This document shows, piece after piece, positions 1-64,000 of a stretch of DNA of 64,000 nt. Position 1 is the first letter of the stretch; the number at the start of each line of letters is the position of its first letter. Source of the DNA: Lonicera japonica. Taxonomy: Eukaryota > Streptophyta > Magnoliopsida > Dipsacales > Caprifoliaceae. Both the position numbers and the translations under genes were made by a program. The stretch covers positions 31,965,234 through 32,029,233 of the forward strand of contig CM038471.1 in the NCBI GenBank assembly GCA_021464415.1, read 5' to 3'. Below the pieces are notes generated by a model. That model saw only the letters and a program-made list of their open reading frames with translations, was not told where the DNA came from and ran no database searches.

Positions 1-1
1 T

Positions 2-813
2 TCTTTATTATATTCAGGTAGATTAGAGTCGTTGTTCGAAATCACTCATCTCCCAAATGAAGACCGAATTCCCGAAACAAATCTACCCATGACAAATCCT
101 CATAATGTCTTTTCAAAACCCACAACACTTTCATTCAAAAAACAAATCCGTCAGCTTGTTAGCCAGCAATCATCCAAACTTCCCATAAAGGAGTTTGTCC
201 AGGCTAGTAAATTTGATGATTTGATTGTCCCTTCTGGTGCACAGGAACATTTCTTTACGATTCCTATCTCAAAGGATCTTCCTAGGATGGCTATCGCTCA
301 AGGATATACTCACCTCCACTTTGGTGCTTTAAGATTTGCGATCACTTTTCATGGTCATAAAGGTCTCCCCGACATAGCCCGATTGGGTTTCTTCACACAA
401 TGATGAAAGAGTATCATCAAGCAGTTTTTGGCAATGTTCATGTCACTCTAAATGTTGAAACAGTCTTCTTCAGCTTGTATCCCAACTTTAATATCCCGTT
501 GTTTGATTGTTTTCTTGGTGAAGCATTGAAAATCCAAGTTCAGATAACCGGTGCAACAATGGTAGAAGGAACCTCAGTAGCTACAATCCACCATCAAATG
601 GTTTATAGGATTCAGAATCATTCTTATGATCTCTCCATCCTGGGAACCAATACTGCTGATGCCTTGTTACTTACAATAGATTTAAGCGCAGCCAATACAG
701 CTACATATATTTCTCGACAGTTGACTCGTCCTGAGTTAACTAAGCTTTTGACCGAATCATGGATTACTTCCTATGAGCAACTCCAAGAGCAAGCTCATCC
801 CGAAAGTGTCTAA
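2..813 (+). pseudogene. Movement protein (30K-like) relic, copy A
   Basis: Caulimovirid movement proteins form tubules through plasmodesmata. The reading frame is open from the window edge to 403, then shifts by one base and continues from 400 to 813. The segment aligns along its length with the movement-protein frame of copy C at 19550-20414; shared blocks include 'NVF' plus 'SSKLP.KE', 'AITFHG', 'VEGT..AT..HQM.YR' and 'TYI.RQL'. The N-terminus lies outside the window. One frameshift near 400 is the only break seen. Assignment as movement protein rests on position upstream of the coat region and recalled family similarity. Confidence 0.75.
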
Positions 814-2590
814 TCCACTGAACCCACATATCTCAAAAGGCCAAACAAACAAATAGAAATCCATTTTAACCAGCGGACTTTTCCCCACAGCTAAATCCCT
901 TCACAACCGAGATAAACATGTTTGAGCCTATTACCAGATTACCAACTGATCCGTTGTTATGAAATGAGCCCATGAAGATTATGTCCTTTAACTCAAATAG
1001 AAATTCTATTTTCCAAGGCAAAGATGAAGATGAACATATCTAGTATGACTTGTGAAAAAAAAAACGTATGAAGATATGATGGACCCAGTTGAATTGAAGA
1101 GGTATAGAAAGGAAAAGGCAGGCAAGCCTTTAAATTCCCAGGAGATGTTACAGGAACATTTTGAAGCTAATTATCCATTTGTTAGATTGTTATGAGAACC
1201 ATCAGGCAAATTTGATTACTATGTTTTGTTTGGTAACAAACCTTTGCCCACACCACCTCTTGAGAAAAGATCATGTTCACCACCGCCACCACCTCCTAAA
1301 TCCAGCCCTCCAAAATCAGCCCCACAAAGACCATAGCCTCCAAGACTAACCCCATATGCAGTTAATGCCTTAAAAGCACTTAACCTTTCATATGAGCATC
1401 CGATAATGTTCTAGAACTATGTTCCAGAACCATTGTCATGTTACATGTTTCAAGAAGAACATGTTTCCTCTTCACAGTTTTCACTAGTATAAGATTTTGA
1501 GAATCTTTCCCAGCGAACCAGGCACGTGTGGAAAGTTCCAAACCCCATCACATTGGATCCTCATGGAGAAACAAAAAAAGTCACTGCTGCAGAAGCCGCC
1601 CTAAATTGGCAAGCAAAAAACGCTATTACCCAGAATAGTGTTCTTTTCCAGATTGCTTAATCCACCAAGCGCATAGAGTCCAAAATGACGTCCTTTAGTG
1701 ACATGGATGCTGCTGTTACAAATATCAAAAGACGTTTGCAAGTGCCTCACGACCAAATGTTTATGGTTGCTACCAAGGTTACAGACATGCAAGCTTTAGC
1801 TTCCTTCTTCCTGAAAAAGAAAGAGAAATGAAATTGTTAAAAGCTCAACTAAGAGCAATTGAAAACTCTCCCTCCTACAGGCAGGCAGAAGAAGAAGAAA
1901 TTGGTCCTGTTGGAAATTTCCCATTACCAAATACAGTTTCTGTTGGAACATGAGTTGTAAATATAAACAATATTGATTTATGGGAAGATACCCCAAGAAG
2001 AAGATTGCCTAAATGGTCAGCTCCCCAACCGTTACATTCTGAAGGCACTTTTCACAGAAGAAAGCCAGCCACTCCAACTCCAAGACCAAGTACCGCCTGT
2101 GTTCGTTATCAAGATCAACTTCCGATCAAAGAATTCCAAGATCGTTACCTAACCACCTCAGGTTACAGTTATCCGATGAACCTTGATTTTGATAAACCAA
2201 CTTCTTATAATAAGCCAGTGCAAATATCTGCTAAACCAAGCCATCAACTTTCCCAACCGCATATAAGCCTCTGGATCCACCGGATCCAATTACAGGACCC
2301 TCTTCCAGATCCATGGATATGAGTCTAGTTGAAATCCCAGAAAATAAACCAGCCAATCATATATCCTCATTCCTTAAAACCTTAGCCCTTCCTGATAAAC
2401 CCCAAGTCCCTGCTCAGTCAAATGATCTTTTTGAATTATTTAAAGAAATATATTCAGCACAACTAAACCAGCAACAAAACTAACCTCCTCCAAATAACCA
2501 AAATCCTCTCCAGGATGATCCCATGGTTGAAGATCCCCAGAGGTAATTAATCTCAATACCCATGAAAGAGCAACTCATGATACATACCAA
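814..2590 (+). pseudogene. Polyprotein linker and coat N-terminal region, copy A (decayed)
   Basis: The region between movement protein and coat core has frequent stops and no long open frame. Recognisable blocks are a proline/serine-rich stretch near 1255-1335, an Ala/Lys-rich stretch near 1580-1625, and a heptad-like segment near 1670-1830 whose counterparts lie at 17088-17300 (minus) in copy B and 21248-21480 in copy C. That segment looks like a coiled coil, comparable in position to virion-associated or coat N-terminal regions of caulimovirids. A further block at 2005-2322 is open but has no recognised domain. Function is inferred from order only. Confidence 0.55.
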
Positions 2591-3475
2591 AGGTTTACAA
2601 TTGATGATGTCCCTTCAACTAAATGGCAAGAAAGGATAATCTCATTCATTGCTTGGATGACAGCTGATCATGAATATTTTGAATTGAAAGCTGTATACAA
2701 AAGATTCCTTACAAGATTAGTCAGAAGACTGAAAGATTGGTATGAATCTTTTACAGTATACAGGCAACTCCAACTTCAACAGGCTCCCAATATTGATGAA
2801 TTCCTAGGTCATTTGTACACTGAATTCATTGGTAAGCCCATCAGACATACTGACATCTCTAGAGATGAATTTTTAAACATGAAATGCTATTTTTTAGAAC
2901 TACGTGATTTAGAGCGTCATTATGATCGAATGTCAAAAAGGTTCTACATCATTGGTGGGATAGATGATTTGAACCTGAAGCAAGTGTTTTTCCATTCTTT
3001 TCCGAACACGTTAGTATCAGAAGCATATTTGAATATCTCATATTTGAATATCAAAGATCTGTCTATTGCAAGCATATTTGAATATCTCATCGATTCTGTT
3101 AAGAGAATTTGTAACCAGAAAATGTTGTTTGATGATGATGCCAAAATAAGTAGAATGCTTAGTTCTGTTTGTTCCAAAGATTATCTTGAGATCAAGTGCA
3201 AGACAAAAAAGTCATGTGACTGTCGTCCGCATAATTCTCATCGCAATTCTTCTAGGAGAAAGAAAAAGTCATCCAAACTGCATAAAGGTTATGAAGAAGT
3301 TAAACCCTGGAAAGCCAAATGTACTTCCAAAATAAAATCTTGAAAGTTTATCAAGAGAAAGAATGTCAGAGGAAAGAAAACTAATGGATGCTTCATCTGT
3401 AAGAAGAAAAGCCATTTTGCCAGAAATTGGCCAAACGCAGAAAAAAGGCACAGTTTATGTCGTTACTCCAAAAGC
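2590..3475 (+). pseudogene. Coat protein core and zinc knuckle relic, copy A
   Basis: The capsid (gag-like) domain is open from about 2657 to 3343. It aligns with copy B (16406-15660, minus), A2 (6220-8100) and C (22153-22945), including the blocks 'RLKDWYES', 'RQLQLQQ' and 'GKP.RH'. The C-terminal part is Lys/Arg/Ser rich, as in nucleic-acid-binding coat tails. At about 3393-3440 a zinc knuckle CX2CX4HX4C follows, but the last Cys reads Trp (ARNW), so the finger is broken. One stop at 3341-3343 separates core from knuckle. Confidence 0.75.
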
Positions 3476-4941
3476 TTGTCCTAGATGTTGGTGAATCTAA
3501 TGTTGAATCAGCTTTATTAGCAGAAGAAAAAGCCTCGCCATAAATAATCATGCATATCTCCTATACAAATGAATCCTCAGATTCTGATGAAGAAAATAGT
3601 TCTGTTACCAGTGAAGAACAAGAAGATTACCCACTATTGTCTTCGTTAGAAACCTTCATTGCCTTTGAGGAAGAATGCCTCTTGCTATCGTGCATTCCCA
3701 TTCAGTTAGGAAAAGTCCATATGATCAAAAAATCCTATGAAAAGCCGAAGAGCTTAATTAATTGCATTCTTTGATACTGGTGTAGTTCGTTCCCTGATGA
3801 ACCCGTCAATATTACCATAATCCTATTAGAGAAAGTGTAATGTAGGATTCCGAGTTACCAATGGAGAAATTCTCATGGTCGATAAGATGGGCAAATCTGT
3901 CCAATTCTAGATTTTTCCAGGCTTGTCTATTCGTCACAAAGTGTTTGGAACCCCTTTACCACAGAAAAGTTTGTTGATTGAATTTGATATCCTACATCGT
4001 TTACCAGATTTACGATGGTCAGCCGATGGTCTGAGATATAAAAATTATTTCTTACCATGGTCCAAGCCCAACAATCTTTACTCATGCTCATTCCAAACAA
4101 ATCCTCAGATTGAATTCCCACTTTTATAAGTAATCCCCATTGATGTTCTCAAACAGCGAATCATTGATCAGTCATGTGCTGATTCCCATCATGACTTCCA
4201 GCAAAAATGCAAAAATACTTTATGGCAGAACCCAAAGTATTTTGTGTCACTTCCTTTCAAAATGAACAAGGAAATGAATCCCACTTGTGCCACTCATCCC
4301 GGTATGAATCTGGATCATTATGCCCTTGCCATAGAAAAGGTTACCGCCTTGAAAAAGCAAAACCTGATCAAAGATACAAATTCCCCTTGGGCTTGTCAAG
4401 CCTTCTATGTTAACAAAAGATCAAAGCAAGTTTGTGGCAAGATGAGATTGGTAATTAATTACCAACCACTGAATCATTTCCTAACTACTGACAAGTTTCC
4501 TCTCCCCTAGAAACATTCCATGTTTGGTCACTTGTCCCATACCAAAGTGTTTTCAAAGTTTGATTTAAAAGAAGGATTTTGGAAGTAAGGAATTATCCTA
4601 GAGGATCGTCATAAAATCGCTTATTGTATACTAGACCACCACTTTCAGCGGACTGTAATGCCTTTTGGTTTGAAGAACGCTCTGTCCGTTTTCCAAAAAA
4701 CCATGATGCAAATATGTCGGCCACTTCTCCCAAATGCTTTAGTATACGTTGATGACATCCTTTTGTACTCCTAAGATCACGAATCCCATTCAAAGCTTCT
4801 TCAACAATTCCATCAGATAGTTCTTGAAAATGGAATCATGTTGTCTGAAAAGAAAGTGGTCCTTGGAGTAACTGAAATAGAATTTCTTGGAATGCAAATC
4901 AAAGATGGAAAATTCTAGCTTCATGAGCATATTGCAAAGGA
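3476..4941 (+). pseudogene. Protease-reverse transcriptase relic, copy A
   Basis: An aspartic protease active-site triad (FFDTG) lies near 3768-3782, after an acidic Ser/Asp/Glu-rich spacer at 3550-3640. The reverse transcriptase follows. It has the N-terminal block at 4207-4440, the 'KFDLKEGFW' region near 4558-4585, the 'MPFGLKNA' block near 4660-4682 and the catalytic box YVDD at 4745-4756 (YIDD in copies B, C and D). Stops at several points and at least two frameshifts break the frame. The sequence ends abruptly at about 4941, where it jumps into the tail of ORF2, so thumb/connection and RNase H are missing. Confidence 0.82.
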
Positions 4942-5111
4942 TGTTTGTTCAACTATGCTGAGGATCATTTTCAGTCTAATGGTTCTCAAAGTTTTGACTC
5001 AGATACCTTCGTTGGAATTGGTCCCCCAACAGATGATGATAATGATCATCTTGATTTAAATTAATGATTACGAACATTATGATCCCGATGAAGATGAAAA
5101 TGAGACATATT
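4942..5111 (+). pseudogene. ORF2 C-terminal tail, copy A
   Basis: This short segment matches the end of the minus-strand ORF2 of copy B (10620-10444): 'GIGPPTDDD' followed by an acidic Asp/Glu-rich tail ending in ENETY and a stop at 5109-5111. It is fused directly to reverse transcriptase by an internal deletion of roughly 1.7 kb when compared with copy B. Only the tail of the unknown-function ORF2 product survives. Confidence 0.7.
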
Positions 5112-5637
5112 AACTCATTGGAATGACTCATTGTCTACAAGCGAGCTAACTCATAAGACAGCTCGGATCTGCTTTTGTATAATTATTTAGATGCTTTTGT
5201 AAAAGTTTGGCGTGGTTTTTTTTCCTTTTTATCTTGTCAGAAGGAATATTTAATTTTTGAAAGTTGTAATTGCTTTTGCTTTAATTATTTAGCTAGCTTT
5301 TCACGTGTATGGTTACGAGCATCCTTTTGCTTTGCCCTTCCCTCTATAAAAGGAGCAAGCATATGCATTTCTCATAATTAGGTTTTGGGATTTCTCTCTT
5401 TGTTAAAGTCTTGTATTCTCAAGTTTGGTGAAAGAGGTGCTTCCTCTTCTGTAATTCCCTTTTAATGCAAGACAATATTTTATAATCATCGTTGTTGTCT
5501 CCGCTGTCCTCTCTGTTTTTATTTGTTATATTTTAGCCCTCTTGTGTTGGCTATGTCTCTATGATTACTATGGTTTAAGAGATTTTGAGAGTCAGTATTA
5601 GGCTTTTTTGAGTTAGTCAATTACGTACACCCCCTAT
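5112..5637 (+). promoter_or_regulatory. Pararetroviral intergenic region and pregenomic promoter, copy A
   Basis: Noncoding segment between the ORF2 stop and the primer site. A TATA box TATAAAA lies at 5345-5351 in a 'CCTCTATAAAAGG' context, about 293 bp upstream of the tRNA-Met primer site. Copy E shows the same layout at about 265 bp and copy C at about 305 bp. Transcription of the terminally redundant pregenomic RNA would start just downstream. Activity today is unknown. Confidence 0.65.
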
Positions 5638-5648
5638 TGGTATCAGAG
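5638..5648 (+). promoter_or_regulatory. tRNA-iMet primer binding site, copy A
   Basis: TGGTATCAGAG matches the complement of the 3' end of plant initiator tRNA-Met, the standard primer for caulimovirid minus-strand DNA synthesis and for many LTR retrotransposons. It follows the promoter in the expected place. An inverted degenerate copy lies only about 30 bp away at 5679-5689. Confidence 0.8.
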
Positions 5649-5666
5649 GTAGTAAGGTGCTAAATG

Positions 5667-5831
5667 CATCGAACAAACCTCTAATACCATATAAGGAGAT
5701 GGATGTTGTTACGCGCAACTGAACACCTAAAAAACTTAACTTATATCATGATCAGTGATCCACAATAAACATAACCAACAACAAACACCAAATAACCAAA
5801 TCAAAAAGGAAAATAGAATAGCTGAAATAAT
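5667..5831 (-). mobile_element. Inverted pararetroviral leader/promoter-proximal fragment
   Basis: On the plus strand this stretch is nearly identical to 9458-9620, which is the primer site and upstream transcribed leader of minus-strand copy E. It therefore represents a minus-strand element end joined head-on to the plus-strand end of copy A. It contains a degenerate inverted primer site CTCTAATACCA at 5679-5689. Homology stops at about 5831, where A2 coat sequence in the other orientation begins. Confidence 0.7.
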
Positions 5832-5835
5832 GGGT

Positions 5836-6544
5836 TTCAGAAGGTTTGAATTTGCCTGACCCGTATCCGCATGACAAAATCACTCGAATGGTCCAAAGAA
5901 CTAATCATATTGATTACCAGCACGACGTAACACAAGGAGCCTTAACCCGACAAATGGACATGTTCCTAGTCCAAGAAGAACATAATGCAGAAAATCCTAT
6001 TTCCACTTTCTTGAAATCTCTTACGATGCAAGATAGGCCTCAAGTCAAAGCACAAAAGGAGGATTTGTTTGAAAGTTTTAAAGAACTGTTCTCAGCCCAG
6101 CCTTAACAACAACAACCTCCACAAGAGCAGCAACCCCCTCCACAGCAGCAACAATAAGAAGAACCTATTGTTGATGATCCCTATTCTAGTTCCGATTCAG
6201 ATGTTACATTACCAAAGGTCTCTGCGAATGAAAATTACCAGAGATTTACCATTGACGACATCCAACCACATGAATAGAGAGAAAGATTCATTACTTTTAC
6301 TGTATGGATCAATGCCGATCATGAAAATTTTCCACTTCCAAAAGTCTTCAAAAGATTTCTTGCCCGTTTACAAGGAAGGATTAAAGATTCGTATGAATCC
6401 CTTGGCCAATACAGGCAGCTACAACTCCAACAATAAGAAACCGTCGACAAGTTCTTAGGTCTCATGTATATAGAGTTTGTTGGCAAGCCTCTTAGGCATA
6501 TCAACATCATGCGTGACGAATTGTTGAATATGAAGTGTTGTTCG
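5836..6544 (+). pseudogene. Coat protein N-terminal fragment, copy A2
   Basis: A partial coat region homologous to copy A 2340-2900. It begins inside the linker, has a Gln/Pro-rich stretch near 6100-6155, then an acidic block and the capsid core including 'RQLQLQQ' near 6412-6434. Frame changes near 6069 and several stops are present. The core is interrupted at 6544 by an LTR insertion and resumes at 7854; the five bases GTTCG are duplicated at the two edges. Confidence 0.7.
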
Positions 6545-7848
6545 TGATGGAAACTTAGTTCTAGAATCGTTTAATATTGCGTAATGACCGAACAAATTTT
6601 TTATGTAAAACCCTAGTGCGGAATTGGATTTTATCTTTGAGATCTCTCTGCTTTGATCTCGTCTCAGCACGAATAGGGGTTGGTGGAGATGAATTGAGAA
6701 CACGGGCTTAATAGAACTTCAAGATCTTCTATCGTATTCCTTTTGTCGTACAATCTTGTACCGAGTGTGGGCTCCGGTATCACCAAGATCTCATTCTCTA
6801 CTCTTTATTCTCTACGGCACAAACTCTAAATTTGTGAGAATTATTGTGTCGAGAGAAGAGGCAAGGTTGGCATATATATAAGGCTACGATAGGGACCCTC
6901 AGGTGAAATAAGTGTTTGGGCTTACTATGGAAAACCGGAATCCTAATTTGATTAAGAATTGATTCCTTCCATAAATTATAATTCACACCACTAAAGAATT
7001 ATAATTGCACTCCCGTCCTTATCTCAAAATTATATTTCGAGTTCCTTGTTATTAAATACTTATTATTCTCCCCACGTTAAGATTTTAGATAACCGTCATT
7101 TAAAATTAAATTATATTTAAATGACTTCTTAATCCTTGAGCATACCACCTAACTTATTTGACATGTCACATTAACATAATCCACCTGCAAGGTTTGACAT
7201 GATCAAAACTTATATGCTTCTTAAGGGGTTATCATCAATCCCTATACCGGGACGTGGATTCCGTCAATAATTAATATTCATCATACATATAGTGTCGCCA
7301 TCCAATTCACGAAGATTATTGATCCATAAATGAATCTCACTTTTAATGAGTCAAAACAATAAACACTATATATATATATATGTCTATTAATTATTTCAAG
7401 ATTAAGAGCATAAGTAGTCATAATAACCATGGAATTTTAAATTGTTTTATATAGTTAGTATAAAAACAATTAACCCAAATTGGTCCTGTTAAATACACAC
7501 AAAGTGTACTAGCACAACGAGTTAAAACTCTACCATATTCTGTAGTCAAGATAAACTACTAAAACTTGTGCTACAATCCTATTGATGGTTGTCCAATTCC
7601 ATCTAAGACCGTGAACCAATGAACTTATATTCCACAAGAACCGATGATATGATCCTCTGTGTGTAAGCTATACTCTACACACCAAATCATCTACTATATG
7701 GAATAAAAGATACACACATGCACAATATTTAAATAAATAATATAATGCAACCATTGCCCATAAAGATTCTCATTAAAATAGCAAAACCGAGTCTATATAT
7801 CAAAACCAATAATAATAAAATCATGGCTTTTAGTATATCACTCTAATA
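6545..7848 (-). mobile_element. Solo LTR, probably Ty1/copia, inside A2 coat gene
   Basis: A 1304-bp insertion splits the A2 coat frame. It is flanked by the 5-bp target duplication GTTCG (6540-6544 and 7849-7853). The outer bases are TG...TA on the plus strand (one end mutated from TG...CA). On the minus strand a TATATATA box occurs near 6872-6885, followed by leader-like sequence, which suggests minus orientation. No coding sequence or second LTR is present, so unequal recombination left a solo LTR. The copia assignment is by general appearance only. Confidence 0.7.
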
Positions 7849-7853
7849 GTTCG

Positions 7854-8822
7854 TTAGATCTCAAAGATATTGAGGGCCACTATGAATAAGTTTCAAAATG
7901 CTTTTACATTCTTGGTGGCATAAATGATGTCAATCTTAAGCAGATATGTCTTCATTCAAAATACTCAAGCTACAAAGGCTAGAAATCAAGGATCTCACAC
8001 TAGCAGATATCTATGAGCTTTTCATTGATGCAGTTAAAAGGATGTGCAACCAAAATACCTTTTATGAAAAACTTGCAAAAGAACAGCCACAAGTTAACCT
8101 CTTCGTGCAACAGAGATTGGATGAAGATCAAATGTAAACAAAACAAGGACTGTGATTGCAAAAACCACAAAAAAAGATCTTCACACCATTGTTCTCGACG
8201 ATCTCATCGTTCCAAGAATAAATCTCAATACTATGATGATGATAAATCTTTGAAATCCAAGTCTAATATATGCCCATTCAAGAAGAAGAATTCTTGGAAA
8301 TACGTCAAGGAACATAGTTTTAGGAAAAAATGTTCTGATGGATGTTTCATCGGCCACAAGAAAGGTCACTATGTGAAGAATTGTCCAAATGCGAAGAAGA
8401 AAGAACAATTCATGGCCCTTTTGCAGAAAATCCACCTTGAAGTTTTAGAATATGATATTGAATATGTGTTATCCACTGAAAATCAAGCGTCTCTAAAAAT
8501 AATTATGCATATCAACTATTCAGATGTAGACTCAAGCTCATCAGAAAGCGAACAGGAACATTCAAGCAGCTCAGAAACTGAAAAGGAGTTTTCGGCAATA
8601 AACTCATTGGAAGAATGTTTGTCATTAGCCCCTGCTCTAGTTCCATTAGCAGAGGTGTATCTCATTATGAAGTCCTATTATAAGCCTACTCCTTTGGTTG
8701 CTTTCTTTGATACCGGTGCAGCTATATCGTTCATGAATCCATCCAAGCTCCCTCATTCTTACTGGCAAAAATGTTCTATTGGATTCCAAGTAGCAAATGG
8801 TGACATATTTTTGTTATTTTGA
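7854..8822 (+). pseudogene. Coat C-terminus, zinc knuckle and protease fragment, copy A2
   Basis: Continues the coat gene after the LTR. The frame at 8013-8822 is open for 269 codons. It contains a Lys/Arg/His-rich basic coat tail, a zinc knuckle near 8338-8385 with the second Cys changed to Gly (CFIG), a Ser/Glu-rich acidic spacer near 8525-8590, and an intact protease motif FFDTGAA near 8703-8724. Sequence switches at about 8822 to minus-strand leader of copy E, so reverse transcriptase is absent. Confidence 0.75.
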
Positions 8823-9469
8823 TAAAAACTAAGTTCTTTCACTAATAGATAATAGATAGAAAATTCACATAATCCTTAGCTTCTTCTGAATTTTATAGAT
8901 CTTTTATTAAATGTCAAAAGACAACAACCTTGAGAAATTTGTGACTTAGTATCAAGCATACCGGACCACATCTGCAAGTCATCGAGCTAAACAGACGCCT
9001 GTCCATCACCTTAACAACGCTCTTTCCTCAAACACCTATCTACGTATGCTTATACTCTTTCACATATCTTAAGAACTATACTCGGGTTCTGAGTATGTTA
9101 ACTTCAAATTTTTAATACGAGATATCCACTCAACAAGATTCTATGTTTTCTGATGTAAGACTTAACTTCAAATTTATGATATGAGAGATCCACTTAACAA
9201 GATTCTAAGTTTTCTGATGTGAGAGATCCACTAATTGTGGCAGTCACAGAGCATACTTATCATAGATCTGCTGATATGTGGCAGACGTAGAGCACACTTT
9301 ATAGAAGTACTGCATCTCCTACTAATTAAAGTATAGATATCAAAACACTCATACTTAAGATATATATATATATATAATTAATCAGAAGCTTTGGACTCTA
9401 TGAAATTTCTAACCTGATCTTTTGGATCAGAACTCAGAGAGATGACTACTCATGGAACATCGAACAAAC
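8823..9469 (-). mobile_element. Pregenomic RNA leader, copy E
   Basis: Noncoding minus-strand sequence downstream of the primer site at 9470-9480. It matches the opening of the copy C leader (18981-19060), including a 'GAGTARTCATCTCTC' block. Around 9120-9240 a roughly 60-bp unit containing 'GATTCTAWGTTTTCTGATG' is present twice, with neighbouring 'GAGAGATCCACT' repeats. Long structured leaders are typical of caulimovirids. The leader ends at the A2 junction before any movement-protein ATG that I can recognise. Confidence 0.6.
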
Positions 9470-9480
9470 CTCTGATACCA
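9470..9480 (-). promoter_or_regulatory. tRNA-iMet primer binding site, copy E
   Basis: CTCTGATACCA on the plus strand reads TGGTATCAGAG on the minus strand, identical to the primer site of copy A. It lies 265 nt downstream of the minus-strand TATA box at 9736-9745. Confidence 0.8.
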
Positions 9481-9962
9481 TATAAGGATATGGACGTTGT
9501 TAAGCACAACCAAACACCTAAAAAAATTAACTTAGATCATGATCAGTGATCCACAATAAACATAACCAACAACAAACACCAAATAACCAAATCAAAAAGG
9601 AAAATAGAATAGCTGAAACAATACACACGGAGATTATCAAACCATTGCTTAACATCGAAGAAAAAAACTGATTACAAAGATATAGGTTACAACTCTCTCT
9701 TACACACCTCCTACTAAACTGAAAACTTTAACTCCTTTATATAAAGGAGGGCTAAGCACACCAAACAAATCTAAGCCATACAACTGAAAAGCTAAATGCA
9801 ATAATACAACTTTGGAAAAGGAAATTATTCTTTCTCGAGAAAAGTAAAGCACACCACACTTTTTTTAAAGTAAAGGACAAACTTTTATCTTCTTGCCTAA
9901 AGTTGATTCGAGCTGTCCAAAGAACTGACTCGTTCTGCCGACAGTGAGTCACACTCTGGATT
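9481..9962 (-). promoter_or_regulatory. Intergenic region and promoter, copy E
   Basis: Noncoding minus-strand region following the ORF2 stop. The palindromic TATA-like block CCTTTATATAAAGG is centred at about 9740. The segment 9481-9620 recurs almost unchanged at 5690-5831. A 'GACTCACTGTCGGC' block near 9940 also occurs at the end of copy B near 10420-10434, marking the two ORF2 ends that are joined in tandem here. Confidence 0.6.
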
Positions 9963-10423
9963 AATCCGTCTCGTTTTCGTCTTCATTAAAATCATAGAAA
10001 TCATTGCCAGGGTCTGTATAATCATCATCATCTCCGAAATCATGCATGAGATCAAAAATGTTTACTTCATGATTTGCATCATCTTCATCATCCATTTGAA
10101 CAAAAGGTTCAGAGTCCGAGCTTTGTTCACATTCTTTCTAGAAATGGTCATGGGCATAACTAAAAAGACAATAGAATAATTTGGTGCAACATGCATCTTC
10201 TAGCCAAAGGTCAACTCCATATTTTACATGATCAGCAATCTTCGTAACATCAACTTTGTTTAAATGAAAAATGTAATTGAGGAAGAAAACATAGTTAATG
10301 TTGTACGGTTCTCTGTTGGACTTTGCTAAATTTTAAGAATACCATTCTATAACAGTAGCGTTACTTCCATATTGATGAGGTCTCTTTATAAGGCAATGGA
10401 AGGTAATGAGAACATATCGCCGA
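9961..10423 (-). pseudogene. ORF2 C-terminal half, copy E
   Basis: Read on the minus strand, this stretch encodes a second, diverged version of the ORF2 C-terminal half: 'LITFH', 'NLAK', 'REPYN', 'VDVTKI', then a very acidic Asp-rich tail ending ENETD and a stop. It directly follows the intact tail of copy B ORF2, so two ORF2 ends stand in tandem with only about 20 bp between. At least two in-frame stops are present. Product function is unknown; the family shows no domain I recognise. Confidence 0.65.
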
Positions 10424-10443
10424 CAGTGAGTCACTCAAACGAG

Positions 10444-11377
10444 TTAATCTGTCTCATTTCCATTTTCATATAGATCATAATGTTTGTAATCATTTAAATA
10501 AGAAGGATCATCATCATCATCATCTGTTGGAGGACCAATTCCAGCGAAGGTATCTGTCAGAACTTTGCCATCCTTTTGACCAAAAATGATCCTCAGTATA
10601 GTTGAACAAACATATGGATAAATCATTGCAACATCTGTTAGTTGGATTATGCCATGGATCTATCCCATAGTTAATATACTCCAGAATCTTGGTAACATCG
10701 ACATTGGTCAAATAATATATATAGTTAATAAAACCAAGATAATTAAGATTGTATGGTTTGCGAGTTATTTTCGCCAAGTTGTTTGTATACCATTGTTGAA
10801 TAACGACATTGCTTCCATCTGGAGGTGGACTCTTCATGGGATTATGGAAAGTGATTAACATATAGGGATGGAAATGGGTATGCAAAGCATTCTTCCATTG
10901 ATCTAAAGATTTAAACCATTGGAGAAATGTCATCAGGTTAAAAGAACTTGGGTGAGCTATATCATAAAGATCACTTATTTGCAAATCATCTCATGCGAGC
11001 CTGAAGTACTGGTACAAGATTGGGGCATCGAAGATAAAAGAAATGGTGTATAATCTGGTTAGGTACCAAATAAATACAAGGGCTTGCTTTGGCAATCGAG
11101 ACGGCCTATGGATGTGAAACAATGAAACATAAGGATATGATGGATGGAGGCGAAGACCTCTAAACACCAATCCATACTTTTGGGTAGTGATTTCCAAATA
11201 CTTCTGGATCATCTCTTTGTCATGGGCAATAACAGTTTTATCACCAATTTCTGACTGGAGTTCTGAAGGGAAAAGAGACATTGCATCAAGAATGGGAAGG
11301 TTGGGATCATTGATTGCTTTTGGCTGGCTGGAACTAGATGATGAGGGCTGTGAGCTAGAGATGGATGAAGGATTCAT
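10444..11377 (-). pseudogene. ORF2 (unknown function), copy B
   Basis: The second viral ORF starts at the ATG at 11377-11375, which overlaps the stop of the upstream polyprotein frame as ATGA. The N-terminus is Ser/Pro/Gln-rich, followed by a folded-looking region and an acidic tail 'GIGPPTDDDDDDP' ending ENGNETD. One in-frame TGA lies at 10991-10993, and one frameshift lies between the frames ending at 10520 and 10444. Otherwise the frame is well kept at about 310 residues. It aligns with C (25324-26270), D and E. I do not recognise its fold. A stop-start overlap suggests translation by reinitiation, as in other caulimovirids. Confidence 0.7.
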
Positions 11378-12840
11378 GTTGATTTGTGTGATTGGAAAGA
11401 CACATGGATAAACAATGGTAATTTATGTTTATATAGTGGCTTACAATACACTGGCTTGATGGGAGGAGCGATGTGGGAACCCTTTTGGGAAACTTGGGTA
11501 GGACGAGAATGGAAGTCAGCAAGAACATTTTCTTTTCCTTTCAAATATTTTACTTCAAATGGCCATTGTGAAAACCATTCTGACCAACGTAAGAGGTGGG
11601 AATTTAGTATCATTTTCTGCTTGAATTGAATCATAGCCGAGAATGAGGTCATATCCATTTCTATTTTGAAATGGTGTCCAATAAGATGAAACTGGAACTT
11701 TTCAATTCCTCTGTGAACTGCAAGAATTTCTTTGAAAGTTGAATGTTAATGGAGTTCTACAGGTTTGAACTTTCCTGATTTGAATTCACAAATGCTTCTG
11801 ATTCTTTCAATTTATTCGCAAAGAATTGCGGCCCAATACTCTTGACTTACATCTGTCTAGAGTATTTTGGTTCCATTTGAAGGTATCTACAATGGAGGGA
11901 GTTGTTGAGTAAGCTTCTTGAGAGCTTTCACATATACTGTATGGGTTTCTGACCATGGAGGAGGCAATTTTCTGAGATGGGTAGCTAGAGGATCTATGAA
12001 CTTTGATACTTTGGGTATGAACTGAGACATGTAAATTACAAGTCCCAAAAATTGCTGGACTTGCATTACGCTTGTAACTTCATTTGGGAATTTAAGTAAA
12101 TCCTTTGTAATATGCTCCTGAAGCTGGAATTTTCCATCTTTGATTTGCATTCCAAGAAAATATATTTTAGTTACTCCAAGGACTATTTTCCTTTTAGACA
12201 ACATGATTCCATTTTCAAGAACTATTTGATGAAATTGTTAAAAAAGCTTTGAATGGGATTCATGATCTTGGGAGTATAAAAGGATGTCATCAATGTATAC
12301 TAAAGCATTTGGGAGAAGTGGATGAAATATTTGCATCATGGTTTTTTGGAAGACGGACGGAGCGTTTTTCAAACCAAAAGGCATTATAGTCCACTGAAAG
12401 TGCTGGTCTGGTATACAAAATGCGATTTTATGACGATCCTCTGGGATAATTCCTAACTGCCAAAATGAACTTTGAAAAAACTTTGGCATGGGACAAATGA
12501 CCAAACATGGAATGTTTTTGGGAAGAGGGAACTTGTCAGCAGCTAAGAAATGATTCAGCGATTAGTAATTAATTACCAATCTTATCTCTTCCATGAACTT
12601 GCTCTGATCTTTTGTTAACATAGAAGGCTTGACAAGCCCAAGGGGAATTTGTATCTTCGATCAGGTTTTGCTTTTTCAAGGTGGTAACTTCTTCTATGAC
12701 AAGGGCATAATGATCCGAATTCATACCAAGATGAATGGCACGAGTGGGATTCACATCCTCGTTCATTTTGGAAGGAAGTGACACAAAATACTTTGGGTTA
12801 TGCCATAAGGATTTTTGCATTTTTGCAGGAAATCATGATG
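11374..12840 (-). pseudogene. Reverse transcriptase-RNase H, copy B
   Basis: The best preserved polymerase in the cluster. On the minus strand: RT N-terminal block 12820-12569, fingers/palm 12504-12238 with 'MPFGLKNAPSVFQ' and catalytic YIDD at 12286-12297, thumb 12204-11887, and RNase H from about 11885 with the first catalytic Asp in 'TDVS' and a C-terminal block 'GKENVLADFHSRP'. About three frameshifts or stops separate the pieces. The frame ends at the TGA (11376-11374) overlapping the ORF2 start. No integrase follows, as expected of a pararetrovirus. Confidence 0.85.
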
Positions 12841-13632
12841 GGAATCAGCACATGACTGATTAATGATTCACTGTTTGAGAACATCAATGGGTACTATTTA
12901 TAATAGTGGAAATTCAATCTGGGGATTTTTTGGAATGAGTATGAGTAAAGATTGTTGGGCTTGGACCATGGTAAGAAATAATTTTTGTATCTCAGACCAT
13001 CGGCTGACCATCGTAAATCTGGAAGACGATGCAGGATATGAAATCCAATCAACAAACTTTTCTGTGGTAACGCTGTTCCAAACACTTTGTGATGAATAGA
13101 CAAGCCTGGGAAAATCTGAAATTGAACATATTTACTTATCTTATCAACCATGAGAATGTCTCCATTGGCAACTTAGAATCCTACAGAACACTTTCTCCAA
13201 TAGGATTCTGGTAATAGTGACGAGTTTAATAGGGAACGGGCTGCACCAGTATCAAAGAATGCAATTAAGCTCTTCGGCATCTCATAGGACTATTTGATCA
13301 TCTAGAATTTTCCTAACGGAGTGGGAACGCATGATAGCGATAGGCATTCTTCATCAAAGGAATTGAAGGTTTCTAATGAAGACAACAATGGGTAATCTTC
13401 TTGTTCTTCACTGGTAACAGAACTATTTTCTTCATCAGAACCTGAGGATTCATCTGTTTAGGAGATCTGCTTGATTTTTTCTGGCGAGGCTTTGTCTTTT
13501 ACTAACAAAAATGATTCAACATCAGATTCACCAATATCTAGGACAAGCTTTTGAGGTAACGCCATGAACTGTGCTTTCTTTTCTGCATTTAGACAATTTT
13601 TGGCGAAATGGCCTTTCTTCTTACAGATAAAG
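12841..13632 (-). pseudogene. Aspartic protease region, copy B
   Basis: Minus-strand region between the zinc knuckle and RT. The protease motif FFDTGAA is intact near 13236-13256, preceded (higher coordinates) by an acidic Ser/Glu-rich spacer at about 13400-13470. The downstream region (13180-12890) matches protease-RT linker sequence in copies A and C. The knuckle half 'ICKKKGHFAKNC' sits at 13585-13628, where the solo LTR cuts it off from its first Cys. Confidence 0.7.
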
Positions 13633-13910
13633 TGATAAGTGCATTATAATGCACTTGTATAAGCCTATGCATGCACATTATAGTAAACTTGTATGGCCAA
13701 ACACATCAAATAAACTCCAAATTACAACTTGTTTCAATAGCAAATCAGGTTACTAATCCAATTTTGCAAGCTTAAAACATGTATGAAGGATTAATGTGTG
13801 AATAATGATCAAAAACATCCTCAAAAAGTATAATAAAAAAGATGATTAAGAGTTGGAAAAGAATTTATCAAGTTTTAAAGAAAGAAGGAAGAATCAAAGC
13901 TAGCTCAGGA

Positions 13911-14065
13911 CCTGGGATCGATCCCAGGTACTACAGGACCGATCTTAGAATAAGTTGTTGGAGGTAGAAGGCTTATGGGACCGATCCCAGCACTCTAGGC
14001 CCAATCTTAGACCTTTCCCATGAGCCAAGACCGATCCCAGGTATTCTAGGACCGATCCCAGGCAC
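13911..14065. repeat. Palindromic GATCGATC-type motif array in LTR
   Basis: At 13911-13928 lies a perfect 18-bp palindrome CCTGGGATCGATCCCAGG. Related copies of GGACCGATCCCAGG (some decayed to CCGATCTTAG or CCAATCTTAG) follow at about 13937, 13979, 14008, 14029 and 14050. The array lies upstream of the LTR TATA box at 14369, with the TRIM-like insertion between them. Confidence 0.75.
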
Positions 14066-14130
14066 CTGCAAATATTTTCTCCCACTTGCCAACTTGCACA
14101 ACTCAAGTACAACTCACCTTTTGCAACTTG

Positions 14131-14334
14131 TGTAACGCCCCGGTCTTATGACAGTGTGATATTGTCCGCTTTGGGCGAAAGCGATTTGTAACCCATCAGG
14201 GCCAGTCCATTAGACCCCTTACGGTTTTCTTCTTGGCAGGGCTCACCCCCCAAAAGGCCTCACACTTAGTTAGGCACCAAGGTTCACATATATGGGTCTC
14301 AAGGTTTCCCCCACTTTCCGATGTAGGATTTACA
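14131..14334. mobile_element. TRIM-like solo LTR nested in the solo LTR
   Basis: A 204-bp segment starting TGTAACGCCCCGG and ending GGATTTACA (TGTAA...TTACA inverted ends). Flanks are ACTTG (14126-14130) and ACATG (14335-14339), a 4-of-5 match that could be a decayed target duplication. Internal blocks 'GATATTGTCCGCTTTGG' and 'CCACTTTCCGATGTAGG' are typical of short LTRs of plant TRIM/SMART-type elements as I recall them. Boundaries are therefore fairly secure but not proven. Confidence 0.55.
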
Positions 14335-15534
14335 ACATGGCCACTTGCCCCCGCCTCCTTAAGACTTCTATAAATAGAGGGCATGGCTCAAGCATGAGGA
14401 TATACAACTTTGAAGAGAGATTAATTTCTTGTAATTGAGAGAAAATCAAGAGAGAGAAATAGAGTGATTTATTCTTCTTCTTCTTGTATTTTCCATTCAT
14501 TTGTAATAGACTCATTTCATATCTATTAATACAAGTGTTATTTTAATTCTACTCCATCTTTAACATACTTTTAACATCCATGGAGGGGTAAATCACGTAG
14601 TTTAGGCTAGGGGGTGAATTTGTTGTAAACATAAACATAGTTTAGATTCCAATTCCTTTAAGCTTATGCCTAGTGTTGTCAAATAATTATGCTTGTTATC
14701 TATTGATTATAATCAGTAATCTTTGATGGTTTAAAACACCATAAAGAATATGAAACTCCCATTTAAATTTCCTTTGCTTTCTTTTGCCAAGTATATGGAA
14801 TTCTTTGGTAATTGAAGGATAAATTTAGTATATCAATGATACTTAGACTTTTCATGCCAAGTATGATGAGTACTATATGAATCATTAATATACAAACAAA
14901 GCACCTCAAGTGAGCATATATTATTCAATAACCACCATTGTAAATGGATGGCTATGCTATTCATATAAAATTGGAAAGGTGTATTTCAAATATGGTCACA
15001 TCTTGTGATTAAGTGTAAAGTGTTTTATTTTCCCTTGTCACCTACAACACTTAAATACACTTTGTGCCTATATTTGAGAACTTTCTAATTGCTTATTTAT
15101 TATTTTAATGTGATCTTTGTCTTTCCTTATTGGGTGGCCTAGTGGAGTTGGATTGGTTGTATTTTCTTGAAATCTTTTACTACTAATGTCTAGGCTTCTT
15201 TTTAACAAGCAAATAAAAATCACACTAAAGTAAATAAATGAGCCAGATTGGAATCATAAAACATGGTTATTATAAAACAACAAATGATCCCCCAAAGCCT
15301 TTGCTTTCTTTGAATACAAGAACAATCTCATAATTATAAAGTTTATTTTAAATTTGCACAAAACAATTCACAATACAACTTTTAATTAATCAAACTTTAT
15401 TATATAAACTTGTGGTATACAAAGCTTTCGCCCCCTCCCTGTGGTTTGACACTCGGACTCCCAAAATACTATACTACAACTTGACCGCCTACACTTAGGT
15501 GTATACGATTCACTATTTTGCGCGCGTCATGAAG

Positions 15535-16425
15535 TATCCATCAATTTTCTTTCCTCTGACATTCTTTCTCTTGACAAACTTCTAAGCTTTTTTTTTGGAA
15601 GTACGCTTGGCTTTCCGGGGTTTAACTTCTTTATAACCTTTGTGAGGTTTGGACGAATTTCTCTTTCACCTGGAAGAACTGTGATGAGAATTATGCGGAC
15701 GGCAGTCACACGACTTTTCTATCTTGCACTTGATCTCAAGATAATCTTTGGAACAAACAGAACTAAGCATCCTACTTGTTTTGGCAGCATCATCAAACAA
15801 CTTTTTCTGGTTACAAATTCTCCCAACATAATTGATGAGATATTTGTATATGCTTGCAATGGACATATATTTGATATCAATGCTTTAGAGCTTGAATATC
15901 CTTTTTGCTTCCAAAACTAACGCGTCCGAAAAATAGTGGAAAAACACTTGCTTTAGATTCAAATCATCTATCCCGACAATGATGTAAAACCTTTTTAACA
16001 TTCAATCACAATGACTCTCTAAATCACGTAGTTTTAGAGAACAACATTTCATATTGAGAAATTAATCTCTGGAGACGTCAGTATGTCTAATGGGTTTACC
16101 GATGAATTCACTATACAAATGACCTAGGAATTCATCAATATTGGGAGCCTGTTGAAGTTGGAGCTGCCTGTATGCTCCAAGGGATTCATACCAATCTTTC
16201 AGTCTTCGGACTAATCTTGCAAGGAATCTTTTGTAGACAGCTTTTAACTCAAAATATTCATGATCGGTTGTCATCCAAGCAATGAATGAGATTATCATTT
16301 CTCTCCATTTAGCTGGAGGGACATCATCAATTGTAAACTTTTGGTATGGATCATGAGCGGCTATTTCATAAGTATTGAGAATAACTACCTCTGGGGCTGG
16401 TATCATCTTGGGGAGGATTTTGGTT
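15535..16425 (-). pseudogene. Coat protein core, copy B
   Basis: Minus-strand capsid domain. The N-terminal part is open at 16406-16062 with 'RLKDWYES', 'RQLQLQQ', 'GKPIRHTDV'. The middle is broken by stops near 15900-16060. The C-terminal part is open at 15866-15666, including 'RICNQKKLFDDAAK' and the basic tail 'KSCDCRPHNSHHSSSR'. It matches copy A 2590-3300 closely. The solo LTR at 13633-15529 separates it from the second half of the zinc knuckle. Confidence 0.75.
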
Positions 16426-18016
16426 ATTTGAATGAGGTTTTGTTGCTGGTTTGGTTGTGTTGAATATATTTCTTCAAATGATTCAAAAAGATCATCTGAC
16501 TGAGCAGAGACTAGGGGTCTATCAACAAGGGCTAAGGTTTTAAGGAATAAGAATATATGATTGGTTGGTTTATTTTCTGGGATTTATACTGGACTCATAT
16601 TCATGGATCTGGAAAAGGGTCCTGTAGTTGGATCTGGTGGATCTAGAGGCTTATATATAGTTGGGGAAGACAATGGCTTGGTTTGGGCAGATATTTGCAT
16701 TGGCTTATTATAGTAGGCGAGTTTATTAAAATCAAGGTTCATCGGATAACCATAACCTGAGGTGGTTAGGTTACGATCTTGGAATTCTTTGATTGAAAGT
16801 TGATCTTTACAACGAACACGGGCAGTACTTGGTCTTAGAGTTAGAGTGGCTAGCTTTCTTCTGGAAAAAATGCCTTCAGAATGTAACGACTGAGGAGCTG
16901 GCCATTTAGGCAATCTTCTTCTTAGGGTATATTCCCATAAAGCAATACTGCCTAGATTAACAACTTTTGTTCCAACAATAACTGTGTTCGGTAACGAGAA
17001 ATTTCCAACGGGACCAATTTATCTTTCTGCTTGCCTGCAGGAGGGTGAGTTTCCAATTGCTCTCAGCTAAGCTTCTAACGATTTCCTTTATCTTTCTTTT
17101 TCAAAAAAGAAGGAAGCTGAAGCTTGCATATATGTAACCTTGGTAGCAACCATAAACATTTGATCATGAAGCACTTGAAGACGTTTTTTGATATCTGCAA
17201 CAGCAACATCCATGTCATTAAAGGACATCATTCTGGATTTTATGTGCTTAGTGGATTGAGTAATCTGGAGAAGAACTTTATTCTGGGCAACAACGAACAA
17301 CGTTTTCTTCTTGCCAATTTAGAGCGGCCTCTGCAGCAGTTACCTTTTTTAGTTCTCCATGAGGATCCAAAGTGATGGGATTTGGAAATTTTCACATGTG
17401 CATAGTTCGCTAGAAAAGATTCTCAAAGTCTTTTGCTAAAGGAAATTGTGAATGGGAAGTCGGTTCTTCTTGAAACATGTAACATGACAATGGTTCTGAA
17501 ACATAGTTCTGGAACATCGTCGGCTGCTCAACTAGAAGGGTAAGTGCTTTTAAGGCTTTAACTGCATATGGGGTTTGTCTTGGAGGCTGTGGTCTTTATG
17601 GGCCAGATTTTGGAGGATTGGGTTTAGGAGCGGGTGGAGGTGGTGAACATGAGCTTTCTTCAAGAGGTGGTGTAGGAAAAGGTTTTTCACCAGACAAAAC
17701 ATAGTAATCAAACTTGCCTGATGGTTCTCCTAACAATCCAACAGATGGATCATTAGCTTCAAAATGTTCCTATAACATCTCCTGGGAATTCAAAGGCTTG
17801 CCTGCCTTTTTCTTTCTATACCGCTTCAACTCAGCTGGATTCATCATATCTTCATACTCTCTTTCTTCACAAGAGTCACAGTGACACACGTCATACCAAA
17901 TATATCCATCTTCATCTCTGCCTTGGAAAACTGGTTTTTATTTGAGTTAAAGGACAGAATCTTCATGGGTTCATTTTGTAACAACGGATCAGTAGGTAAT
18001 CTAGTAATAGGTTAAA
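16426..18016 (-). pseudogene. Polyprotein linker/coat N-terminus, copy B
   Basis: Minus-strand counterpart of copy A 900-2590. It has an open block 16913-16584, a coiled-coil-like block 17300-17088, a Pro-rich stretch near 17600-17660, and the 'YEDMMNPAELKRYRKKKAGKPLNSQEM' region near 17770-17880. A Cys/His-containing block upstream (about 17865-17925) also occurs in copy C near 20670-20730. The copy stops at about 18016, where plus-strand movement-protein sequence begins across a short shared TTAAAC, so copy B has no movement protein here. Confidence 0.6.
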
Positions 18017-18297
18017 CGTCCTGATTCTTATGCTCAATTAGTAAAGTCTCGTTCGTTATCTTCTTCCTCTTCCTTTAATTCAAGTAAGTTTGATTCTGAT
18101 CGTATTTCATCTTTACATGAAATTTTGTATTTACCAGAAAATCAAAAAATCCATGAAATAGATCTTCCTACAGTCAATCCGTATAATGTCTTTAGTAAGC
18201 CGTCTTCTAGAACTTTTTCAAAAAGCATCAGAAGTCTGCTTAGCTCCAAATCCTCTAAACTACCTGTCAAAGAATATGTCCTGTCTTCAATTAAGGG
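18017..18297 (+). pseudogene. Movement protein N-terminal fragment, copy C'
   Basis: Almost identical to 19566-19846 of copy C (Ser-rich N-terminus, 'LPENQKIHEIDLP', 'SSKLPVKEY'). It is cut off on both sides: on the left by copy B linker in the opposite strand, on the right by minus-strand RT of copy D. It is one of the small joint pieces of the mosaic cluster. Confidence 0.7.
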
Positions 18298-18676
18298 GTG
18301 CGATAATTTTGCAACACGGGGCATGAATAGAACCATATAATTTACAAGTCCCAAAAATGCTGGACTTGGGCGACAGATGTAGGTTTATTTGGGAATTTGA
18401 GAAGGTCCTTGGCAATGTGGGGTTGGAGCTGGAATTTGCCATCAACAATTCTTATTCCTAAGAACTCAATATCATGTGAACCAATTACCATTTTCTTTTC
18501 TGATAACATTACACCATGGGTGGTGATAAGGTGATAGAACTTCTGGGGTAACTGGAGGTGAGACTGCTCATCTCAGGAGAACAAGAGGACATCATCAATG
18601 TAGATCAATACATTCGGGAGCAAAGGTTGGAATATTTTGATTATGGCTTTCTTAAAAACTGTTAGAGGGATCGAAA
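18298..18676 (-). pseudogene. Reverse transcriptase fragment, copy D
   Basis: Minus-strand palm/thumb piece matching copy C 24380-24745, with YIDD encoded near 18593-18606 and the thumb block 'MGLVNYM' at the low-coordinate end. It is followed (at higher coordinates) by an ORF2 start that normally lies downstream of RT, so the viral order is permuted. One stop interrupts the frame just after the YIDD region. Confidence 0.7.
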
Positions 18677-18943
18677 CAATCATATCCTTATCTCTTTGAG
18701 CGATTGTGTGTTCACCAATTTTTTCACTAATTTATGGGGGAAGCAAGGAAACTGCTTTGAGGATTGGGAGAGTGTGAAATGGGTTAGGGTTTAAGGAGGA
18801 TGAAGGTACCACAAAGGAGGATGAAGCTTGATTAGAATTCATTGTTCCAAGGTAGGTTATCGGGCAGATTGAGGGGATGACTTGAGGAATGGTTCATGGA
18901 GCATTATATGCTTGGGGAGTGAGGAAATGTGGAAACATATAGG
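18677..18943 (-). pseudogene. RNase H end/ORF2 N-terminal fragment, copy D
   Basis: Minus-strand match to copy C 25208-25495: the tail of the polyprotein frame followed by the ORF2 ATG at 18842-18840 and a Ser/Pro/Asn-rich N-terminus with 'FHTLPIL'. It ends where the plus-strand copy C begins at about 18943. It is joined to the RT fragment in reversed relative order. Confidence 0.65.
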
Positions 18944-18967
18944 CGATTTACAGATAGTCCCTCCTTG

Positions 18968-19549
18968 GTATTAGAGCGTTTAGGTCAGTATGTCCTCTTG
19001 TGAGTAATCATCTCTCAGGTTTCTGAACCTATATGGTTCAGATCAACAGTTCTTCTTCTTATTCTTCTTCGTTTTAACAAGTCTATGGTAATTATCCCAT
19101 AAGCAGTATGAGATTATTGCTCCTATATAGTATGCTATATGTCTACCATAACGGATCATGTGCCATGATTACTATGCTCTGTGACTACCACTTTAGTGGA
19201 TCTCTTACAACAGAACACCTGGCTTTGGTTATAGTGGATCTCTCACATCAGAAAGTATGTGAGCAATTTTACTCAGAAAATATGGATAGTTCTTCAGTAG
19301 TTTATATCAGTTGTGTATGCTCCAGTAAGGTCCTTGAGCGTGTGGACAAGTTTAGGTATGGTGCCGCTGTTAAACTCCTTTTAGGCTAGGAATTTGTGTG
19401 CTGGAATAACACAAGAAAATATAAAACTCTGAAGGTCGCCTCTCGTCAGGCTAATTGTTTAGCAGCTGGGAAGTTTTGTTTTGAAGAAGAAAAATATAAT
19501 GATCTGATATCCTTTAGGTGAAGAAATCTGTCTTTGTAAATATTTGTCT
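18968..19549 (+). promoter_or_regulatory. Primer site and leader, copy C
   Basis: TGGTATTAGAGCG at 18968-18980 is the tRNA-iMet primer site with one C-to-T change. The following ~570-nt leader is noncoding. It contains repeated 'GTGGATCTCT' blocks with 'ACAACAGAA' or 'ACATCAGAA' near 19196-19255. A 93-codon frame at 19108-19389 lies within it, but I treat it as leader sequence because copy E has no equivalent. Confidence 0.65.
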
Positions 19550-20616
19550 ATGGCTCAATTTCTTAAACCTCCTGATTCTTGTGCTCAATTAGTAAAGTCT
19601 CGTTCGTTATCTTCTTCCTCTTCCTTTAATTCAAGTAGGTTTGATTCCGATCATATTTCATCTTTACATGAAATTTTGTATTTACCAGAAAATCAAAAAA
19701 TCTATGAAATAGATCTTCCTACAGTCAATCTGTATAATGTCTTTGGTAAGCCGTCTTCCATAACTTTTTCAAAAAGCATAAGAAGTCTGCTTAGCTCCAA
19801 ATCCTCTAAACTACCTGTCAAAGAATATGTCCAGTCTTCAACATTTAGTGACATCATAGTCCTGTCTGGTCAGAAAAAACACATTTCTCTTTTTCCATCC
19901 CCAAATATATGCCCCGTATGGCCCTTGCTTAACAAATACAAACATCTCGATTTTGGTACTGTGCGTATCGCTATTACTTTTCATGGAAGGAAATGCCTTC
20001 CTGTTGTTTCTATGATCGCTCTGGTTTACTCTCGATTCTCCGAGTATTAGCAAGCTTGTCTTGGCACTGCTCAAGTTACTTTCAACGCTAGAAAGGTGTT
20101 TGTAACGATAATCCCAAATTTCAACATTCTGTTGAATGATCCATTTCTCATTGATGCTCTTAAGTTGCAAATCCAGATCACAGGTGCTCCCATGGTTGAA
20201 GGTACAGCAGCTGCTACTGTTTACCACCAAATGATCTACAGATTGCAATATCATGCATTTGATCTATCAATTCTTAATTCTTTGGAATCCGAAGCTTTGT
20301 TTTTAGATGTTATGTCTAATCAAGCTCGTCATGTGACTTATATTACTAGACAGTTGCCCCTTGAAGAATTAATTAAGTTGCTCCCAGAAAAATGGATCAC
20401 CGCTTATAAATAGTTGCACGCCCAGGCAAATCCCAATTCCGTCTCATCCACCGGTGTTACTTACCTCCGTCATGCTGATAAATCCGTTGAAGTCAAGTTC
20501 CACATATCCCAATCCAAACCACACAACCCAAGCCCCTTTGTCACCCCAATAATGTCGTTTAAGATATTGTCTCTTATTCCTGAAGACCAGTCCTTTAGAA
20601 TCCTCCTATTCTAATC
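19550..20616 (+). pseudogene. Movement protein, copy C
   Basis: The ATG at 19550 begins a Ser-rich N-terminus. The same reading frame runs to 20614, interrupted only by TAG at 20048-20050 and TAG at 20411-20413. The second stop aligns with a CAA Gln codon in copy A, consistent with C-to-T decay. The full length of about 355 codons is the usual size of a caulimovirid movement protein. Conserved blocks 'AITFHG', 'PNFNI', 'IQITGAPMVEGTAAATV' and 'YITRQLP' match copy A. A frame change near 20616 leads to the coat region. Confidence 0.75.
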
Positions 20617-22140
20617 TTGTGGTTTAACAAAGATGGTACACCATGTTATGAACGCAAAAGTGTCTCTGGTCATATATGGTATGATGCATGCTCGTGTGAT
20701 GATTGTGTTAAGCATGAGTGTGATGATGACGATGATGATTGTCCTAAGCATTCTCATAATAAGAAAAAGTCTTCTCAAGATAACAAAGACCCCTTTGTTG
20801 GCTTTCTTGGTGAATCCTCTGGCAAGTTTGATTATTATGTTACCTATGATAATCAATTGCCCAAACCACTACCTGAAATCTATACGTGCAAACCTTTGCC
20901 TCCTTCGTCACAAAGCTCTCCTCTAAACCACCCTTGTCTAAATATTATCAAAAGGCCCTCAAAGCCCTTGATAAAGAAAAATATATTCCTCCATCATCAC
21001 TACCTACCCTTCTTACACCATGGTCTCATCCCATATTTCATGTTTCATGTATGAGACATTTTCAGAAAATTATGATTCCCATTTTCCACCTCTTGATTAT
21101 TTTGAAAATCATGTTCAAAACACCCAGCATAAGTGGAAGATAGAGAACCCTCAGACCACCACTCCCTCTAGCGAGAAACATCAAATAAATGCCACTAAGG
21201 CTGCTCTCAATTGGTAGGCAGAAAACTCCGTTGCCAAGAATTGAGTATTGTACAAAATTGCTACTTCTCAAGCTCGCATTGAGTCTAAGATGGTCCAGTT
21301 TGATACTATGGATGCAGCTATTGCTGATCTCAAGGCACAAATTCATTATCCCCATGAACAATTAATGTTTGTAGCTTCCTCAATTACAGATATTGACACC
21401 ACAAATCAGATCATTGCTAAAAAACAGAAGGAAAATAAGTCTTTGGAACAACAGCTCTTCGCCATCCAGAGATCTATGCCTCCGATGAACACAGTAACTC
21501 CCTCCCCAGTTTTGGACACAACTCCTTGGTCTAGACCAGACCCACCAATGATGACCAACCCATGGACTTATCAAACTCCATCTACATCCCCCCAGTTTCA
21601 ATCCGATATCCGTGTCAAAGATGTTTGACCTACAGATCCTGCTTCCAAAAGAGTTTTGCCAAAAAAAATTCATAAATGGCCAACCCCTTTTATTGAAAAA
21701 CCAAATGAACCTTTTAGAATCCCTCATAAACAAAAGGCTCCGATGGTTTATTCCAAGAAAAAAAAAACTCGTGGAATTTCACTCCTAAACCTCCAGGAAC
21801 TTTGAAAATAGGAGAGTCATCCACTCCCTCTAATGTCTAGCCCTTGGCTTTAGTTTCCCCTTTTACACCACTACAATATACTTCAGAGTCTATTGTAGCA
21901 TCCTCTAAACCTCAAGATACATTGTTCCTTAGTGTGCATGAGAATAATCCTACCAATCACAGAGCTTCGTTCCTTAGAAAGCTATTTAATGAGCGTGAAG
22001 ATCCAGTTGTTCTCCCTCATGCTAATCCATTTGTTAAAGAGTTGTTTGCCTATTTTGAGAATATTTACTCCGCCCAAGTGGTTCCACCACAGCAACAACC
22101 ACCCCGACAACAATAGTAGCAAGAGCAAGAGCAAGAAACG
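20617..22140 (+). pseudogene. Coat N-terminal/linker region with coiled coil, copy C
   Basis: The block 20617-21054 has a Cys/His/Asp-rich segment ('CSCDDCVKHECDDDDDDCPKH') and a Pro/Ser-rich part. The block 21248-21628 has heptad-like spacing over about 75 codons, suggesting a coiled coil, then Pro-rich sequence. The block 21844-22116 ends in a Gln/Pro stretch. At least three frame changes and one stop separate them. By position this is the region between movement protein and capsid core. The Cys-rich block could bind metal, but no named domain is recognised. Confidence 0.6.
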
Positions 22141-22152
22141 TTTGAAGATCTT

Positions 22153-23110
22153 ATGGTTGAGGATCCAGAAGATGAAGTTGAAGAATTGTCTGTAAAAGAT
22201 CATGTTCGTTCTGCTCATCCGGATCATGAAAACCATCAAGTTTTCATATTTGAAGATATCCCTCCAGCAAAGTGGCGTGATAGAATGGTCTTATTGACTA
22301 CTTGGCTCCATACTGATAGACAGTTCTACAAGCTACCCACTGTTCTCCTTCGTTTCATCACCAGAATGGAAGAATGATTGAAAGAATGGTATGAAAGCCT
22401 TGGTGAATACAGACAACTTCAGATGCAGCGCGCCCTAAACATTTACACTTTTCTCTCATATATCTTCCCACAATTCCTAGGCCATTCTGGCTGATATGAA
22501 GGTTTAGCCCAAGAAGAGTTCATGCAAATGAAGTGTTGTTCATTAAGGCTGAAAGATTTAGAGAAACACTATAACAAAATGTCTCAATGATATTTTGTGT
22601 GTTATAGGTGGACTTGATTATGACAATGTTTGTCAAATTTTCTTAAATTCTTTCCTTCAAACTCTAGTTACCGAGGTAAACAAGATTATGAAGATTAAAA
22701 AGCTAACCATCAAAGATGTCGTAGCTGCTTAGATCTATGATCATATGCTTGATGAAGTTGATTGTTTGTGCAACCAGAAGAAGTTCTTTGATGACATTGA
22801 AAAGGCAGGGAAGATGCTAAAAGATTCCTGCAACAAAGATCATTTTCAAATTAAGCGTCACCACAAGGATTCCTCGTGTGATTGCAAAACAAAGGAAAAG
22901 TCGCATTTCAGAAAGAGCTATTTCGTAAGAATGACAAGAATTTAGGTGGCTTTGCCAAAACATTTTCCAAACGGCCTTTTAAGTCTTTTGAAAGATGAAA
23001 GAAGTGGAAGTATGTCTATTGAAAGCCTTTCCGTGGAAAGAAATCAAACACTTGTTTCATCTGTAAGAAGCCTAGTCACTTTGAGAAAAATTGCCCGAAA
23101 TCTTCCAAGA
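22153..23110 (+). pseudogene. Coat protein core and intact zinc knuckle, copy C
   Basis: The capsid core begins with an acidic lead and 'PPAKWRDRM'. It continues through 'KEWYESLGEYRQLQMQ' with stops at 22375-22377 and near 22493, 22590 and 22730. The basic tail is at 22850-22930. The nucleic-acid-binding knuckle CFICKKPSHFEKNC (CX2CX4HX4C) at 23053-23094 is complete. It is the only copy in the window with all four metal ligands in one continuous stretch. Confidence 0.75.
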
Positions 23111-23526
23111 AGGCATTGTTTATGGGTTGTTTACAGAAGATTGATCCTCATATAGATGAATCTGATCTTGAATCAGTTTTGTCTCTTGAAGATGAACCTA
23201 CTACTCAAACTATCCTGTTCGTCTCCTTCACATACTCAAAACCTAACTCCGATGATTCATACCCAGATGAAAGTAATGATGAGACCGCTCTTCTCTATAG
23301 TTTCGAGCAAGTTAGTTTTGATGCTAGATTGCCTAGCATGGCAGTCTCTGAAACCACCCCTTCTCCTAATGAAAAAATCAAGCTCATAGTAGATACTTAT
23401 GATAATCCCATTCCATTAATTACTTACTTTAATACTGGTGCCGCAAGAACCTTGACGCAGCCAAAAAATCTACCAGCAAGTCATTGGACGAAATGCTCTG
23501 TCGCATTCAAAGCTGCTAATAACTAG
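23111..23526 (+). pseudogene. Protease region, copy C (active Asp changed to Asn)
   Basis: An open frame of 136 codons follows the knuckle: an acidic Ser/Asp/Glu-rich spacer, then the protease flap-side sequence with 'YFNTGAA' near 23427-23447. Copies A, A2 and B have FDTG here, so the catalytic Asp is Asn in copy C (GAT to AAT, a G-to-A change). The frame stops with TAG at 23524-23526. Confidence 0.7.
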
Positions 23527-24663
23527 ATTTTCATCATAACAAAGAGAAGCAAACTAATCACTTTCCAATTCTTCCCGGGACTCTCAATTAAGCACCGAGT
23601 TTATGGAACAAATCTTATTGATAAAGATTTGTTCCTCGGTTTCGATGTCATAGGAAAATTAGATAATGTTCGTTGGTCCTTGGAAGGCTTAAGGTTTAAA
23701 AACTATTTCATATCATGGATACCTTCCTAAAACGTCTTCCAAGTAAACCCAGTCTTTCTCCTTAATCCGCAAGACGAATCCTTAGTGATTGCCCAATCTA
23801 TTCCGGTTAGCCTTGATCTTTAAAGTATGAAGCAAAAGCTTATTGATTCAGCGTGTGCCGAATCCCATACAAAATTCCTTCTCAAGTGTAAAAATCCTCT
23901 GTGGAAGAATCCTCAATTCTTCATCTCATTTCCATTTAAGAGGAATGAGGATATTAATCAGACTCGTGCCACTCATTCTGGCATGAACCCTGAGCATTTT
24001 GCATTAGCATTACATGAAGTTCAAGCTCTTAAACAAAAAGGCTTAATTGAATAAACTTTATCTCCCTGGGCATGTGAAGTGTTCTACGTCAATAAATGCT
24101 CATAACAAGTCGGAGGTAAGCTCCGGTTGGTTATCAATTAGTAGCCCCTGAATCACTTCCTTGCAAGTGACAAGTTCCCTCTGCCCTAAAAGCATTTGTT
24201 GTTCAGCCAAATCTTGCATGCAAAGATTTTTTGAAGTTTGATTTGAAGGCAGGATTTTGGCAAGTTGGTATAAAACCTGAAGATAGAGAGAAAACAACTT
24301 TCTGTATTCCTGATCATCACTTTCAATGGACCGTAATGCCCTTCGGTCTTAAGAACGCGCTAGCAGTTTTTCAAAAAGCTATGATCAAAATATTCCAGCC
24401 TTTGCTTTCGAATGTATTGATCTACATTGATGATATCCTCTTGGTCTCCCAATATGAGCAGTCTCACCTCTAGTGACTCCAGAAGTTTTATCACCTTGTC
24501 ACCACCCATGGTGTAATATTATAAGAAAAGGAAATGCTAATTGGTTCACATGATATTTAGTTCTTAGGAATGAGAATTGTTGATGGCAAATTATAGCTCC
24601 AACCCCACATTGCCAAGGACCTTCTCAAATTCCCAAATAAACTTACATCTGTCGCCCAAGTCC
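23527..24663 (+). pseudogene. Reverse transcriptase, copy C
   Basis: The linker 23527-23820 matches copy A 3840-4130. The RT N-terminal block is open at 23827-24054 ('KNPQFFISFPFKRNED', 'HFALALHEVQALK'). The palm is open at 24231-24473 with 'KFDLKAGFWQVGIKPEDREKT', 'MPFGLKNALAVFQKAM' and catalytic YIDD at 24423-24434. Several TAA/TAG stops fall at positions where other copies have sense codons. The domain is complete in extent but cannot be translated as one protein. Confidence 0.82.
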
Positions 24664-25220
24664 AGTAGTTTTTGGGACTTGTAAATTATATGGCTCCATT
24701 CATACCCCGTGTTGCAAAATTTACAGCACCTCTCTCAACTATGTTAAAGAAAGAACCTCCATCTTGGTTAGATGAACAAACCAAGTGTGTTCAGAACCTC
24801 AAAGAGTTAACCCAAAATTTACGTCCCCTCCAGATTCCTTTTGATGGCAAGCATATTCTATAAACAGATGCAAGCAATGAATTTTGGGCAGGAATTTTGA
24901 TTGAGGAACTTAACGGCAAGCGCCATGTTTGTGGATATAAAAGTGGGAAATTCAAAGTAGGATAACTTCATTACCCTTTGACATTCAAGGAAATCCTTGC
25001 AGTTAAAAGAGGCATTGCGAAGTTCCAGTTTCACCTCATTGGTCACCATTTTATGGTAGAAATGGATATAAACCAAGATGATTAACTTTCGCAAGAAAAT
25101 GATTCCAAACTCTCAGCTTTTTAGATAGTCAGAATGGTCTTTCACCGTGGTTCATATCGAAGGCAAGAACAATATAATTGCAGATTTCTTCTCACGACCT
25201 CCTCAGCTCCCATCCCACAT
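24664..25220 (+). pseudogene. RNase H, copy C
   Basis: The thumb/connection block 'MGLVNYMAPFIPRVAKF' starts at 24672. RNase H follows with 'TDASNEFWAGIL' near 24864-24900, 'FKEILAVKRGIAKFQFHL' near 24980-25035 and the C-terminal 'VHIEGKNNIIADFFSRP' at 25147-25200. Stops at about 24861, 24962 and 25081 break it. The C-terminal frame runs on into ORF2 without a stop. Confidence 0.75.
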
Positions 25221-25323
25221 TGCCTATATATTTCCACATTTCCTCACTCCCCAAGCATATAATGCTCCACGAACCATTCCTCAAGTCATCCCCTCAATCT
25301 GCCCGATAACCTACCTCAGAACA

Positions 25324-26270
25324 ATGAATTCTAATCAAGCTTCATACTCCTTTGTGACAACCTCGTCCTCCTCAAACCCTAACCCATTTCACACTCTCCC
25401 AATCCTCGAAGCAGTTTCCATACTTCCCCCAGAAATTAGTGAAAAAATTGGTGAACACACAATCGCTCAAAGAGATAAGGCTATGATTGTTCGATCCCTC
25501 TCTCTTACCCTGCAGAAATATGGTACAATTTTCCATGGACTAAGTTCCGTCCAACTTACCCTTTCTGCTCTCTCTTTCATATTCACCGACCAACCTGTCT
25601 TCCCAAACATGCCCTTGTTCTCCTATGGTATCTTACCCGAGTATATACTATTGCCTTTGTTTTTGATGCTCCCATCCTGTTGTCTTCTCTGTGCAAAATT
25701 TGAAGTTTCCCTTACTCCTCATCACCCTAGTCCTGCTCATTACGACGTTCCTCATCTTGACTCGCCAAATTTATTAACCTTCTTCACCTGGTTCAAACCA
25801 CTTTCTGAATGGAAGAAGTTGTTACAAACTCACTATCATCGGTACTATCTGATCACGTTCCATGGCCCAAGTCGAACTCCGCCATCACCTAGTGAAGTTT
25901 ATCCACGCCCAACTACTATCCAATAGTGGTACTCATATAATTTAGCGAAATCGATTCGAGAACCATATAATCTCGATTAAGTCTATTTCTTAAATTATAT
26001 TTGTTTCATGAATGAAGCGGATGTCACCAAGATTCCTAAACACATTAAATATAGAACAGATCCATGGGATGATTCTTTTGATGTCTAGTGCAATGATCTC
26101 GCCATCCATCTGTTTAATTATGCTGAAGACCATTTTTGGTCTACCGGATCATAAAGTTTTGATACGGATGCATATGTCCCCGGCCCTTAATTCAATGAAG
26201 ACGATGACCCCGTCCACCATGATCACTACGACAACCACTTCACCCAAACTCCGAAAATGAAACAGACTGA
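25324..26270 (+). pseudogene. ORF2 (unknown function), copy C
   Basis: The ATG at 25324 corresponds to the B copy start. In C the upstream RNase H frame reads into it without a stop, so an indel has removed the usual ATGA break. Open to 25926, then TAG (aligned with a Gln CAA in copy B), and further stops to 26270. Ser/Pro-rich N-terminus, 'PPEISEKIGEHTI', 'FTWFKPLSEWK' and an acidic His/Asp-rich tail. After a one-base shift the tail ends ENETD and a stop near 26270, as in copies B and E. No domain recognised. Confidence 0.7.
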
Positions 26271-26810
26271 AGAACTCGTCCGACTCAGTCCCTCGACTCA
26301 ATGTCAACAGAAGATGGTAATCGAGTTAACTCAAGTGGTCCTAGTTGTGACATATATTTTTTAATTATTGTTCTAATGTGATGTGTGCTGTCATTTTCAG
26401 TTTTCTTTATCTTTTGTAGAATCATATGCCCCCTGCTTTAGTTTGCTTTTTCAGTTGTTATGGCTTTGCTTTTGTTAAAGGTATGTCGGCCACATGTTTA
26501 GGCCTCGCTTTTCTCTGTTTTCTTCTCCTATATATAGATAATCTTTGTGTTTGTTTAGGGATATGGGTTTGGAGTGGTAGCTAGGTTGATGAGTGGCAGA
26601 CTCATTTGTAATTCCCTCGTCTTTAAATGAAAGATGCTTTGTTTTTATTAATCATTGTTGTCTCGTCTTTCTCTTCAGTCTTAGTTTGTTTTGTTCTTGC
26701 TTATGTACTCTGGTGTTTTCTTCATGAACATTATGATATGCATGACATAGAAATTATCCGTCATCATTATTAGTTTCCGCATGATATTTCCATTGGTGTA
26801 AGATCGCCCG
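26271..26810 (+). promoter_or_regulatory. Intergenic region and promoter, copy C
   Basis: Noncoding region with TATA box TATATATA at 26529-26536, about 300 bp before the primer-site end of the unit. A 'TTTAAATGAAAGATGC' stretch near 26624 is followed by T-rich sequence. Copy A has 'TTTTAATGCAAGAC' at the same place (near 5460), perhaps the polyadenylation region of the pregenomic RNA. Confidence 0.55.
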
Positions 26811-26859
26811 TAGCGATTTACATATCGTCCCTCCTACATTTAGGACTACTTGGACAACA

Positions 26860-26985
26860 ACCAGAAAGTGCTAAATGCATTTCACACCACCTAGACAACA
26901 ACTAAAATGTGCTAAATCCGTTTGGCACTACAACCAGAAGGTGCTAAAATGATTTTAGCACCATTACAAAACATATAATAACAAA
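26860..26985. repeat. Three diverged ~40-bp tandem units flanking copy C
   Basis: The unit 'ACAACWACYARAANGTGCTAAAT' recurs at about 26866, 26893 and 26928, each followed by a short variable spacer. The piece 'AAGTGCTAAATGCAT' also occurs at the A/E inverted junction (5653-5668). Confidence 0.5.
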
Positions 26986-28512
26986 ATTAATGAGATCAAC
27001 ATCCACTCTATTTATATATATGTATATACATATGAATCGACGTAGGGTTCGTAAAAAAAAATAGGAACAATTAGATTTTTTTTAAATCTCGTCGGGCTGT
27101 CAAAATTGTTCGATTTCAATAGCAAAACGACCTCTAATCATCTTCATTTTTGTAACAATATTGTAACTTTGTCTTCTAAAAAACATATCCGAAAATCAGC
27201 TAAATCCAACGATTGAATCAAAAGTTATATCTGTTTTATGATTGCCCCTGTAGAAAAAAAGAAGAAGAAAATGATGAGAACAACGCTCCTCCCGGCGATA
27301 TGATCAGAGAATCAAGTAGTGGTGGTGGTGGTGGAGGAGGAGGTGAGGTCGTTGGTGAGACAGAGGGGAGTATTTGATGGTTGAATGGAATCTAGAGAGA
27401 GAGAGAGACGAGGTATTGGAAGTTTAGGTGGGGGAGGAGGGGCTAAGAGATGTTTATATTACGCGTATTTTTGTCCATCAACGTACATTTATCATTTTTC
27501 TTAAAATAAATTAATATTATGAAAAGTGTCCTTATTGCAAAATCAAATTATAAAATTAGTACAACTTTTCTTTATTAAACATGAGTTCGTCCTTAGTGTT
27601 ATAAAACATTATGGAGCGAGGCCATATAACCCATTATCTCATTTATTATCCTACTATTTTCTACAATGCTCTCAATCGAAGTCTCAAATTTGGGAAAAAC
27701 AAAGTGTGTTATCGCTATAATGTATACATAAAAGAATTAATGTAATTGTTAAGTGTGGCCTCACCTATGCTTTGTATCAACCAGTGATTCTACATATAAT
27801 CATGGGGGATTTTCTAAATTAGCATATATATGGCGAGGGGTTATTTTTAAGCAAATTAGAAATAAAATGAGTGCTCCAAGACACAAATAATAATTTAGCT
27901 TGATCAACTTGATATATATATATATATGTAGTATATGTAGTAAATATAAATTATATTATATAAATTCTAATGGGAATTTTAACGGATCATATATGCCTAA
28001 ATTCATATATGTTCCATTAAACTATTGGACTAGTGGATTCGAATGATAATTAAAATAAAATTTTAATTTCATATTTGATTAAATACATCAGATTTGGATT
28101 AAAATTTGTTCCATTGATAGATATACCTACGCTTGTCAAGGTGTCTGCTACTCGATTCTTGAGATATGGGTATAATCTTATATACTTGGTTCTTGACAAC
28201 CGAGTAAGGCATTATCAAGTTTATACTCGGTCCTTCACAATTGGGTAACATAAACCTTACTCGGTTGTTAAGGACCGAATGAAAAGTAAGATTGTTTTTA
28301 AAAGATCTTGGGGGTGCCCTAAATATACTTTAGATTTTATAGAGTTAGATAAAACTTCATCATCTAATATTCTAGATAATCTTTGTTTCCTACTTCTTCT
28401 TTTTTTAAAAAAGAAAAGAATTAGTCCTCAGCTCTGTAAATATGAAATGAAATAGAAGGGTGAAAGGTGCAAACCATTGATTCAATAATGTTTACTGTAA
28501 ACTTCTCAGGAA
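26986..28512. other. Noncoding gap between pararetrovirus cluster and TNL gene
   Basis: AT-rich sequence without a supported gene. It includes simple repeats (GGT/GGA run near 27318-27345, GAGA run near 27393-27408, TA runs near 27911-27928). Near 28165-28280 'ACTCGGTTNTTNACNACCGAG'-like inverted repeats recur. Short frames here show no recognisable domain. Confidence 0.6.
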
Positions 28513-29088
28513 TCAATAATCTTTGTTGGGATCTTCCTCAACTGTATGCATAACGTAGCTGAAGAAATTTCCTCTGCTCAACCGGAGTGGTGCTAAATGA
28601 TGAGGTGACTCCTCGATGGTTAAGGTACTTCCCTTCACTGTTTTTTCTTCTTCTTCTTTTTCTTTTTCTTCTTCTAGGTCAGAATACACAATTTTGTAGC
28701 CGCACTCCTTTACCTTAAACTTCTTACTATAATCACAATCAAATGTAATAATAATTTCATCTCCAGCCTTCAACTGATTCCCCAACCTCCATCGGTTCAA
28801 CCATCCCATATATTTACCATATCCAGGGCGATTGTATTGTTCTATCCAAGTTAGATCCTTTGTCATATTCTCGATTTTAACTGATAAATGTATTTCATAC
28901 TTATGCAAATACACTGTCTCATCATTACGCTGCAACTTACACCACACATTCAAGTATTGGATTCCACAAGTAGGTAGCAAAGGTACAGTAAAACATATTG
29001 ATGATGAACCCTCACACTTTTCACCTGTAAATGTTGGAATTCTCCCGCCGTGAAGACATATGCTATATACACCATAATCATGCATTCC
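28513..29088 (-). CDS. TNL exon 5: C-JID (post-LRR) domain and C-terminus
   Basis: Acceptor AG at 29090-29089; stop at 28515-28513. About 190 codons encode a beta-rich region with 'HGGRIPTFTGEKCEGSSSICFTVP', 'MGWLNRWRLGNQLKAGDEI' and 'KVKECGYKIVYSD', typical of the C-terminal jelly-roll/Ig-like domain (C-JID) that contacts pathogen ligands in TNLs such as ROQ1 and RPP1. A Glu/Lys-rich linker (EEEKEKEEEEK) follows. The exon is fully open, suggesting this end decayed least. Confidence 0.8.
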   Translation of the reverse strand, partial: GMHDYGVYSICLHGGRIPTFTGEKCEGSSSICFTVPLLPTCGIQYLNVWCKLQRNDETVYLHKYEIHLSVKIENMTKDLTWIEQYNRPGYGKYMGWLNRWRLGNQLKAGDEIIITFDCDYSKKFKVKECGYKIVYSDLEEEKEKEEEEKTVKGSTLTIEESPHHLAPLRLSRGNFFSYVMHTVEEDPNKDY

Positions 29089-29196
29089 CTGCACCACAAG
29101 AATCATAATATTGATTATTGACCGCATACCTAAAGGTAAGGAATTATTATACATTGTATGTATATATATATATAGAGAGGGAGAAGGAAGGGGCAC

Positions 29197-30027
29197 CTGG
29201 ATATTCTTGCAAGTTGCTTCTATGCGAAAAAAATTCGGTTTATCTTCTTTCTTAAAAGACTCTTGGAGTTCTACTAGCTCATAGCCATTAGATGACCAAA
29301 AATCAACACTCCCATTTAGAGGCATTACTGTTTCTAGTGATCTGCAACCTTCTGTCTCTATCCCAATAGATTTTGTCGATAAACCATTAAAATCAAGTAA
29401 TCGGAGCCTATGACATTCACGTATATTGAGCCTAGACAATCTAAAGCTAAGGCTTCTGATCAAATTCGGTAGTCTATGAAATGGATTATAGCTTAAGTCC
29501 AAGTCATATAATGATGGCAGATGAATGAAATTCATGGGGAATGACTCATCAGATAGATTGCACCTGGCCAAACTTAATTCTCTCAAAGAGAATGGTAAGG
29601 AAGCCCATATAGTCTCTGGACCTTTCCTTAGTGTTGCCACCATTGGCCAAATAATCCGTTCCCACCATTTGAACCCCCCACTGCTAGTGCGTAACTGGTT
29701 TGTGAAAATCCCATCTGCCTCAAGCACTTCTAATGATTGCATATTTCTCATCTCAGTTGGCAACTCACCAATATTACAACTTGAGATTGTTAGAGTCTTC
29801 AGAGATCCTAACTTGCCAATGCTTCTTGGAAGCTTCCTTAGAGTTCTGCAATCTTGTAGATCAAGTAAATCAAGCATCTCGAGGCTTCCGATTGAATCGC
29901 AAACCTCAACCAAACTCAGACAACCTTTAAGGATCAATCTCTCAAGGTTTTGGAGGTGTAAGAAGTTGGGGGTTCTTGCAAGGCATTCAGAATAACTCAA
30001 ATCTAAAATCTTCAATGATCCGAGAAA
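29197..30027 (-). CDS. TNL exon 4: leucine-rich repeats
   Basis: Acceptor CAG at 30030-30028, donor GTGCCC at 29196. The open exon holds about eight to ten LRR units of the pattern LxxLxxLxLxxC (for example 'LKILDLSYSECLARTPNF', 'LERLILKGCLSLVEV', 'LDLLDLQDCRTLRKLP', 'LSLARCNLSDESFP'). LRRs of TNLs give recognition specificity and hold the NB-ARC off. The exon is followed by a 106-bp intron. Confidence 0.85.
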
Positions 30028-30122
30028 CTGTAGGGAATGAAAAATGACCATTAATTCTATACATACGTAAATCATCACCATAAATTTAGAAAAAAAGAAA
30101 AACAAACAAATAAATAGCATAC

Positions 30123-30543
30123 CGGGGTTTCCATCCAAACTTGTTCTAATCTACTGTGACTCAAGTTAAGAGCAACCAATTTCTTTAAGTGGAATTCAAC
30201 CGGAATAGATTTTAACGGAAATCTGTACCAAGACAACCATACTAATCCTTTCGGGAAATTGTCAAAGCTTCCCATGAGTTGTACATAATTGAGCACGAGC
30301 AGCCTTAGCTTTCTCATACTTTTAAATGCATCAGTTCTTAAGTATACATCATTTTGACTTGTTATAGTTGTGCTTATTGATTTCCCATAGTTAAAGTTAA
30401 GAAAATGTTGCTTTAATGAGCTGGCATACATCGACAATATTGATTTATCACGAAATTCCTCATAGTTGCTTTTTTTTTCCATGATTGCCAGCTTCCTTCA
30501 ACATATGCATATCAAAGGTAAGCCCTTCAACTGCTTCTGTACC
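30123..30543 (-). pseudogene. TNL exon 3: NB-ARC/LRR linker and first LRRs, with frameshift
   Basis: The acceptor AG at 30545-30544 gives 'GTEAVEGLTFDMHMLKEAG', the normal continuation after the NB-ARC exon. That frame stops shortly after a run of nine A residues (T9 at 30470-30478 on the plus strand). The remaining LRR sequence ('LRTDAFKSMRKLRLLVLNYVQL', 'WLSWYRFPLKSIP') is open in a neighbouring frame to 30123. A single-base indel in the homopolymer would explain this; it may be a real lesion or a sequencing error. Confidence 0.8.
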
Positions 30544-30632
30544 CTATTAAGAAAATAACATGAAAAAAAGAGAGGATAAATTATTACATTATATGCAAGA
30601 TAAGAAACAAATATGAATGATATGCTTCTTAC

Positions 30633-31722
30633 CGTTTCATATTCCAGTACGTCAAAGACTTCCTGATGATGCCATAGCCTACTACGCTCTCCAACCTCAC
30701 ATGATTCTTCTTGAACAACTTTTCGTCCCATGTCTTGAATTAATCGATGCATCGTCAACACCATACGATGACCAATTGTTAAGAGACAACGATCTATTAA
30801 ATTTTGAATTCTAATTTTTACAAGAGGATCCCATTTCTCTAGTATTTTGATTGCGTAATCTTTATTGATTCCAACAAAGAAGCAAGCAATATCTAGGAAT
30901 AAACTTTTATCATAATTGTCTTGTAAAGAGTCATAACTGATTTTAAGTATCTCCAGGATTTCCCTCTGAGGTATTGATTCCAATTTTGTTAATTCAGGGA
31001 CCCATTCATTTTCTCTTTTTCGAGACAAAGAAGTACCTATAACTTTAAGAGCTAAAGGGAGCCCTTCACAAATTTGTACTGCCCTTACAGTGTGCTTTAT
31101 GTAACTTTTTGGAGGAAAATCCTTTCCAAAAGCTTTGAGACTGAAGAGCTTAATTGATTCACCTTGACCCAATTTCTCAACCCTAAGCATCTGATGAGGT
31201 TGTAGCATCCTCTCATGCCTAGTAGTTATAATGACTTTACTTCCTCGAAAAAGCCAATCTGGCCTTCCGAGTACGTCATATAGTCGATCCACATCTTCCA
31301 CATCATCAAGAACAAGAAACACCCTCTTAGAAAATACAAGATTTTTTATCTCAGCGAGTCCTGCATGAACATTATGTATATTTCCAAGGTTCCTTTTGGT
31401 AATATCTGATATAAGCTGTGTTTGCAACTTAAGTGAACCTTCAAGTTGTTTTGACTCATCCCTGATGTTTGTGATAAAGCTACTACCATCAAAACTTTCA
31501 AAGTTTTGATTATAGACAATTTTTGTGATGGTTGTCTTTCCGACGCCGCCCATCCCACAAATAGCACGTACTCTATCATTATTTGATCCATCTTGCAGCC
31601 ACATATTTATCTTTTCAACCTGAGAGTGTATCCCAATTATGTACGGATCGACGTGTAAGGGTGTGCGACTCACATTAAATTTGGTATCTTCAATAATCTT
31701 GTCAATAAACTTGGATTCATAC
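30633..31722 (-). CDS. TNL exon 2: NB-ARC nucleotide-binding switch
   Basis: The exon starts at 31722 ('YESKFIDKIIEDTKFNVSRTPLHV') and ends at 30633 before GTAAGA. The motifs are in order: P-loop GMGGVGKTT, RNBS-A-like 'SFITNIRDES', kinase-2 'RVFLVLDDVED', RNBS-B 'GSKVIITTRHERM', GLPL 'CEGLPLALKVIG', RNBS-D 'FLDIACFFVG'. The MHD position reads MHR ('LTMHRLIQDMG'). The exon is open throughout, about 363 codons, the normal size. The ATP/ADP-switch residues (Lys and Thr of the P-loop, DD of kinase-2) are all present. Confidence 0.9.
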
Positions 31723-32507
31723 CTACAAATTCAATCGATTTGGATGAGAATGGTAGATGATTAGATATACCTGGACTATAATTAAAATTCCAAATATTGC
31801 AATAGTGACAATAATAAAAACAACAACAACATTAAAATAATGGTATTATCGCGAATTAAGATTCAAGTTCCTTTTTTAGTTCTACTCTTGTCCATAGATT
31901 ATGTTGATATCTTGTATTTTCTTTAAATTTGTGAAAGTTATATAGGAATGACTGAACTTTTAGGGAAGGCAAACCAGCGGAACCTTCACTATAACAGACT
32001 TCCTAATGGTTCACAAGTTCTGCTTTGAGTTTTTACTTCGTTTAGGACAAACAGAGTCAGAAATAAGGTACCCTTATTTCTTACTAAGTTATTAATGAAT
32101 TGGGAGCAAGATTGTTGAAAAGCTTAATTTGGCTCAGTGTGGAACTAGTCTTGGTGAGCTTAATGCGCGAAATGTTTTCATATATTGCGCACTGGGTTTG
32201 TACTCCCATCAACCTTGGACACTCTCTATTGCAGTATATTCAAATTTCAGAACATTTAACCTTGAAAAATGTTTAATGTAAGCTCTCCAGCGCATTCCCC
32301 TGTACCCATTAGTGCCTAAAATTATGACTGACTTGAAATAAATACAAAATCTTAATTTAGTTATAATTTCCAGATCAAATTGCTTAATTAGCCGGAAGAA
32401 CATCCAAATGGATGAACAGTGGACAACCATAAACTAAGTTAGGGTTCGGTTAGCTATGCTAATAGCATATTTAAGAATAACCAAAATAGCCTAAAACAAA
32501 TTCATGT
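31723..32507 (-). other. TNL intron 1, distal part
   Basis: Noncoding intron sequence between the copia insertion and the NB-ARC exon. It ends in a plausible pyrimidine-rich tract and TAG at 31725-31723. No gene or repeat recognised. Confidence 0.6.
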
Positions 32508-35229
32508 TGTTGGAAAATTAATCCTTAAAATCAACATGTCAAATCATTAAGATCTAAATTAAAACAAAGAAACCGCGTACCTGGATCCATGATAAACAAA
32601 AGCGGAATACAAGGATCGATCACAATAGCATCATGGATTGAGCGAGTACGTGGTCTTCCTCAACCAAATCGCCTTAGTTTCTTGATGAGAATTTTTGGTT
32701 CTCTTCCAGATGGGGAGAAGGGAGCCATATTTTGATTTGGTATGTTGGGGACCATAACCCTAATATTTTCTTTATATACAGACTAGTTAGAGTTCCCATT
32801 AAACCTTAACAAGTTCATATAAGGTATTTACACATTTGGCCCACATTTATTTGAGTAGTCTATGGGCTTAACTAAAAATCAATTAGACCACTAAAAATTA
32901 GCCCATTAATTTAAATAGTGAATATAATTGAAATATTATAATATGTTGCCCACATAAATTAGAAAATATAAATTTTCTAACAATCTCCCACTTGGGTTAC
33001 ATATTATTTCTGAAACAATTATATCACATAATTCTTTAAGCGTGCATCCGTATGCTATTTATTCTTAGACTTCTCCTTAAACAATCTGGTCTATCTCATG
33101 TACGAGTAATGTAATTATCGCAACTTTTATCACAATAATGTCATGACTAAACCACAATTATGTCATACTAATACACTTAATAACATAGATCAAATGTGGA
33201 TGAGTAGCATGGAAATTACATGCAATGTGATCTTCAACATGCCTATTTCCAACTGGCCCAATTTTAATAAGATCAACTTCAACCTTCTAAGATTTATGTT
33301 AAACCACAATGGAAGAAAAAAACAAACATCTAGAGTTAAGACAAAAATAAACCATCTTCTTTATTCTGCAGAAAATATGCGTCTAAATAAAAGAGCATTT
33401 ATGATACAAACTCCCACTTAATCAGCACATTATCAGATAACACAAAATTCATATGAGTAATATACTCATGAAATACCTTATGTGTTAAGCCTTTAGTGAA
33501 TGGATCTGTAATCATGGGGATTGTACTTATATGATCTATAGACACGATAACTCTGAACTTTTCTTTAACAACAAAAAACTTAATATCTATGTGCTTTAGA
33601 TTTCCGAAAAATTTATGTTGTTGTCGAATATAGCATAATCAATTTACTATAACAAAATATCTTTAGTGGTCTTTCGACACTATCCAAAATCCGCAGCCTA
33701 GTGACAAAATTTTGCAGCTATATCCCATCCGAAAATCGAAATCAGAATACCATATGATCTCTAACTGATTTGATTTTCGATACGTAAGTATATAGTCCTT
33801 TTGTTCTCTTAAAATACCGTATAAACCTTTAATTGGCTGCTTTTCGAAGATATATCACAGGGTTACTTAAATATCTGCCAAATATCTTTACTGTGAACGC
33901 TAAACCCAAATGCGTACATATTTTATGATACAGCAGACTCCCTACAATTGATGCATAAGGAATCTTTTGCATCTTTTTATTTTCAACTTTATTTTGGGGC
34001 ACTGGCTGTGACATAAATTGTCTCATTTCATGCCAAATCTGGTAAGAATTCTTTTGATATATCTCTTTTAAAATACCCGACAATAATGTCGATGTATCTG
34101 TATTCCTAATGCAAAAGAGATATTATCAACATAAAATACCATGAAGATAATGTTACTCCCACTGAACTTATGATATACATAATCATCAATCGGATTTAGC
34201 TCAAAACCGTACGAGATAATAACTTGATGAAATATGTAATACCATTGACGGAAAACTTCCTTAAGGCCATAGATGGATTTCTTTAATTTCACTTCTTTTT
34301 AAGATTGTTGAGTTTGCTATATAGAAAGTTTTTCAACATTGTCTTGATGATCTTAATTTGCATCTGAAATAATGTCGAAAATTTGTTCCTAATCATTGTC
34401 AATAGTAGTACTTGGAATTTGAAAAAATTCGTCTTCAAAGACAATGTTTCTAACTTTGTCTTCCCCCTCAAACTCAATAACCTTAAGAAATTTGGCATTT
34501 TTCATCTTAATAAAGGATTTATTCGAGGGATCATAAAATTTATAATCTCTCGATCTTTCAGTGTATCTAACAAAGTAGCAGCTAATTTTTTTTTAGTCTA
34601 ATCGGAACTGAAGAAATCACAAAACAAAAGGTCAACATCAACAACATCAATCTATATTTTCACACCTCATGTTCAAATATATTGATCCGTATGGTGTATA
34701 TATATATGTATATTAAATTCTTAATGATTTAACATGAGGTCGCTCTGATACCACTTGTTGAAAGATTAATCGTTAAAATCAACATGTCAAACCATTAAGA
34801 TCTAAATTAAAACAATAAAACCGAGTACCTGGATCCATGATAAACAAATGCGGAATACGATGATCAATCACAATAATAGCACGGATCGAGCGAGTACGTG
34901 GTCTTCCTCAACCAAATCGCCTTAGTTTCTTGATGGGAATTTTTGGTTCTCTTCCAAATTGGGAGAAGGGAGCCGTATTTTGATTTGGTGTGCTGGGGAC
35001 CATAACCCTAATATTTTCTTTATATACAGACTAGTTAGAGTTCCCATTAAACCCTAACAAGTTCATATAAGGTATCTACACATTTAGCCCATATTTATTT
35101 GAGTAGTCTATAGACTTAACTAAAATCAATTAGACCACTAAAAATTAACCCATTAATTTAAATAGTAAATATAATTAAAATATTATAATATTTTGCCCAC
35201 ATAAATTAGAAAATATAAATTTTCTAACA
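32508..35229 (-). mobile_element. Internally deleted Ty1/copia element in TNL intron 1
   Basis: Two ~475-bp LTRs (32508-32982 and 34756-35229) with ends TGTT...AACA flank 1.8 kb of internal sequence. The target duplication CATGT is exact at 32503-32507 and 35230-35234. The primer site GCTCTGATACCA (34743-34753; TGGTATCAGAGC on the minus strand) abuts the right LTR, so the element lies on the minus strand. A purine tract (AAGTGGGAG) adjoins the left LTR. I count about 30 differences between the LTRs. The intron would be about 0.9 kb without it. Confidence 0.92.
33829..34610 (-). pseudogene. Copia pol remnants (integrase end, RT, RNase H)
   Basis: On the minus strand, 34600-34500 encodes a decayed 'GYKFYDP'-type end of copia integrase. 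The frame 34292-34068 encodes RT with 'KLKKSIYGLKEVFRQWY' and a mutated 'YVDNI' where YVDDI is expected. The frame 34083-33829 carries the RT/RNase H connection ('YASIVGSLLY'). gag, protease and most of integrase are absent, so the element was non-autonomous or deleted. Confidence 0.75.
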
Positions 35230-35371
35230 CATGTACCCATCAAATTAAGGGTGAAAATGTAATATATGGAATGCTATAGTATATGGCAGATATATATATA
35301 TATACAAACAAATATATATACATATACACACATATGCATAATGAATTGAATAGTGAGGAATTTATGTGTAC

Positions 35372-35802
35372 CCATCAACATGGTGGTGCCCATTCAAGTC
35401 AGCTACTTCTTTAAGTGCTGATCTCCACCCTTGTATCTTTTCCATCCACGTTCTTTTTCCTTCTGAATCTGTTTTTTCATCACATTGCTTTTCGTATTTT
35501 GCAAATGCATCTGCTATCCTACCTTTTTGCTTCCGAACTTCGGATGGTTCCACATGGTAGAAGACAGGTAAAACCACATGCCCAGAGGTCCTCCTTCGTT
35601 CGAGAATCATCACTAGTTCATCAAGGCACCACGAAGAATACGCGTAGTTCTCCGAGATGACGATGATTGAACTCTTCGACTGAGGCACCGCTTTTTCTAA
35701 TTCTGACTTTAGACATTCGCCCTTCTGCACCTCGTCTTCGTCTCTAAATGTGCGGAATCCATGGTGGTTTGGTGGGATCTTATGACGACCATTTTATTAT
35801 CT
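35372..35802 (-). pseudogene. TNL exon 1: TIR domain, N-terminally truncated
   Basis: From 'GFRTFRDEDEVQKGE' on, a TIR domain is intact: beta-B and BB-loop, 'LKSELEKAVPQSKSSIIVISENYA', the catalytic-Glu region 'SSWCLDELVMILE', 'VLPVFYHVEPSEVRKQ' and the C-terminal helix up to 'HVDG'. The usual first third (beta-A strand and the helix before 'GFRTF') is missing, and two TAA codons lie in frame upstream near 35814. A remnant of the N-terminal leader 'SSAAPSIHFSLS' is visible in another frame near 35810-35850. No in-frame ATG precedes the domain, so no normal TIR could be made. Confidence 0.8.
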
Positions 35803-35985
35803 GGAGAAAGACTGAAATGAATTGATGGAGCAGCCGAGCTTAACTTGAAGCAATTATATTTACTCGAGAGGACGTCAAATTTCGGTTGTGAATATTTAAG
35901 ATGGAGGAATTGAATCAATGAACTCTTCCATAAAAACGATCAAAGGAGAAAAAGGAAATGATAAAGAGGAATACATGGATAATAT

Positions 35986-36835
35986 GTGAAGAAAAAAGGG
36001 GTTCATCTGCAAACCATGCTTCCAGGTAATTTCTTGGACTTGCAAACCATGCTTCCAGGAACTTTCTTTGACAATGGGTGGTTGTTTAAATTTTCCTCTT
36101 TTAACTGTGAATGTAACAAAATAACTGTGATGAGTTATTCATCACATAGAGGTATTATAGATAAAATATCCGTTGCTAATATTATTTTGTCAATCTATAT
36201 TAGTAAAAGCAATGATCTCTTTGGTAAAATATAATATTGTTTTGAGAAGTATTGTATGCTTGTAAAATTATAAAATTATGCATTGCTCTCGCAATAAGTA
36301 TAATTACTTTGACAATAATATCACCCTATATTTTTTGGTGCAAAATGCTAATACCAATAGAGTTTGGTCAAATAATAGAGAAACCATACTAATTATAAAA
36401 GTGTGAATGCGGTGACTTAATTTACACCTTGGACAATGGGTTGTTGTTTAAATTCTCCCCTTTTAAATTGTAGGGTGTTCTAGTAGCTTGTCCACCACTG
36501 AGTTTTTGTAGGGAATCGATCTATTTAGTATGAGGTTTCATATTCGAATTTCCTAGACACAAATTCTCTTGAACTAGCGACAGGGTCAGTTCCATTTTGT
36601 GATGAGTTATCATCACAGAGACGTATATATTATAGATAAATTATCTATCCATATTAGCAAACTAATTTTTTATTTGCCAACATATAGTACTGCTTTGAAA
36701 AGTTGTACATTACTCTGTCAATAAGTATAATTGCTTTGATAATAGCTAGTATCACCCTATTTTATGTTATTTTATTTTATTTTGATGCGGAATACTAATA
36801 GCAATAGAGTTGGTCAAATAAGAGAGAAACCATGA
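35986..36835. repeat. Tandem duplication of TNL 5' flank
   Basis: A segment at about 36060-36395 ('GACAATGGGTGGTTGTTTAAA', 'GATGAGTTAT..ATCACA', 'GCAATAAGTATAATTRCTTTGA', 'GGTCAAATAA.AGAGAAACCAT') is repeated in diverged form at about 36430-36832. Within the first unit, 'GCAAACCATGCTTCCAGG' is itself doubled (36011 and 36041). A third piece recurs at 37918-37995. It may be ancestral promoter sequence of duplicated TNL copies. Confidence 0.7.
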
Positions 36836-37457
36836 TTTTGTTTTCCTTTTAATATAACTAATAAGACCTGTTGTTCAAAAGAGAAAAAGGAGAAAGAAAA
36901 AAAAATACGACTTACTTGATGAAGAGCATGTGGGTTTTATGCGGTAAAAGAACAACCACTAAAACTTTGAAATTGAGTTGTTGTTGTTGTTGTTATTATT
37001 ATTATTATTATTCTTATTAATATTATGAAATTAAGTCGAGATGGTCTACTCATTATAGACGTTATCTCCACAAAATTTTATAAAAAATTTAATATAAATC
37101 GTACAAATTTTTGTTTTTTATAGTTAAAATCTTACTCTTTGGTCATTTTGTTAAAATTTTAATCTATTTGACTTAGTCAGTTAGGAATATTTATTCTACT
37201 AAAAAACATACTATATTTACTCTTTTGGTTATTAACTAATTATAAATTGTACTTTATTTTTTTCGTGCTCTACAAGGTATTTTGATTAGAAATATTTATT
37301 TTACTCCAAATCTCACTCTATTTGGTCTTTTGGTTAACAAATAATTACAAATGGTACTATATGTTTTTTTTTTTTTTTTTCCGATTGGTGAGGAATAGAG
37401 ATTATTCCACTTATGATTTACTAAATTATAACCATTTATTTGTTACCCGAAATATTT
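36836..37457. other. AT-rich noncoding stretch
   Basis: Simple repeats (GTT and ATT runs near 36979-37015, T16 near 37363-37380) and no open frame of note. Nothing recognised. Confidence 0.5.
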
Positions 37458-37530
37458 GACTGAGATATCGCTTTTTCTAATTCTAACTTAAAATATTCGC
37501 CCTTCATAATCTCATTGTCGTCTCTAAATT
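37458..37530 (-). pseudogene. TIR-domain scrap of a second TNL gene
   Basis: Minus-strand codons 'FRDDNEIMKGEYFKLELEKA' plus a few more are homologous to residues around the BB-loop of the TIR exon at 35690-35760. Only about 24 codons are left. Flanking sequence (37640-37960) again resembles the TNL upstream region, so this is the remnant of a tandem TNL duplicate. Confidence 0.75.
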
Positions 37531-38063
37531 TGTGAGTTTTTTGTCGGACTAAAACTTTAGTGATCAATAAGAATTTTTTGGGCATCTTCATTTCCGAAAT
37601 TCAAAAACACATCATAAAAATTGGAAGAAGTTTCCTGAAATCTTACTATAGCCATTATATTATTAGGAGAAAAAGAGTATATGAAGTCTACGAAGTCTTC
37701 CAGCAAAAATCGAAAAGTTGAAAAAAGGGGGAAGACAAGGAAAAATAGTGAAGAAAAAACGCTTCATAAAAAGTGGCCGGGGACAATTGCCATTATATTA
37801 TTAGTAGAAAAAGAGTTTTAGGCGATTAAATGACAGAGCCACCCAAGGAATAGTTAACAGCAATTATGTAGCAAAAATCAATAAATTGAAGAAAGATGTA
37901 AGACAAGGACAATAAGTGAAGAAAAAAGGGTCCCACTTGCAAACCATGTTTCCAAGTCCTTTCTTGGACAATGGGGGCGGTTGTTTAAATTTTTCCCTTC
38001 AATTTTTAGAAAAAAAAAAATATATATATATATATATATGATTCATTTTTAATATAGATCGAT

Positions 38064-38163
38064 CTTTACGAATTTGATTTTTTATGATAGTTTTTTGTCA
38101 TAAAAATATTTGTAGAATGCTTTTTATAATGCAAAACTATCATAAAAAGAATCAATCTGTACG
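38064..38163. repeat. Short inverted repeat (MITE-like)
   Basis: Arms of about 30 bp, 'GATTTTTTATGATAGTTTT' and 'AAAACTATCATAAAAAGAATC', face each other across a ~35-bp AT-rich loop. No clear target duplication was identified, so it could be a small MITE or chance in AT-rich DNA. Confidence 0.45.
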
Positions 38164-38543
38164 GACTGCTTTGCATCTCAAATTTTCCGTATATATATAT
38201 TAAAGGTGTAAGCAGTATATATATTAAAGGTGACCACTGCTTTCAGTATTTCAATTACGATATGACACTTGGGATAATGTGTGAGAGATAAGTAATGAAA
38301 ATAAGAAGAGAAATATATATTTACCTATAGTAAAGAGAGTGAGGGTTAATTTGAAATTTGAACTAAAGATCACGTATCTGTCATTCAAATTATATTATTT
38401 AATTAAGCTTTACAAAGTTTTATTACTTATATATTTTTTCCTTCTATATACCGTTAGTACCGTCTATTATCACTCCATATATTTTATTATTTTTGTGTAG
38501 ATATTAGTATTTAAATATATTTAAAGTTTACCTTATTTGATTG

Positions 38544-40087
38544 TGTAGACACCCCAATCCGTGACCCCTGCAAGAACCCTAACGACCTTCGAGATGTATT
38601 GTTTTTGGAGTCCGGGACCCACTCGAGCACCTGAGACTACCCCGAAAGGTTTTTTTGGCCAAACAAACCTATTTTTAAGGTGAATTATCCCACGACAAAA
38701 GAGTATGTCGCGCGACATACTCCCTTGTGTCGTGCGACAAACCTATCTGACACCAGACCATCCACTCTCTGACACATTAGTCTGTCAGAACCATCACTTC
38801 AGCCGTTTGTCGCACGACATACGTATGTGTCGCGTGACACTTGCCCTTTCTAGAGGAATGTCCCGCGACAATCTTCTCCGAGCACTATAAATAAGCCAAC
38901 ACCCCCAAGGGTTGAAGAGGAGGGGGGAGGACTTAGAATTGAAGAATTATTGGCTTATATCTGATTTTCTAGTCTTTTGTCAAGTATTTTCTATTGTCGT
39001 CTTATTTCTGAAGAATTATCGAATCTATTCCCGACACTCGACGTGTTCCATTTCTGGAATCGAATTCTTGGAAATATCTAAAGAAGGAAAAGATTATCAT
39101 CGCCGGAGATCTCTCTGCCGTATTATATTTTCTTTCTTATTATTATTCTCATCGTGAAGGTAAAGAAAGTCTCTTCTAGTATTTAAAATTGGATATCTAT
39201 GTACTTGTTTTACTTCTGTTGTTCAGTCCACGTTTTATTTGAATAAACTTATTGCCAAGTTACAAAGTAGTCTACTGTTTTCAAAACAAAAACAACCCTA
39301 ATAAAACCATTTCCAAAAATTCAGAAGAATAAGTACATTATCATTCGGATAAAATTCTGTTTTCAAAACTCGGACTGATAAGACTTATCTAGGAATTAAA
39401 AACAACATATCATGTCTTTCTTATAAACTGTGATGTGTCTGATAAAACTCCCCTCAAAAAGTTCTAATTTCATATTAAATTAGTCCCGCTACAAGATCCG
39501 AACTTTTACAAAAATATTCAAAACACGAGAAAACCGTCATTATCTAAGGAAATAATACGGGAAACTCTCTCAAAATAAAAGGTTTTGTCATTAGTATTTA
39601 CATCTTTCAATAATAAAAACATCGGATCTCGGAACACAAAGGTTTTTATCCCTTTTTCTGTTTTCCCAAAAAATTAGGGTTTTTCATTTGGGAAGTAGTA
39701 GACCGTCAGTAAAAGCATCCAAGTTTTTCGACATAAAATAAATATATAAAAGACCACTAGAGACCGAAAGGGCGGAATGGGTGCTTAACACCTTCCCAAA
39801 CTGTAATATAGTTTTCGAATCATATAGAACCCTGGTTTTGCAGACAAACGTGTAAAGAAAGGCTTTTCTGTAGTATTTCTTCTTACACAACTATTTTGTC
39901 CGTTTTTTCGTAAAACATACTGGCGACTCTGAACGAACTCTCTTGTATTTAAAACTAGGATAAAGGGACACCCGATATGAATTATTAACACTCATAGAAG
40001 CAAATGGAACGACAGAATCCGTTCCGACGTTTCAGGCACCCAACAAAGGGATCGAGAACCCGGGGGTCGCATTTGCGGATTCTCACA
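38544..40087 (+). mobile_element. Solo LTR of a Tat-like Ty3/gypsy family
   Basis: A 1544-bp LTR starting TGTAGACACCCC and ending ATTCTCACA, flanked by a perfect 5-bp duplication GATTG (38539-38543 and 40088-40092). It is the same family as the 3' LTR at 49591-54954 (minus). It has five copies of the TGTCGCGCGACA-type palindrome (38706-38870), a TATA box TATAAATAA at 38886-38894 and a transcribed leader downstream. No internal region remains. Confidence 0.9.
38706..38894 (+). promoter_or_regulatory. Palindrome array and TATA box of the solo LTR
   Basis: 12-bp sites start at 38706 (TGTCGCGCGACA, within a 22-bp perfect palindrome 38701-38722), 38728 (TGTCGTGCGACA), 38808 (TGTCGCACGACA), 38828 (TGTCGCGTGACA) and 38859 (TGTCCCGCGACA). 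The last ends 15 bp before TATAAATAA at 38886. Most variants are single CpG-to-TpG/CpA changes of one parent site. Confidence 0.85.
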
Positions 40088-40092
40088 GATTG

Positions 40093-41700
40093 TCTATAAT
40101 ATTATAAATTTATATTAATCTAATTCTACAATTTATTTATTTATTTATAATTATGCTTAATGTTTAAATAGAAAAATTGAATATTTTATAGAAGTGATTT
40201 AGTAGATCGTACATTCAGGTGTAAGTGAACATTTTTTTTTACTATTTTAATATTTTGTCAGTTATATAATCTACTATATATGCCCATTCCTACGGCACTA
40301 CCCGTCAAAACTCGTATCGAGTTTTTGTTGTGGAATTTATACTCAAAAACCTACCCAAATTCAACTCCATAGGAAAATATATATATTAGACCATTGGACT
40401 CTATGACACAATTCAATATATATAATCAGGCGGTTAGAAAGAATCCAACCCAACTTGACCTACCCGACATCAACCAACCCCATTGTGTAGTAACTAAACT
40501 ATATGATATTATCTGGGTATTTGAAAAAAAATATATTATACTCATGTCGAGTCTGGTCAAACAGGTTTAGTTTACGCAAACCTAAGTATAACCCTAACAT
40601 GTGTCATGGCACATATAAGCCTTTAAATAAAAAGATAAACGAATAAAAATAAATCCTAACCACCAGTCAGGAAGATAAAAAAAAAATCCTTATGATTTAA
40701 TAATAGACTCAATATGCCCATAAATGCAGCACTACTAGGTAATTTTTTTGAGACTCATTTAAAAGTTTGTTCCATACCCGACTCATTAGTGAGATATTCC
40801 AATCATTGAATATTTATAGTAAAATTTAGCTCAAACTCAACTTGTCTAGCTGCAGCCCGACATTCGCGTTGTAATTATACTGTATTTTTTAGGTATTTAA
40901 AGAAAAAAATATTATTTTTCATGCCTACAATTACACTACAAACTCTTACACGTGCCGATTTTTTATTTTTCATTTTTTTGAAACTCATTTATAAAAATAT
41001 GTTCCAAAGCCGACTCATCGGGGACATATTCCGAATGTTGAATCAATAGTAAAATTAAGCTAAAACTCAACATGCCTTGCTTCAACCCACCATAACGCAA
41101 TGTAATTATATTTTATTTTTAAGGTATTTAAAGAATTAAAAAAAAAATCAGGTTAAGCCAAGTCAAACGTGTTAAATTTAAACAAATATGAACCCAACCC
41201 AAGGTTTTGCCATTTTTTTTTTTAACTCAATCTCACCTCAGTCCTAAACTAAAATGTCCCAAACCCAACTCGGGAGATATTCAACTTCATAGCATATACA
41301 TGTAAATAACAAAATTCAATATGCGTTAGCCGCTGGTTATACAAAACTCGACCCAATCGATGCAAGTTGAACCTACACCTTTTACTATATTCATAAGTAC
41401 AAACTCGATTGTCTTGACTCAATTCACCCGACATCTTGTAATAATATAATATTATAAGGTTAGTTGAAGTAAAATTATTGTATTAGGGTTAGGTCAAGTT
41501 AAGCCAAACGAGTTAAATTTATACAAACTTGAACCTCGCCCAAACCTGCATCATTTTTTATTTTATTTTTTTGTGGAACCCATATCCAACTTATTCTTAA
41601 AAAAAATACATTCTAAAACTAACTCATTATGTAGTTAATTAATGTTGTTCAATATTTATAAGAAAATTCAACTCTAACTAACAATTGAAGAGAGAGATGT
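40093..41700. repeat. Diverged tandem repeats, period about 240-330 bp
   Basis: Blocks with the pattern 'AACTCAT..A', 'CCCRACTCATT/CGGGAGATATTC', 'ATATTTATARTAAAATTYARCTC' and 'AACCYGACCCAA' recur near 40310-40500, 40740-40880, 40975-41110, 41225-41400 and 41570-41680. They share an overall order but have diverged strongly. No gene is seen. Confidence 0.45.
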
Positions 41701-41724
41701 TGTAGATGTTAAAAAATGGTGGTC

Positions 41725-42405
41725 CGGCTCCTCTAAACATGTGTAAATCACTCTAGAGGAGAGTTGCATAAATCTTCACAATTAATTTAAATTTGATGGC
41801 CTAGATTTAACCCAACTTAAAACAAAATATAAACTGTCGTTTTATTATCTTCATAATTTAAGGCCAATCATATCCTTCCGTCATCATTTATCGAAAAAAT
41901 ACGGTGTCTACACTTCTTTTTGTAACACCTACCTGGATTATCAAGAGCCAAATTCGAGTAGTTGGATTGTTATGAATTCTGTTTGTGGGGACACTATTTT
42001 GGATGCATGCCGACAAGATATTCAACTATTCATCAACAAAAAAAATCATCATGCTCGTTAAAGTTATCTCTCTTTACTTTGTAACTTAGTCTCGACCAAA
42101 GCAGATTTTGAAAGAGAAAAATTGTCAAATATGAAAATTATAGAGGAAATAGGGTTCCATGCGTGGAAAAGAAGAAAGGCGCAGAGATAAAAATAGGCGG
42201 TAGTTTTTTTCTTAAAAGATCCGGCCAAAATAAACGAACGATTGAAGGAGTATAATAGCGTTAAATTACGAAGATAATAAAACGACACAGCTTAGGGTTT
42301 GTCTTAAGTTAGGTTAAATCCATAACATCAATTTTAAATTAAGGTTGTAGATTTGAGCAATTCCCATCTAAAATGATTTCTGCCACTCTAGAGGAGCCTA
42401 ATCCA
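41725..42405. mobile_element. Foldback element with ~150-bp imperfect inverted arms
   Basis: The left arm 41725-41880 ('CTCCTCTA', 'TTGATGGCCTAGATTTAACCC', 'CGTTTTATTATCTTC') matches the reverse complement of 42235-42405 ('GAAGATAATAAAACG', 'GGTTAAATCCATAACATCAA', 'CTAGAGGAG'). The loop of ~350 bp has no recognisable coding sequence. Target duplications were not resolved. Confidence 0.6.
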
Positions 42406-43084
42406 AAAAATAAAGTGATTCAAGAAAACATATAGGTAAAGTGTGTATAAATCACGTCATGTAATTTTGTTTTATTATTGAATTTTGAAGATAAAAGACT
42501 CTACAAGTTCAAAATTTTCAATTAAGTTTTTAATGTTATTTTTATTAATTAATATTTTTGTCTAATAGACAAAAGTCTTTTCAATTTATAAATTTATGGA
42601 GGGTTTTTGTTAGGTATATTTTCCTAATACAATAAAAAACCAAAAGTATAAATGTCAACAAACAAACAATTTGTAAGTGGGAAGCCTATTAAAATCCCTC
42701 CAAATTAATGGGTAGTTGATTGATAAGAAAATATCATTGTAGAAATGTAATTAAATAAAATCCGAATATGGATAAAAGCATTAAATGAATATAGAAAATA
42801 AAAACAAAATTAATTTGAATAGGGTTGAAATACTTTTGCATATAGTGTCGAATTAAATATATAGCCATCTACTTTTAACATAATTAACTATAGACCAATT
42901 GTAAAGAATTAGTAAAAACGTATTAGTTTTTATTTCTAAATAATAATCTACTTGGCTACTAAAGTACTAAAAGAATTTATTGTGACAAATTTTTATCATG
43001 TATCTACAACATCTTTCTATACTAAATTAATTTTATGGTTTTCTTATAATAATTATTAATTGGATTAAACACTTGCTACTATGA
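42406..43084. other. AT-rich noncoding stretch
   Basis: No gene, repeat or motif that I can support between the foldback element and the Mutator-like element. Confidence 0.5.
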
Positions 43085-43093
43085 TTTTGTCTA

Positions 43094-44627
43094 GGGTTAT
43101 TTGGGTACTGGCCCCATTTGGTTTTCATAATTAAGTTTGGTACCCACTTTTGTTTTTTCTTTGGCTTTGACACCCATTTTGGACGAAACCTCATGGTCAA
43201 TGGGTCAAATTGTTAACAAAAAACCAAACTACCCAAAATATCCCTATCATACACTTAGACCGCAAATTGTAAAGAACCACGGACAATCCAAATTAAGTAA
43301 TTATTATCAAAACTAAAACCCTAGAACAAAAGTTTAAGAGATAGTGTGGTGGAGGAGAGAAAGAAAAAACAAAAAACCACTTCACTTTTGGTCGCTGGCA
43401 TGTCAAAGGAAGAGGCCGTGGTGGTAAGAGAGCAATCCCCTTAATTCTCTCTATCTTTCCTTTGAAGCAACTTTAGATTTATATATAACATCATCCATCA
43501 TCATAAACCCCAATTGTCAAGTATGAACTCTAGATTTGCAATATCTCAATAGTCATTCCATCACCATGACAACTGATCCCCTCCTTTCATTTGCTAGGTA
43601 CGATTCTCTTTCTTCCGGTCTAGGATTCCAATCTTACTAAAGTATTCTAGTTGATCTAGGGTTTGATTTGGATGTTTTCGCAATGAATCATTGATTTATG
43701 GGTTTATTTGTCTTTCCAAATACAAATTTTTAGTTTTAATTTTAATTTTTTTAAACAAAAAAAAAAAAAACCAGAGCTTTATCCCCTACATATCAATACC
43801 CAGTAACAAAAAAAAATTGTACTAAATCAACTCAAATCAAAAAACAAGAACAACATATGAATGGAATGGAATCGATCAAACCAATCAACGCTAATCGAAG
43901 TTACACCTAGTAGTTTCAAAACTACTTGAACATCCACCATTAGAATTCAAAGGAACCTTCAAATTGCACTCAATCTTGGGCTTCAATTTAGCAGTAGCTA
44001 AAGACGCTTCCGAGGTAGTAGCAACTGGAGCCACCTCGGTTAGGGCAATTGTAGGCTTTGGAGGGTGGTGGGATTGAGGGGTTGTAGTAGGATCCATTGA
44101 GGTGGGGCCATCTGGGTTCTGGTATGGTGATGGTGCTGTTGTTCGATAGAGAGAAATAGGGTGGTGTATGGAATGAATTAAATATGTTTATAGAGAGAAT
44201 GGGCGATGAATGGAATGAATTAGATGTAGGTGTATTTTATAGATAGGTAGTGGCCTGGTGGGTTTGTGTGGTGGTTGTGTGAAGGTGCATGAGAGAAGAG
44301 ATGATGAGACTGCTGGTGGTGCTAAGATGGAGAAGAAGAGAGGTGATGGTTGGCCGACGATGGGAGATGATAGTCAGGGCTGTTGGTGGGTTTCTGGTGG
44401 AAAAGAAAAATAGAAAAAGAGAAGATAGAGAACTACGAGATATAGTGAGATTCTTAAACTCAATGAGGGTATTTCATGAAGATTACACCCATTTTTTACA
44501 AAGTTAACAGTTTGACCGGTTGACTTAACAGAATCATCCAAAATGGGGGCCAAAGCCAAAGAAAAAACAAAAGTGGGTACCAAACTTAATTATGAAAACC
44601 AAATGGGGGCCAAAACCCAAATAACCC
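43094..44627. mobile_element. Non-autonomous Mutator-like element (MULE)
   Basis: A 1534-bp element with nearly identical ~100-bp terminal inverted repeats (43094-43190 and 44530-44627; ends GGGTTATTTGGG and CCCAAATAACCC). It is flanked by 9-bp duplications TTTTGTCTA (43085-43093) and TTTTGTTTA (44628-44636), one mismatch. Long inverted ends with 9-bp duplications are the Mutator hallmark. No transposase is present; the interior resembles gene-derived sequence, so Pack-MULE status is possible. Confidence 0.85.
43891..44097 (-). CDS. Small ORF inside the MULE, possible captured gene piece
   Basis: A 68-codon minus-strand frame with ATG at 44097-44095, rich in Pro, Thr, Ser and Lys. The start region is GC-rich compared with its surroundings and lies below a 'TATATTTAATTCATTCC' stretch. 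The 3' end has a possible donor (CTAG|GTGTAA near 43910), so it could be a first exon. I do not recognise the protein. Confidence 0.35.
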   Translation of the reverse strand: MDPTTTPQSHHPPKPTIALTEVAPVATTSEASLATAKLKPKIECNLKVPLNSNGGCSSSFETTRCNFD

Positions 44628-44636
44628 TTTTGTTTA

Positions 44637-45374
44637 TTTGCTATATACGTATCAAACTTTTTTTTAATAGCATAGGAATGTAAATGGATATCTGAAAATC
44701 TGAATTTGTTTCGCATTCGAATCCAAATTTTGTGGGGATATTATCTGAACGGATATTAAAAAAAAAGATTTGGATAGTATTTTTAAATATCTGAAGTATA
44801 TACAGATATAGATAATGATTGTATTCGACAAGGATAATTTGCATTTGGGTTGGATTAAACATATTTGCAACAATATATAATTTAGTATTATATATATACA
44901 CACATATATACTAGACTACCAGCACATGCACATGTACTACATGCATTTATACAATCGTACGACAATATATCAACAAAGTGAAGATGACCTAGTAGTGTTA
45001 TATAGGAGAAATAAAAATAAATATTTTACTTCAAAGTTTGATATAAAATTGTGGGTAGCTAAAATCTGACCGCACCCATTTAAGAAGGAATCAACCCAAA
45101 TTGAGATGTTTAGTAACCTGAAAACTTAGATAAAGATGATGAATATCAAAAACATTAAACAGAAAGGAAACCATATTTGTTTTGGGGTAGGTTCCTTAGG
45201 TGGCTTTAATTCCTTATCCGTAGTACGTCTTCTTTTCTCTGTGTGTGTTTTTTCACTTAGCTTAAAAGCTTAAAGAAAAATGGATACAACTGTTAGGGTT
45301 TTTGCTTAAAGAAGAAAAGAATATGTGTGGGAATGACTGTACCCAAATCTATATTTGGACTTATCCATCCTATC
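44637..45374. other. AT-rich noncoding stretch
   Basis: Contains 'GAATATCTGAA'-like repeated words and AT microsatellite (44890-44912). It may include the 3' end of the neighbouring LINE. Nothing else recognised. Confidence 0.4.
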
Positions 45375-45379
45375 CTCAA

Positions 45380-45610
45380 CTATAGCAGCCTGAATCTCAG
45401 GATACCACCATACCACAACTTTATAGTGGAATGAAGGAGAGCTACATCAGATATGATATCGAGTAGGACATTACTCTTTTGGTATATGTGGAAAACTTTA
45501 ACTTCCAAAGACTTTAACATAACAAAACAAGCCTCCCATCTCTTTCTGGTTTTCCAGCGAGCAATAATACATTTGTCAAAAAAGGAGTACAATGCAGCTT
45601 TTGAATCCAT
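45380..45610 (-). pseudogene. LINE C-terminal RNase H-like remnant
   Basis: 76 codons including 'MDSKAAL' and 'VKVFHIYQKSNVLLDIIS', matching the C-terminal RNase H of plant L1-type LINEs (DSK... HIxREGNxxAD). It is the 3'-most coding trace of the element. Confidence 0.6.
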
Positions 45611-46699
45611 CTAGAACAAACCTTGCACCATCCCCGAATATATGTATTCTCAACTGCCAAATTGACAAAGAAGAATTCATCAAAGAAAGCTTTCATCACA
45701 CCTAATCTCTAAGCAAGAACACCACAAACAAACCTTCTACCGTTTCAAAAAACACCACGATATGTAGCCTCCCCACTAGGCTTTTTAGATAACCCATATG
45801 TATCGCACTTCGTCCATATGGGAAAAGGGGGTACCAACGAATCTTACTAATTTTAGAGATCTTGTTAGGATGACAAGGAACATTAAAAGTCTTAATAATC
45901 GTCAAATCTTCCATAGTATTATGCATAGTACCTTTAGACAAATCCCCAGCTTCCTTAATCCAACAAATAAGAGCAGTACGAAGCCTGTCAAAATTAGGCT
46001 TTTATCTTCAAATTTACAATAATTTCTTTGAATTCACAAACCCCAAAGCAAAGCACAAATACCGGCTAGCCATATATCCTTAACTTCCCTACTCATATTA
46101 TAATTAAAAAGCTACTTCGAGTATGCAATATGATCCCCTTTATAAGCACAATAGACATGAAATGTAAACTTAACAAATCACGTGCTTTTGCATGCATAAG
46201 GACTTTTAAAAAAGCAGATGGGGAATAATTAAAGACGAACAAATATAAGAGCATTTAGAGACAACTGTAGAAAACAAAGTTAAGAATCTCGTTATGAAAA
46301 GAAAGCACTTTGCACACCAACAAAATCGACATTGACTTATTGAGGACCTTAACACTTCGAAAAGACCATAACCACCTTCTTTAACCCCGCTAACCATAAA
46401 CAGAGAAATTATACATCAACTTGCCATAAACCACAACCTTAACCAACTGAATTCTACTCGCTAGAGACAAAATGTTCCCCCTTCAACCTTCCATTTTAGA
46501 TCTAATGCAATCCATGCACATCATAACATATTTCTTATAAGTTTTTCCTTTAAATAAGGGAACCCTAAGATACTAAAAAGGAAAACTAACAGTCGACATA
46601 CTAGTAACAGATATCAATCTACCTTCGATTAACCCCCGCACCCAACACAAAAGAGTTATTGGCCTTATTTATCATTTTCCCAAAAATAAGCCCATAGTT

Positions 46700-47409
46700 C
46701 TCGAAAACCTTAACCACTTTAACCACATTAAGAATAGAAGCATTAGAAAATATTGGAAGATCATCGGCATAAAATAAATGAGACAGATGACGGAAGCCTC
46801 TACTTCCAATAATCCCTTTTAACTCCCCTGCAATTTTTTTTATAAAGCGCTTTATTCAACACCTCCTCAACCAAAATAAAGTGTAAGGGAGAAAGAGGAT
46901 CTTCTTACTAAACACCCCTGCTACACATGAAAAAAATCTTGTAAATTTACCATTCACAAGCAAAGAAAGATAAGCAAGCAAACTTCAAAATATCCCAATC
47001 CAGCCTACGAAAGTGTAATTAAAACTGAACAATTGCAGTAGCTTAAGAAGGAAAAACCATTTAATCATATCAAAAGCTTTAGTGAAGTCTACATAATCAC
47101 CATACTACCCCCATAGGCCTTTTTATCAAGCATATTAACACACTATGAAGCAGTAATAATGCATGTAGAAGCAAATATGCCTTTTATAAGACCACATTGA
47201 CTTGGAAGAACCAACTTATCAAGAATCAAAGACAATCTAGAGGCAAGGACTTTAGTAATAATTTTGAATAAAAAATTTCTTAGAGCAATGGGGCAAAATT
47301 GAATAATTGTATTAGCACATTTGACTTTAGGAAGAAGCACAACAAGGTTAGTATTAAGGAACTTTTGAACTTTCCTTACCTTAAAAAACTCCTTAACACC
47401 ATCACACAC
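46700..47409 (-). pseudogene. LINE reverse transcriptase
   Basis: Open piece 47409-47143 with 'LVVLLPKVKCANTIIQFCPI', 'FKIITKVLASRLSLIL' and 'LPSQCGLIKG', matching non-LTR RT blocks. The catalytic box FYADD is encoded at 46774-46760 on the minus strand. It is broken between these parts by stops. Confidence 0.8.
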
Positions 47410-47991
47410 ATCTCTATGAATTAAACCCGAACAATGATGATATTAAACGCCATTAAAACCATTCCGTCCTGCCACACTAGACGCATCTAACTTAAACACG
47501 ACCATTCAAGTTTTGGTATCAGACGAAATCTTAACTAACATATTATTATTTGCCACATGAACTAATTTAGGAATATAATCAGATAAGTCACCTTTATCAA
47601 ACCCCGCATTAGAAAAAGAATATAACCTACGATAATATTCAACCGCATACCTTTCTTTATGTCAACATAATCTGTATAAGAAGTGACACCATCCACCAAG
47701 AAAAATATATGACTTTTAGCAACTTTCAGTTAGTATTTTTATCCCCCACTTTGAAGTTTATGAAAATCATTATAAGCAACATCCAAAGTCCTATCAATAT
47801 CACCAAACACTTCTTTGTTTCAAGCTTTTCAAAATCAAAAAGAAAAAGGACAATGCACCCCCACGAGAATTGTCTTAAAAAATTAAAGGATTTTGATTAG
47901 AATCATACTACAGATGAGCATAACACGAAAAAGCATGCCACTGATGCAACCATTGAGTATTACACGTACAGAACTTTGTCAAACCTCTGTT

Positions 47992-48378
47992 CTAACCAAA
48001 GATGAGGAAATTTGCTTTTCTTAAGCCATATATAGAGAGCCCCTTGAGTAAGAAAATGACAGAAGTCGTAATCATCAGACATACCACGGAACTCATCACA
48101 AGAAATATGAGCAGGTAAACATCCCCCAAGGCTTTATGAACACTTAAAACATTATTAAAATTACCTATAACCATACAAGGCCTAGTATCAGTATTGATCC
48201 TATGTAGATCTTCCCACAAAATCCTTTTAGCAATATAAGGGATACATGCATAGACGAAAGTAATTAGCCAACTAAGTACACCAATGTCAAACGATATAGT
48301 AACTTGATGCTTAGTTTCCACTATATTCACCTTCCAATCTAACACGCTATCCCGAGAAAACAACAAAAAATTAGGCAA
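47992..48378 (-). pseudogene. LINE apurinic-type endonuclease
   Basis: An open 128-codon frame with 'VYACIPYIAKRILWEDL', 'CMVIGNFNNVLS' (GDFN in active enzymes, here GNFN) and a terminal 'YGLRKANFLIFG'. It is the APE domain that nicks target DNA. Asp to Asn at the GDFN motif would impair catalysis. Confidence 0.7.
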
Positions 48379-49389
48379 CTTGTTAAACCTATTATTAACT
48401 ATATCAAAGGAACACTGTAAGGAGTTATAGAAATAATTATGAATAATAACTCCTCCACAGGCCTAGAAATGTAAACAAAATCCGGCCTTTATTTATTGCA
48501 AAAAATGTTTAAGTTTTCTTGAGAGGATGCCTTAGCTAACCCTTTAGCATTCCAATATAACAGTTTCATTTAAAAAGTTTAAGATGGCCTTATACCTTTC
48601 AGGCAAGGACTTATTAGTCACTGCCATCTTATTTAATAATGGCCTTTTATTTGAGTTAGATTTATCCTTAGTAAAGTTACCATCCCACCAACTTGTTACC
48701 CACATATTCTTGATCCTTAAACTACCTATCACAAATATCTTCCTTGGACAAATCCTATCACGAAAACCCTCCTCTATCCCATACACTTCATCACAGAAAA
48801 TATCATCCTACTAAGAATGGATAACTTTGTTAAACTCTATCTTAGCCATACAAGACACTCAGTAGTTGGTTTATTTGGAGGAGTATTCATATCACCTCTC
48901 CTTCATCAGTCCTTAAACTACTAGCTAATAATTCATTACTTTGCAAGTTTAGCTAAAGAACTACACCATCCATTTTGTCCCCCTCATCTCCATCATTAAC
49001 ATTAACATTTGACAAAGCAACAAAATGATTTTGACGGCTAACTTCAACGTGAGAGCCAACAACATTTAGGCTTATCATGTCCCATCTTTTAACTTCCATC
49101 TTCCCCTTATTACCATAAACACCAAGAACTAAAATCTGCATATTAGTAACAAAACATCCCCACCTATATCCTTGTTAACAACCTTTGTACTATTCTCCAT
49201 GAACCTTTCCATATCGTTATATATCAAATTCCCCACCTTCCTTCCTTTACAGAGCTAAAGATAGAATATCTTTATTGTCAAGCTTATTTACATCCATAGG
49301 AACACTAATACTCTCAAGATGCTTATTCATATATAAAATTCTCCTATCAACACCTTGCCATCTACCCTACCTACCACAACATTCTCTTG

Positions 49390-49590
49390 TCAAGCCTCCA
49401 CCAACTTTGCACAAAGTGATCTAGAGGCGGTCATAAGGTGCCCAGCCGTTTTATAGTGAGAACAATACTGTGGAAGTTTCTTATAATATATTCCAACATT
49501 AAATCCATGTCCCTTATGCTCTACCCATAGTGAATTAGGAAGAGGATCAGATAGATTGACATCTATAAAGATATGACAAACTATCCATAA
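49390..49590 (-). pseudogene. LINE ORF1-like nucleic-acid-binding region
   Basis: Minus-strand block 'VDVNL-type SDPLPNSLWVEHKGHGFNV...YYKKLPQYCSHYKTAGHL': this is the region before and including the zinc knuckle CX2C(Y)X4HX4C of plant LINE ORF1 proteins, with the second Cys replaced by Tyr. The 5' part is displaced beyond the inserted gypsy element. Confidence 0.6.
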
Positions 49591-49869
49591 TGTGAGAATC
49601 TGCAAATGCGACCCCCGGGTCTCAATTTCGAGTTTGGGCGTCTGAAACATCAAAATGGATTCCGTCATTCTATTTCCTTCTACGTGTTTTTAATTCATAC
49701 CGTGTGTCCCTCTATCCTATTTTTAGATGCACGAGGGTTCATTCAGAGTTGTCAATACGTTGTACGAGAAAACGGACAAAATAGTTGTGTAAGAGGAAAA
49801 GCTATAGATAAGCCTTTCTTTACACAATTTTATATGAAACTAAGTTCTATAGGGTTCGGGAACTATGTT

Positions 49870-52800
49870 TGTAACACCCCGTTCCTCCGTTTCTTCGTAG
49901 TTACCTTCATTAGTTCGTAAATTTCACCTCGGGTGGTGAAATTGTGTATTGAGGAGCCTCATAATGTTCTAGCACTCTGTATTAGTTATATCAGTCTACC
50001 TACACTCATGTGAGTAATCGTTTAGTGATTTGGGTGGTCTAAATCAATATCGGCTCTTAAATCATGAGTTTTGGCCTTACGTGATTTCTTGTTTTTAGCC
50101 AACTTTGGAGCAGCGTAACTTCTTTGTTCTTTGCCAGATTGAGTTTCCTTTTGCTTTAGGGTCTAGATTTTTATGCAATCTATAACTTTTGTGTTTTGGC
50201 CAAAAGCCAATTCAGGCTCCAACTTGGTCAAAATTGAGAGTGAAGTAAGCCCATCGCTAAATTCTGTGCGTTCGGTAGTCCTTTGGCAGAGTACTGTTTT
50301 CAACAAATTTTTGGGAAGGATCTATCCATAATTTGAGAAAACTTTCTTCTATGAAGTTATAAATCTTTAAAATACCTTTCCATGGACATAAGATCACTCC
50401 AATCGAAGTTCCGAGCGAAAAGTTGTGGCCAAATTACGAACAGTGGTCTAGAGATGCAAATTTATAGCACGGACCCGTATGGGCATTTTGTGGACCAGTC
50501 CGACACTTGCGCTGGGCGTATTTTTGGTGTATAAACCAAATTAGTGGCCCCTCTTCTTCTCATTTTCGAGCTACACAAGGGAGAGGATTTAGAGAGAGAT
50601 GAGAGCTCATTTTTAGGGAGTAATTGACAGATCATTGGGCATCCTTCATCCATACATAAAATCCCTACATAATTAACACCAAATCATCCTCCTAGCACTA
50701 CTATTCATCGTCTTCTTCCTCCTTCCTTCCTCCATGGATGCTTGAGCTTGAGTAGGGCTTTGGGATACAGTGTCTACGCTTTGTCTATTCAAGGATAAAG
50801 CTTCTCTAAAGTGGGAACACTAGTATTAAACATATTTTTCCAATTATTACATGTTGAATTAGAGTTTTCTACTCAAAATGGGTATTTTCTTAAAAACCTA
50901 GGCTTGTTGCATTTCATGGGGTTTGGGTGAGATTAGTCTCTGATTAGTGATGGATATTGATAGATTATCACTACTATAACATGATTGATCATCTAGTTCC
51001 ACAATTTAGCATGTGTATCTAGAGATTCATATGGAACCTTTTTTGTAGCTAAGCGTATGAACCCAAATTTTGGGATTTTGGGTTTTAAACATATAAAGTG
51101 ATCGATTAAAGGTTATAGATGATAGATTATGACTTTAATCATATGATTCGACAAATAGATACACGTTTTAGCTCACACACCCATGGATATATGATGAACC
51201 CACTTCGTAGATACTAGTATGACTTAAGAATTGGGGTTTTGGGATTTAGGCCTAAAGGATGGTTGATTGTGGATTATAAATGGTAGAGATATGAATTTAT
51301 GATGTTAGTAACAAGTGTAGAGCCTTATCCATGTGTTTGCCTAATAGTTACAAAGGTGGAACCATAAGTAGTAACATGGAAATCTAGCGTTCCACGTAGA
51401 CCATTGTTGATATTATTAATGAGTACACCACTCAGATATACTCGATTAATGTGTGTAATATAACCTTGTAAGGTGTAGGTTGCCTCAACCATGGTGAGCT
51501 GTATTCATATGCCGGCTAGGCTAGTAACATATTATTCGATACTTGGCTTGATTAAATGTATTTTGAACTATCATAAAATACATACGGCCTTAGTTTGATA
51601 CCCATAACACATAATAAGATATATGGCGCGAATAATAAGCTAGTTGGCCTTATAATGTGAATAACCACGTGACTGTAACCATATGTAGTATACACGTGAT
51701 GAAGACGCTTATAGAAATTATTAACGACGATGTTAATGATGATAAATGGATAGTGGGCTGTGATAGATTGTATTTATATATGTGATAGCCATATGTGTGA
51801 TGATGATGTGATTGATATTACTTATATTGTTGGGAAATGGAAATGATATTCCCGGTTATTGCGATCACACATATGGGTTGGATTATTGGACATAGCAACG
51901 GGTAGCTCCCGCGTGACTCGAAGACGGGCCGCCTATTTGCTGCCCGTGTGTGAAATTCCCTAAATCGTGCACAAAAAAAAAGGATCGGTGTACTCCACTG
52001 GGTGGTTGAAATCCCACGAAAGGAGAGCCCACTCTTTGTATAATGCCTTCCAACTTGACTATGTGTTTTTGGTTAAACGAATTTTTTCGACAAGCGGAGT
52101 AGGTCCCGTGTGCCACTACTATCCAATTGTTGAGTTTCTCAGATAGTAGTTAAACTACTAATGGACACTACCCTGCTAGGGGGTCTCATGGTGTAGTTCT
52201 TTCTAGAGCGTCGATGTGGCTTGTATGAGGTGTTCTCCTCGTTAACTATTCGGAGTGTCATTCCCGGGAAAATATCTTGAGGGTTATCTCCGAATGCCTT
52301 ACTTAGAGAACTAAGTCCCTGAGCCACTCCCCACTCGGAGGAGACATGGATAAGAGCCTCGGAGCCTTCAGAATCTGTTGTTCTGGGCCTAGACGACCCC
52401 TGGGTGAAACTGAGGCATTATGCAAGAGATATGATATGGATTGATGCGATCTGTTTGTATATTATTATTATTGTTATTGTTATTGTATCATATCTATGTT
52501 GTTTATGTATATAACGCCTCGGATGTGATAGGAATCATGTTATTTGATTTCGGACACGATTGGATGAATCATAATACACATAGGATAGCAATGGCCACTC
52601 ATAATGTACTAACGCATAAAAAGAAAGTTATAATGACTATTGGCCCTTAGACAAGATATAGGAGCGAGAGAATACTCATCGATAATTTAGAGAGTTGCCT
52701 TGAACATAATGAACATAAATTACTAATAATTAGAGAGGTAATCATAGCTAACAGATAGCTTAATTGGAGACACCGTAGCATAACGACTTGTAAGGACGGT

Positions 52801-53714
52801 GAGAAGTAAAGCTTATTAGTCTGCCAAGCATGGACATTCATAATGAACTAATCTCAAAGAGAAAACGATAAATGCTTGGCTATTAGTAAATGACTTCGGG
52901 TATATGTGCGGGATAGCGTGAGGTTGGTTTAATATACTTTAGAACCCTTCCGCCATAGTATGGCGAACAATAGGAAGCTACTATTTATGAAGAGACGGTT
53001 TCATACCAACGCTCCACTAGTGACTTAGGAATGTGTAGAGATCCATTCCATGGAAAGTCTAGGGACGAGATCGGTCAATTGGATAATTAGATTCTGGTGG
53101 CTAGGATAAGAGTCCTAGTGGGGGTCGGCATGCACGTGTGTGTGGGTTGCATTGCATAAGCATTGTTTCTAAACCATTGCAACAAAATAAAGCACTTATT
53201 TTCTATTAAAACCTACATAGTTTCCACTGAGCTTGGATTTGGCTCATTCCCTCCTTTCAGTAGTTTTGTAGGTTCTGCTTCTGGGATGGCACGTGATACT
53301 CAAGTATAAAAGCCTCTTATGACTTTGGACCGATCCTAGTCCTTTATGAGAAGGACTGTGTTATATATTTGTTTGTTTTGGTTTTAGTGTATTGTATATG
53401 AACCATGGTTTTATGTATGAACTATATTTTGGCAAACTTGTGCAAATGGGTTTCATATGTGGAGTGGTTTTAACGTGGAATATTTGTATTGGTACTTGTA
53501 TATAAATGTTTTAATTTTTACAAGGACGTTTGCCATTTGAACAAACTCCATATGTCGAATTTTTCTGAAAACAGGATTTTTTATGGATCATATTTTCTTA
53601 AGAGAGTTTTTAAAAGTCATTGTTTTTATATTTTAAACCGGCCGTCGCGCACGGCATCCGTGATTAACCGAGTCCCGGAGGTGAAGATCTCAGAACGGGA
53701 TTTTGGGCGACACA
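49870..53714. mobile_element. 3.85-kb solo LTR inserted in the 3' LTR
   Basis: Begins TGTAACACCCCG and ends GGGCGACACA (TG...CA), with a perfect 5-bp duplication ATGTT at 49865-49869 and 53715-53719. No open frame over 80 codons and no internal duplicate LTR were seen, so it is most simply a very long solo LTR. LTRs of this size occur in the Tekay/Del chromovirus group; the lineage is a guess. It fills the whole 49.9-53.7 kb interval; no gene is present. Confidence 0.8.
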
Positions 53715-54657
53715 ATGTTACGGATTAGGAAGGTGTTAAGCATCCATTCCGTCCTTTCGGTGTTTAGTGATTTTATATGTTTATTCCATGTTGAAAAACT
53801 TGGATGCTTTTACTAACAGTCTATTACTTTCTAAAAATGACTTATAAGAAACCCTAATTTTGAGGGGAACGAAGAAGGGGAAGAAAACTTTTGTATTCCA
53901 CGATTCGATGTTTTGGTTTTGAAAATACAGTACAAATGATAAAATTTATTTTTTGGGTTTAAAAGAGGTATTCTGGCATTGTTTCCTCAGATAACAATGT
54001 CGGTTTTCTCGTTTTGATTATTTTTGGAAAAGTTCAAATATTTATCGAGACTAAATTAAATATGGAATTTGAACTCTTTGAAGGGAGTTTTATCAAATAT
54101 GTCGTAGTCTATAGGGAAGACGAGACAATCCTGAATTCAATTCCTAAGTAAGTTTTATCGGACCGGGTTTTGAAAACTTAGCTTTATCCAGGTGGTAAGA
54201 TTCTTATTTTTCTGGTTTTATAATTGATTTTTATCAGGATTTTGTTTTGAAAATAGTAGACTATTTGTAATATAAGTTTATTCAAATAAAAGGCGGACAG
54301 AATAACAGATAATTAATTAAACAAGTACACAGATATCTAATTTTAAATACTAGAAGAGGACTTTCTTTACCTTCTAGACGAGAAATATAATAATAAAAAC
54401 GAGAAAATATAATACGACAGAGAAACCTCCGGCTATAATTAGCTTTTCCTTTTCAAATATTTTCGAGAATTGGATTCCAGAAGTGAGGCACGACGAGTGT
54501 CAAGAATATATTCGAGAATTCTTCAAAAATCAGACAATCGCAAAATATACTTGATAAGAGACCAGAAAATCAGATAGAAAGATAGAATTCTTAGGTCCCA
54601 ACTTGCTGCCCCAAAACCCTTGGGGGTCTTGGCTTATTTGTAGTGCTAGGGAAGGAT

Positions 54658-54812
54658 TGTCGGGTGACATTTGGACCAATGTCACGTGACAAACGGCTGA
54701 AGTGACTTTCCTGATAGATTGATTTGTCAGAAAGTGCTTAGTCTATGTTTGGGAAACTTGTCGCGCGATATAAGGGTGATTGTTGCGCGACATATTGGTT
54801 TGTCGCGCTATA
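54658..54812 (-). promoter_or_regulatory. Palindrome array in the 3' LTR promoter
   Basis: Sites start at 54658 (TGTCGGGTGACA), 54680 (TGTCACGTGACA, a perfect palindrome containing a G-box core), 54759 (TGTCGCGCGATA), 54781 (TGTTGCGCGACA) and 54801 (TGTCGCGCTATA). Spacing mirrors the solo LTR array in reverse: two pairs about 20 bp apart separated by about 80 bp. The nearest site lies 15 bp from the TATA-like box. Confidence 0.8.
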
Positions 54813-55134
54813 ATCTATCTTAAAAACATGTTTATTTGGCCAACAAACCCCTTCATGGCAGTTTTGGGTGTTCAGGTGGGCCCCGTACTCCAAAAATCAT
54901 GCTTTTTGATAGTTGTTAGGGTTCTTGTGGTGGTCACAGAATGGGGTGCTTACAAACCCTCTCGACTCAAGCTCATTGTCTGTAAGGAATTGAGGCGACT
55001 GGCAGAGACCATGGTCCATGACTCTCGCAAAAACTCTAAGAGAGTGTGCGCATGTAAAAGTGTTTGTGAGTGCCTCTGGAGAGGGCTTATACCTGTATAA
55101 AGGACTTACACTGCCTCTTGAAGAGGGCTTTTGT

Positions 55135-55625
55135 TACCTTGTTGCCTCTCTGGAGGGTTTGATTTTCTCCACTTGCCTAAGATGGGGAGGACTACCATTT
55201 TGTTCCACTTGTCTCAGGTGCGAGGGCTACCATTTTGCTCCAATGCCTCTTTGGGAGGATTTGATTCGCTCGCCTCAGATGGGAGGACTACTATTTTTCC
55301 ACTGCCTCCTTGGGAGGACTTGATCTGCTCGCTTCGGATAGGAGAACTACCATTGCTCCACTGCTTCTCTGGGAGGACTTGATCCACTCGCTTCGGATGG
55401 GAGAACTACCATTGCTCCACTACTTCTCTAGGAGACCTTGATCCGCTCGCCTTGGATGGGAGGACTACCATTGCTCTATTGCCTCTCTAGGAGGACTTGA
55501 TATTCTTGCCTCGGATAGGAGAACTACCATTGCTCCACTGCCTCTCTGGGAGGACTTGATTCACTCGCTTTAGATAGGAGGACTACCATTGCTCTGCTGC
55601 CTTTCTGGGAGAATTTGATCTGTAA
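55135..55625. repeat. Minisatellite, ~60-bp monomer, about 8 copies
   Basis: Units resemble 'GCCTCTCTGGGAGGACTTGA' followed by 'TCCGCTCGCCTCGGATGGGA' and 'GGACTACCATTGCTCCACT'. Copies recur about every 60 bp with point differences. It lies in the region between the antisense PMD gene promoter and the 3' LTR. Tandem repeats in this 3' region are known from Tat/Ogre elements. Confidence 0.85.
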
Positions 55626-56600
55626 AATAGAAAAATGAAAAACTACCTCCGGGGAAGGCTTTGTGAAGGTTTTGCTTCTAAGAGGGCTTAGCGTTTTTGC
55701 CTGTCGAAAGGACTTATATTGCCTCGGAAGAGGTCTTTGTTCGAATCTGTCTTGATGAAAAATGGGTTCTCTATATCTTTCTTCAACTGCTAGATTGAGA
55801 GAGAGAAATTTATGTGGGTGAGGGAACTCATCGAGAGTTATTCATACTCTAATTTGGAGAAACTTTTTTTAAAAAAAATTTGCTTTGTCTTATCACTTTA
55901 TTTCCTAAACGAGGTGCTCTTTAGCCAAAATGGCTTCATGAACCTTTATATCTCTTTACAAAAATGATGATTCCATCCCTTGCTTGTTTCCCAGTTGTTA
56001 CTTCTTAATTTTGCTGAAAAAAAAATTTGCTTGAAGGGAATCTCTGATCTCTTTTGACATTTGGCTTTTCTGAGGTGTTTTGTGGGCCCACTTCGTTTTC
56101 TGTTTTTTTATGTCCTTATTTCTCCCTCAATCGGGGAAGCTTTTCCTAGTCTTTTCCGTTTTTGGCTAGGAGCTTCTTGTCTAATTTGGCGTGATCAGGA
56201 GCCTTACTCACCCAAGACGAAGACCTGAGCCGTTTTAGCCTAGATGTCACTCTTGGTGTGGCTCTCCCTGTCACTTTATTCATTTCTGTTTCTCTCACTT
56301 GCCCTGGGCCCCCGTGCCGGATTTTTCTCTTTTATACTCTTTTAATTTTTTCTATTCCCGTCTTATTCTAACATTTTCTCGTTCTCGTTGATGGTCTCAG
56401 TATTTTGAGAAAAAAACAGAGATTCCTTAACGGATGGATTTTCCTTTTGTGATTATTCTAGAGAAGCAACTGGGAAATTTCACTTTCGATATTTATCTCG
56501 AGTGTACAGTTTTATACAAATGTCAAGAAAACTATTTTTCGAAGTATCCCTGTAGGAGAAAAAATGAGACAAAGGTAAAAAAAAACAGGGGGGAGGGGCA
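55626..56600. other. Noncoding 3' region of the Tat-like element
   Basis: Sequence between the minisatellite and the antisense promoter. It is pyrimidine-rich in places and contains further 'GAGGGCTT' or 'GGAGAGGCTT' words related to the minisatellite edge. No gene recognised. Confidence 0.5.
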
Positions 56601-56603
56601 AAG

Positions 56604-56687
56604 TATCACGCGACACTTCGGTGGGAAGCCATTTGTCGGGCGACAAAATGACCATTTGTCACGCGACAAATATGTCCAGTATATAAA
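56604..56687 (+). promoter_or_regulatory. Antisense promoter 1: three palindromes and TATA box
   Basis: Sites TATCACGCGACA (56604-56615), TGTCGGGCGACA (56634-56645) and TGTCACGCGACA (56657-56668) precede TATATAAA at 56680-56687 by 11 bp. CT-rich leader sequence and the first exon of the PMD gene follow on the plus strand. The same palindrome stands at the same distance from the LTR TATA box. Confidence 0.75.
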
Positions 56688-57066
56688 CCGAGCGCATTCC
56701 ACTGCATTCTTCCTTTTCTCTTTCTCTCTCTAGCCCTCTCTTCTTTCTTCTTTCTAGCGTGGAAGCCCTACCGTTTTAGGTTTTTACTGACTTTTTGCTC
56801 CGCTATTTTCCCTTTATCCTCGTGGACCCTTCTCAGCTGGACCGACTAGAAGGTGACGAGGAGGAGGTCACTTTCATCGATGTTTAGGGAGTTTTACGGT
56901 GTAGCCCTCGTCATGATGACTGGGCTAATATTGATTGGTATAGTGAGGACGGTTTGCATCGCGATCGTGCTATGGTTTACTGAGACGTTACCTGAGCTGC
57001 TCCAGTTCCAGATGTTCCTTGTCTTCTGATGGAGCCTGTCTCGCATTAGATCTGTCAACGATCTCT

Positions 57067-58018
57067 GGTATGTCTTCTAGAGATCCTTCCGTTTATGTAT
57101 TTATATATGTTTATCCTTAAAATGTTATCTTTGTCGTTTCCTACATATTTAGATAATCTATAGTTTAGTACACATGTTTGCCATGATAATAATATTTGAT
57201 TTAGGGAAACACATACTTTTACTGTAGTACCCTTAGATTTTTAGGAAATTACATAATTTCCCCTCATAAACCCTATAACTCCCATATTTATACCAAAATA
57301 CTCTCAGGTTTTGGAAATTACATAATTTACCTTTATAAACCTTATATAACTCTCATAATTACACCAAAATACCCTCAGCTTTTGGAAATTACATAATTTG
57401 CCCTTATAACCCATATAACTCTCATAATTACACCAAAGTACCCTCAGGTTTTGGAAATTACATAATTTGCCCCTATACCTTATATAACTCTCATAATTAC
57501 ACCAAAGTACCCTTAGATTTTGGAAATTACATTATTTACCCTTATAAACCCTGTAACTCTTATAATTATACCAAAATACCCTCAGGTTTTGGAAATTACA
57601 TAATTTTGCCCTTATAACCCATATAACTCTTATAATTTCACCAAAATACCCTCAAGTTTTGGAAATTACATAATTTTCCCTTATACCCCATATAACTCTC
57701 ATATTTCACCAAAATACCCTCAGGTTTTGGAAATTACATAATTTGCCCCTATACCCTATATAACTCTCATAATTACTCGAAAGTACCTTCAAGTTTTGGA
57801 AATTACATAATTTACCCTTATGAACCCATATAAGTCTCATAATTACACCAAAATACCCTCAGGTCTTTTACATAATTTATCCTTATAAACCCATATAACT
57901 CTCATAATTATAACAAAGTACCCTCAAGTTTTTGAAAATTACATAATTTTGCCCCCATAACCCATATAACTCTCATAATTACTAATATATGCATATATAT
58001 CGGTTTGTCATCTGTAGT
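57067..58018 (+). other. Inferred first intron of the antisense PMD gene
   Basis: Starts GTATGTCTTC after the exon 1 reading frame and ends with a pyrimidine-containing tract and CTGTAG before 'TGGGTTGGCCGAGG'. It is AT-rich and is mostly filled by the 70-bp minisatellite. Exact boundaries are a prediction. Confidence 0.5.
57215..57985. repeat. Minisatellite, ~70-bp monomer, about 11 copies
   Basis: The unit contains 'ACCCTCAGGTTTTGGAAATT', 'ACATAATTTGCCCTTATAAC' and 'CATATAACTCTCATAATTAC'. 'GGAAATTACATAATT' recurs near 57241, 57310, 57381, 57453, 57521, 57592, 57660, 57729 and 57796, with a shortened copy near 57865 and a last one near 57935. Confidence 0.88.
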
Positions 58019-60602
58019 GGGTTGGCCGAGGTTAGGGTTCTCGCAACACCATATCTTTTGAGTGGCGACAAGCACCGGCCCCTATACAGGAGTGTCTTTT
58101 TACGACTTCGTTTGGCAATTTTCTTAATGCCTTACCAGAGAGGGTATGGGCTGTAGTACTTGTGTCGGCCCTTGCAACTCACTGGTGGGACACTACACAC
58201 ACATTTCACTAAAGCTAGGGAGAGATGACGATGACTCCCCTAGATCAGTTTGCCTTGACCGGTATAACCTCGGGGGGTGTTCCTATCCAGATCGATGTTC
58301 CCCTATACCTCTCCTTTGAGGGTATAGTTGGTGCTTTAGGGTGGTTTTTGGAGCTATAGAGTTCGGGTGATACCATCCCTCGGGCTGTCTTGATCACACA
58401 CTTGGTGATGGAGAGGGCTAGGTTGGTTGCTACAGAAAAGCAGATGACTAGGCAGGAGGCGCGCCAGTATGCTTGTGTTTTGCTATTACTGATGCTCCAT
58501 GATTTGTTTGAGGCCCGTGGGGGAAATACGGTCCATCTGTGGTGGCTACTCTATATTCAACATTTCAGCCTCATGTTTGACTATGACTGGGGGAGGTTTT
58601 ATTCTGGCCGTCCTCTATGATGCCATGGATCAGGTCTCTCGTTATTTGGCCCTGAACCTTAAGGGCTTTTCTCTATTGTGGGAGGTATAATTTTTTTACT
58701 TTTACTTACTTTATGCCTATATTCGTCAGTCAATTATTGTTAATATTCTTTATGCTCTATTCTCTTTTTCAGAGTTGGTTTGTGGCATACACTCGCCGAG
58801 GTCTCACCCAAGTAGATTTGTTCATTGAGAATGAGGATCATTTTTCGCTTCTCCGCTGGTTCATAGGAGGAAACTACAAGACTCCTTATGTATATCGGAC
58901 CCGAGAGACCGGGGAGACTGCTGTTCATGACCTGTTAGAGGAGCACGTAAGTATTTAGTTTGATACTATTTATCTTAATTAAATATATACAAAATAAATG
59001 ACTGAATGATTTTTATTCTTCTCTTTTCAGATTGACTGGGCCCTATGGGGTGATTTAGGCCTTCATTTTGGCTATGCTCGGGCTTTGATTGATTTGAGGA
59101 CTAAACGAATGATCCGAGATGAGTATGGCCTCTTATTTTATCTCGGTGAGCAGGTCATTCATCAGTACACACAGGCTCAGTGGCTTTGGGTTCTGTCATT
59201 TCCACAGACTTTGATGAGGCGGACAAGCAAGATTGACCCAATGATGGTGCAGGCTTTAGTGGATTGGCTCAATTTTCAGACCTTCGTCTAGGAGGGTGAC
59301 TATGCCCTCTTTGTGGCCCCATACTTGATGAGAAAACGGAAGGGGACTCTAGGCCGGGTCTTCTACTAGCGATATCGGGTGTTAGGTGGTGATCCTAACT
59401 ATAAACGGGGGCAATCTCATCTGTCTAGGATGGTCTCGGGACACCTACCACCTGTCCTAAACCAGAGGGACAATATCCTTAATTTAGATGACGAGTACCC
59501 GGAGGGAGATTGAGAGGCACTGCCAGCTGAAGGTGCTGGTCCTGAGGGAGGAGAAGGAGACAATAGTTCCTGAGCAGTCGACGTTCCTGACCAGACACCT
59601 CAGACTACACCTGCGGAGGATCCTCGGACCAAGACCGAACGATTTTTAATTTCCTATAGGCCCTTCGATATGTTTAGGGGTCATATTCGATGAGGCTGAG
59701 GTTGCAGAGAGAGGAGGTACTGGTTTCATAAAGAGGTCCTGGGAGCCTGAGGACTTCAGAGCAGATTTCAAACAGTTCGGGCAGACCCCTCCTGCTGCGG
59801 CAGCCAATCTTTTAAGAGGGGTTTCGCCTTTGAGAGAGACCGCTGTCGCAGATCCCCCAGGCATTTGGACGTATGCCATTCTTAACCTTTATCACCGACC
59901 GCTATGGGCCCTTCAGCTCGATCTCCAAGAGTCAATGTCTTATCCATTAGGCCTCCCCTGTTCTTGATTCATGAGGAGGGTGGGTCTACCTCCGCTGCGG
60001 CCCCCGCAGATTTGTCTGCTCCCGTGGTTGACATACCATTATTACCTCGGGATATCTCTTATGTCGGTGCTGGTCTACGCCGATACACGGTGCCAAAGTA
60101 TCCTCTTCCATATGGCACCTGAAGTTATTTAGGTGGACGTACAGGTGACGAGGTATAAACTTTTTTTCTTCCTTTTAATGATGCTTCTCCATACCTGTTT
60201 ATTGATTGTGTTAATCCTCTTCTCTTACGTCTTTTCCAGTTGGTGAGCATACGTGCGGCGGATCTGCGAGCTGTACATGCCTAGTATTTCTACAACTGGA
60301 ACCTTCTCTAGTTTGTAGGTCGGGATCCTATGGTGTATATGCAAGATTACCAGAGGGCGATCAAGGTCTCTTTGCGAGCAGACGACCCCTTGACTTCTTC
60401 TCGCACGCAGAAGGAATCTTGGAGGAGTAGTAGCAGGCCTTCTAAGCGCTCGAGGTCTTCGGCAATTCTGCCTTTAGCTTCTGCTCGTACATCTGAGATT
60501 CTTACTGTGGAGATAGTGCGGCCAGCCGTTGATCTTACCCGGGTTACCCATCCACCTGAGGAGGCGTTGGGCGATAGTGAGAGCGTGTCGAAGCACCCCT
60601 AG

Positions 60603-60930
60603 ATAGATTAGGTTTATTTCCTACATTTTTATTTAGCACTTTGGACAAAATGTAGTTTGGACAAAATGTTAGTAGTTAGTTAGTTTTGAGTTTTGAAAAC
60701 TATTTTTGTTGGATTTATATCTTATATATATACTTCTCTTATGTGTTTATAGAAAATATATATATATATATATTCAAGTAGTGTTTAGGAATCATACCAT
60801 TCGTTCATACGGTATAAAGACTATTTATGGTCTCTGTAAAAAAATAAAGTAAGTACAAGGCATGCAAAGGTGGTTCTTTTGGCAAGAATGATTTTACATG
60901 CTTTAAAAGGAGAGCAAAAGGGGTAAAAAA
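60603..60930. other. Spacer between the two antisense genes
   Basis: Noncoding, T-rich, with a TA microsatellite near 60754-60770; it may hold the 3' UTR of the PMD gene. No motif beyond that recognised. Confidence 0.5.
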
Positions 60931-60937
60931 TGGGGTT

Positions 60938-61015
60938 TATCGTGCGACAATCCTCCCTGGATCTAGGTTTGTCACACGACAAACAGGCACAGGAACAATT
61001 TTTTTGCTATAAATA
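60938..61015 (+). promoter_or_regulatory. Antisense promoter 2: two palindromes and TATA box
   Basis: Sites TATCGTGCGACA (60938-60949) and TGTCACACGACA (60970-60981) precede TATAAATA at 61008-61015. CT-rich leader and a second plus-strand ORF follow from about 61110. It is the third independent promoter in this element family with this layout. Confidence 0.7.
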
Positions 61016-61109
61016 CACCCATATTCCTTCCTTCATCCTCATACCTTCCCTCCTTTGTAAAAAAAATATCTTCTTATCGCACAAATTTTGACTTATATCG
61101 AAGCCTGAG

Positions 61110-62333
61110 ATGCCTTAGTATCTTTCGAGATTGGTTTGAACTTTGGTGCTTTTCGCCCTCTAGCGGTGTAGGGTTATCCTCCTGTAGATTTCTCTTTTAT
61201 GTTGGGTGCTTCGAATTTTTGGAGTTCTACAAACCATCTCTTTCTCTTCGGATAAGCTCTGCCCGACTTACGAGGAATTCTCATGGCTTCTACACTCCGA
61301 CACCGGTCTCTCGATGGCTGTTCTTATAGAGGACATCGGTCCTCGGGATATGCTGATTGCTTTATTGTCTATTTCCCAAGTAGCCTGTGATGGTTTCATA
61401 ATTGACAGGCTTCTCGACCTTCACAAAATGGTGAGGTTCTTTTATCATTACGAGGATAGAGCCTCCTATAGTGTGGGGCGCACGGCGGTGGCCTTGATTT
61501 GCCTTGTTTCTGACATGTTACTGATGACAGGTTCCTCCTGAGTCGATTCGACTATTCTAAGTTTGATATATCGAGCTAGAAATGGAGAGTCCATAGTGCC
61601 TATCGTTCTTGCAGAGACTTTGAATTGACTGGATGCTATTTTGGGTGGGTCCTCGACTTTCTTTAAGGGGAGTTTGCGTCTTCTCTATATGTGGCTACTG
61701 GAGTGCTTCCATTATGTGGGCTTCAATTGAGTGCGGCTGTACAATCCTACTCACTTCTTTCGTCGGCCCATTTTTAGTTCTTTGACCATGTCTTCCTCTA
61801 CTTGGACGAATTGGTTTTCAGAGAATTTTTACGTCATTTGGTGGAACATTCCCTGGTGGAAGCTAAGGATGATGGTGTTTAGTACTGGCGATCAGAACTA
61901 TGTTCCGCTCTGAGGACTCTGGTTTACTTGGTTCTATCTCCCGGGTCATCTTCTTCAGCAATTCAATATACCTCAGAATATCCCCCTAGGTTTAAACAAC
62001 TTATCCTCAGAACTTAAATTTGTAACTCTGCACGTTTCTCTATCTGTGGAGCGGATGTGGCATGCTCGAATAACCGGACAGTTTAATCATGCTCGTTTCA
62101 GTATTAACCGGCCCCTCTAGGCTGACATCATTCATTCCCATTGGCAAACTTTGGAGGAAGAAATGGTCAATGACCCTTACCAGATGGAGTGGTTCCAATT
62201 CATAGATTCTGAGCCTGCTAGGGAAAATAGCATCTTAACGTACCAGATTCTAGATGAGGCTCGAATTGTTTTGGTTACTGAGGACCCTGCCTGGCAAATC
62301 CTAAGGCTTAGGTTTTACTGTATCTTGTATTAA
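61110..62333 (+). pseudogene. Second antisense accessory ORF (DUF7745-like), one frame with nonsense codons
   Basis: The plus-strand reading frame through 61206, 61731 and 62151 is continuous for about 375 codons, broken only by nonsense codons (TGA at 61539-61541, near 61626, 61728 and 61911-61913; TAG near 62118). Blocks 'KLCPTYEEFSWLLHSD', 'LYMWLLECFHYVGFN', 'TWTNWFSENFYVIWWNIPWW' and 'MMVFSTGDQNYVPL' resemble the PTxEEFxxLL and WW..........L.G regions of plant retroelement accessory proteins of the DUF7745/PMD-like kind. That family call is tentative. The true start codon is not certain. The product may act with the PMD protein, but its role is unknown. Confidence 0.5.
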
Positions 62334-62640
62334 TAGTCTTCTTTGTAACCTTCGGTGTTTTGAACCACCATTTGAATAATGTATAAGAAATTGTTTGATC
62401 TTCGAACGAAAAGTTTTCATTTATAATGATTAAACTGGATCTGAAATCACTTCTCAGGTTGCCTATATTCCCCATTTGATTTTAAAAAACACAAGTTGAG
62501 TTGGTGCTTATGTTCACGTAGTTCTTAGCTATACATGATACATTTATTGGAAATACTTCTTCAGACAATCTATGTTGACTGGTGAATGTAGCAACTGTAC
62601 ATTTAAGTTCATGAGCACAGCGGCTGGCTCATCTTGTATC
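62334..62640. other. Convergent spacer between antisense ORF and pol
   Basis: Noncoding region where the plus-strand accessory ORF and the minus-strand pol gene end tail-to-tail. An 'AATAATGTATAAGAAA' stretch at about 62375 could serve polyadenylation. Nothing else recognised. Confidence 0.5.
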
Positions 62641-63610
62641 AATTTCTTTAACGATGTACGACCAAGTCCACTTTTGTCCGAACTTTTCCCTTGGATCTCT
62701 AACTAGTTCTCGGATCTCTTTCAATACGATGTCGTTCTCACTGATAGCCCAAGTCTTTACTTTCTTGTTGAAGGCTCGAGTGATTCTCTTCTGATACCCT
62801 AATGGTGATATGCAGCTTTCAATCTTTTTTCGTCTAACAGTGCCAACTCAGTGTAACGTGCTTAGACCCATTCCAACTCATTGATTTGATTTTATAACAC
62901 TATTTTGAGGGAAGGGATTTTTAACTTAACAGGGAGGATGGCTTCCATCCCGTATGTAAGTGAAAATGGGGTTGCTCTGGTAGAAACTCTCTCGGTGGTG
63001 CGATACCCCCGCAACGCATAAGGTAATTTCTTTGGCCAGTCCTGGCATGTGTCAGTCATCTTACTCAGTATATTCTTTAGGTTTTTATTGGCAGCCTCAA
63101 CTGCCCCATTGATCCGTGATCTCTACGGAGAAGATATGTGCCTAGTGATGCCATATTCTTCCATGCCACATTAGCCTCTCCTTCAAAATGGGTGCCGTTG
63201 TCCGAGATGATCTCATGTGGAACTCTATATCGGCAGATGATGTTTCGTCTGATGAACTAGGCAACCTTTCTGGCATCAAGTGTCCTGAAGGATTCAGCTC
63301 CTACCTATTTGGTGAAATGATCGATGTCTATTAGTGTAAACTCGTGGTCGTTACTTGCTTTGGGTGAGATCTCTCCAATAATGTAGATTCCCAAGGTTGC
63401 GAAAAGCAGGAGGGCAGTTATATTGTATAATTTTTTCGGAGGAAGCTTCTGAGACTTGGCATAGATTTGACATTTATGACAACGGCGCATGTGGTTATTG
63501 CAGTCGTTCTGTAGGGTTGACCAGTAGTATCCTTGTTTGATAATTTTGTGGCCATCGTATGGCCACTCATGTGGGGTCTGCAATCTCCCCCATGTATTTG
63601 ACCCATCATT
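62640..63610 (-). pseudogene. Ty3/gypsy integrase
   Basis: On the minus strand: zinc-binding region with 'GYYWSTLQNDCNNHMRRCHKCQ' (open 63583-63305), then the catalytic core with the first Asp in 'LIDIDHFTK', the second in 'ISDNGTHFEG' (near 63207), and the Glu in 'NGAVEAANKNLK' (near 63085). 'LPYALRGYRTTERVSTRATP' and 'SLTYGMEA' follow near 63030-62935, then a decayed C-terminal region. All three DDE residues are readable, though the frame is broken by several stops and frameshifts. The family match is to Tat-type integrases. Confidence 0.82.
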
Positions 63611-64000
63611 TTGACAGATTCTTCTTCTGTGAGACGTTGGAGATGAGTTCTGTCGTAATTTCTCTTATACAGCCTTCTGGCACAGAGTATGAATCTTGAG
63701 GCTAACCTTTTGAGTATAACCTCCGTTCTCTTGTCTGCCTACTCGGGATATCAATAGTTCTTCAATAAGTTCCAGATGTCATAAAACCAGGTGGATGGGT
63801 CCATGTCCTCTTCATTGTCCAACTCAAGGGCCATGCAGTGAACCAGGCCTGATCTCTTCTCTACTGTGAGGATGATATCCGTCATCCCCTCTGGGATATC
63901 GATCATAGATGCTAATGTTGCCAGTGAGTCAGCAAAATTGTTTTGTGACTGGAGGACATAGTAAAACTCTGAGTGTTCGAATCTTCCCGCGACATCTTCC
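63611..64000 (-). pseudogene. Ty3/gypsy RNase H C-terminal part and linker
   Basis: Minus-strand codons from the window edge: 'FEHSEFYYVLQSQNNFADSL', 'ATLASMIDIPEG', then 'WFYDIWNLLKNY' and 'RLASRFILCARRLYKRNYD'. This is the end of the RNase H domain (N/D-x-A-D-x-LA) and the linker to integrase typical of Tat elements. One or two stops occur near 63750. The remainder of pol lies beyond 64000. Confidence 0.75.

What the first reader, a model, noticed from the sequence alone, without database searches (positions are those of the whole stretch)
54658..61015. One 12-bp palindrome (TGTCGCGCGACA) stands before the LTR TATA box and before both antisense gene TATA boxes of the same retrotransposon
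Seen: 5 copies in the 3' LTR (54658-54812), 3 copies at 56604-56668, 2 copies at 60938-60981, and 5 copies in a solo LTR of the same family (38706-38870). In three of the four arrays the last site ends 11-16 bp from a TATA-like box; in the fourth about 26 bp. Most variants are single CpG deamination products of one parent site, so the exact word was once selected. Inference: a common DNA-binding factor, host or element-encoded, may control sense LTR transcription and antisense accessory genes together. The TGTC half-sites recall auxin-response-factor elements, and TGTCACGTGACA includes a G-box; a VANC-like element-encoded regulator is another option. I know of no description of this layout.
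Basis: partly seen in the sequence, partly recalled or inferred. Interest (0 to 1): 0.88.

Follow-up and report, generated by a model that had tools for sequence, protein, structure and literature searches.

The report
Shared control sites in plant retrotransposon
A very abundant plant jumping gene carries the same 12-letter mirror-image DNA word, at nearly fixed distances, in front of its main promoter and in front of two genes that it encodes on the opposite strand, which suggests that one unknown protein switches all three together.

Summary
In the window's 886-Mb plant assembly the exact word TGTCGCGCGACA occurs 29,561 times, the same word read backwards once. It stands 8-28 bp upstream of a TATA-like box at 6,081 places (control 0). 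Of the first 100 listed, 65 are LTR promoters (gap 15-16 bp), 16 promoters of antisense gene aORF1 (gap 11), 18 of aORF2 (gap 26-28) and 1 other. Selection without the word agrees: 938 of 1,091 aORF2 cores have intact TGTC....GACA arms upstream; 8 of 9 aORF1 promoters reached through LTRs have two or three sites. Sites diverge less than spacers: 19% against 33% in LTRs, 10% against 34% in aORF1; for aORF2 this depends on the region compared. Short spacings cluster near 2 and 3 helical turns. aORF1 of a relative encodes a plant mobile domain (PMD) protein. Best reading: a shared operator for a dimeric regulator, probably element-encoded. That last step is inference: no DNA-binding domain was recognised and binding cannot be tested here. 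Ten searches of an open-licence library listed no description of this layout.

The parts
38544..40087 (+). solo LTR of the same family (1,544 bp), flanked by the target-site duplication GATTG (38539-38543 and 40088-40092)
   Evidence: blastn against the 3' LTR; ends and GATTG read by eye
38686..38870 (.). palindrome array of the solo LTR: 38686 (weak), 38706 (exact word), 38728, 38808, 38828, 38859
38886..38893 (+). LTR TATA box TATAAATA, 15 bp after the last site
   Evidence: read
49591..54954 (-). 3' LTR of the element (element on the minus strand), interrupted by a nested insertion of about 3.8 kb (about 49870-53711)
   Evidence: 5' LTR outside the window at L009 7483-9001; flanks CATAA / CATAC, 4 of 5 alike
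54658..54812 (.). palindrome array in U3 of the 3' LTR: 54658, 54680, 54759, 54781, 54801
54635..54642 (-). degraded LTR TATA box (TACAAATA), 15 bp from site 54658
   Evidence: read
56604..56668 (.). palindrome array of antisense gene aORF1: 56604, 56634, 56657 (spacings 30, 23)
56680..56687 (+). aORF1 TATA box TATATAAA, 11 bp after the last site
   Evidence: read; same gap in 16 of 16 listed aORF1 matches genome-wide
56783..60608 (+). decayed antisense gene aORF1; plant mobile domain part about 58018-58810; tandem array 57212-57989 in between
   Evidence: tblastn of L030 pieces; PMD PF10536 E 1.1e-15 in relative L030; tandem array seen
60938..60981 (.). palindrome array of antisense gene aORF2: 60938, 60970 (spacing 32)
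61008..61015 (+). aORF2 TATA box TATAAATA, 26 bp after the last site
   Evidence: read; gap 26-28 in 18 of 18 listed aORF2 matches (the pattern allowed 28 at most)
61091..62306 (+). decayed antisense gene aORF2, function unknown
   Evidence: tblastn of L030 pieces; no Pfam family above cut-off
62547..63529 (-). integrase end of pol, marks the sense direction of the element
   Evidence: tblastn; Integrase_H2C2 E 2.5e-5, just below its cut-off, in the window; rve E 1e-9 in L030

Best explanation
The palindrome is a selected operator: the binding site of a sequence-specific factor that binds as a symmetric dimer and sits, in arrays spaced by about two or three helical turns, just upstream of the TATA box of all three promoters of a large Ty3/gypsy retrotransposon (LTR sense promoter, aORF1, aORF2). 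Shown here: the same word at the three promoter types, a nearly fixed distance to TATA for each type, retention across thousands of copies, and less divergence than the spacers in LTR and aORF1. Inferred: that a protein binds it, and that the protein is made by the element itself (the PMD protein of aORF1 or the aORF2 product), giving an autoregulatory circuit that turns the sense transcript and the antisense genes on or off together. As the exact word holds three CpGs, binding is likely to be sensitive to, or to oppose, host CG methylation (inference).
For: Word count 29,561 against 1 for the backward word. Word plus TATA: 3,017 + 3,064 places, control 0 + 0. Of the first 100 listed: 65 LTR, 16 aORF1, 18 aORF2, 1 other; seven elements within 17.5 Mb of contig C1 have the exact word at LTR, aORF1, aORF2 and second LTR; opposite strand to the nearest listed LTR in 12 of 12 and 15 of 15 aORF matches that have one within 20 kb. 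Word-independent samples: 938 of 1,091 aORF2 cores with intact arms upstream; 20 of the 100 listed cores fetched, 19 with two or more sites, 16 with an exact word, against two or more sites in 15 of 10,000 shuffles; aORF1 8 of 9 with two or more sites, the ninth with one site and no recognisable TATA box. Divergence of 26 LTR arrays from L030: sites 253/1312 non-CpG and 155/871 CpG positions, spacers 1070/3265 and 32/104; moving the site mask by 6-16 bp raises divergence from 0.17-0.19 (offset -2 and 0) to 0.28-0.40. aORF1 array, 6 copies: 19/192 against 52/152. Spacings under 60 bp are all 20-23 or 30-34 bp in the arrays; Rayleigh p about 0.001 at period 10.5 for 11 classes chosen by hand. 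For element encoding: the exact words in the listed sample belong to element arrays (50 of 50; 46 by a neighbouring word only), and site number varies between subfamilies (5, 6, 8-9 in LTRs; 2 or 3 in aORF2), as targets of VANC vary between related elements in PMC5735166 (passages).
Against: No binding, expression or methylation data exist here. Neither antisense product shows a recognised DNA-binding domain (pieces scanned), and both structure models are too poor to use (mean pLDDT 48 and 42). Copies are related, so counts are not independent; the divergence samples include the near-duplicates WIN and L010. An aligner can pair non-homologous copies of a repeated word, which lowers apparent site divergence in LTR arrays; some short arrays are visibly split that way. 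Only 72 of 218 array sites are perfect palindromes, and in the common LTR subfamily some positions regularly end in GATA instead of GACA (changes at position 11: 46). In aORF2 the site advantage (14/72 against 92/279 in array plus upstream) disappears when the TATA and transcribed part is included (14/72 against 95/461). The aORF2 pair shares spacer edges with a distal LTR pair (score 2.67 against -3.88 shuffled), so one may be a copy of the other; aORF1 and LTR spacers show no such similarity. The 79-81 bp gap inside the LTR array is not a whole number of turns, and periods of 10 and 11 bp fit as well as 10.5.
Confidence: 0.55

Rival explanations
1. Same operator, but the factor is a host transcription factor (B3/ARF, bZIP, CAMTA, E2F-like or unknown; candidates recalled) that the element captured; sense and antisense promoters are simply tuned to the same host signal.
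For: TGTCNN half-sites are ARF core elements, and reporters with TGTCGC and TGTCAC have expression domains in roots according to PMC10690724 (passages). No DNA-binding domain found in the element's antisense products.
Against: The whole 12-bp palindrome, not a half-site, recurs. Spacing 0 is not among the preferred IR7/IR8. In the 50 exact words listed none was seen outside element arrays (46 judged by a neighbouring word only). Nearly 30,000 copies would titrate a host factor (inference).
Confidence: 0.33
2. No regulator: the arrays are tandem or duplicated sequence carried along by the element and shared by descent between LTR and internal promoters.
For: aORF2 and distal LTR pairs share spacer edges; array size varies between subfamilies; site advantage in aORF2 depends on the region compared.
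Against: Sites are less diverged than spacers in LTR and aORF1; aORF1 and LTR spacers are not alike beyond shuffles; the gap to TATA is nearly fixed per promoter type while its sequence varies (29 of 65, 10 of 16 and 11 of 18 distinct); CpG positions of the sites are no more diverged than the others, although methylated CpGs mutate fast (general knowledge; methylation here unknown).
Confidence: 0.07
3. The word serves chromatin or nucleic-acid structure rather than a classical transcription factor, for example as a dense CpG target for silencing, a cruciform, or an integrase or packaging signal.
For: Three CpGs per exact word in dense arrays; perfect palindrome.
Against: Position is tied to TATA boxes at internal antisense promoters too, which no packaging or integration role needs; no array lies in the gag, RT or integrase stretches of L013, L025 and L030; a cruciform would not need one exact word.
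Confidence: 0.05

Closest known systems
Maize Grande gene23 and Retand/Tat antisense ORFs (PMC7264820: passages; PMC11963269: abstract, section 11 part 1 of 2 and passages; the Gomez-Orte 2013 paper itself not seen)
   Same: Antisense genes between pol and the 3' LTR, in Grande with their own promoter; products proposed to be regulatory; tandem arrays in the same region.
   Different: No TRP28 domain found in the pieces scanned, but a PMD protein; LTR and pol-3' LTR region longer than the published Retand range; no shared palindromic operator is described in what I read.
VANC / VANDAL anti-silencing system (PMC5735166, passages)
   Same: A short motif repeated in arrays in non-coding parts of the transposon, varying considerably between related elements.
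   Different: VANDAL is a DNA transposon (recalled); the VANC21 motif is YAGTATTAY, not a CpG palindrome next to TATA boxes; VANC21 binding is shown in vivo and in vitro, here no binder is known.
Arabidopsis PMD proteins MAIN/MAIL1 and the DOWN motif (PMC7156037, PMC9899485, passages)
   Same: PMD proteins linked to a promoter motif and to transposon silencing.
   Different: The DOWN motif in the MORC1 promoter is CATGCAGTTT, unlike this word; direct binding is unproven there too.
Spm TnpA 12-bp sites, papillomavirus E2 12-bp palindromes beside TATA, HTLV Tax/HBZ (all recalled, no call)
   Same: Element- or virus-encoded regulator with arrays of short sites near its own promoter; sense and antisense control in HTLV.
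   Different: Different proteins and words; not known from plant LTR retrotransposons as far as I recall.

Membership tests
Plant Ty3/gypsy, Tat/Retand lineage | gag, protease, RT-RNase H, integrase of gypsy type | tested here: met
   Retrotrans_gag 6.7e-20, RVT_1 3.7e-28, RT_RNaseH_2 1.1e-17 in L025; rve 1e-9 in L030; protease only 7.3e-5, below cut-off
Plant Ty3/gypsy, Tat/Retand lineage | antisense ORFs between pol and 3' LTR | tested here: met
   aORF1 and aORF2 opposite to integrase; opposite to the nearest listed LTR promoter in 27 of 27 cases
Plant Ty3/gypsy, Tat/Retand lineage | TRP28 domain (PF04195) in an antisense ORF (97% of clusters in PMC11963269) | tested here: not met
   no hit in 7 open antisense pieces of L030 or 5 frames of the window; pieces, not complete genes
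Plant Ty3/gypsy, Tat/Retand lineage | LTR 315-1,194 bp and pol-3' LTR region 2,933-6,566 bp (PMC11963269) | tested here: not met
   LTR 1,544 bp (solo); about 7.6 kb between 54954 and the integrase match end 62547
Plant Ty3/gypsy, Tat/Retand lineage | additional archaeal-type RNase H (recalled hallmark of Tat) | tested here: inconclusive
   RVT_3 fragment E 0.041, below cut-off
Plant Ty3/gypsy, Tat/Retand lineage | RT phylogeny | not tested
   no reference RT set was used
ARF auxin response element | TGTCNN half-sites | tested here: met
   TGTCGC on both strands of the word (sequence)
ARF auxin response element | dimer spacing IR7/IR8 | tested here: not met
   spacing 0 between TGTCNN units; rule
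VANC-type self-targeting system | short motif in arrays in the element's own non-coding regions | tested here: met
VANC-type self-targeting system | element-encoded protein that binds the motif and removes silencing | not testable with these tools
   needs binding and methylation data

The most novel reading that the evidence does not exclude
A plant LTR retrotransposon with a true regulon: its own antisense-encoded PMD (or aORF2) protein is a sequence-specific, CpG-palindrome-binding regulator that controls its own gene, the partner antisense gene and the genomic sense transcript, and competes with DNA methylation at these sites. It would give a transposon PMD protein a target word and would suggest what the domesticated host PMD proteins (MAIN, MAIL1) once did.
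Probability: 0.33. Interest if true: 0.9.

Novelty: new variant of a known kind. Interest (0 to 1): 0.76.

Why it matters
The function of antisense genes in plant Ty3/gypsy elements is stated to be unknown in the two papers seen on them (PMC7264820, PMC11963269; passages). A single word with thousands of natural copies, nearly fixed geometry and natural variants gives a direct assay: find what binds it. If the binder is the element's PMD protein, that gives a DNA target to a domain known from host silencing proteins. The host carries almost 30,000 exact copies, so the factor's level could matter for the whole genome (inference).

Tried and rejected
Rejected: DOWN motif of PMD mutants (CATGCAGTTT); ARF dimer site as such (spacing 0). 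Chance: excluded. aORF1 array as a copy of the LTR array: spacers not alike beyond shuffles. Tried without much result: protein search with an 86-aa piece (none), with an aORF2 piece (3 relatives without Pfam domain) and a PMD piece (7 relatives, all PF10536); IMG/VR scans for arrays and integrase (none); solved structures for PMD (best E 0.7); structure models (no fold search made on them); the word in papers (one and four papers, judged unrelated from the listing, not opened). A first divergence count for aORF1 and aORF2 had an off-by-one error and was replaced. Never answered: the genome-wide count of TGTCNNNNGACA, a PMD family search, the exact-word count at aORF2 cores and the counts of aORF1 cores.
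Full report
What was checked. The window is contig C9:31965234-32029233 of an unnamed 886-Mb assembly. It holds TIR, NB-ARC and LRR pieces and plant-type retrotransposons, so the host is a plant (inference). Coordinates, numbers of sites and distances to TATA-like boxes are as reported. One statement was too strong: only 5 of the 15 variant sites are single CpG transitions, although CpG transitions make 13 of 23 changes.

Anatomy. The element is on the minus strand. Its 3' LTR (54954 to 49591) carries a nested insertion of about 3.8 kb; its 5' LTR lies beyond the window (L009 7483-9001, 87% identical over the longer and 82% over the shorter matching part), and the flanks are CATAA and CATAC. 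A solo LTR of 1,544 bp with identical GATTG flanks lies at 38544-40087. Between pol and the 3' LTR are two decayed genes in antisense. aORF1 (56783-60608) matches a gene whose relative in L030 contains a plant mobile domain (PF10536, E 1.1e-15, 58.2 bits against a cut-off of 34.9); in the window copy no family is found. aORF2 (about 61091-62306) has no family above cut-off; weak hits were DUF7745 (0.0062, window), PMD (0.06) and DUF364 (0.06-0.084) in L030, and smaller pieces gave DUF1985 (0.17, aORF1) and W_rich_C (0.11, aORF2). Integrase follows on the minus strand.

Other copies, LTR. A DNA search with a 191-bp stretch holding the array gave 40 scored places among 925 candidates. Regions around 20 of them were fetched; in each of the 20 at least three sites with up to 3 changes form an LTR array. 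These copies were picked with a query that contains the array, so presence is expected; divergence is the informative part. Against L030, 26 LTR arrays differ at 253 of 1312 non-CpG and 155 of 871 CpG site positions, but at 1070 of 3265 non-CpG and 32 of 104 CpG spacer positions (L030 and its partner L031 left out, gapped positions left out, only 4 CpG positions in the spacers; the window copy and its near-duplicate L010 both counted). Moving the site mask gives the lowest divergence at offsets -2 and 0 (0.168, 0.187) and 0.28-0.40 at offsets of 6-16 bp. An aligner can pair unrelated copies of a repeated word, which helps the sites; flanking matches argue that most pairs are homologous, but I did not measure this bias. 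Copies share ancestry, so I give no p-value. The word is not perfect everywhere: of 218 clustered sites 64 are exact and 72 perfect palindromes, and in the common LTR subfamily some positions regularly end in GATA.

Other copies, antisense promoters. Of these 38 regions 9 show homology downstream of the aORF1 TATA box, judged without the sites; 8 of 9 have two or three sites upstream, and one (L037) has one site and no recognisable TATA box (site rule: at most 4 changes, at most 2 of them not CpG transitions). One of the 9, L010, is a near copy of the window (98%). Random 130-bp stretches of the same regions have two or more sites in 60 of 7600 (other arrays in the regions were not removed). 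In the aORF1 array sites differ from L030 at 19 of 192, spacers at 52 of 152 positions (6 copies with WIN and L010 among them). For aORF2, 3 of the 38 regions show downstream homology (the 18 short ones could hardly reach it); two have two sites, and L025 has a deletion there, beginning inside its first site. aORF2 sites differ at 14 of 72, array plus upstream spacers at 92 of 279; if TATA and transcribed part are included the spacers fall to 95 of 461 and the contrast is gone (3 copies).

Genome-wide. The exact word occurs 29,561 times, the backward word once. Of the 50 places listed (0.56-4.54 Mb of C1) 46 have a second exact word within 160 bp; most of these were not fetched. The other four, fetched as L032-L035, lie in two LTRs, one aORF1 and one aORF2 promoter. 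The word followed within 8-28 bp by TATAWAWR occurs at 3,017 + 3,064 places, control 0 + 0. The first 100 listed (0.57-17.44 Mb of C1) fall into 65 LTR (gap 15 in 60, 16 in 5), 16 aORF1 (gap 11 in all), 18 aORF2 (gap 26 in 15, 27 in 2, 28 in 1) and 1 other (classes set by me from gap and TATA form; wider gaps than 28 could not appear). The gap sequences vary (29 of 65, 10 of 16, 11 of 18 distinct). Seven elements show the exact word at LTR, aORF1, aORF2 and second LTR, with the LTR promoters 16.9-17.6 kb apart. Of the aORF matches with a listed LTR within 20 kb, 12 of 12 and 15 of 15 are on the opposite strand; 4 aORF1 and 3 aORF2 matches had none.

Selection without the word. The 20-base aORF2 core TTTGCTATAAATACACCCAT occurs 1,091 times; 938 of these (86%) have intact TGTC....GACA arms 13-30 bp upstream, control 0. 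Of the first 100 cores listed I picked 20 by hand at roughly every fifth place and fetched 120 bp upstream: 20 have at least one site, 19 two or more, 16 an exact word; the spacing is 32 bp in 18, and five have a third site 32 bp further, three of these with the same sequence in the part printed; shuffles reach two sites in 15 of 10,000. In L056 one extra weak word was counted as the last site and gave a spacing of 15. The same count for aORF1 cores did not complete.

Geometry. In the arrays spacings under 60 bp are 20-23 or 30-34 bp; longer ones are 79-81 or 100-102 bp. The exact-word list also has 43, 54, 65 and 145; the 43 holds a one-change site (L031), the others were not looked at. For 11 spacing classes that I picked by hand, the fit to a 10.5-bp period gives R 0.78 and p about 0.001; it is suggestive only, and 10 and 11 bp fit as well. 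The 79-81 bp gap is not in phase and was left out of that test. LTR and aORF1 arrays have nearly the same spacing pair (31, 22 and 30-31, 23) though their spacers are not alike beyond shuffles; the aORF2 pair shares spacer edges ATCC...GGTT with a distal LTR pair, tested on 4 and 3 copies, two of which are the LTRs of one element.

Interpretation. Same word, same side of the TATA box, three promoter contexts, retained better than its surroundings in two of them: a protein-binding operator is the simplest reading. Symmetry suggests a dimer and spacing suggests cooperation (inference). Who binds is open. I lean to an element-encoded factor because the exact words in the listed sample belong to element arrays, array size changes between subfamilies as VANC targets do (PMC5735166, passages), and antisense genes of such elements have been proposed to be regulators (PMC7264820, PMC11963269). 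Against it, no DNA-binding domain was recognised and the structure models are not usable. The sign of regulation is unknown: a site 11-28 bp upstream of TATA could recruit or block. My estimate is 0.85-0.9 for a selected shared operator and about 0.5-0.6 for element encoding given that.

Lineage. gag, RT-RNase H and integrase are of gypsy type and antisense genes lie where Retand and Grande have them, but TRP28 was not found, LTR and pol-3' LTR lengths are outside the published Retand range, and RT phylogeny was not tested. I therefore call it a Ty3/gypsy element with Tat/Retand-like antisense genes and do not file it as Retand.

Novelty. The exact word is in one paper, on a chicken gene, and its 10-base core with 'plant' in four papers on other subjects by title. 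Searches on PMD, antisense ORFs, Tat and palindromes, on ARF (46) and on VANC (77) listed no description of such a layout. Only open-licence PMC papers are held, most listed papers were not opened, and Gomez-Orte 2013 on the Grande promoter was not available to me, so this is not proof of absence.

Noticed in passing
28516-35793 (minus strand): A TIR-NBS-LRR type disease-resistance gene or remnant: TIR (7.3e-31), NB-ARC (3.3e-27), Roq1-like winged helix (4.6e-17) and LRR pieces in separate open frames.
   Followed up: no
927-26162: Several long repeats within the left part of the window, many inverted (for example 927-3396 against 18011-15529, 85%, and 3391-4942 against 13632-12100, 88%), suggesting a locally duplicated, inverted cluster.
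   Followed up: no
57212-57989: Tandem array of about 70-bp units within the aORF1 region, as described for the pol-3' LTR region of Retand elements.
   Followed up: no
55200-55620: A second, degenerate tandem array (units about 60 bp judged from blast offsets) between the 3' LTR and aORF1.
   Followed up: no
L010 (C9:31927900-31937800): A second copy of this part of the element, with matching stretches at 95-99% identity, about 92 kb away: a recent local duplication.
   Followed up: partly
49870-53711: Nested insertion inside the 3' LTR, about 3.8 kb, type not determined.
   Followed up: no
L030 404-415 and 260-279: The LTR array also contains a related word TGTTGCGCAACA and, in its 80-bp gap, an inverted repeat CTGACAC...GTGTCAG, of which similar forms are seen in other copies.
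   Followed up: no
L059, L062, L064, L071, L072: aORF2 promoters with three sites at 32-bp steps, perhaps one subfamily.
   Followed up: partly
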